Below are positions 1-34,199 of a stretch of 34,199 nucleotides of DNA, piece by piece. This DNA comes from Verrucomicrobiaceae bacterium (GTDB lineage Bacteria > Verrucomicrobiota > Verrucomicrobiia > Verrucomicrobiales > Verrucomicrobiaceae), in contig JAIYDW010000140.1 of NCBI GenBank assembly GCA_027487315.1, forward strand, positions 1 to 34,199. The letters run 5' to 3'. Under the pieces are notes generated by a model. That model saw only the letters and a list, made by a program, of their open reading frames with translations. It searched no databases and was not told the DNA's origin. The translations under genes and the position numbers were made by a program. The stretch's first letter is position 1; the number at the start of each line of letters is the position of its first letter.

Positions 1-116
1 AGCAGGCCAAAACCCACCACCCCCCAGGTCAAAACACGAATACCAAACAACATCCCCCACCCAAAGCACGCCCCACCCCCCTCCACAAGTCCCAAGCCAA
101 TCCCCAAACACCCCAT
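1..116 (-). CDS. Possible N-terminal fragment of a small membrane protein, cut by the window edge
   Basis: On the minus strand an ATG at 116 opens a frame that stays open to the left edge (38 codons visible). It begins 7 bases after the stop of the acetyltransferase gene, the spacing expected of a following operon gene. The visible peptide is rich in Gly, Leu, Val and Trp with almost no charged residues, as in a membrane segment. No family can be recognised from so short a piece, and in GC-rich DNA an open frame of this length is not strong evidence. It may be non-coding. Confidence 0.25.
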   Translation of the reverse strand, partial: MGCLGIGLGLVEGGGACFGWGMLFGIRVLTWGVVGFGL

Positions 117-123
117 GAACGCA

Positions 124-1077
124 TCACACCCGCAGCCTCAATTCATCTGAAACACCAAAAGCCTCATAAACCGCCTCCCGCAAAGGTCGCAAATCACTCA
201 CCCCATACTCCAATGGCCCATTCAACTGGTTCACCGCCAATCCCTCTTCCTCAAGCTGCCTCTTGTTCGCCGGATCAATCACCTTGATCCCCACCATCGT
301 GAATCCAGACTTCAAATAAACATCATGCGCCGAAGGCTGCTTGCCTCCCGTCGCAACCTTCCCCGAAGGTGACCGACTGTCACGATGCGCCACCGTATCC
401 AAAAAAAGCCTCCGCACTCCCCGATCCATCGCATCACTCATCACTCGATGCACCAACTCCCGCCCCAATCCCCGCCCCTGCACCGCCGGATCAAGCCCCA
501 CAAACACCACCTTGGCCGCCGATTCGTCAGATCGCACTGAATAATCCAGATGCACCATCCCCACCGGACAGGCGTCCAACCAAACCACATTCAATTCCAA
601 ACTCCCAAACACCTCCTCCAATTCCGCCTCCGAGTAATCCCGAATCGGCCACCAAGTCGAGTCGTTGCCCACCAACGTGTGGATCGCCATCACCTGCGCC
701 TTCGAGATCTCCCGGCTCGGGTCCTTCACCGTGTCCACCAACGTCAACGGCCCCCGAATGCAAAACCCCTCTCTCATCGCCGGATTCTTGGAGCGCCTCA
801 CCGCATCTTGATCCCCGATCGGTCGATACTCATAAAAACTGATCGCCAACGGATCCAGAGGCGCGCAAACCGTTGACCCATTCTCATCCAGAAAAACCGC
901 CAGCGAACAGGTCGCCCCAGGCCAATCCTCAACCGTCAAAATCCGCCCCGGCAACACCTTGCCCTCATGCGTCGCCGCCACCTGCCGCATCAAATCCTGC
1001 ATCCCAGCATCGCGATTCCTCCGCTCACACGCCGCGATCTCTGAAAAAATCGGATCAAGATCAAAATCCTCACTCAT
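124..1077 (-). CDS. GNAT family N-acetyltransferase
   Basis: Predicted 317-residue cytosolic protein that should transfer an acetyl group from acetyl-CoA to an unknown amine. The C-terminal half carries the GNAT core: a beta strand with VVFVGLDP leads into the acetyl-CoA pyrophosphate-binding loop Q-G-R-G-L-G at residues 200-205, followed by helix RELVHRVMSDAMDRG and strand VRRLFLDT. The first 110 residues are not recognised. The late segment SGKVATGGKQPSAHDVYLKSG is compatible with the usual GNAT motif B with an insertion. The start at 1077 (MSEDFDLDP) is the only sensible ATG and diverges from the radical SAM gene at 1221. The substrate cannot be read from sequence. Confidence 0.82.
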   Translation of the reverse strand: MSEDFDLDPIFSEIAACERRNRDAGMQDLMRQVAATHEGKVLPGRILTVEDWPGATCSLAVFLDENGSTVCAPLDPLAISFYEYRPIGDQDAVRRSKNPAMREGFCIRGPLTLVDTVKDPSREISKAQVMAIHTLVGNDSTWWPIRDYSEAELEEVFGSLELNVVWLDACPVGMVHLDYSVRSDESAAKVVFVGLDPAVQGRGLGRELVHRVMSDAMDRGVRRLFLDTVAHRDSRSPSGKVATGGKQPSAHDVYLKSGFTMVGIKVIDPANKRQLEEEGLAVNQLNGPLEYGVSDLRPLREAVYEAFGVSDELRLRV

Positions 1078-1220
1078 ACATCACTCAGGGTTCCGATTCG
1101 CCGTTCCCACGCTCGGACCATCTCTCACCAAAAGCACTCCGCCAACCCAAATTTGACCACCCTTCTTCCATCTTCCCCCCGCTCCCACCTCCCCCACAAA
1201 CGTATCCTCCAAAGCTATCC

Positions 1221-2510
1221 ATGGACCTCACCCGCAAACTCGAAATCCTCGCCGACGCCGCCAAATACGACGCGTCCTGCGCCAGCAGCGGCGCCGCCAG
1301 GAAAGACTCGCGCGGCAGCCAGGGCGTCGGCTCCACCGGTGGCTCCGGCATCTGCCATTCCTACACCCCCGACGGTCGCTGCGTCTCCCTCCTCAAGGTC
1401 CTCATGACCAACGCCTGCCTCTACGACTGCCACTACTGCATCAACCGCCGCTCCAGCAACGTCACCCGCGCCCGCTTCACCCCCGACGAAATCGTCCAAC
1501 TCACCCTCGACTTCTACAAGCGCAACTACATCGAAGGCCTCTTCCTCAGCAGCGGCATCATCCGCAGCGCTGACCACACCATGGAACTCGTCATCGATGT
1601 CGCCCGCAAACTGCGCGAGCAGCACCATTTCAGAGGCTACATCCACCTCAAAACCATTCCCGAAGCCTCCCAATCCCTCATCGCCCTCGCCGGTCAATAC
1701 GCCGACCGCATCAGCATCAACATCGAACTCCCCACCCAGCAGGGCCTCAACACCCTCGCCCCCGAAAAAAACCTCCTCCGCACTGAACAAGCCATGGGCC
1801 ATATCCGGGGCAAAATCGACGAGCGCCATGCCGAAAAACGCAAACCCGGCGCCCCCAAACCGCCTCCCTTCGCCACCGGCCAAAGCACCCAAATGCTCGT
1901 CGGCGCCGACCCCTCAACCGACGCCACCATCCTCGGCTGCGCCGACAAACTCTACTCCGAGCACCACCTCAAACGCGTCTACTACTCAGCCTTCAGCCCC
2001 ATCCCCGAACCCTCCTCCATCCTCCCCCTGCAAGCCCCGCCCCTCATCCGCGAACACCGCCTCTATCAGGCCGATTGGCTCCTCCGCTTCTACGATTTCA
2101 AAGTCGACGAAATCGCCTCACCCTCCTCTCCCAATCTCGACCTCTCACTCGACCCCAAACTCTCCTGGGCTCTCCGCAACCGCCAAACCTTCCCGGTCGA
2201 CATCAACAAATCCCCCCGCGAACTGCTCCTCCGCGTCCCGGGCCTCGGCATCCGCAATGTGCAGCGCATCCTCAGCGCCCGTCGCTACACCCGCCTCCGT
2301 CTTGCCGACCTCATCCGCCTCAAACTGCAGATGAAAAAACTCCTCCCCTTCATCGTCACCGCTGACCATCACCCTGCCCGACTCGGGCTCGATAGCGACT
2401 CGCTCCGCGCCCGCTTCTTGCCTCCCCCCGAACAACTCGAACTCAACTTCGACGCCCCTCCGCAACCCACCGCAATCGACTTTATCTCAGCCAGATCCGG
2501 CGAACTCTGA
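1221..2510 (+). CDS. Putative DNA modification/repair radical SAM protein (TIGR03916-type)
   Basis: Predicted 429-residue radical S-adenosylmethionine enzyme. The CX3CX2C iron-sulfur motif is C66-LYD-C70-HY-C73, in the context characteristic of the family linked to uracil-DNA glycosylase-like proteins. A helix-hairpin-helix-like DNA-binding segment (LLRVPGLGIRNVQRILSARR) lies near residues 335-354. The open frame extends upstream to 873, but that stretch is low-complexity Pro/Ser, antisense to the acetyltransferase. The ATG at 1221 begins MDLTRKLEILADAAKYDAS, the canonical N-terminus of this family as I remember it. The next gene (DUF4130) starts 3 bases after the stop, so the two are very likely co-translated. 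The role in DNA repair is inferred by the family from its gene neighbourhood; the reaction is unknown. Confidence 0.9.
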   Translation: MDLTRKLEILADAAKYDASCASSGAARKDSRGSQGVGSTGGSGICHSYTPDGRCVSLLKVLMTNACLYDCHYCINRRSSNVTRARFTPDEIVQLTLDFYKRNYIEGLFLSSGIIRSADHTMELVIDVARKLREQHHFRGYIHLKTIPEASQSLIALAGQYADRISINIELPTQQGLNTLAPEKNLLRTEQAMGHIRGKIDERHAEKRKPGAPKPPPFATGQSTQMLVGADPSTDATILGCADKLYSEHHLKRVYYSAFSPIPEPSSILPLQAPPLIREHRLYQADWLLRFYDFKVDEIASPSSPNLDLSLDPKLSWALRNRQTFPVDINKSPRELLLRVPGLGIRNVQRILSARRYTRLRLADLIRLKLQMKKLLPFIVTADHHPARLGLDSDSLRARFLPPPEQLELNFDAPPQPTAIDFISARSGEL

Positions 2511-2513
2511 GTT

Positions 2514-3389
2514 ATGCGCACCATCATCATCCCACCCGATTTTGACGCATGGCGAACCACCGCCCGCCAACTCCTCGCCCAAAGCACCCACCCCGACGAA
2601 CTCCTCTGGTCGGACAACCCCACCGAACCCTCCCTCTTCTCCGAGCCATCTCCCCCACCCCAAGCCTCCACAACGACTCCCATCACCGTGCCTCCCGCCT
2701 TCGTGGATCTCGCCCGAAGCGCCGCCGCCCACACCAGCGAAAAACGCTGGGCCCTGCTCTACCGCCTTCTCTGGCGCCTCACCCTCGGCGGCGAACGCCA
2801 TCTCCTCGCCATCGCCACCGACCCCGATGTCCGTCAACTCCAAGACTGGTGCAAGGCCGTCAGCCGCGACATCCACAAAATGCACGCCTTCGTCCGCTTC
2901 CGTCTGGTCGCTGTCGACACCACCACCCGCCGCGAACAATTCGTCGCTTGGTTCGAGCCCGACCATCGCATCGTCCGACTCGCCACCCCCTTCTTCGAAA
3001 AACGATTCGCCGGCATGGACTGGTCCATCCTCACCCCCTACGAATGCGCCCACTGGGATGGCCAGAAACGCTACTTCACCCCCGGAGTCCCCCGCAGCAG
3101 CGCCCCGGACGAGGATGCCTTGGATGACCTCTGGCGCACCTACTACCGGAACATCTTCAATCCCGCCCGCGTCAAAATCAGCGCCATGCAGTCAGAGATG
3201 CCCAAGAAGTACTGGAAAAATCTCCCGGAAGCTCCGCTCATCGCAGATCTCATCGCCGAAAGCTCCACACGCGTGCACGACATGCTCACCACCCCGGAAC
3301 GCCCCGCCAAACCCGCCCCAAACAACGCCTACTTGGAGTCCCTCCGTCAGATGAACGAACAGCCAAACCCCGATCACAAGACCTCATGA
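2514..3389 (+). CDS. DUF4130 / TIGR03915 family putative DNA repair protein, stand-alone form
   Basis: Predicted 291-residue soluble protein. Recognised from its family-typical blocks: VSRDIHKMHAFVRFR around residues 113-128 and MPKKYWKNLPEA around residues 229-240. In many bacteria this domain is fused to, or next to, UdgX, the uracil-DNA glycosylase relative that crosslinks to uracil in DNA. Here the chain ends about 50 residues after the KKYWKNLPEA block, and no uracil-DNA glycosylase motif follows in this gene or beside it. The biochemical activity of DUF4130 is unknown. It lies 3 bases downstream of the radical SAM gene, as expected for this pair, and its 3' end overlaps the convergent glycosyltransferase gene by 6 bases. 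Confidence 0.87.
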   Translation: MRTIIIPPDFDAWRTTARQLLAQSTHPDELLWSDNPTEPSLFSEPSPPPQASTTTPITVPPAFVDLARSAAAHTSEKRWALLYRLLWRLTLGGERHLLAIATDPDVRQLQDWCKAVSRDIHKMHAFVRFRLVAVDTTTRREQFVAWFEPDHRIVRLATPFFEKRFAGMDWSILTPYECAHWDGQKRYFTPGVPRSSAPDEDALDDLWRTYYRNIFNPARVKISAMQSEMPKKYWKNLPEAPLIADLIAESSTRVHDMLTTPERPAKPAPNNAYLESLRQMNEQPNPDHKTS

Positions 3390-4346
3390 CCAAAGCGTCA
3401 TCGCCTGATTCGCCACCGCGTCTGACTCGATCTCCAAAACACCCGAAGCCTCATTCACAGCGGCGGCAATAGCCATATTAATGGCTCCAGGCTCATGCCA
3501 GTTCATCAGGCTCGTTTTCATAAACAGCGTCAGACTCCGCCGGCCAAACGCAGCCGCCAAATGCGAGGCCGCACCATCCACCCCCAATACCATCCGCGAG
3601 CGTGAGACCAGCCACAAAAACGCCTCCAATCCCGTCTGCCCTCCCAGAAAATGCACCCGCGCTCCCAGGTCTTTGGCGATCTTCTGCGAATGCTCCATCT
3701 GCCATTCCTGATCGCCGCTCGTGATCAAAATACGCATTCCCGCATCGTGCTCCAACAATCGACGTATCACCTTCACCCACGATCCCACTTTCCAACTTTT
3801 GCTTTTCCAACCCGCTGTCGGATTGAGCAAAAGATACGACTCCAAAGCAAACCCCTCAGGCTTCCAAGAATCCGGAGGCAACACCAAGGTCGGCGCGCGA
3901 TAACTGGCCTCCACTTCAGGCAGCGTGTTCTCCCAGTTGTATCTCGCAAGGTAAGCGTCACCCAGCCCTGGAGCACAGATCGATCGAAACACCATTCGAT
4001 GATACCACGAGCACTCCGATGCCTCTCTCAGGAGGAGGTCCTTGCGTGCTGCTCGAACCAAAAAAGTGTGGATGGCCGACTTGCTCAAATCGTCATAGCA
4101 AAACACCGCTGCGTATCGCCTGAAACTCGGCCGGGAGATCATCCGCACCCCCTCCATCAACGAAACCAGCGCCGCATGCCCACTCCGCGTCAAAAGATCG
4201 ACCCCACCATAGACCTCCACCAGTTTCGCCATCGCAGGCTCAAGCAAAGTCAAATCCCCGAGTTGTTTGTGACAAATCACCAAACAGCCCAAGAGCCCAC
4301 CGCTAAAGGGCGCGGTTTCAGGTTGAGTCACATTGGGGGATACCAT
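3384..4346 (-). CDS. Glycosyltransferase family 9 (LPS heptosyltransferase-like) protein
   Basis: Predicted 320-residue GT-B glycosyltransferase of the ADP-heptose:LPS heptosyltransferase family (GT9), acting on the cytoplasmic side of the inner membrane in lipopolysaccharide core or related glycan assembly. The N-terminal strand-loop ICHKQLGDLTLLEPAMAKL matches the family's G-x-x-GD-x4-P start. The C-terminal nucleotide-sugar block VDGAASHLAAAFGRRSLTLF matches the family's D-x2-x2-HLAAA signature. I placed the start at the ATG at 4346 (MVSPNVTQP) because the extra 23 residues of the longer open frame, to 4415, look unlike a GT9 N-terminus. The sugar donor and acceptor cannot be deduced. Confidence 0.8.
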   Translation of the reverse strand: MVSPNVTQPETAPFSGGLLGCLVICHKQLGDLTLLEPAMAKLVEVYGGVDLLTRSGHAALVSLMEGVRMISRPSFRRYAAVFCYDDLSKSAIHTFLVRAARKDLLLREASECSWYHRMVFRSICAPGLGDAYLARYNWENTLPEVEASYRAPTLVLPPDSWKPEGFALESYLLLNPTAGWKSKSWKVGSWVKVIRRLLEHDAGMRILITSGDQEWQMEHSQKIAKDLGARVHFLGGQTGLEAFLWLVSRSRMVLGVDGAASHLAAAFGRRSLTLFMKTSLMNWHEPGAINMAIAAAVNEASGVLEIESDAVANQAMTLWS

Positions 4347-4460
4347 CACAAGCCCTGTCCGTAGCTGATGTCTCGCACCATTTCCAGCAAATCCCCATCG
4401 ACTTCCACCACCCACTCACCCACCATCAAAAACAAAACATTGACCAAGAACCGCGGCCTC

Positions 4461-4607
4461 ATGAAAGACGTCAAAAAACAACACCTCCCATCCAAAACAT
4501 GCCTCGTTTGCGGACGCCCCTTCACCTGGCGCAAAAAGTGGGAAAAGGTTTGGGAAGAAGTCAAATACTGCAGTGAGCGCTGCCGTCGCAACAAACCCGA
4601 GCCTTGA
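4461..4607 (+). CDS. DUF2256 small zinc-ribbon protein
   Basis: Predicted 48-residue protein recognised by the near-invariant DUF2256 core: [19 protein letters not shown] followed by W-x3[10 protein letters not shown]. Four cysteines (C14, C17, C37, C41) form a probable zinc ribbon. The open frame extends upstream to 4368, but [10 protein letters not shown] at 4461 is the family-like start. The family has no known function but is repeatedly found beside cryptochrome/photolyase-related genes, and here it opens the photolyase island. Its stop abuts the stop of the convergent membrane-protein gene with no spacer. Confidence 0.88.
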
Positions 4608-5024
4608 TCAGCCCAACCCATCAACCAACAGGCAAACCCCGCGCAAACTCCAAGCAATCGTTCGCCACCAGTTCGTCGCCAGCAACTTCCGATGCACACT
4701 CAGATCAAACCCCAACGCCAGCTGGTTATGCAGCGGAATCTGCACCAACGCCGTCGAGACCCAGTTGAATCCCAACGGCACCAAGCTCGCCAGCAACCAC
4801 GGCTCTCGTGAACACCAAAACACAAGTCCCCCAGCCGTCACCAACTCCGCAAACATCAACGGCGCCACCACCCACGTAATCCGCCGCGTGTGCTGCCGAT
4901 GATACGCCACAAACCCAGCGCTCCCCACCTCCGCAAACAACGGATAATGCACCATCTGGATCGTCCAGATCAGACCCACAAGTGACCACGTCGCTGCATG
5001 GTGAATGGCAAAGACAATCTCCAT
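4608..5024 (-). CDS. Small four-helix integral membrane protein, function unknown
   Basis: Predicted 138-residue membrane protein with about four hydrophobic helices (near residues 9-30, 48-70, 76-98 and 116-134). Conspicuous polar/aromatic features are IWTIQMVHYPLF in the first segment, a YHRQHTRRITW loop, and VQIPLHNQLALGF after the third helix. These look like conserved family positions, but I cannot name the family. The start at 5024 (MEIVFAIHHAATW) is preferred because the upstream part of the open frame lies inside the neighbouring gene. It begins 2 bases after the stop of the membrane/peroxiredoxin-like gene, so it is the last gene of the minus-strand photolyase-island operon. Confidence 0.72.
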   Translation of the reverse strand: MEIVFAIHHAATWSLVGLIWTIQMVHYPLFAEVGSAGFVAYHRQHTRRITWVVAPLMFAELVTAGGLVFWCSREPWLLASLVPLGFNWVSTALVQIPLHNQLALGFDLSVHRKLLATNWWRTIAWSLRGVCLLVDGLG

Positions 5025-5026
5025 GA

Positions 5027-5983
5027 TCACGCGGGCAGTTGACTCAGTTTCACATAGTCCGGACGCTCCGCCGCATTCCCATGCACGAATCGCCTCACCA
5101 ACCGTCCCTGGTGAATCAAAAACACCCCAGGCATCTGCGTGCCATCGCCCTCCAAAGCCCCCGGATGATGCCCCTGGAAAAACGACTTCGCCCCGCGCCA
5201 CCACACACTCCACCCAAACAATTGCCTTAGCCTCCCCCGCCGCAATCCCAGCCCCCGATAAAGCCGCCGTTCAGGATCCGATACCGCCGCCACATCTCCC
5301 ATCCCATAACTCGCCGCAAAGGCCGCAAACGACTCGGCCGTCCCCATGTGCACCAAAGCAATCTTCGTCCCCTTCGCCTCAATCTCCGCTCGTCCCGCCG
5401 CCAGATCAGCCAGCGCCTCTCGACAGAACGTGCAACCCGAGTGCCTCAACAAAACCAGCAACACCGGCTGCTTACTCGACAGCTCAGCCAAACTCCCCCC
5501 GCTCGTCGTCTGCGCCTGCGCCAAGAGTGTCACTTCATCAGGCAACACCCCCGCTTCATCCTCCCTCTGATACACCTCCCAGGCATGCTTCAAAATGAGC
5601 GCAAACGGCACCCACCAAATCAGATCATTCGTCACACAATTCAGCGCAAACCCCCAAGGCAACTGCCCCGTCCAAAGCGCCTGCACCATCCCCAACGGCC
5701 CAAAGACCTTCCCCAAAAACCCCACCAGCACAATCGGCCAATGCCGCGCCGGATCAAAAGCCGCGATCGCATAGCCCAACCCGTAAACCCCCACAATCAT
5801 CCCAATGCACTGCCAAAACTGCGGGTAGTTCGGCTGCGGCATCCCCAACCAATCAAAGATCGCTGCCGGAAACAGCACCGCAAACGCTCCCCACAGCACG
5901 TTGTAAACGCCAGCCGCCAGCAGCACGTTCCGCATCCATCGTGGCGAAGTTTGAGTCGATGTCATAACATTCAAAAAGCTCAT
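5027..5983 (-). CDS. Membrane protein fused to a peroxiredoxin-like (AhpC/TSA_2, SelL-like) domain
   Basis: Predicted 318-residue two-part protein. Residues 17-132 contain about four transmembrane helices. Residues 150-318 form a thioredoxin-fold domain of the AhpC/TSA_2 type, with a redox C184-T-F-C187 in RHSGCTFCREAL, the position where SelL-type proteins carry a U/CxxU/C motif. The ending GTQMPGVFLIHQGRLVRRF matches the later strands of that fold. The start at 5983 overlaps no gene and lies 7 bases after the oxidoreductase stop; an alternative in-frame ATG lies at 5965. A role as a membrane-anchored thiol oxidoreductase or peroxidase, perhaps protecting the flavoproteins encoded beside it, is inference. 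Confidence 0.75.
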   Translation of the reverse strand: MSFLNVMTSTQTSPRWMRNVLLAAGVYNVLWGAFAVLFPAAIFDWLGMPQPNYPQFWQCIGMIVGVYGLGYAIAAFDPARHWPIVLVGFLGKVFGPLGMVQALWTGQLPWGFALNCVTNDLIWWVPFALILKHAWEVYQREDEAGVLPDEVTLLAQAQTTSGGSLAELSSKQPVLLVLLRHSGCTFCREALADLAAGRAEIEAKGTKIALVHMGTAESFAAFAASYGMGDVAAVSDPERRLYRGLGLRRGRLRQLFGWSVWWRGAKSFFQGHHPGALEGDGTQMPGVFLIHQGRLVRRFVHGNAAERPDYVKLSQLPA

Positions 5984-5990
5984 CCCCAAC

Positions 5991-6971
5991 TCACGCCAGC
6001 ACCGCCTCAGCCGCCGCCCACCCGGACAACGCCGCACCCTCCACCCGCGACCCACAAAACGAGTCCCCCGCCAGCACCAACATCGGCGCCTGGTGTACCA
6101 CCGCGCACGCTTCGGCATCCACCCGCACCGGCTTGCTGAATTTCCATCCATGCACCTGCACCGTCTTCACACCCACCCCCAACCATGGCGCAGCCGCCTC
6201 TAGCAGCACTCGCGCCGCTTCATCCCGATCCTTGTCCCAATGCTCAAAACTGAACGCAGGCGTGGCATGAATCGTGACCGCCGCCTCCCCCGACACACCC
6301 TTCTTCTGGTTGTCTGCCATCCACGCAATCGGCCCCGCTGCCGGCGCAAAACCACCCGGCTCGGGAAGATTCGATGGCCCATCAAGCACCGCCATCACCG
6401 CCAGACAGCGCTCATACTCGATCGCCTCCAATCGACCCTTCCACACCTCAGGCAACACAACCCCTCCCTTCGCCAATAGCACCAGCGACTGCGGCACCGG
6501 CGCGGTCAAGATCACCGCCTTCGCCACCCAACTCTCACCACCTGTCATCTCAACCTTCCAACCTCCACCACTCGCCCTCAAAGCCTCCACCTGCTTCTCC
6601 TGAACAATCTCCAATCCCTGCGCCAAATAACGCGCCAATCCCGTCATCCCCGGCACGCCCCGCCATCTCGCATGCCCATCACCCTTGCCCGAAAAACCCC
6701 TGCACCACTCACTCGCCGCCCCCGCCACTCCAGCCTCTTCCAACAAGGCAGCAAACCGCACATCCCTCGCCGTGATAAACTGCGCCCCATGATCAAAAGT
6801 CGCCCCCCCGATCCGCCTCGTCGCCATCCGCCCTCCCAATCCCCTCCCCTTATCAATCACCACCGCCTTCCTCCCCGCCTCCCGCAAAGCCCTCGCCGCC
6901 AACAACCCCGCCATACCCGCCCCAATCACAAGCACCTCCACCGCTCTCTTCGTTTTGATTTCCATGTCCAT
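5991..6971 (-). CDS. Renalase-like FAD-dependent NAD(P)/amine oxidoreductase
   Basis: Predicted 326-residue flavoprotein. The Rossmann dinucleotide motif VIGAGMAG (G17, G19, G22) is followed by D40 at the end of strand 2 and by the second FAD motif GLGGRMATRR, typical of the renalase/amine-oxidase group. FDHGAQFITA and a C-terminal LVLAGDSF...VEGAALSG block, which closes the FAD site, are also typical. It probably oxidises a small reduced compound; the substrate is not readable. The ATG at 6971 is chosen over an in-frame TTG at 6977. It follows the TIGR03643 gene by 7 bases and lies inside the photolyase island, where such oxidoreductases recur. Confidence 0.85.
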   Translation of the reverse strand: MDMEIKTKRAVEVLVIGAGMAGLLAARALREAGRKAVVIDKGRGLGGRMATRRIGGATFDHGAQFITARDVRFAALLEEAGVAGAASEWCRGFSGKGDGHARWRGVPGMTGLARYLAQGLEIVQEKQVEALRASGGGWKVEMTGGESWVAKAVILTAPVPQSLVLLAKGGVVLPEVWKGRLEAIEYERCLAVMAVLDGPSNLPEPGGFAPAAGPIAWMADNQKKGVSGEAAVTIHATPAFSFEHWDKDRDEAARVLLEAAAPWLGVGVKTVQVHGWKFSKPVRVDAEACAVVHQAPMLVLAGDSFCGSRVEGAALSGWAAAEAVLA

Positions 6972-6978
6972 TTTCAAT

Positions 6979-7212
6979 TCAATAGGTTGGTTTCAAATGC
7001 TCCTCCAACAATCGCCTGTGCTTGGTCACCCTGCCGCTCACCCGCTTGCGCCACATCCGAAAACTCGATCGCTTCAATTCCCGCCGCATCACCTCAATGA
7101 CCTGACCCTCCGTCAACCCGGTGCGCTCCTCGATCTCCTCAAAACTTGTTCGATCCTCCCAGGCATATCGAATCACCAGTGAGATCTGTTCCTGCGTTAA
7201 ACGATTCTTCAT
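6979..7212 (-). CDS. TIGR03643 family protein
   Basis: Predicted 77-residue protein matching the TIGR03643 pattern: LTQEQISLVIRYAWEDRTSFEEI, then GLTEGQVIEVMRRELKRSSF and MWRKRVSGRVTKH. The middle resembles a helix-turn-helix (FEEIEERTGLTEGQVIEVMR), so nucleic-acid binding is possible but unproven. Its ATG overlaps the stop of the preceding photolyase-like gene by 4 bases (ATGA), suggesting translational coupling. The family is known mainly from its neighbourhood with photolyase/cryptochrome genes. The high Arg/Lys content of the tail fits binding to DNA or an acidic partner. Confidence 0.85.
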   Translation of the reverse strand: MKNRLTQEQISLVIRYAWEDRTSFEEIEERTGLTEGQVIEVMRRELKRSSFRMWRKRVSGRVTKHRRLLEEHLKPTY

Positions 7213-8447
7213 GCGGCTTGAAGCTGGTTGAGGTGACGACTCATCTTCTGCCAGAACGGAAAAAACCCCGCTCCCGCAAAAGAAAACACAAGCTCATCCG
7301 ACGCCCGCCGAACCAGCGTCAACCGCACGCCATGGGCCTCCATCCGACTCTTCAACCGCGGCACCAAATCCCCCATTGGCCCCACCATCGGCGCATACGC
7401 CACCACCTCCTCCAACCCTTGCTCCACCGCCCAATTTGAGAGCCCCTCCACCGGATCACCCGCCTCCACCATCACCGCCGCACACCCAAAATGCGCACCG
7501 GCTCTCGCCAACCCATCGTGCATCACCGTCCGCAACGACTCAATCCGGCGTTCACTGAGCCGATACCCATCTCGATACACACGCTCACTCACATACCCGG
7601 CAACACTCACCGGCGCACACCCCGCCAGCGGTCCCTTCTCCAAAACCAGATCGTCAGCATGCACCCACACCCCAACCCGTCCCCTCAATTCGGGCAACGC
7701 CATCAAATACTTCGGCAATGGCTTCTTCACCACCTCATCCACCTCCTTCACCACACTCGCCGTCACCACCTCATCAGCAATCCGCTCACTCCCCGCATCC
7801 CCTTCCGCCAGATACCTCGACCCATACTTCTCAAGGTTCGACCTGCGCACCAGATACGTCTTCCCCACCGTCTGCAATCCCGCCACCCAACGCCATGAAA
7901 GCGTGTTGCTCGCCGGATCCGCATCCAAAAGGTGCCGGAAGAAAAAATCCGCCCCTAACTCCCACGGCAGTCGCTCCACATGCACCCAAAAACTCGCCCA
8001 CCACATCCGCGCATGGTTGTGCAGATACCCCGTCTCAATCAACTCACGCGCCATCGCATCCATGCTCGCCACACCGCTCTCGCCTGCCGCCACCGACTCC
8101 ACTCTTTCCAGCGTCTCCTTCGGCAAATGCTTTCTCAACCAGTCCACCCGCCGCCTCCAGTTCGTCCACACCGCTGGCCGCATCTCCAGCCACCCCTTCC
8201 AGTAGCGACGCCAGCACACTTCCTGCAGCCACTTCTCCACTTCATGAAACGCATGTTTTTGCAGCGTCTGCTCAATGATCTCATCCTCAAGCAGCAACCG
8301 AAACCGGATCGCCGCGCTCAACCCCGACACGTTCCCATGGCCCGCCTGAACCTGATTCCGACTGCCCGCATACCTCACCACCTTCGGCAGGAACGCACGC
8401 CATGCCTCCAGCGCTTCAGCTCGGGTCAACGGTTCAAATGACGACAT
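7209..8447 (-). CDS. Photolyase/cryptochrome FAD-binding domain protein with apparent domain permutation
   Basis: Predicted 412-residue protein. Residues about 40-205 carry the photolyase FAD-domain signature: EVCWRRYWKGWLEMRP, TGYLHNHARMWWASF, LLDADPASNTLSWRWVAGLQ and YLVRRSNLEKY. The alpha/beta antenna domain that normally precedes it is absent from the N-terminus. Residues about 257-402 instead look like an alpha/beta domain placed after the FAD domain: strand VGVWVHADDLVLEKGPL, later strands CAAVMVEAG and EEVVAYAPMV, and an end GFFPFWQKM resembling the loop that precedes the FAD domain in ordinary photolyases. The open frame reaches 8519, but MSSFEPLTRAEALEAW at 8447 fits the homologs I remember. 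First gene of the minus-strand island operon, divergent from the iron-sulfur photolyase. Confidence 0.82.
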   Translation of the reverse strand: MSSFEPLTRAEALEAWRAFLPKVVRYAGSRNQVQAGHGNVSGLSAAIRFRLLLEDEIIEQTLQKHAFHEVEKWLQEVCWRRYWKGWLEMRPAVWTNWRRRVDWLRKHLPKETLERVESVAAGESGVASMDAMARELIETGYLHNHARMWWASFWVHVERLPWELGADFFFRHLLDADPASNTLSWRWVAGLQTVGKTYLVRRSNLEKYGSRYLAEGDAGSERIADEVVTASVVKEVDEVVKKPLPKYLMALPELRGRVGVWVHADDLVLEKGPLAGCAPVSVAGYVSERVYRDGYRLSERRIESLRTVMHDGLARAGAHFGCAAVMVEAGDPVEGLSNWAVEQGLEEVVAYAPMVGPMGDLVPRLKSRMEAHGVRLTLVRRASDELVFSFAGAGFFPFWQKMSRHLNQLQAA

Positions 8448-8625
8448 AAAAAGATTCTCAGCTTCAGCACGATCACCAGAGTCCTTTGCATCAGCATCAC
8501 CCATCTCGGTTCGCATCACACCCCAGCCTTACCAGTACGCTCCTGACCCTCAACAGGATGCCCTCCCAATCCCGCCATCCATCAAGCACATCGATGCGTA
8601 TCCCTCAACTCTCTCTCACCTCTAC
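8448..8625. promoter_or_regulatory. Divergent intergenic region between the two photolyase-type genes
   Basis: This 178-base region separates the minus-strand operon starting with the photolyase-like gene from the plus-strand iron-sulfur photolyase. It must hold promoters for both directions, or for one if an upstream start at 8516 is used for the minus gene. I see no convincing -35/-10 pair, operator palindrome or RNA structure. A coordinated light or stress response is plausible but not shown. Confidence 0.3.
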
Positions 8626-10200
8626 ATGCGCAACCTCATCATCATCCTCGGCGATCAACTCAATGCCGACTCCGCCGCCTTCGATGACTTCGATCCCAAT
8701 CAAGACGCTGTCTGCATGGCCGAGGTCGCTCACGAAACCATCAAGGTCTGGAGCAGCAAGCCCCGCACCACCGTCTTCCTCTCAGCCATGCGGCATTTCC
8801 GCGATGCTCTCAGATCCCAGGGCCGCAAGGTCTTCTACCGCGAACTCACCGCGACCAGTGGCGAGTGGAAAGGCAGCACCGGTGCCGCAAAACCAAGCTC
8901 CGCTGAAACTTTCGAAACCGCGCTCACCGAACTCTCCCAACGCCTCAAACCCGCAAAGTGGATCCTCGTGGAACCCGGCGAGTGGAGCGTCAAAACCGCC
9001 ATCCAGTCCGCTGCCACCGCCAACACCCTCCCGCTCGAGATCCGCGAGGATCGCCATTTCCTGTGCAGCCACGCCCAATTCACCGCCCACGCCGACGGCC
9101 GCAAACAACTCCGCATGGAGTTCTTCTACCGCGAGATGCGCCAGCGTCATGCCGTGCTCATCGAAAAGGGCAAACCCGTCGGTGGCGAGTGGAACTTTGA
9201 CAGTGAAAACCGCAAGAGCTTCAGCAAAGAAGGCCCTCCCTTTCACGCTCATCCCCGCCGCTTCGAACCCGACACCATCACTCAGCAAGTGATCGCCATG
9301 GTCAACACGCGCTTTGCCGATCATCCAGGCGACCTCACCGATTTCGATTGGCCAGTCACCCACGAAGACGCGCAAATCGCCTTGCACGATTTCATCACTC
9401 ATCGCCTCGCTGAATTCGGAGACTGGCAGGACGCCATGTGGACCGCCGAACCCTGGCTTTTCCACTCCCGCCTCAGCGCCGCCATGAACCTCAAGTTGTT
9501 GGACCCGCGCCTCGTCATCGCCGCCGCCGAAAACGCCTGGAAAGAAGGCCGCGCCCCCCTCGCCAGTGTCGAGGGCTTTATCCGTCAAATCCTCGGCTGG
9601 CGCGAGTACGTCCGCGGCATCTACTGGCACCAAATGCCCGGCTATCTCGATCTCAATGCCCTCGGCGCCGACCAGCCCCTCCCGCCATTCTATTGGACCG
9701 GTGAAACCGACATGGCCTGCCTCCGCGATGCTCTCGGTCAAACCCTGCGCCTCGGCTACGCCCACCACATCCAGCGCCTCATGGTCACCGGCCTCTACGC
9801 TCTCATGCTTGGCGTTCGCCCCCGCGAGGTCCACGCATGGTATCTCGCCGTTTACGTCGATGCCATCGAATGGGTCGAACTCCCCAACACCCTTGGTATG
9901 TCCCAACACGCCGATGGCGGCCTCATGGCCAGCAAACCTTACATCGCCACCGGCAAATACATCCAGCGCATGAGCAACTACTGCTCAGGCTGCCGCTTCG
10001 ATCCCGCCCAAAGCACCGGCCCCACCGCCTGCCCCTTCACCACCCTCTACTGGGATTTCCTCCTCCAGCACGAACCCGCCATGCGCAAAAATCAACGCAT
10101 GTCCATGCAAGTCCGAAACCTCGCCCGCCTCGACGAACCCAAACGCAATGCCATCCGCGCCCAAGCCGCCCACCTTCGCGCCGCTGCAACCAGCCCCTAA
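8626..10200 (+). CDS. phrB: Iron-sulfur bacterial cryptochrome/(6-4) photolyase (FeS-BCP)
   Basis: Predicted 524-residue flavoprotein that repairs UV photoproducts with light, probably (6-4) pyrimidine dimers as Agrobacterium PhrB does. The N-terminal MRNLIIILGDQLNADSAAF is the family start. The four cluster cysteines are C365, C453, C456 and C469 (NYCSGC and TACPF). Their spacing of 88, 3 and 13 residues equals that of Agrobacterium PhrB (C350, C438, C441, C454, from memory), so the 4Fe-4S cluster should be present. FAD-domain blocks include GWREYVRGIYW and MVTGLYALMLG. The Agrobacterium enzyme uses a lumazine antenna. Transcribed alone, convergent with xdhC 6 bases downstream. A signalling (cryptochrome) role remains possible. 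Confidence 0.93.
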   Translation: MRNLIIILGDQLNADSAAFDDFDPNQDAVCMAEVAHETIKVWSSKPRTTVFLSAMRHFRDALRSQGRKVFYRELTATSGEWKGSTGAAKPSSAETFETALTELSQRLKPAKWILVEPGEWSVKTAIQSAATANTLPLEIREDRHFLCSHAQFTAHADGRKQLRMEFFYREMRQRHAVLIEKGKPVGGEWNFDSENRKSFSKEGPPFHAHPRRFEPDTITQQVIAMVNTRFADHPGDLTDFDWPVTHEDAQIALHDFITHRLAEFGDWQDAMWTAEPWLFHSRLSAAMNLKLLDPRLVIAAAENAWKEGRAPLASVEGFIRQILGWREYVRGIYWHQMPGYLDLNALGADQPLPPFYWTGETDMACLRDALGQTLRLGYAHHIQRLMVTGLYALMLGVRPREVHAWYLAVYVDAIEWVELPNTLGMSQHADGGLMASKPYIATGKYIQRMSNYCSGCRFDPAQSTGPTACPFTTLYWDFLLQHEPAMRKNQRMSMQVRNLARLDEPKRNAIRAQAAHLRAAATSP

Positions 10201-10206
10201 TCACTC

Positions 10207-10974
10207 TCACCCCCGCCGCTCCAAAAGCTGCGCCACAATGCTGATCGCAATCTCCGCCGGATCATTCGTCCCAATCGGCAGTCCCACCGGACACACCACC
10301 TTCTCCAGTTGCTCCTCCTCAATCCCATCCTCCCGCAACTCCCGACTCAACACCGCCCGCTTCGCCAAACTCCCGATCACTCCCAAAAACGCTCCCTCCG
10401 GATACCGCCTCAACACTTCCCTCAACACCGGACGATCCGTCGAATGCCCCTTCGTCAGGCACAGTATGTAACTCTTCTCACTCACCAGACCCACCCCATC
10501 CTCATAAGCACTCACACAGTGCACCTTCACATTTCCCGCCTTCGGCAATCCCTCCAGCCAGTCCGCTCGCACATCGATCACATCCACTCGACACGCCAAT
10601 CCCGAAAGCACCCCCACCACCGCCTTCGCCACGTGTCCCGCTCCAAAGATCCCCACATGCCACGCTGCTAAAGGCCGCACCACCTCAAACAAAAATCGCA
10701 TCTCTCCCCCGCACGTCATCCCCACATCCCGCTGCAAGTTCCACACCACCTCCTCACACACCGCCTCGTCCTCACCCAGTAGCCTTTGCCCTTCCTCAAT
10801 CACCTTCGCTTCCACCCGCCCTCCCCCAACCGTCCCCGCCACCAATCCCTCCGCCGTCACCACCACCTTCCCACCCAGCATCCCCGGCACACTCCCGCGC
10901 ACCTGCAAAATCGTCACCACCACGCAGGCGATTCCCCGCTGATGCTCTCGCGCGACCGTTTCCCACACACTCAT
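10207..10974 (-). CDS. xdhC: XdhC/CoxI family molybdenum cofactor insertion protein
   Basis: Predicted 255-residue maturation factor for xanthine dehydrogenase. It binds molybdenum cofactor, helps add the terminal sulfido ligand and delivers the cofactor. The N-terminal XdhC/CoxI block reads GSVPGMLGGKVVV and GLVAGTVGGGRVEAKVI. The C-terminal Rossmann-like half begins HVGIFGAGHVAKAVVGVLSG and ends with the family-typical CPVGLPIGTNDPAEIAISI. It diverges from the purine gene uraD across 81 bases. The enzyme it should serve, the single-chain xanthine dehydrogenase, lies 7 kb away at 18320-21970. Length is normal for a two-domain XdhC. Confidence 0.92.
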   Translation of the reverse strand: MSVWETVAREHQRGIACVVVTILQVRGSVPGMLGGKVVVTAEGLVAGTVGGGRVEAKVIEEGQRLLGEDEAVCEEVVWNLQRDVGMTCGGEMRFLFEVVRPLAAWHVGIFGAGHVAKAVVGVLSGLACRVDVIDVRADWLEGLPKAGNVKVHCVSAYEDGVGLVSEKSYILCLTKGHSTDRPVLREVLRRYPEGAFLGVIGSLAKRAVLSRELREDGIEEEQLEKVVCPVGLPIGTNDPAEIAISIVAQLLERRG

Positions 10975-11055
10975 AAATCCAAACTACCTTCCCCCAACGC
11001 CGTTCTCACGTGCGATTGGCATTTCAATTGCTGATAAGTCGTTGTTCATTCCGCC
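10975..11055. promoter_or_regulatory. Divergent promoter region of xdhC and the purine catabolic genes
   Basis: The 81 bases between the xdhC start (minus) and the uraD start (plus) are the only place for a promoter of both units. The stretch around 11000-11045 is locally AT-richer than its surroundings, but I cannot identify a confident -35/-10 pair or a palindromic operator. Confidence 0.35.
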
Positions 11056-11580
11056 ATGCTCTCTCTCCGCACCATCAATGCCATGACCTCAGCGGAATTC
11101 ATCGAAACTTTCGGCGGCATCTACGAAAGCTCACCCTGGGTCGCCGCTCGCTCCCACACCCAACTCCCCTTCTCCACCCCCGCCGACCTCCTCACCACCT
11201 TACGCGATTCCGTCGATCAAGCCTCCATCACCGAGCAGGACACCCTCATCCGCGCCCACCCCGACCTCGCCGGCAAACTCGCCCGCTCCAACGCCCTCAC
11301 CGCCGAATCCACCCGCGAACAATCCCGCCTCGGCCTCAACCAACTCGACGACGCCACCTACGCTCTTTTCGATTCCCTCAATCAACAATACCAGCAGCGC
11401 TTCGACTTCCCATTCATCATCTGCGTCGGCCTCCTCAAAGATCGCTCCGAAGTCCTCGCCGCCTTCCACTCCCGCCTCACCCACTCTCCCGCCGAAGAGC
11501 GCCTCGAAGCCCTCCACCAAATCCACCTCATCGCCGCCCTCCGCCTCTCCCACCTCGTCGAAAATCTGCCCTTCCCCTAA
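11056..11580 (+). CDS. uraD: 2-oxo-4-hydroxy-4-carboxy-5-ureidoimidazoline (OHCU) decarboxylase
   Basis: Predicted 174-residue enzyme that decarboxylates OHCU to S-allantoin, the third step after urate oxidation. The catalytic block RAHPDLAGKLA contains the essential His (H68). STREQSRLGL (E88) and the strand FPFIICVGLLKDRSEVL complete the family pattern. Length is typical of stand-alone UraD. The start at 11056 is chosen; an in-frame ATG 27 bases on (residue 10) would still keep the domain. It opens the plus-strand purine series, and its TAA stop touches the left end of an inverted-repeat element. Confidence 0.93.
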   Translation: MLSLRTINAMTSAEFIETFGGIYESSPWVAARSHTQLPFSTPADLLTTLRDSVDQASITEQDTLIRAHPDLAGKLARSNALTAESTREQSRLGLNQLDDATYALFDSLNQQYQQRFDFPFIICVGLLKDRSEVLAAFHSRLTHSPAEERLEALHQIHLIAALRLSHLVENLPFP

Positions 11581-11602
11581 TTCAAAGTTGCTTTCAAGAT
11601 GA
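11581..11602 (+). repeat. Left terminal inverted repeat of the 159-base element
   Basis: A 22-bp arm beginning TTCAAAGTTGC, perfectly complementary to 11718-11739. It begins at the base after the uraD stop codon. Confidence 0.8.
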
Positions 11603-11717
11603 ACATGAGATGCGAAGACATTGCACCCGCTGGCAAGGCGCTGACGAGGAGTGTATTAGATCAATACTCGACGAGGAAGCAACGCGGCCAGCGGGTGCGA
11701 GGGCTAACAGATAGGGC

Positions 11718-11739
11718 TCATCTTGAAAGCAACTTTGAA
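11718..11739 (-). repeat. Right terminal inverted repeat of the 159-base element
   Basis: Perfect complement of the left arm, ending AACTTTGAA. It lies 7 bases upstream of the deaminase start codon, so it occupies the ribosome-binding region of that gene. Confidence 0.8.
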
Positions 11740-11746
11740 TAAATCC

Positions 11747-12355
11747 ATGTCACTCGCCTACCACGTCAGCCTCCAGCTCCCGGACTGGCTCCAACCCTTC
11801 GTGGAAGCCCAACCCGAAACGACCTTCGCCACCCGCGAATCGCGCATGCGCTTCGTCATCGAACTCTCCCGCCAAAACGTCCTCCACCAATCCGGCGGAC
11901 CCTTCGCTGCCGCCGTCTTCGAGCGCGACTCCGGCCGCCTCATCGCTCCCGCCGTCAACATCGTCGTCCCCGGCCACACCTCCGTCGCTCACGCCGAATC
12001 CATGGCCTTCATGCTCGCCCAGCAGCGCCTCGAAACCTTCGACCTCGGCGCCAGCCACCTCCCTCCCATGGAACTCTTCGCTTCCTCTCAGCCCTGCATC
12101 CAATGCTTCGGCAACACCTGGTGGTCCGGCGTCCAGGCCCTCACCATCGGCAGCCGTGGCGACGATGTCGAATCCATCACCGGCTTCAAAGAAGGCCCGC
12201 TCCCGCCTGACTGGGTCCACCTTCTCGAAAACCGCCCCGCTCCCCTTCGCCCCATCACCGTCATCCGGGACCTCCTGCGCGATGAAGCTCGCGACGTCCT
12301 CAAACTCTATCGCGACACCGGTGGCTTCGTCTACAACGCCGGCTCCGCCAGCTGA
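11747..12355 (+). CDS. CDA-fold nucleoside/base deaminase, possibly guanine deaminase
   Basis: Predicted 202-residue zinc deaminase of the cytidine/guanine deaminase fold. The zinc site is H82-A-E84 (SVAHAESMAF) plus C117 and C120 (PCIQC), with the usual GGPFAAAVFE strand before it. Among purine genes the most likely role is guanine to xanthine, feeding the xanthine dehydrogenase. The sequence is longer and more divergent than Bacillus GuaD, so the substrate is an inference. The ATG at 11747 is used; the open frame from 11723 starts inside the inverted-repeat arm. Its end overlaps the convergent adenosine deaminase gene by 25 bases. Confidence 0.8.
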   Translation: MSLAYHVSLQLPDWLQPFVEAQPETTFATRESRMRFVIELSRQNVLHQSGGPFAAAVFERDSGRLIAPAVNIVVPGHTSVAHAESMAFMLAQQRLETFDLGASHLPPMELFASSQPCIQCFGNTWWSGVQALTIGSRGDDVESITGFKEGPLPPDWVHLLENRPAPLRPITVIRDLLRDEARDVLKLYRDTGGFVYNAGSAS

Positions 12356-13443
12356 GCCTTGATCGTCATGTACCCGGGGATCAATGTCCCCAGCATCAAT
12401 CGCACCCGCAAATCATGCGCGGCAAACGCGCCCTTGATCGAATTCAGCGCCAGTCGCTCCAGATCATCCAGACTCAAATCAAACAGCTCCGTCGCCAGCG
12501 CCAGCTCCTTCGACAGCTCCGTATCGCTCATCAACCGGTCATCCGTGTTCAAACTCACCCGGAACCCCAACCTGAAGAACAACGGGAACGGATGCGTCTC
12601 CAAACTCGCGCACGCCCCGGTGTGCACGTTGCTCGACAAACACATCTCCAATGGAATCCGGTGATCCAAAACATACTTCGCCAGACTCCCCAACACCACC
12701 CCTCCATCCGGCTTGTAACTCACATCATCCATCAACCTCGTCCCATGCCCCAACCGATGCGCCCCACACCACTGCAGCGCCTGCCAGATCGACTCCGCCC
12801 CATAAGCCTCCCCCGCGTGAATCGTAATATTGAAATTCGCCCGATGAATCGCCTGAAACGCCGCCCGATGCTTCTTCGGCGGAAACCCCGATTCCCCACC
12901 AGCCAGGTCAAACCCCACCACCCCCTGATCCCGCCACCGAATCGCCAATTCCGCCATCACCAGCGAATCATCACGATCCCGCATCGCACAAATGATCAAT
13001 CCCCAAGCCACCCCAAACTGACTCCCGCCTCGCCTCAACCCCGCAATCACCGACTCCACCACCTCATCCATCGTCAACCCCGCCCCCGTGTGAAACACCG
13101 GAGCAAAGCGCACCTCCGCATAAACCACCCCATCCATCGCCATGTCCTCCATGAACTCATACGCGATTCGCTCCAACCCCTCCCGTTCCTGCATCACCGC
13201 CGTCGTATGCGCAAACCCCTCCAAATACTCCACCAAATTCCCCCGTTGCGCCCCGCGATGAAACCACGACGCCAGTTCCCCTGGATCATCCGTCGGCAGC
13301 CCCGCATACCCCACCTGCTTCGCCAACTCAATCACCGTCCTCGGCCTCACCCCACCATCCAAATGCTCATGCAACATCACCTTCGGCAGTTTCCGAAAGT
13401 CCACCGCCTTAACAAGCTCGCCACCAGTTGGAATCTTATGCAT
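12331..13443 (-). CDS. add: Adenosine deaminase family protein
   Basis: Predicted 370-residue TIM-barrel zinc hydrolase that deaminates adenosine (or a related adenine compound), producing inosine for purine breakdown. All metal and catalytic residues are visible: H25 and H27 in LHEHLDGG, H209 and E212 in TIHAGEA, H233 in RLGHGT, and D301/D302 in SLNTDD. It is the only minus-strand gene inside the purine series, diverging from the HIU hydrolase gene at 13537. Adenine deaminase or aminofutalosine deaminase activity, known from relatives, cannot be excluded. The HEHLDGG context is typical of true adenosine deaminases. Confidence 0.9.
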   Translation of the reverse strand: MHKIPTGGELVKAVDFRKLPKVMLHEHLDGGVRPRTVIELAKQVGYAGLPTDDPGELASWFHRGAQRGNLVEYLEGFAHTTAVMQEREGLERIAYEFMEDMAMDGVVYAEVRFAPVFHTGAGLTMDEVVESVIAGLRRGGSQFGVAWGLIICAMRDRDDSLVMAELAIRWRDQGVVGFDLAGGESGFPPKKHRAAFQAIHRANFNITIHAGEAYGAESIWQALQWCGAHRLGHGTRLMDDVSYKPDGGVVLGSLAKYVLDHRIPLEMCLSSNVHTGACASLETHPFPLFFRLGFRVSLNTDDRLMSDTELSKELALATELFDLSLDDLERLALNSIKGAFAAHDLRVRLMLGTLIPGYMTIKAQLAEPAL

Positions 13444-13536
13444 GCTCCTCTGAAAGCATAATTCGCGCCACCCCTCAATAATGGCCCATCTTGTGCTCTA
13501 AGGTCTCCTCATCACACGCAATCGCGTTCCGCCCTC

Positions 13537-13869
13537 ATGCCACCCAAGCTCTCAACCCACATCCTCGACACTGCCTTAGGCAATCCTGGCGCCGGCATCC
13601 GCGTCCAACTCTTCCGCGACTCCACCCTCCTCACCGATTCCACAACCAACGCCTCCGGCCGCTGCGACGCTCCCCTCCTCGAGGGCGACGCCATGCTACC
13701 CGGCCCCTACCAACTCCTCTTCTACATCGGCGACTACTTCCGCGCCCAAAACATCCCTTGCCCCTTCCTCGACATCGTTCCTGTCCACTTCCAAATCCAG
13801 GCCGGTCAATCCTATCACATCCCCCTCGTCTGTTCCCCCTGGGCCTACAGCACCTACCGCGGCAGTTGA
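13537..13869 (+). CDS. uraH: 5-hydroxyisourate hydrolase (transthyretin-like)
   Basis: Predicted 110-residue enzyme that opens 5-hydroxyisourate, the urate oxidase product, to OHCU. Transthyretin-fold landmarks are present: N-terminal LSTHILDTALGNPG with H8, GRCDAPLL with R42, H94 in QSYHIPLV, and the diagnostic C-terminal YRGS (residues 107-110). There is no signal peptide or periplasmic extension. The allantoate amidohydrolase gene follows after 5 bases. Together with uraD it shows that urate is degraded enzymatically rather than by spontaneous hydrolysis. Confidence 0.95.
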   Translation: MPPKLSTHILDTALGNPGAGIRVQLFRDSTLLTDSTTNASGRCDAPLLEGDAMLPGPYQLLFYIGDYFRAQNIPCPFLDIVPVHFQIQAGQSYHIPLVCSPWAYSTYRGS

Positions 13870-13874
13870 TCCCC

Positions 13875-15089
13875 ATGTCCTCAACCACCGCCATCACCCG
13901 TCTCGAGTCCCTCGCCCGACTCTCCGACCACCCCGGTCATCTCACCCGCTCCTTCCTCTCCCCCGCCAGTCGCCAAGCCGCCGACCTCCTCCTCTCCTGG
14001 ATGCGCGACCTCGGCCTCCAAACCAGCCACGCTCCCGATGGCACTCTCCGCGGCATCCTCCCCGGCTCCAACCCCTCCGCCCCCCCGCTCCTCCTCGGCT
14101 CTCACTACGACACCGTCATCGACGCCGGCAAATACGATGGCCCCCTCGGCATCCTCTCCGCCCTCGCCGCCCTTGAATCCCTCGCTCAACAAAACATCAC
14201 CCTCCCCTGCCCCGTCCATGTCCTCGCGTTCTCCGATGAAGAAGGCGTCCGCTTCCAAACCACCTACCTCGGCTCCCGCTCCATCCTGGCCCCGCTCGAT
14301 GAAAAAACCTTAGCCGCCACGGACATCAACGGCATCACCCTCGCCTCCGCCCTCGCCACTGAAGGCTGGCACCAAAACGCCACCCCCATCCACTACCCGC
14401 CGCAAAGCCCACGTGGCTACGTCGAACTCCACATCGAGCAAGGTCGCGTCCTCGAACAACTCAACCAACCCGCTGCCACCGTCTCCACCATCGCCGGCCA
14501 AACCCGCCTCGCCATCACCCTCACCGGCCACGCCGACCACGCCGGCACCACGCCCATGCCCCTCCGCCGCGATGCCCTCACCGGCGCGGCCGAATGCATC
14601 CTCAGCGCCGAATCCCTCGCACGCTCCCATCCCCCCGCTGTCATCACCGTTGGCAAAATCGCCGTCCACCCCGGCGCCTCCAATTCCATCCCCCAAAGTG
14701 CCAACTTCACCATCGATCTCCGCCACCCCGAAGACGAAGAACGCCACGCCCTCACCACCGAACTCCAGGAACGCTTCCACACCATCACCGATCAACGAAA
14801 CCTGACCCTCGATTGGAATCTTGTCCAGGAATCCCCCGCCACCCCCTGCGATCCCACCCTCACCACCCGCCTCCTCGATTCACTCGAAACCATCACCGGC
14901 TTCCGCGAATCCATAATCAGCGGTGCCGGTCACGATGGCGTCGCCCTCGCCCCCGCCATGCCCATCGCCATGCTCTTCATCCGTTGCCGCGACGGCCTCT
15001 CCCATCACCCCGACGAATACGCCTCGCCCGAAGACATCGACACCGGCATCCAAATCCTCACCCACTTCCTCAAAGCCTTCACCGCATGA
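13875..15089 (+). CDS. allC: Allantoate amidohydrolase (M20 family)
   Basis: Predicted 404-residue binuclear metal amidohydrolase that removes ammonia and CO2 from allantoate to give ureidoglycine. M20 residues seen: H77 and D79 (GSHYDT), D88 (AGKYDGPLG), E122/E123 (SDEEGVRFQ), H186 (ELHIEQG), and late motifs GAGHDGVALA and GLSHHPDEY. The combination GKYDGPLG, FSDEEGVRFQ and SGAGHD resembles plant allantoate amidohydrolase more than carbamoylases. The open frame runs back to 13491 through the uraH gene, but MSSTTAITRLESLARLSD at 13875 is the natural start. Allantoinase follows with a 4-base ATGA overlap. Confidence 0.9.
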   Translation: MSSTTAITRLESLARLSDHPGHLTRSFLSPASRQAADLLLSWMRDLGLQTSHAPDGTLRGILPGSNPSAPPLLLGSHYDTVIDAGKYDGPLGILSALAALESLAQQNITLPCPVHVLAFSDEEGVRFQTTYLGSRSILAPLDEKTLAATDINGITLASALATEGWHQNATPIHYPPQSPRGYVELHIEQGRVLEQLNQPAATVSTIAGQTRLAITLTGHADHAGTTPMPLRRDALTGAAECILSAESLARSHPPAVITVGKIAVHPGASNSIPQSANFTIDLRHPEDEERHALTTELQERFHTITDQRNLTLDWNLVQESPATPCDPTLTTRLLDSLETITGFRESIISGAGHDGVALAPAMPIAMLFIRCRDGLSHHPDEYASPEDIDTGIQILTHFLKAFTA

Positions 15090-16372
15090 GCGACTTCGAC
15101 CTCATCCTCCACTCGCGTCATCCCGATGGCACCCCGGTCACTCTCGGCATCACCGACGGCCTCATCCAAGCCATCGCCGAAGACCTCCCCGGTTCCGCCA
15201 CCGAAGAAATCGATCACACCCACGGCTTCATCCTCCCCGGTTGGATCGATTCCCATGTCCACTTCAACGAACCCGGTCGAACCGATTGGGAAGGCCTCAC
15301 CACCGGCTCCCGCGCCCTCGCCGCTGGCGGCGGCACCGCCTTCTTCGACATGCCTCTGAACTCCTCCCCTCCCGTCCTCAATGTCGAAGCCTTCGAAGCC
15401 AAACGCACCCTCGCCGAACAAAAAGCCTGCACCGACTTCGCTCTCTGGGGCGGCCTCACTCCCGATTCGCTCGACCACCTCGAAGCCCTCGCCGACTGCG
15501 GTTCCATCGGCTTCAAAGCCTTCATGTGCCCCTCCGGTCTCGACGAATTCATTCACGCCGGTGCCGCCACCCTCCGAGCCGGCATGAAAAAAGCCGCCGC
15601 CATCAACCTCCCCGTCGCCGTCCACGCCGAACTCGATCCCACCACCCGCCCCCCCGGTCACGACATGGCCGCCTGGCTCGCCTCCCGCCCCATCCAACTC
15701 GAACTCGACGCCATCACGCTCGCTCTCGAACTCGCCGGTGAAACCGGCTGCGCCCTTCACATCGTCCACGTCTCCAACCCCGAAGGCATCGACCTCATCA
15801 ACGCCGCCAAAAAACAAGGCATCAACGTCACCGTCGAAACCTGCCCCCACTACCTCCTCCTTTCCGACACCGACGCCATCCGCATCGGCGCCTTCGCCAA
15901 ATGCGCTCCTCCTCTCCGCCCGCAAGCCACCCTCAACGCCCTCCGCCAAAAACTCCTCGCTGGCGAGATCGACACCCTCGGTTCCGACCACTCCCCCTCC
16001 TCGCCTGATCTCAAACAAGGCGATGACTTCTTCGCCATGTGGGGTGGCATCGCCGGCATCCAGCACGCCCTCCCTCTCCTCCTCGATCACGACCTCGCCC
16101 CCGCTCCTCTCCTCTCCAGCAACGTCGCCAAACGCTTCCGCCTCGCCAACAAAGGCGGCCTCACCCTCGGCCACGACGCCGACTTCTGTCTCGTCACCAA
16201 AACCCCGCACACCTTCACCCCCGCCGAATCATTGACGCGCCACCCCATCTCCCCCTACCTTAACCAAACCTCCCAGCACCGTATCGAAGCCACCTACCTC
16301 CGAGGCCAGCGCATCACCGACCAAACCCGAGGCCACTTCCTCCATCCCACTCTCACCACCAACACACCATGA
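15086..16372 (+). CDS. allB: Allantoinase
   Basis: Predicted 428-residue cyclic amidohydrolase that opens allantoin to allantoate. Binuclear metal ligands are visible: H58 and H60 (DSHVHFNEPGRTDWEG), carbamylated-lysine candidate K144 (IGFKAFMC), H180 (VAVHAEL), H228 (HIVHVS) and D301 (LGSDHSPS). The HFNEPG-R-x-DWEG segment is the allantoinase signature and separates it from the dihydropyrimidinase at 24656. Start and stop both overlap neighbours by 4 bases (ATGA), so it is translationally coupled on both sides. Length is slightly below the usual 450. Confidence 0.95.
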   Translation: MSDFDLILHSRHPDGTPVTLGITDGLIQAIAEDLPGSATEEIDHTHGFILPGWIDSHVHFNEPGRTDWEGLTTGSRALAAGGGTAFFDMPLNSSPPVLNVEAFEAKRTLAEQKACTDFALWGGLTPDSLDHLEALADCGSIGFKAFMCPSGLDEFIHAGAATLRAGMKKAAAINLPVAVHAELDPTTRPPGHDMAAWLASRPIQLELDAITLALELAGETGCALHIVHVSNPEGIDLINAAKKQGINVTVETCPHYLLLSDTDAIRIGAFAKCAPPLRPQATLNALRQKLLAGEIDTLGSDHSPSSPDLKQGDDFFAMWGGIAGIQHALPLLLDHDLAPAPLLSSNVAKRFRLANKGGLTLGHDADFCLVTKTPHTFTPAESLTRHPISPYLNQTSQHRIEATYLRGQRITDQTRGHFLHPTLTTNTP

Positions 16373-17106
16373 ACCTCTTCGGCCAAACCCGCACTTCCGT
16401 TTCCTCCCGTCACGCGCTCATCGCTCCAGATGGCCACGTCCCCTCTCAATTCCCGGGTTGGGAAAACGCCACCGCCTTTGTCATCATCTCACCCGCCATG
16501 GGCGCCCAACTTTCGCAAATCCTCATCACCTTCAAAGCCGAGTCCAATCAAGCGCCCTTCCCCGCCGATGCTCACGAGCACGCGCTCTACATCGAGACCG
16601 GCTCCTGCCAGGTCACCCTCCCGGATCGCACCCTCGACCTCCCCACCACCTCCTTCCTCTACCTCCCTCCCCACACTCCCTTCACCCTCCACGGCACCTC
16701 CGACGCCCGCATCACGCTCTTCCGCAAAATCTACCAACCCCTGCCCGATCTCGCTCCCCCTCCCATCACCCACGGCCTCGCCAGCTGCATCCCCGGTGAA
16801 CCCTTCCTCGGCTTCGACAACGCCCGCCTGCAGACCCTTCTCCCTCTCGACCCCGCCTTCGATCTCGCCATCAACATCTTCACCTACCAACCCGGCGCGA
16901 CTCTCCCCTTCGTCGAAACCCACATCATGGAGCACGGTCTGCTCATGCTCCAGGGCCAGGGCATCTACCGCCTCGAAGACGCCTATTACCCTGTCCAGGC
17001 AGGCGACGCCATCTGGATGGCTCCCTACTGCCCGCAATGGTTTGTCGCAATGGGCGCGGAACCTGCTTCTTACCTCTACTACAAAGACATTCACCGCCTT
17101 CCATGA
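16369..17106 (+). CDS. allE: (S)-ureidoglycine aminohydrolase (bicupin)
   Basis: Predicted 245-residue double-cupin enzyme that hydrolyses (S)-ureidoglycine to (S)-ureidoglycolate and ammonia. The second cupin carries the manganese site E183, H185, H189 (VETHIMEHG) and Q223 (CPQW). These spacings of 2, 6 and 40 residues equal those of the Arabidopsis enzyme (E235, H237, H241, Q275, from memory). The first cupin (residues about 45-115) keeps the fold but lacks this set. ATGA overlaps on both sides place it between allantoinase and ureidoglycolate amidohydrolase, its exact metabolic position. Length is typical. Confidence 0.93.
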   Translation: MNLFGQTRTSVSSRHALIAPDGHVPSQFPGWENATAFVIISPAMGAQLSQILITFKAESNQAPFPADAHEHALYIETGSCQVTLPDRTLDLPTTSFLYLPPHTPFTLHGTSDARITLFRKIYQPLPDLAPPPITHGLASCIPGEPFLGFDNARLQTLLPLDPAFDLAINIFTYQPGATLPFVETHIMEHGLLMLQGQGIYRLEDAYYPVQAGDAIWMAPYCPQWFVAMGAEPASYLYYKDIHRLP

Positions 17107-18323
17107 ACAGCGCCCGCCTCTCTGCCGAGATCGATCACCTCGCCCACTTCTCTTCCCATCCCGCTCCGGCAGTCACGCGCATCCTATTCTCCCCCGAAGA
17201 CTTCGCCGCTCGCACGTGGCTCATTGACCTCGCCACCGACGCCGGTTTCCTCACTCGCAGCGATGCCGTCGGCAATCTCTTCTTCACCTGGCCCGGCTCA
17301 AATCCTTTCCTCCCCGCCGTCGCCACCGGCTCCCACATCGACGCCATCCCCAATGCCGGAAAATACGATGGCGTCATCGGTGTCCTCGGTGGCCTCGAAG
17401 CCATGCGCTCCCTCCGCGAGTCCGGCCACCAACCCACCCGCTCCATCGAGCTCATCATGTTCACCGCCGAAGAACCCACCCGCTTCGGCATCGGCTGCCT
17501 CGGCTCCCGCCTCCTCGCCGGCACTACCTCCCCCGATCAAGCCCACGCCCTGCGCGATCCCAACGGCCGCTCCCTCGACGACCTCTGCCCCTCCTCCGAT
17601 CCGCTCTCCTCCGTCCTCCTCCAGCCGGGCCACTACAGCGCCTTCATCGAACTCCACATCGAGCAAGGCCCCCACCTCGACGCTACCGGCATCGACATCG
17701 GCATCGTCGAAAAAATCGCCGCGCCTGCAGCTTTCCGTCTCACCCTCACCGGCACCGGTGGCCACGCCGGCGCCGTCCTCATGCCCGACCGTCACGACGC
17801 CTTCCTCGCCGCTGCCGAAATCGCGCTCGCCGTCGAATCCGCCGCCCTCAACTCCCCCTCACCCGACACCGTCGGCACGGTTGGCAAAGTCGAAGTCCGC
17901 CCCGGCGCCATCAACTCCATCCCCAATCACGCCCTCATCGAAATCGACTTCCGCGACACCGACCTCACCACTCGCGATCAAGCCATCGCCGTGATCCAAT
18001 CCACCGCCGAAAAAATCTGCCACCGCCGCGGCGTCTCCCTCTCCTGGTTGCAAATCAACGCCGACCCGCCCGCCACCTGCGATCCCGCTCTCGTCACCCT
18101 CATCGAGTCCGCCACCACCACCCTCGGCTACAGCCACCAGCGCATGATCAGCCGCGCCTACCACGACTCCCTCTTCATGGCCCGCGTCTGCCCCACCTGC
18201 ATGATCTTCATCCCCTGCGACAAAGGCTACTCCCATCGCCCCGACGAATACAGCTCCCCCGAAGCCATCGCCAAAGGCACCACCCTCCTCGCCGAATCCC
18301 TCCGCCAACTCAGCGCCGCATGA
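17103..18323 (+). CDS. Ureidoglycolate amidohydrolase (M20 family)
   Basis: Predicted 406-residue M20 metallohydrolase that should release two ammonia and CO2 from (S)-ureidoglycolate, giving glyoxylate. Motifs: GSHIDAIPNAGKYDG (H78, D80, D89), FTAEEPTRFGIGCLGSR (E123/E124), ELHIEQGPHL and a late SHRPDEY. The EEPTRFGI-x-CLGSR stretch is characteristic of plant ureidoglycolate amidohydrolase and differs from the EEGVRFQ of the allantoate enzyme upstream, so the two paralogs are probably not redundant. The start at 17103 gives a 4-base overlap with the aminohydrolase. Another carbamoyl-amino-acid hydrolase activity is the alternative. Confidence 0.87.
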   Translation: MNSARLSAEIDHLAHFSSHPAPAVTRILFSPEDFAARTWLIDLATDAGFLTRSDAVGNLFFTWPGSNPFLPAVATGSHIDAIPNAGKYDGVIGVLGGLEAMRSLRESGHQPTRSIELIMFTAEEPTRFGIGCLGSRLLAGTTSPDQAHALRDPNGRSLDDLCPSSDPLSSVLLQPGHYSAFIELHIEQGPHLDATGIDIGIVEKIAAPAAFRLTLTGTGGHAGAVLMPDRHDAFLAAAEIALAVESAALNSPSPDTVGTVGKVEVRPGAINSIPNHALIEIDFRDTDLTTRDQAIAVIQSTAEKICHRRGVSLSWLQINADPPATCDPALVTLIESATTTLGYSHQRMISRAYHDSLFMARVCPTCMIFIPCDKGYSHRPDEYSSPEAIAKGTTLLAESLRQLSAA

Positions 18324-21300
18324 ACCCCACCATGATCATCAATGGTCAGCTCGTGGAAATCGGTTCCGCCCACCTCCACCAGTCCCTCCTCGACTTCCTC
18401 CGCCACACCGGTCGCACCGGCACCAAAATGGGCTGCAACGAGGGCGACTGCGGTGCCTGCACCATCCTCATCCTCGAAAAAGACGGCCCACCCCGCGCCA
18501 TCAACAGTTGCCTCGCTCTCATGGGCTCCCTCGTCGGCCGCTCCATCCTCACCAGCGAAGGCCTAGCTCAGCCCGACGGCTCCCTCCATCCCGCCCAGCA
18601 ACTCATGGTCTCCCAGTGCGGTTCCCAATGCGGTTACTGCACCCCCGGCTTCGTCTGCTCCATGGCCGAGTCCACCGCTCGCGGCACTCAAACCAACCCC
18701 TCCGCGGTCGCCGATCAACTCTGCGGCAACCTCTGCCGCTGCACCGGCTACCGCCCCATCCGCGAAGCCCTCGCCCTCGCTCCCACCACCCCGCTCCCCA
18801 CCTGCACCACCCCCGATTCCACCTCCCTCCCCGGCTACCATCGCCCCACCTCCATCGCCGAAGCCCTCGCTCTCAAGGCCCAATTCCCCGACGCACCCTT
18901 CATCGCTGGCGCCACCGAACTCGCCGTCCTCATCAACAAACGCCACACCCGCTACCCCGCTCTCATCTCCCTCGAACACATCCCCGAACTCCACCAGATC
19001 ACTTCCACCGATTCCCACTGGCACATCGGCGCCGCCGTCCCTCTCACCGACCTCGAAACCACCCTGTCAGACGAGTTCCCCGCCCTGCGCTCCATGCTTC
19101 GCTGGTTCGCCTCCCGCCAAATCCGCCACCGCGCCACCCTCGGCGGCAACCTCGTCACCGCCTCCCCCATCGGCGACTCCGCTCCCGTCCTGCTCGCTCT
19201 CGACGCCTCCGTCATCCTCGCCTCCGCCACCGCCACTCGCGAACTCCCCCTCCACGATTTCTTCACCGGCTATCGCGAAACCGTCCTCCAGCCCGACGAA
19301 CTCCTCACCACCATCATCCTCCCCCGCACCCTCCCCGGTCGCACCGCTTTCTACAAAGTCTCCAAGCGCCGGGAAATGGACATCTCCACCGTCTCCGCCG
19401 CCTTCCGTCTCGCGACCGACGACTCTGGCCTCATCACCGCCGCACGCCTCGCCTACGGCGGTGTCGCCGCCACACCAGCCAGCGCCTTCAAAACCGAAGC
19501 CGCCCTCATCGGCACCCCGCTCTCCGACGCCGCCTCCCCCGAAATCCTCGCCCTCCTCGCCAGCGAATTCACCCCCCTCGACGACCTCCGCGGCTCCGCC
19601 TCCTACCGCTCCACCCTCATCACCAATCTCTTCCAAAAATACCTCGCTGGCCAAACCGACACCATCCCAACGCCCGTCCCATTCACCTTCGATCAAACAA
19701 ACAACAACTCCCGTTCCCACGAATCCGCCATCGCCCACGTCACCGGCTCCGCCAGCTACACCGACGACATCGCTCTCAAGTCCGGCACCCTCTCCCTCGC
19801 CCTCATTCGCTCCCCGCACGCCCACGCCAACTTCTCCCTCACCGACCTCTCCGCCGCCCTCGCCTCCCCCGGCGTCAAAACGATCCTCACAGCCGCCGAC
19901 ATTCCCGGACTCAACAACACCGGCCCCGCCCGCCACGACGAACCCCTCTTCGCTGTCGACCAAGTCCACTACCACGGCCAACTCATCGCCGCCGTCGTCG
20001 CCACCTCGCCCGAAGCCGCTCGCCTCGCCGCCAACCTCGTCGCCATCACCTACGAACCCCTCACACCCATCCTCGGCATCGAACCCGCCATCGCCGCCCA
20101 GTCCTTCCACACCGACCCCCACTTCCTCGTTCGCGGCGATATCGATTCCGCCCTGTCCGACTCCCCCCTCCAACTCTCCGGCACCCTCCACATCGGCGGC
20201 CAGGAACACTTCTACCTCGAAACCCACGCCGCCAGTGCCACACCCGATGGCGAAGGCGGCGTCTTCATCCAAAGCTCCACCCAGCACCCCAGCGAGGTCC
20301 AATCCATCGTTGCCGAAGTCCTCCACCTCGACCGCAATCAAGTCGTTGTCGAATGCCCGCGCATGGGCGGCGGCTTCGGTGGCAAAGAAACTCAAGGCAA
20401 CGCCTGGGCCGCCCTCACCGCCCTCGCCGCGCTCAAAACGGGCCAACCCGTCAGCATCCAGCTCGACCGCGACGAAGACATCGAATCCACCGGCAAACGC
20501 CACCCCTTCTTCGCCCGCTTCACCGTTGGCTTCCATCCCGATGGCAAACTCCACGCCGCCCAGGTCGATCTGTTCTCCGACGGCGGCTGGGCGCTTGATC
20601 TCTCCCAACCCGTCAACGACCGCGGCCTCTTCCATCTCGACAACGCCTACTACATCCCCCACGTCCGCTTCCGTGGCCAGGTCTGCAAAACCCACACCAC
20701 CTCGCACACCGCCTTCCGTGGCTTCGGCGGCCCGCAAGGCATGGTCGTCATCGAAGACATCCTCGCCCGCATCGCCCTCCACTTGCAGCTCCCCGCAGAA
20801 CTCGTCCGCCAACGCAACTTCTACCACGGCTCCGGCGAAACCAACACCACCCACTACGGCGAGCCCATCGAAGGCAATCGCCTCGACCGCATCTGGACCG
20901 AACTCCTCGCCTCCTCCGACTTCGCTCAACGCCAAAGCGACATCGACCACTGGAACACCACCCACCCTCACACCAAACGCGGCCTCGCCATCACCCCCGT
21001 CAAATTCGGCATCAGCTTCACCCTCAAACATTACAATCAAGCCGGCGCCCTCGTCCTCATCTACACCGACGGCTCCGTCCAGGTGAACCACGGCGGCACC
21101 GAAATGGGCCAGGGCCTCCACACCAAAATCCTCGGCATCGCCATGCGCGAACTCGGCCTCCCCGCCGACCGCATCCGCCTCATGCGCACCCGCACTGACA
21201 AAGTCCCCAACACCTCCGCCACCGCCGCCAGCTCCGGCTCCGATCTCAACGGCATGGCCGTCGCCGATGCCTGCTGTCAACTCCGCCAGCGCCTCGCCCC

Positions 21301-21970
21301 CCTCGCCGCCGCCCAGCTCCATTGCGCCCCCGAAGAAATCCGATTCGCCAACGCCCAACTCATCGCCCCCGACGGCAAAAGCATCCCCTTCAAAGACATC
21401 ATCGCCAAAGCCTACACCGAGCGCATCCAACTCTCCGCCGCCGGCTTCTACGCCACTCCTGATCTCCAATGGGACTGGCAAGTCGGCAAAGGCAAACCCT
21501 TCCACTACTTCGCCTTCGGCGCCGCCGTCAGCGAAGTCGAAATCGATGGCTTCACCGGCATGTCACACATCCGCCGCGCCGACATCCTCCACGATGTCGG
21601 CGATTCCCTCAACCCCGCCATCGACCGCGGTCAAATCGAAGGCGGCTATGTCCAAGGCGCCGGCTGGCTCACCTGCGAAGAATTGAAGTGGAACCCCGCT
21701 GGCCGACTCCTCACCCACAGCGCCAGCACCTACGCCATCCCCACCATCTCCGACGCCCCCCTCGACTTCCGCGTCGCCCTCCTCCAGCAAGCCACCCAGC
21801 CCACCACCATCCACGGCTCCAAAGCCGTCGGCGAACCCCCCCTCATGCTCGCCATCTCCGTCCGCGAAGCCCTCCGCCAAGCCCTCACCGCCTTCAACGC
21901 CCCCGCCCAAAACCTCCCCTCCCCCCTCACCCCCGAAACCCTAAAATTCACCATTCGCCCTCTCTCCTAA
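18320..21970 (+). CDS. Single-chain xanthine dehydrogenase (FeS + FAD + molybdopterin)
   Basis: Predicted 1216-residue enzyme oxidising hypoxanthine and xanthine to urate. Order: plant-type 2Fe-2S domain (C39, C44, C47, C64), second 2Fe-2S helical domain (C104, C107, C139, C141 in GNLCRCTGYRP), FAD domain about 165-430 (FIAGATELAVL), and molybdopterin domain from about 455. The latter holds GGGFGGKETQ (E690), TAFRGFGGPQGM (R800), GTEMGQGLHTK and the base E1172 in GSKAVGEPPLML. E690 and R800 align by motif with bovine E802 and R880, which orient xanthine. Many bacteria split this enzyme into two or three subunits; here it is one chain as in eukaryotes. The start overlaps the previous stop (ATGA). 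Confidence 0.93.
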   Translation: MNPTMIINGQLVEIGSAHLHQSLLDFLRHTGRTGTKMGCNEGDCGACTILILEKDGPPRAINSCLALMGSLVGRSILTSEGLAQPDGSLHPAQQLMVSQCGSQCGYCTPGFVCSMAESTARGTQTNPSAVADQLCGNLCRCTGYRPIREALALAPTTPLPTCTTPDSTSLPGYHRPTSIAEALALKAQFPDAPFIAGATELAVLINKRHTRYPALISLEHIPELHQITSTDSHWHIGAAVPLTDLETTLSDEFPALRSMLRWFASRQIRHRATLGGNLVTASPIGDSAPVLLALDASVILASATATRELPLHDFFTGYRETVLQPDELLTTIILPRTLPGRTAFYKVSKRREMDISTVSAAFRLATDDSGLITAARLAYGGVAATPASAFKTEAALIGTPLSDAASPEILALLASEFTPLDDLRGSASYRSTLITNLFQKYLAGQTDTIPTPVPFTFDQTNNNSRSHESAIAHVTGSASYTDDIALKSGTLSLALIRSPHAHANFSLTDLSAALASPGVKTILTAADIPGLNNTGPARHDEPLFAVDQVHYHGQLIAAVVATSPEAARLAANLVAITYEPLTPILGIEPAIAAQSFHTDPHFLVRGDIDSALSDSPLQLSGTLHIGGQEHFYLETHAASATPDGEGGVFIQSSTQHPSEVQSIVAEVLHLDRNQVVVECPRMGGGFGGKETQGNAWAALTALAALKTGQPVSIQLDRDEDIESTGKRHPFFARFTVGFHPDGKLHAAQVDLFSDGGWALDLSQPVNDRGLFHLDNAYYIPHVRFRGQVCKTHTTSHTAFRGFGGPQGMVVIEDILARIALHLQLPAELVRQRNFYHGSGETNTTHYGEPIEGNRLDRIWTELLASSDFAQRQSDIDHWNTTHPHTKRGLAITPVKFGISFTLKHYNQAGALVLIYTDGSVQVNHGGTEMGQGLHTKILGIAMRELGLPADRIRLMRTRTDKVPNTSATAASSGSDLNGMAVADACCQLRQRLAPLAAAQLHCAPEEIRFANAQLIAPDGKSIPFKDIIAKAYTERIQLSAAGFYATPDLQWDWQVGKGKPFHYFAFGAAVSEVEIDGFTGMSHIRRADILHDVGDSLNPAIDRGQIEGGYVQGAGWLTCEELKWNPAGRLLTHSASTYAIPTISDAPLDFRVALLQQATQPTTIHGSKAVGEPPLMLAISVREALRQALTAFNAPAQNLPSPLTPETLKFTIRPLS

Positions 21971-21979
21971 CCCCCGCCC

Positions 21980-22048
21980 AATCCGCAATCCGCAATCCGC
22001 AATCCCCAATCCCCAATCCCCAATCCGCAATCCGCAATCCGCAATCCC
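21980..22048. repeat. Heptanucleotide tandem repeat directly before a start codon
   Basis: Nine complete 7-base units and a six-base partial copy fill the gap between the xanthine dehydrogenase stop and the aminotransferase ATG at 22049. The units are three AATCCGC, three AATCCCC, three AATCCGC, then AATCCC-ATG. The array replaces the expected ribosome-binding region: no Shine-Dalgarno-like purine run is visible on the plus strand. Copy-number change would alter the spacing but not the protein. The symmetric 3-3-3 arrangement suggests slippage or block duplication. Confidence 0.92.
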
Positions 22049-23371
22049 ATGCTCCCCCCCTTCCCCCACACCCCCGCCCCCTACACCGGCCCCTCCAAAG
22101 CCGACCTCCTCGCCCGCCGCAAAGCCGTCCTCAACCAGGGCATCTTCCTCCTCTACAAAGACCCCTTCATGCCCGTCGAAGGCAAAATGCAATACCTCTT
22201 CGACGAAACCGGCCGCCGCTACCTCGACTGCTTTGGCGGCATCTGCACCGTCTCCGTCGGCCACTGCCATCCCGAAGTCACCGCCGCCCTTGTCGCCCAA
22301 GCCGGCCTCATCCAGCACGCCCCCACCTGCTACCTTCACCCCACCGTCGTCGAATACGCCGAAACCCTCGCCTCCACCTTCCCGGATCCCCTCAACCGCG
22401 TCTACTTCGTCAACTCCGGATCCGAAGCCAACGACCTCGCCGTCCTCATGGCCCGCCTCCACACCGGCAACCACGACATCCTCTCCCTGCGCAACTGCTA
22501 CCACGGCGGCAACGCCGTCGGCATGTCCCTCACCAGTCATCACACCTGGAAATTCCCCATTCCTACCATGCCCGGCTTCCAGCACCTGAAAGCCCCGCAC
22601 CCCGTCTGGGGCCCCATCCCCTACGACGCCCCCGAAGCCGGCAAGCAATACGCCGAAGAAGTCCTCGACATCATCAAGTTCGGCACCAGTGGCAAAGTCG
22701 CCGCCTTCATCGCCGAACCCATGCAAGGCGTCGGCGGCACCGTGCCCTACCCGCCCGACTACCTCACCCACGCCTACGCCCACACCCGCAACGCCGGCGG
22801 CGTCTGCATCGCCGATGAAGTCCAAACCGGTTTCGGCCGCACCGGCACCAACTTCTGGGGCTTCCAAAATTATGGTGTCATCCCCGACATCGTCGTCATG
22901 GCCAAATCCATCGGCAACGGCTTCCCTCTCGCCGCCGTCGTCACCACCGATGCCATCGCCGAAAAAATGGCCTCTCGCATCCACTTCAACACCTTCGGCG
23001 GCGACCCCCTCGCCATGGCTCAAGGCAAAGCCACCCTCGACATCATGCTCCGGGACAACACCATGGCCCACTGCAAAACCATCGGCGACCACCTCATCGC
23101 CGGCTTGGAAAAACTCCAAGCCGAGTTCCCCATCATCGGCAGCGTCCGCGGCTCCGGCCTCATCCTCGGCGTCGAATTTGTCCTCGACGGCCAGCCCGCC
23201 TCCGCCTTCACCACCGCCTTCTTCGAACGCTGCAAAGACCACCAGCTCATCGTCGGCAAAGGCGGCCTCCACGGCTCCGTCATCCGCATCAAACCCCCCA
23301 TGTGCATGACCCTCGCCGACGCCAACTTCCTGCTCGCCGTCTTCGACACCGTCCTCTCCGAACTCACCTGA
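22049..23371 (+). CDS. Class III PLP aminotransferase (AGXT2/PYD4-like)
   Basis: Predicted 440-residue pyridoxal-phosphate enzyme of the alanine-glyoxylate aminotransferase 2 group. The Schiff-base lysine is K286 in MAKSIGNGFPLAAV, and the ring-nitrogen Asp is D256 in CIADEVQTGFGRTG. Other landmarks are YFVNSGSEANDLAV and RNCYHGGN. The N-terminal VEGKMQYLFDETGRRYLDCF is typical of AGXT2/beta-alanine aminotransferases. Position between the ureide genes and carbamoyl-beta-alanine hydrolase suggests transfer from beta-alanine (or 3-aminoisobutyrate) to pyruvate or glyoxylate, giving malonic semialdehyde plus alanine or glycine. The substrate is inferred from context. Confidence 0.88.
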   Translation: MLPPFPHTPAPYTGPSKADLLARRKAVLNQGIFLLYKDPFMPVEGKMQYLFDETGRRYLDCFGGICTVSVGHCHPEVTAALVAQAGLIQHAPTCYLHPTVVEYAETLASTFPDPLNRVYFVNSGSEANDLAVLMARLHTGNHDILSLRNCYHGGNAVGMSLTSHHTWKFPIPTMPGFQHLKAPHPVWGPIPYDAPEAGKQYAEEVLDIIKFGTSGKVAAFIAEPMQGVGGTVPYPPDYLTHAYAHTRNAGGVCIADEVQTGFGRTGTNFWGFQNYGVIPDIVVMAKSIGNGFPLAAVVTTDAIAEKMASRIHFNTFGGDPLAMAQGKATLDIMLRDNTMAHCKTIGDHLIAGLEKLQAEFPIIGSVRGSGLILGVEFVLDGQPASAFTTAFFERCKDHQLIVGKGGLHGSVIRIKPPMCMTLADANFLLAVFDTVLSELT

Positions 23372-23378
23372 TCGCCCC

Positions 23379-24632
23379 ATGACCCCACCGTCATTCGATC
23401 CCGCCCCCACCATCGCCGAACTCAAAGAACTCCGCGCGCTCACAGGGGACGAAAACGGCGCCCAGCGTGTCGCCTTCACCCCCACCTGGCGCACTGCCCG
23501 CGCCTGGCTCCAGCAAAAAATCGACGCCATCCCCGGCATCGAATCCCACCGCGACCAAGCCGGCAACCTCTGGGCCACCCTCCCCGGCCAATCCGAACGC
23601 GCCCTCGTCATCGGCGGTCACATCGACTCCGTCCCCAACGGCGGCTGGCTCGACGGCTGCCTCGGCACCCTAGCCGCCCTCGCCATCCTCCGCCACCTCG
23701 CCGCCACCTACCCCGGCGGCCCACCCGTCACCGTTCGCCTCGTCGATTGGGCCGACGAAGAAGGCGCCCGCTTCGGCAAAAGCCTATTCGGCTCCTCCGC
23801 CTGCTCCGGCAACCTCAACCTCGCCGAAGCCGCCACCCTCAAAGACAAAGACGGCATCACCCTCCCCGACGCCCTCCGCGCCGAAGGCATCGACTTCGAC
23901 CACGTCAAAGCCTGCGGCATCGAACTCGCCAACGCCGCCGCTTATCAAGAACTCCACATCGAGCAAGGCCCCATCCTCCTCGACCTCGACCTCCCCCTCG
24001 GCACCGTCCTCGGCACCTACGGCGTCGAACGCCACGCCATCCACTTCCACGGCCAGGCCGCCCACTCCGGCAGCACCCCCATGAACCGCCGCAAAGACGC
24101 CTTCCTCGCCGCCGCCCGCATGGCCCCAGAAGCCTACGCCATCACCGACCGCGAAGGCGGCGTCTGCACCATCGGATCCTGCAAAACCAAGCCCGGCATC
24201 GTCACCAGCGTCGTCGAAGACTGCGAGATCACCCTCGACCAACGCCACCTCGACCCCACCACCCTAGCCCGAATGCTTGCCCAAGCAAAAGACGCCAGCG
24301 AACGCTTCGCCACCGAAGCCAAAGCCACCGTCACCTGGCAACGCCTCTGGCACATCGCCCCCGCCCCCTTCCACCCAGACCTCATCGACCTCTGCGACCA
24401 GGCCATCTTTGAAACCACCAACACCACCCACCGCCTCCCCTCCGGCCCCCTCCACGACGCCGCCGAAATCGCCATGGCCGGCATCCCCACCATCATGATG
24501 TTCGTCCAATCCCTCCACGGCATCAGCCACAACAAAATCGAAGACACCAAAGAAGACCACCTCCAAAAAGCCCTAACCGCCTTCACCCACCTAGCCACCA
24601 AAATCATTCCCTGGATCACCAAACCGAAGTGA
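23379..24632 (+). CDS. N-carbamoyl-beta-alanine amidohydrolase (beta-ureidopropionase, M20 type)
   Basis: Predicted 417-residue M20 amidohydrolase. Metal-site blocks: GGHIDSVPNGGWLDG (H81), DWADEEGARFGKS, ELHIEQGPIL, HSGSTPMNRRKD and a late LHGISHNKIED. The GGWLDG variant, in place of AGKYDG, and the EEGARFG context fit carbamoyl-amino-acid hydrolases rather than allantoate or ureidoglycolate enzymes. With dihydropyrimidinase and dihydropyrimidine dehydrogenase next door, N-carbamoyl-beta-alanine is the likely substrate, yielding beta-alanine, CO2 and ammonia. It follows the aminotransferase by 7 bases and is convergent with the dihydropyrimidinase gene. A hydantoinase-linked L-carbamoylase is the alternative. 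Confidence 0.88.
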   Translation: MTPPSFDPAPTIAELKELRALTGDENGAQRVAFTPTWRTARAWLQQKIDAIPGIESHRDQAGNLWATLPGQSERALVIGGHIDSVPNGGWLDGCLGTLAALAILRHLAATYPGGPPVTVRLVDWADEEGARFGKSLFGSSACSGNLNLAEAATLKDKDGITLPDALRAEGIDFDHVKACGIELANAAAYQELHIEQGPILLDLDLPLGTVLGTYGVERHAIHFHGQAAHSGSTPMNRRKDAFLAAARMAPEAYAITDREGGVCTIGSCKTKPGIVTSVVEDCEITLDQRHLDPTTLARMLAQAKDASERFATEAKATVTWQRLWHIAPAPFHPDLIDLCDQAIFETTNTTHRLPSGPLHDAAEIAMAGIPTIMMFVQSLHGISHNKIEDTKEDHLQKALTAFTHLATKIIPWITKPK

Positions 24633-24655
24633 GTCCCCGGTCGCATTGCCCCCCC

Positions 24656-26092
24656 TCAAAAATGCGTCGGCTCCCGCCGCAAAAACGCCCCACGCCCCAA
24701 CGTCCCCACAAACACCCCGTCCCGCACCGCCACTTCCCCGCGCACCGTCACCAAACTCGGCCGCCCCTCCAGTTCGCACCCCTCAAAGCCCGAGTAATCC
24801 GTGTTCATCATCTGCGTCTCCACCGAGATCACTCCCCGATACTCCGGATCATACACCACCAAATCCGCGTCACTCCCCACCGCAATCTCCCCCTTGCGCG
24901 GATACAATCCAAACAGCTTCGCCGCCACCGTGCTCCCCACCCGTACAAACGTCTGCAAGTCCAACTTCCCCTTCTTAACACCTTCCGTGTAAAGAAGATT
25001 CACCCGATCCTCCACACTCGGAATCCCATTCGGAATCGTCGTAAAATTCGCCGGCCCACCTTTCGGCGTGAAATCCGCATTCAACGCCTTGTCCGCCTCA
25101 GGGTGCCCCATGTGCTTCTGCGTCTTGAAATCAAACGGCGCATGATCAGTCCCCACCGTGTCAATCGTCCCATCCGCCAGCCCCGCCCACAACACCGGCT
25201 GATGCCTCGCCTCCCGAATCGGCGGACTCATCACATACTTCGCCCCTTCAAAATCCGGACGCTCCGCATACGTCTTATCCAGCACCAAATAAGGAATCAC
25301 CGTCTCCACCCACACCTTCACCCCTCGCGACCTCGCCGCGCTCAACACCGCCACCGCCTCCTCGCAACTCGTGTGCACCACATACACATGTGCGCCCGTC
25401 AGCTCCGCAAACGTCATCAAATGATGACATCCCTCCGCCTCCACCTCCACCGGCCGCGACGGCTCATGCCACTCCGGCCCCACCTTCCCCTCAGCCACCA
25501 ACTTCGCCTGCAACTCACCCACCAACTCCGCATTCTCACAATGCGCCGTCACAATCGCCCCCAACTCCTTCGCCGTCTTCAGCGTCTGATACAACTCATG
25601 GTCATCAATCCCAAAAGCCCCCTTGTAAGCCAGGAACACCTTGAACGACGCGATCCCCTCCTCCTCCACCGCCACCTTCAATTTCTCCGCCGTCCCCTCA
25701 TCAAACCGCGTCACCCCCAAATGAAACGTGTAATCACACGCCGACAACCCCGCCGCCTTGCTCTTCCAAAGCGCCAATGCCTCCAGCGGATCCTCACTCC
25801 GCGACGGACAGCACATCTCAATCAACGTCGTCGTCCCACCCACCAAAGCCGCCTTGCTCGCCGACTCATAATCGTCCTTCGCATACGTCCCCATGAACGG
25901 CAGATAAATGTGCACATGCGGATCAATGAACCCCGGAAACACATACTTCCCCGTCGCATCCACCACCTCCGCATCCTCCGGCGCCTCCAAATCAAACCCC
26001 ACCGCCGCAATCGTCTCCCCAACACAAAGCACATCTCCGACAAACGTGTCGTCCGCCGTCACAATCGTCCCATTTCGAATCAGCAAGCTCAT
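24656..26092 (-). CDS. hydA: Dihydropyrimidinase (D-hydantoinase family)
   Basis: Predicted 478-residue cyclic amidohydrolase that opens 5,6-dihydrouracil or dihydrothymine to the N-carbamoyl-beta-amino acid. The binuclear zinc site is complete: H59 and H61 (DPHVHIYLPF), carbamylated-lysine candidate K151 (SFKVFLAYKG), H184 (TAHCENAE), H240 (VVHTSCE) and D316 (GTDHAPFDFKTQK). Length and motif order are those of hydantoinase/dihydropyrimidinase rather than allantoinase. It is the last gene of the minus-strand operon with the dehydrogenases, starting 18 bases after the preceding stop. Confidence 0.93.
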   Translation of the reverse strand: MSLLIRNGTIVTADDTFVGDVLCVGETIAAVGFDLEAPEDAEVVDATGKYVFPGFIDPHVHIYLPFMGTYAKDDYESASKAALVGGTTTLIEMCCPSRSEDPLEALALWKSKAAGLSACDYTFHLGVTRFDEGTAEKLKVAVEEEGIASFKVFLAYKGAFGIDDHELYQTLKTAKELGAIVTAHCENAELVGELQAKLVAEGKVGPEWHEPSRPVEVEAEGCHHLMTFAELTGAHVYVVHTSCEEAVAVLSAARSRGVKVWVETVIPYLVLDKTYAERPDFEGAKYVMSPPIREARHQPVLWAGLADGTIDTVGTDHAPFDFKTQKHMGHPEADKALNADFTPKGGPANFTTIPNGIPSVEDRVNLLYTEGVKKGKLDLQTFVRVGSTVAAKLFGLYPRKGEIAVGSDADLVVYDPEYRGVISVETQMMNTDYSGFEGCELEGRPSLVTVRGEVAVRDGVFVGTLGRGAFLRREPTHF

Positions 26093-26110
26093 AAACTCAA
26101 ACGCGTGGAA

Positions 26111-27595
26111 TCAAGACTTCACCCAGATATCACCCTCACCAAAACTAAACCAGCGTGTCGTCGTCGTCTTCTGTTTCGTGTAGAACTGCACGCCTTCTTT
26201 GCCCTGCATGTGCAGATCCCCAAAGAAGCTCTGATTCCAGCCCGTAAACGGAAAGTAAGCCATCGGCGCCGGCACCCCCACATTCACGCCCACCATCCCC
26301 GCTGACACCCGAGTCCGAAACTCCCGTGCTACCTTGCCCGACGTCGTGAACACACACGCCCCATTGCCATAAGATTGCCGATTCGCCGCTGCAATCGCCT
26401 CATCCAAAGTCTTCGCCCGCATCACACTCAACACCGGCCCAAAGATTTCCGTCGTCGCAATATCGTTCGAGTAATCCACCCCATCAATGATCGTCGGCCG
26501 CACATAAAATCCTCCCGGCGCCTCATCCACCAAGGTGCCACGCCCATCAGCCAACACCTTCCCTCCTTTGGACTCTCCCAGTGAAATCAACTCATTCACC
26601 CGGTCTCGATGCGCCGCCGTGATCACCGCCCCCATGTCCGGCTGAACCTCCCCATCCGTCGGCCCCACCTTCATATGCTGAATGATGTCCACCAACCCAG
26701 GCAATACCCGTTCCCCAGCCTCCCCCACACACACCGCCACTGACCCCGCCATGCACCGTTCCCCCGCGCACCCAAACGCGCTGTCCCGAAGCGCCGTCGC
26801 TGTCGGACCCGGATCCGCATCCGGCAGGATCACCAAAAAATTCTTCGCCCCGCCCGCCGACTGCACCCGCTTCCCATTTTGACACCCCTTCCGGTAAATC
26901 TGCTCCGCCACCGCCGTCGATCCCACAAACGAAATCGCCTTGATCTCTGGGTGCTCCAAAATCGCATCCACCACCTCACGCCCGCCATGCACAATGGAAA
27001 ACACCCCGTCCGGCAATCCCGCCATGCGCATCAACTCCGCAATCCGCTGCATCGTCAAAGGCACCTTCTCCGACGGCTTCAACACAAAGCAATTCCCACA
27101 GGCCATCGCCACCGGCCACATCCACATCGGCACCAACGCCGGGAAGTTAAACGGACAAATCCCCGCCACCACACCCAGCGGCACCCGGTCCGTGTGACAA
27201 TCAATCCCTCGCGCAATGTTCTCCAAACTCTCCCCCATCATCAGCGACGGCACCCCGCACGCATACTCCAACACTTCAATGCCCCGCCTCAAATCCCCCT
27301 TCGCTTCGATCAACGTCTTGCCATGCTCACGCGATATCCCGCGTGCCAACGACTCAAACTCCGCTTCCAACAATCCCTTCAACCGAAACATCACCTGCGC
27401 CCGCTCATTCGGCGGCGTCGCCGCCCAATCCGGAAACGCCTTCAACGCTCCCTGAACCGCCAAATCCACATCCGCAGCCGAACCCAATGGAACGTCCGCA
27501 ATCGTCTCTCCACGCGACGGATTCATCACCGGCACCGTCTCCGTAGCAGCCGAAAAACACCACTGCCCACCGATCAAGTTAGGAAGCACTTCCAT
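26111..27595 (-). CDS. mmsA: CoA-acylating methylmalonate/malonate-semialdehyde dehydrogenase
   Basis: Predicted 494-residue aldehyde dehydrogenase that oxidatively decarboxylates malonic or methylmalonic semialdehyde with NAD and CoA to acetyl- or propionyl-CoA. The nucleophile is C281 in FGCAGERCMAGSVAV. SAGGAKNFLVILPDA shows the Asn that replaces the usual general-base Glu in this CoA-dependent subfamily. ICPFNFPALVPMWMWP and the late GVNVGVPAPMAYFPFTGW are signature stretches. It lies 1 base after the dihydropyrimidine dehydrogenase gene. In this cluster it should complete uracil carbon recovery as acetyl-CoA, with thymine giving propionyl-CoA. Confidence 0.94.
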   Translation of the reverse strand: MEVLPNLIGGQWCFSAATETVPVMNPSRGETIADVPLGSAADVDLAVQGALKAFPDWAATPPNERAQVMFRLKGLLEAEFESLARGISREHGKTLIEAKGDLRRGIEVLEYACGVPSLMMGESLENIARGIDCHTDRVPLGVVAGICPFNFPALVPMWMWPVAMACGNCFVLKPSEKVPLTMQRIAELMRMAGLPDGVFSIVHGGREVVDAILEHPEIKAISFVGSTAVAEQIYRKGCQNGKRVQSAGGAKNFLVILPDADPGPTATALRDSAFGCAGERCMAGSVAVCVGEAGERVLPGLVDIIQHMKVGPTDGEVQPDMGAVITAAHRDRVNELISLGESKGGKVLADGRGTLVDEAPGGFYVRPTIIDGVDYSNDIATTEIFGPVLSVMRAKTLDEAIAAANRQSYGNGACVFTTSGKVAREFRTRVSAGMVGVNVGVPAPMAYFPFTGWNQSFFGDLHMQGKEGVQFYTKQKTTTTRWFSFGEGDIWVKS

Positions 27596-27596
27596 A

Positions 27597-28724
27597 TCAG
27601 TTCGTGGCTAGATCGTTGGATTGTTTCACAAACTCATCGCCATCCCAGTCGCCATCCTTCGCTACCGTCTTGGCCTTCGCCGCCTCGCTGTCCTTGAGCT
27701 TCCGCTCCGCCTGCAACCGCACCAACTCCGCATGAGTCGTGAAGTAACCCAGACTGTGCCCCTTGAAATCATCCAGCGTCTCAAAGCCCTTCGACTCCAT
27801 GAACTCCAGCAATTCCTCGCACAACTGCTTCACCATCGGATACCCAAACTTCATCACCCCCGTGCACACCTGCACCGTGTCCCCTCCCAGCAAAATAAAC
27901 TGCGCCGCATCCCGCCCGGTCTCCACGCCACCCATCGCCGAAACCGTCCTCCCCGGAAACTCCTTCCGGATCATCTGCGCTATTTCCATCACCATCCGCA
28001 GCGCGATCGGCTTCACCGCCTTGCTCGAATACCCCCCCGGCGTGCTATACCCCTCCACCGTTGGCTCAGGTCGCAACGTGTCCAAATTCACCCCCATCAC
28101 CGATCGAATCGTATTGATCGCGCTGATGCCCTCACAACCCGCCAGCAAGGCCGCTCTCGACGGGTCTTCAATATGCGTGATGTTCGGCGTCATCTTCGCC
28201 CACACCGGTATCTTCGACACCGCGTTTACCCATTCGCAAACCTCCCCCAGCACCCCCGGATCCTGCCCCATCGCCGCCCCCATCTTCCGCTCCGGCAACC
28301 CGTGCGGACACGAGAAATTCAGTTCAAACGCATCCACCCCCGCATCCTGACAGCGCTCCGTGATCTCACACCACGCATCCTTATTGAACTCCTCCATGAT
28401 CGACGCAATCAAGATCCCCTCAGGATACGCATCCTTGATCTGCTTGAACTCCTCTAGCCACTTGTCAAAACTCCGATCACTGATCAGCTCAATGTTCTCC
28501 CACCCAATCACCTCTTTGCCATCTCCCGACTTCAACTTCGCATAACGCGGACTCACGTTGATCACCTTCGTCGAGTCCAAACTGATCGTCTTCGCAATCA
28601 CCCCGCCCCAGCCCTCTTTGAAGGCACGCATGATCACCTGCAAGTTGGTTCCCGGAGGACCCGATCCAATCACAAAGGGATTCTGCATCACAAGGCCATC
28701 GACAGTCGTTTTCAGGGTAGGCAT
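27597..28724 (-). CDS. preA: Dihydropyrimidine dehydrogenase, PreA/plant PYD1-like, without ferredoxin domain
   Basis: Predicted 375-residue FMN TIM-barrel enzyme reducing uracil and thymine (or the reverse). Motifs: NPFVIGSGPPGTNLQ, ELNFSCPHGLPERKMGAAMG, WAKMTPNITHIEDPSRAAL, GYSTPGGYSSKAVKPIAL and GGDTVQVCTGVM. Bacterial PreA normally ends in two 4Fe-4S motifs and works with the flavoprotein PreT. Here the C-terminus (DWDGDEFVKQSNDLATN) has no cysteines, and no preT is in the window. Length and tail resemble plant PYD1 instead. First gene of its operon, divergent from the LOG gene. The electron donor is unknown. Confidence 0.9.
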   Translation of the reverse strand: MPTLKTTVDGLVMQNPFVIGSGPPGTNLQVIMRAFKEGWGGVIAKTISLDSTKVINVSPRYAKLKSGDGKEVIGWENIELISDRSFDKWLEEFKQIKDAYPEGILIASIMEEFNKDAWCEITERCQDAGVDAFELNFSCPHGLPERKMGAAMGQDPGVLGEVCEWVNAVSKIPVWAKMTPNITHIEDPSRAALLAGCEGISAINTIRSVMGVNLDTLRPEPTVEGYSTPGGYSSKAVKPIALRMVMEIAQMIRKEFPGRTVSAMGGVETGRDAAQFILLGGDTVQVCTGVMKFGYPMVKQLCEELLEFMESKGFETLDDFKGHSLGYFTTHAELVRLQAERKLKDSEAAKAKTVAKDGDWDGDEFVKQSNDLATN

Positions 28725-28866
28725 GGTTTCTGCTATTTATGAACTTTGGAAATAAATGAGATTCACGAATGAGCACAAACCTTGCCAAGGTGGTCAATCC
28801 CACCGGTAACTTTTCCAATCGTTCCTCCTTTCTCTTCCTTCCGATCAACCCTTCATTCAGCCAACC
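28725..28866. promoter_or_regulatory. Divergent regulatory region of the pyrimidine genes with palindromes
   Basis: This 142-base region between preA (minus) and the LOG gene (plus) must drive both pyrimidine units. It contains ATTC-AC-GAAT (28761-28770), a perfect ACCTTG-C-CAAGGT palindrome (28779-28791), and directly overlapping it GGTGG...CCACC arms (28789-28804). The plus-direction hexamer TTGCCA (28782-28787) could be a -35 element followed 17 bases later by GGTAAC. These are operator candidates only; no regulator gene is nearby. Confidence 0.35.
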
Positions 28867-29943
28867 ATGCCCATCATCCGCCTTTCCGGAACCGTCCTCA
28901 ACGACCCCGATCAAGAAATCAACCCCGCTCGCGAACTCCGCGCCGACCTCCTCTCCATCCTCTTCCGCGCTGGCTGGAACATCTACAACTCCAATGGCGA
29001 TCAACGCATCACTCTTGGCAACATCGAAAAGCGCATCATCGAATCCAACGCCTTCCTGTTCACTCCACACCCCAGCCTTGAGGACATGTTCAAGGCCATC
29101 TCCATCTTCGTCGGCTACCAAACCCTCGACCCCAATCTCAACTCCAAACCCACGCTCATCCTGAATGGTGACGACTCCTGGAATGGCTTCTTCGATGTCC
29201 TCTCCCAGCTCCAACGCCAGGGCACCATCAAACAAAATCATCAGGAGTTCTTGCTCGCCGTCGAATCCGTCGCCGACGTCCTGCCCACCCTGAAGACCGC
29301 CGCCACCCGCCCGCCACCTGATGCCGGACGCGAGCGCCACTTCTCCGTCTCCGTCAAAGGCTTCGAAACCCCGCCTCCTTCGAATCTCATCGGCAACGTC
29401 TGCGTTTTCTGCTCCGCTTCCATCGAGGAAGAAAGCTACCTCAACGAAGGTTACATCCTCGGCAAACAACTCGCCGAAAACCAACTCGGCTGCGTCTCCG
29501 GTGCCGGCAAGTCCGGCATCATGGGCACCGTCGTCCGCGGCAGCGTCGATGCCGGAGGCTACACCGCCGGCTCAAACGTCCCCCACATCATCGAACTCGA
29601 AGGCCTCCCCGATGGCCTCTCCACTTTCTGGCTGAAACCCGACATCTACACCCGCATGGAGATCATGATCGAGCACTCCGATGCCTTCGTCATCATGCCA
29701 GGCGGATCCGGCACCATGCAGGAACTCCTCGCCCTGCTCATCTTCCGCAGCCAGAACGACCCCCTCATGGACGGCAAACCCATCGTCATCTTCAACCGCC
29801 CCATGCCCGACGGCTCCGGCTTCTGGGACTCCCTCGTCACCCTCCTTCACAGCCATGGCCGCGGCGACTCCTGCATCGTCGTCTCCGATATCAACGATGT
29901 CATCCCCGCCCTGCTCCCTCTCCTAACTCCCGTCCCCGCTTGA
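28867..29943 (+). CDS. LOG-family nucleotide 5'-monophosphate phosphoribohydrolase-like protein
   Basis: Predicted 358-residue protein. The C-terminal LOG domain (about 170-340) has the strand VCVFCSAS, the segment TRMEIMIEHSDAFVIMPGG and the catalytic-type PGGSGTMQE (residues 278-286), matching PGG-x-GT-x2-E of enzymes that split nucleotide monophosphates into base and ribose 5-phosphate. The N-terminal 150 residues look like a degenerate copy of the same fold, without the motif. The cytosine deaminase gene follows after 4 bases, so release of cytosine from CMP, or of another base, is a reasonable inference. Cytokinin activation or generic nucleotide nucleosidase activity, as in PpnN, are alternatives. 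Confidence 0.78.
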   Translation: MPIIRLSGTVLNDPDQEINPARELRADLLSILFRAGWNIYNSNGDQRITLGNIEKRIIESNAFLFTPHPSLEDMFKAISIFVGYQTLDPNLNSKPTLILNGDDSWNGFFDVLSQLQRQGTIKQNHQEFLLAVESVADVLPTLKTAATRPPPDAGRERHFSVSVKGFETPPPSNLIGNVCVFCSASIEEESYLNEGYILGKQLAENQLGCVSGAGKSGIMGTVVRGSVDAGGYTAGSNVPHIIELEGLPDGLSTFWLKPDIYTRMEIMIEHSDAFVIMPGGSGTMQELLALLIFRSQNDPLMDGKPIVIFNRPMPDGSGFWDSLVTLLHSHGRGDSCIVVSDINDVIPALLPLLTPVPA

Positions 29944-29947
29944 CCTC

Positions 29948-30391
29948 ATGGACCTTTTCCTTCAAGCCGCCATCGAAGAAGCCCAAAAAGGCCTCGCCTC
30001 CGGTGGCATCCCCATTGGTTCCGTCCTCGTCTGCGATGACACCATCATCGGTCGCGGCCACAACCAGCGCGTCCAGCACGGCTCGGTCATCCACCACGCC
30101 GAAATGAATTGCCTCGAAAACGCCGGCCGCCTCACCGCCGACGTCTACGCCCGCTGCACCCTCTACTCCACCCTCTCCCCCTGCCCCATGTGCTCGGGCG
30201 CCGCGCTCCTCTACAAAATCCCAAAAATCATCGTCGGCGAAAACATCACCTTCCAAGGCCCCGAAGCCTACGTCCGCTCCCAAGGCGTCGACCTCACCAT
30301 CCTCCAGGACCCCACCTGCATTCAACTGATGAAGGACTTCATCGCCAATCACCCCAGCCTCTGGAACGAAGACATCGGTGTGGAGGACTAG
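29948..30391 (+). CDS. Cytosine deaminase, yeast FCY1-like (CDA fold)
   Basis: Predicted 147-residue zinc deaminase. The zinc site is H50-A-E52 (IHHAEMNCLEN) with C79 and C82 (TLSPCPMC). The segments GGIPIGSVLV, GRGHNQRVQHGS, LSPCPMCSGA, IPKIIVGENITF and the tail LWNEDIG follow yeast cytosine deaminase closely; the H-to-C spacing (29) and F102, 23 residues after the first Cys, match yeast F114 (from memory). It should convert cytosine to uracil, feeding the reductive pathway encoded next to it. It is unrelated to the TIM-barrel CodA of enterics. Its stop overlaps the convergent secreted-protein gene by 4 bases (CTAG). Confidence 0.88.
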   Translation: MDLFLQAAIEEAQKGLASGGIPIGSVLVCDDTIIGRGHNQRVQHGSVIHHAEMNCLENAGRLTADVYARCTLYSTLSPCPMCSGAALLYKIPKIIVGENITFQGPEAYVRSQGVDLTILQDPTCIQLMKDFIANHPSLWNEDIGVED

Positions 30392-31524
30392 TTCACCGTC
30401 TTCAACCACCGAATCGCTTCGGTCCTAAACGCCTCATCCGGCAGCGCCTGCTTCCGCGCCCACTCATAGAACCGCCGATGCGTCTCCCAGATCGGTTGCT
30501 TCTCGTTCTTTTCATCGATCATCCAAAATCCACCCGGCTTCTCCGTCGTCCCCTCGTTGTCATAGAGCTCCCAGTAGAGCACAAACGGACACCCCCACTC
30601 CAGCCCGGCAATCATCGCCTCAATACTCTTCTTGTTCTGTTCCTCAGGCGTGTACCGTCTTGCCGGAAAGCCATACTCGCCAATGAAGACACGCTTGCCC
30701 GCAATGCCAGGCTTCGGCTTCAACTTGGACTCAATGTGATTCATCGCCGCAAACAAATCCTCCCGAATCTCCTTCTGCAAACTGTCGTAACAAGAGTAGC
30801 TGACGTAGTCCACATCCACCTGCGGTAAAATGTCATTCGTGATGCACTGCCCCCCCTTCAAAAAAGGCAGCACCAAGTTCACCTCCGTGTAATGCCATAG
30901 CCACACCCGCTCATGCGCTGTGTCACGCTTCGCATCATCAATCGCCTGCTGCCGCACCTTCAACCAGGCCACAAAGTTCGCCTCATACCCCTCCGGAAAT
31001 CCCTGCTTCGGATCAAAATGCGGCCTCAAGTGCCAATCCCCCTCCCAATGCCCCAAATAAAAACTCTTGCCCGTCCCACGGTAAGTCCGCAGCAAATGAC
31101 ACGCAAAGTCATACATCTCCCGATACTCCAACTCCCGCTCTGCCACCTTAAAAGTGCCCGCACTCCCCCTCGACGTAAAGGGATACGCCCAAATCAAAAA
31201 ATGCGTGAAAGGCATGTCCAACACCGCCCGATGCGCCGGCTCTCGACTCGCAACCTCAGTCAATGTCTTCAAAGACTCGTCACGCTCCAAAACATTCGCC
31301 TTGGTCTTCCCAAACGACGCCTGCTTCGAGATCGAAAACTTCATGATCCCCGACCCCAACTCCGCAATCAACTTCGCACTCTCCAGCAAAGGCGCCTCGT
31401 CAGTGAATTGATACCGCCCCCCGATCGCCTGTGTCCCAAGAATCGCGTGAGACGGCGGTTGCTCGTCAGCCGACAGACCACAAAACGGAAACAAACAAAA
31501 AATGGACGAGAAGACTCGATACAT
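30388..31524 (-). CDS. Secreted glycoside-hydrolase-like TIM-barrel protein, specificity unknown
   Basis: Predicted 378-residue exported protein with an N-terminal hydrophobic signal (MYRVFSSIFCLFPFCGLSA). Candidate acid residues of a clan-A-type retaining glycosidase are E161 (YLGHWEGDW), E214 (LWHYTEVN) and E283 (FIGEYGFPAR), the last in a beta-7-like strand. WGCPFVLYWELYDNEG near residue 330 resembles the final barrel strand. I do not recognise a numbered GH family. Together with the adjacent GH99-like/esterase gene on the same strand it suggests extracytoplasmic glycan use, not nucleobase catabolism. Confidence 0.65.
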   Translation of the reverse strand: MYRVFSSIFCLFPFCGLSADEQPPSHAILGTQAIGGRYQFTDEAPLLESAKLIAELGSGIMKFSISKQASFGKTKANVLERDESLKTLTEVASREPAHRAVLDMPFTHFLIWAYPFTSRGSAGTFKVAERELEYREMYDFACHLLRTYRGTGKSFYLGHWEGDWHLRPHFDPKQGFPEGYEANFVAWLKVRQQAIDDAKRDTAHERVWLWHYTEVNLVLPFLKGGQCITNDILPQVDVDYVSYSCYDSLQKEIREDLFAAMNHIESKLKPKPGIAGKRVFIGEYGFPARRYTPEEQNKKSIEAMIAGLEWGCPFVLYWELYDNEGTTEKPGGFWMIDEKNEKQPIWETHRRFYEWARKQALPDEAFRTEAIRWLKTVN

Positions 31525-31615
31525 CGGTTCTAAAGCCTGAGACCATATTGGTACATTTTCAATCGCCCGTTTCCCCCGAACAAATCAGCAGCACGATTTC
31601 ATCAATGATCATCCT

Positions 31616-33517
31616 CTAGTGTTTCACAGATGCACCGCTCTTGTCCTCAACAAACTTCAGCAGCAGCGGGAATGATGGCTCCGGCATATTCCCATGATCA
31701 AATCCATCCATCTCATGCAGCGTTGTCTCAGCATGCCCGGCGAGCATCATCCGCCAAAAGTAGGCGCACTCTTCGTAACGGCCCATGAGTTCCTTCTCCC
31801 GATCGCCCGTAATGAGCAGGATCGGAGGCGCCTCTCGACGCACATGAAACAATGGCGCAAACGCATCTATGATCGGCTGCGTTTCCTCAATGCCGCGCTC
31901 CTCCCGAATCGTGAAATGCGTGATCACCTGGGGACTCAGCGGAATCAAACCCGCAATTCGATCCGCATCCACTTCGTGTTTCGCCAGCCACTTTTTGTCG
32001 AGCCCGCACATCAGACTCAAGTAAGCGCCCGCACTGTGCCCGCTGACAAAAACCCGATCCGGATCTCCCCCAAACTCCGCAATATGCTTGAAGGTCCAAG
32101 CGATAGCAGCTGCCGCATCCTCAATGAACACCGGCGATTTCACCTCCGGACTGAGACGATAATTCACAGCCACTACAGCCACACCTTGATTGCGTAGAGG
32201 CAGCGGGACGACCCGCTCTCCATGGGTCAGCCCGCCCCCATGAAACCAAATCACCGTGGCAAACGAGCGCTTTTTCGCAGGCGCGTAAACATCAAGTCTG
32301 CATCGTTGCTTCTGCCCGTCAGAGAGGCCCTTCTCTTCCCGATAAAGAAGATCCGTCGTGAGATGGTAATTCAAGTCCGTCAATGCCTTACCCAACTCCA
32401 GACTGACTTCCGAGAGCATGGCTTCCGCCTCCCTGTTCCGGGAGGCAAAGAGCATCTCGGCAACCCGATCAAGTTTCGCGACATCACCACCCCGTTTGCG
32501 GAGCTGATACAGCATCACCGGCAGTCGCAGATCCGCCTTGCTGCCGCATCGAGGTAGGGCCTCAAGGCATCGATACCCGTTGTTGCGAGTCGGCTCAATC
32601 ACTGTCCCCTCCCCATAGTCATTCCATGTCGCTATTTGAATGATCGGCGCCTTGCTCTTCAGGGCGAGTTCAAGCGATTCTGCCAAGGTCTTGCCATCAC
32701 GCGCCGCAATGCTGCCGTAGCTATCGCGCACACCCGCTTGTTTGTAGATGTCTTTGAAACCCGGAAAAGCAGTCGCAATCAGCTTTTCTTCCCGTTCATA
32801 AATCAGCTTGAGCTCCTTCGTCCATTGCGCCGGCGAAACTGACTTGCCACCACTGACCGGCGGCCAGGCAAACACACCCTCCAGGCCGTTCGCCTTCGCA
32901 AGATGTGGCAAGCCGAAAACCACCGGCTTGGTCTTCAGATCAAACTTCCACTTCAAATGCTGCGGTCCAAAAACCATACAGACCGGACGCCCTTCGTGCA
33001 TCACGTAACTCGCATCGCCAAACCAGTTCTCCTGCGCCCACTCAAGATCGCGCTGCGCCTGCATCACGTCTTCACCGTTCTTCAGCGTCTTAACCGCCTG
33101 ATCCTCGTAGCAGATGGCAAACTTCAAGCCCGCCTTCTTGAGCCACGGAATCAGCTTCTGCGTATTCCGATGATTCACTGCATGGTCATGGATCTTGCTG
33201 GTACCATACCAGTCAATGATGACCCCATCGAGCCCAGCCAGTTTCATCAACAGCACCTGGCACTCCAACGCCTGATCATCCCCCGAATCATAGGGACCAA
33301 CGAGCGGGTAGTCATACGAGGCAATCTCACGCTGATCGTCCCACTTCTTTTGATCCGGATCAAAATGCCCCATCGTCCAATGCCAGCCCCACTCCCCACT
33401 CACCTCCTTCGTGGCATACCAGGGCATGTAGTGAGCCAGAAGGACTTTGTCTTCAGGTTCGGCAGCTCCCAAAGAACTGATCCCCAAGACTAAAGTGATG
33501 ATTCGAAACAACGACAT
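31616..33517 (-). CDS. Secreted GH99/GH71-like domain fused to an alpha/beta-hydrolase esterase
   Basis: Predicted 633-residue exported protein with a signal peptide (MSLFRIITLVLGISSLGAAEPED). Residues about 24-330 resemble GH99/GH71-like barrels: LLAHYMPWY, GWHWTMGHFDP, LAGLDGVIIDWYG and IATWNDYGEGTVIEP. Residues about 410-625 form an alpha/beta hydrolase: oxyanion-type FHGGG, nucleophile SGHSAGAY (Ser near 495), LITGDREKELMG and a late GFDHGN with the probable catalytic His. The product may deacylate and cleave the same polysaccharide. The two halves are in one continuous frame. The substrate is unknown. Confidence 0.78.
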   Translation of the reverse strand: MSLFRIITLVLGISSLGAAEPEDKVLLAHYMPWYATKEVSGEWGWHWTMGHFDPDQKKWDDQREIASYDYPLVGPYDSGDDQALECQVLLMKLAGLDGVIIDWYGTSKIHDHAVNHRNTQKLIPWLKKAGLKFAICYEDQAVKTLKNGEDVMQAQRDLEWAQENWFGDASYVMHEGRPVCMVFGPQHLKWKFDLKTKPVVFGLPHLAKANGLEGVFAWPPVSGGKSVSPAQWTKELKLIYEREEKLIATAFPGFKDIYKQAGVRDSYGSIAARDGKTLAESLELALKSKAPIIQIATWNDYGEGTVIEPTRNNGYRCLEALPRCGSKADLRLPVMLYQLRKRGGDVAKLDRVAEMLFASRNREAEAMLSEVSLELGKALTDLNYHLTTDLLYREEKGLSDGQKQRCRLDVYAPAKKRSFATVIWFHGGGLTHGERVVPLPLRNQGVAVVAVNYRLSPEVKSPVFIEDAAAAIAWTFKHIAEFGGDPDRVFVSGHSAGAYLSLMCGLDKKWLAKHEVDADRIAGLIPLSPQVITHFTIREERGIEETQPIIDAFAPLFHVRREAPPILLITGDREKELMGRYEECAYFWRMMLAGHAETTLHEMDGFDHGNMPEPSFPLLLKFVEDKSGASVKH

Positions 33518-33586
33518 CCTACCTGAACGTCTGCATCTCTCAGATCTTCAAGCCCCGATTCACCTTGCACAGCACAGGATTGAGTC

Positions 33587-33615
33587 TTGACACTTCACGT
33601 CCCGCCTCCCATTTT
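33587..33615 (+). promoter_or_regulatory. Possible sigma-70 promoter for the Gfo/Idh/MocA gene
   Basis: A perfect TTGACA hexamer (33587-33592) is followed, after 17 bases, by CATTTT (33610-33615), a weak -10. It lies 45 bases upstream of the ATG at 33660. The -35 is exact but the -10 is poor. Confidence 0.3.
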
Positions 33616-33659
33616 CGATTCCTCGTTCCCCAAATCAATTCATCCAACCACCAAGTCTT

Positions 33660-34199
33660 ATGTCAATCAAAGTAGGAGTTATCGGAGCCGGCGGCATGTT
33701 GCAGTATCACGCAGCAGGATTCCGTCAAGCTGGCGCGGAAATCGTTGCCGTCGCTGACGCAGCCCCTGGCGCTGCCGCCAAAGCCGCTGAGAAATACGGC
33801 ATCGCCAAGTCGTATGAGTCCGTCGAGGCCATGCTCAAAGGCAGCCCGGAGATCAAGGCCGTCAGCGTCATCGTTCCCAACAAGTTTCACAAGCCTTTGA
33901 CCATTCAATGCCTCAAAGCGGGCAAACACGTCTTCTCCGAGAAACCCCCGGCGCTGAACGCCAAAGAAGTGAAGGAAATCATCGTGGCAGCCAAAAAGGC
34001 AGGCAAGAAGGTGCTCTTCAACTTCAACAACCGCGCCCGGCCCGAGTCCCAGGCAATGATGACCTACATCAAACAAGGCGCCGTCGGCATCATCAACTCC
34101 GCTCAGGCCAAATGGATCCGCCGCACTGGCATCCCAGGCTTCGGAGGCTGGTTCACCACCAAGGCTCTCTCCGGTGGCGGCCCGCTCATCGACCTCCTG
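33660..34199 (+). CDS. Gfo/Idh/MocA family NAD(P)-dependent oxidoreductase, 3' end outside the window
   Basis: The first 180 codons of an oxidoreductase are visible and run off the right edge in frame. The N-terminal Rossmann fold begins VGVIGAGGMLQYHAAG, with D33 in VAVADAAPG. VIVPNKFHKPLT and HVFSEKPPALNAKEV carry the family-typical EKP motif. RRTGIPGFGGWFTTKALSGG resembles the start of the C-terminal dimerisation/substrate domain of bacterial sugar dehydrogenases in this family. It probably oxidises a sugar or inositol derivative; the substrate-binding residues are beyond the window. It diverges from the GH99-like/esterase gene across 142 bases. Confidence 0.88.
   Translation, partial: MSIKVGVIGAGGMLQYHAAGFRQAGAEIVAVADAAPGAAAKAAEKYGIAKSYESVEAMLKGSPEIKAVSVIVPNKFHKPLTIQCLKAGKHVFSEKPPALNAKEVKEIIVAAKKAGKKVLFNFNNRARPESQAMMTYIKQGAVGIINSAQAKWIRRTGIPGFGGWFTTKALSGGGPLIDLL

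Follow-up and report, generated by a model that had tools for sequence, protein, structure and literature searches.

The photolyase locus and its gene neighbourhood

The window, i.e., the whole stretch of 34,199 nucleotides that we analyzed (contig JAIYDW010000140.1, positions 1 to 34,199, assembly GCA_027487315.1, Verrucomicrobiaceae bacterium), comes from a genome of 5.9 Mb in 256 contigs whose nearest relatives are Verrucomicrobiota. It contains a photolyase gene with an inverted domain order, which is followed on the same strand by a gene encoding a small TIGR03643 protein and then by one encoding a renalase-like oxidoreductase, with a second, divergent photolyase gene on the other side (Table 1). 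An alternative GTG start at 8519 would extend the inverted photolyase to 436 amino acids; since a stop codon is present four codons upstream of the equivalent ATG in a near relative (L004), we regard the ATG listed in Table 1 as the likely start.

Table 1. Coordinates of the genes and protein domains at the photolyase locus (window positions)
Feature	Position	Strand	Details
Renalase-like FAD/NAD(P) oxidoreductase	5991..6977	-	Renalase 4zcc as top match among solved structures (E 1e-29)
TIGR03643 small protein, 77 aa	6979..7212	-	ATG 7212-7210 overlaps photolyase stop codon 7211-7209
Inverted-topology (predicted NewPHL/SPL-type) photolyase	7209..8447	-	412 aa, ATG start at 8447
C-terminal alpha/beta domain, residues ~256-412	7212..7682	-	Homologous to canonical photolyase N-terminal antenna-type domain (structure and profiles)
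Linker, residues ~235-255	7683..7745	-	Few secondary-structure elements in model; variable in alignment
N-terminal FAD catalytic domain, residues 1 to ~234	7746..8447	-	PF03441 match, structural alignment, invariant FAD/CPD residues
Gap between divergent photolyase genes, 178 bases	8448..8625	.	Coordinates, sequence
Prokaryotic (6-4) photolyase/FeS-BCP (DPRP family), divergent	8626..10200	+	PF04244 E 7.5e-71; C-x2-C-x12-C pattern

Our search, carried out with one genome per species, identified 429 genome stretches encoding relatives of the window photolyase, and the best 80 of these are near full-length matches, all from Verrucomicrobiota as judged from record titles. Within these best 80 loci, a TIGR03643 homologue is found in 21, usually directly after the photolyase gene, the renalase-like gene is present in 23, and a DPRP-family gene is present in 12, always on the opposite strand. 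A gene encoding a SelL-related redox protein also lies downstream in the window, after the renalase-like oxidoreductase, and alphaproteobacterial loci contain UbiB-type kinases and DUF3429 nearby. Asticcacaulis plasmids also contain a renalase-like homologue, located directly before the inverted photolyase, so that the pairing of these two genes crosses phyla. The renalase-like flavoprotein is a possible redox partner of the inverted photolyase; we found no literature linking renalase with photolyase. The gap between the two divergent photolyase genes may serve as a shared control region.

Elsewhere in the window, positions 873-3389 encode a TIGR03916 radical SAM 'putative DNA modification/repair' protein and its TIGR03915 partner, a pair also located near the photolyase in approximately 10 related loci. 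The region 10207-28724 encodes XdhC, a zinc deaminase, an amidohydrolase, M20 peptidase-family proteins, a xanthine-dehydrogenase-type enzyme, a class III aminotransferase, an aldehyde dehydrogenase and a dihydroorotate-dehydrogenase-family protein, and looks like a set of genes for purine/pyrimidine catabolism.

An N-terminal FAD domain with the predicted active site of a CPD photolyase

An AlphaFold2 model of the full-length protein, made with 75 sequences as input, has a pLDDT of 95.2 and a pTM of 0.92, and is all-helical between residues 9 and 223, followed by a linker, into which some relatives (e.g., L060) have long insertions, and then by an alternating alpha/beta part. The alignment of these 75 members of the family contains dozens of invariant columns, 10 of them within the C-terminal domain. 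One family copy, in another Verrucomicrobiota genome (G108; L128:2236-3424), is encoded in two frames, with the break near the domain boundary and an internal TAG in its second part; this copy is decayed, split or the product of an assembly error.

Analysis of the helical part confirmed the proposal of an earlier note, made from the sequence of this stretch, that an FAD-binding photolyase domain is located at the N-terminus. Pfam FAD_binding_7 (PF03441) matches residues 73-212 (E 9e-24), structural comparison pairs residues 1-234 of the model with the FAD halves of photolyases and cryptochromes of known structure at Z-scores of 15-17.6, and sequence matches to solved structures are to C-terminal photolyase halves, ending near residue 217. 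The Pfam match covers only profile positions 1-139 of 203, whereas in the canonical class I-like CPD photolyase of the same genome (L090, 469 aa) it covers positions 2-202, i.e., the full FAD domain.

Five residues, E76, W79, N144, M148 and W187, are invariant in all 75 Verrucomicrobiota sequences, and are kept in the six alphaproteobacterial, three Deinococcus and one Persicobacter proteins that we aligned. These residues correspond in the alignment to the CPD contacts E283, W286, N349, M353 and W392 of the class I enzyme of Anacystis, and we presume that they contact the CPD here, as in class I photolyases generally. R80, R147, D175, D177 and N181 are also invariant, with FAD-contact roles assigned after PMC9426592 and with N181 being the asparagine that faces the FAD. 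Of the electron-transfer tryptophans, W185 and W162 are invariant and the distal position is not a tryptophan, leaving a dyad, and the four-cysteine set of an Fe-S cluster is absent, the only cysteines in the window protein being C78, C277 and C322. Judged by its conserved residues, the predicted active site is of the CPD photolyase type.

The genome already contains class I-like and (6-4)-type photolyases, which might suggest that the window protein is instead a cryptochrome-like blue-light sensor or has no repair activity. We consider this unlikely, in that every CPD-recognition residue is invariant across the 75 sequences and CPD repair in single-stranded DNA has been reported for the NewPHL/SPL proteins (PMC13274461).

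The C-terminal domain is related to the photolyase antenna domain

In the model, the alpha/beta part contains strands at residues 258-261, 281-286, 323-328, 347-351 and 375-379 and a final helix at 395-411, in agreement with the alpha/beta domain that had been proposed at residues 257-402. When the C-terminal 170 residues were folded alone (pLDDT 94), the top structural matches were the N-terminal (antenna) domains of photolyases, with a Z-score of 12.5 for 8ijy (118 residues, 2.1 Å, chain residues 2-129), 12.2 for 1dnp (151 residues, 4.6 Å, chain residues 1-164) and 11.8 for 4dja. The universal stress protein 7ji4 is tied with these photolyases (Z 11.8), and the fold alone therefore places the domain in the right superfamily only and leaves its origin unsettled. 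At the level of sequence, Pfam searches with the window protein found nothing in the C-terminal 200 residues, PF00875 did not match the window C-terminal domain and matched only 2 of the 75 relatives (best 0.063), and a sequence search of solved structures with the C-terminal profile returned no match.

The tie with stress proteins, together with the weakness of the direct profile match to the canonical domain, would fit an independent fusion of an unrelated Rossmann-like or universal-stress-type domain to an FAD domain whose antenna domain had been lost, in which case nothing had moved. Three lines of evidence make this explanation quite improbable. Firstly, photolyase matches such as those to 1dnp and 4dja include the last helices (model residues 14-170), whereas most stress-protein matches end near residues 137-146. 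Secondly, profile comparison links the domain to photolyases by way of Deinococcus: the window-family domain matches the Deinococcus QL22 domain at 97.2% (E 3.7e-11), and the Deinococcus domains match the canonical N-terminal domain at 95.4% (E 1.9e-8), these E-values being those of single comparisons and the Deinococcus set being small, at four sequences. A mixed profile of inverted photolyases matches the canonical domain at 93.8%, with window residues 254-403 aligned to canonical residues 2-158, while stress-protein profiles reach 0.3-16% against the inverted sets and reversed-sequence controls at most 0.4%. Thirdly, the Deinococcus domains themselves match PF00875, albeit below the cut-off used by Pfam, with values of 7e-4 and 1e-3 for the C-terminal domain in two of the three inverted photolyases and 2.3e-4 for the second gene of the QL22 pair.

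The evidence for homology of the C-terminal domain is thus a two-step chain, because the direct comparison with the canonical N-terminal domain is not significant, either for the window-family profile alone (4.9%) or with alphaproteobacterial sequences added (4.2%), and the signal is lost when Deinococcus is removed. This chain does separate a photolyase from a stress-protein origin, since the link through Deinococcus is full-length and the controls are negative. The profile alignment also agrees with the two local resemblances on which a permuted antenna domain had been proposed: it sets VGVWVHADDLVLEKGPL on canonical strand 1 (IALHWFRKDLRLTDNTAL), as expected of the photolyase-like strand 1, and aligns AGFFPFWQKM with canonical YRVYTPYSRNWL, as expected if the FFPFWQKM ending is the loop that normally leads into the FAD domain. 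The second gene of Deinococcus QL22 ends in KFFGFWKRV, resembling GFFPFWQKM of the window protein.

The inverted domain order of the 412-residue photolyase is real, with the alpha/beta domain last in the window protein and first in the canonical photolyase of the same genome, both domains of which are homologous to those of the window protein. Fold and profile chain together support the suggestion of the earlier note that an antenna-type domain has moved from front to back, i.e., that the domain order is reversed.

Relationship to known inverted photolyases

The inverted domain order is already known, the window protein being a representative, from Verrucomicrobiota, of a published class. The original NewPHL paper is reportedly that of Emmerich et al. 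(NAR 2020). NewPHL proteins occur in Dinoroseobacter shibae and Methylobacterium mesophilicum and are named Phr7 in Prochlorococcus, with the C-terminal part called the 'Z-domain', according to PMC9426592; two further papers describe 'a mere Trp dyad' in the D. shibae protein (PMC8948257) and an asparagine facing the FAD in NewPHL (PMC12083526). NewPHL and the short photolyase-like (SPL) proteins are grouped as one class with stated inverted topology in PMC13274461. PMC9649867 describes SPL (Xu et al. 2021) as repairing CPDs, as being without the N-terminal alpha/beta domain and as containing an Fe-S cluster. A third group, Phr4-Phr5 and Phr6 of marine Synechococcus and Cyanobium, likewise has the FAD domain first and the photolyase domain second, in both split and fused forms (PMC9426592). 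The earlier note knew the family merely as a 'FAD-binding domain-containing protein', a description that these publications supersede.

The window protein shares with NewPHL the N-terminal FAD domain, the C-terminal domain that follows it, the lack of Fe-S cysteines, the tryptophan dyad and the FAD asparagine, and differs in that its family is a Verrucomicrobiota lineage, monophyletic in our FAD-domain tree. Near full-length relatives with 36-38% identity are encoded on alphaproteobacterial plasmids, including one in Ruegeria, a relative of Dinoroseobacter; this protein of Ruegeria TM1040 (38% over 98%) was our nearest proxy for the NewPHL proteins of D. shibae and M. mesophilicum, with likeness to NewPHL itself assessed from published descriptions. 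SPL differs from the window family, which lacks the cysteines of its described Fe-S cluster. Phr4-5/Phr6, with Fe-S cysteines and a recognizable photolyase domain, also differ from the window protein, and are resembled by the Deinococcus proteins that we found. A role as a (6-4) photolyase, suggested by Haney et al. for Phr4-5/Phr6 (PMC9426592), is very improbable for the window protein, which has the same domain order as Phr6 but has no Fe-S cysteines and an invariant CPD-contact Met and Glu. The homology of the Z-domain with the antenna domain may be less appreciated, SPL being described without an alpha/beta domain, and we claim no priority for it.

Proposed function

Based on the sequence and the model, we put the probability that the gene encodes a CPD photolyase of the NewPHL/SPL type at approximately 85%, with single-stranded DNA as the probable substrate. 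The N-terminal helical domain would bind FAD and the flipped-out cyclobutane dimer, and blue light would excite the reduced FAD, which would pass an electron to the dimer and split it. Oxidized FAD would be reduced again through a chain of two tryptophans, W185 beside the FAD and then W162. We also infer a sealing role for the C-terminal antenna-type domain, which stands at the reverse end of the protein. Most probably it is packed against the FAD domain and would close the FAD pocket, which in this protein lacks its usual C-terminal stretch. The likely niche of such an enzyme is CPD repair in single-stranded DNA, alongside the canonical class I CPD photolyase and the (6-4) photolyase of the same genome.

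Distribution and order of events

Searches with FAD_binding_7 and DNA_photolyase showed that the source genome contains one canonical photolyase and the window protein, in addition to the neighbouring DPRP-type photolyase. The Verrucomicrobiota set adds many sequences to the inverted class, together with a recurring gene neighbourhood of TIGR03643, the renalase-like flavoprotein and the divergent (6-4)-type photolyase. In the FAD-domain tree the Verrucomicrobiota proteins form one group (support 98/93), and the AU test does not reject a single clade uniting all inverted proteins (p 0.56), a result limited by long branches.

Proteins encoded on Deinococcus plasmids share this inverted order and have, in addition, cysteines of the Fe-S type. 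In a plasmid of Deinococcus sp. QL22 (L164:2396-3687), the FAD domain and the alpha/beta domain are encoded by two genes with a 4-base overlap, which parallels the two-gene arrangement of phr4/phr5 in Synechococcus. One possible joint reading, which we advance tentatively and at somewhat under even odds, is that the Z-domain is the canonical antenna domain reversed in all branches sampled, that the class is not a simple domain-less ancestor, that the two-domain architecture is older than the split, and that a single switch of the order took place by way of a two-gene stage, as exemplified by Deinococcus QL22 and Synechococcus phr4/phr5. Should the antenna domain indeed lie at the opposite end, the argument would be a different one, and the order of events could be put to the test.

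In three Deinococcus plasmid proteins (L088, L122 and L123), the FAD domain is followed by a C-x2-C motif and other cysteines, a pattern suggestive of an Fe-S cluster. Our search of viral contigs found no relatives of the window photolyase, and phage photolyase matches were confined to the FAD domain. Of 194 genomes of the phylum, 9 encode a protein that matches the family strongly (E below 1e-80), with weaker matches being to the FAD halves of other photolyases, and 67 contain a match to PF00875.
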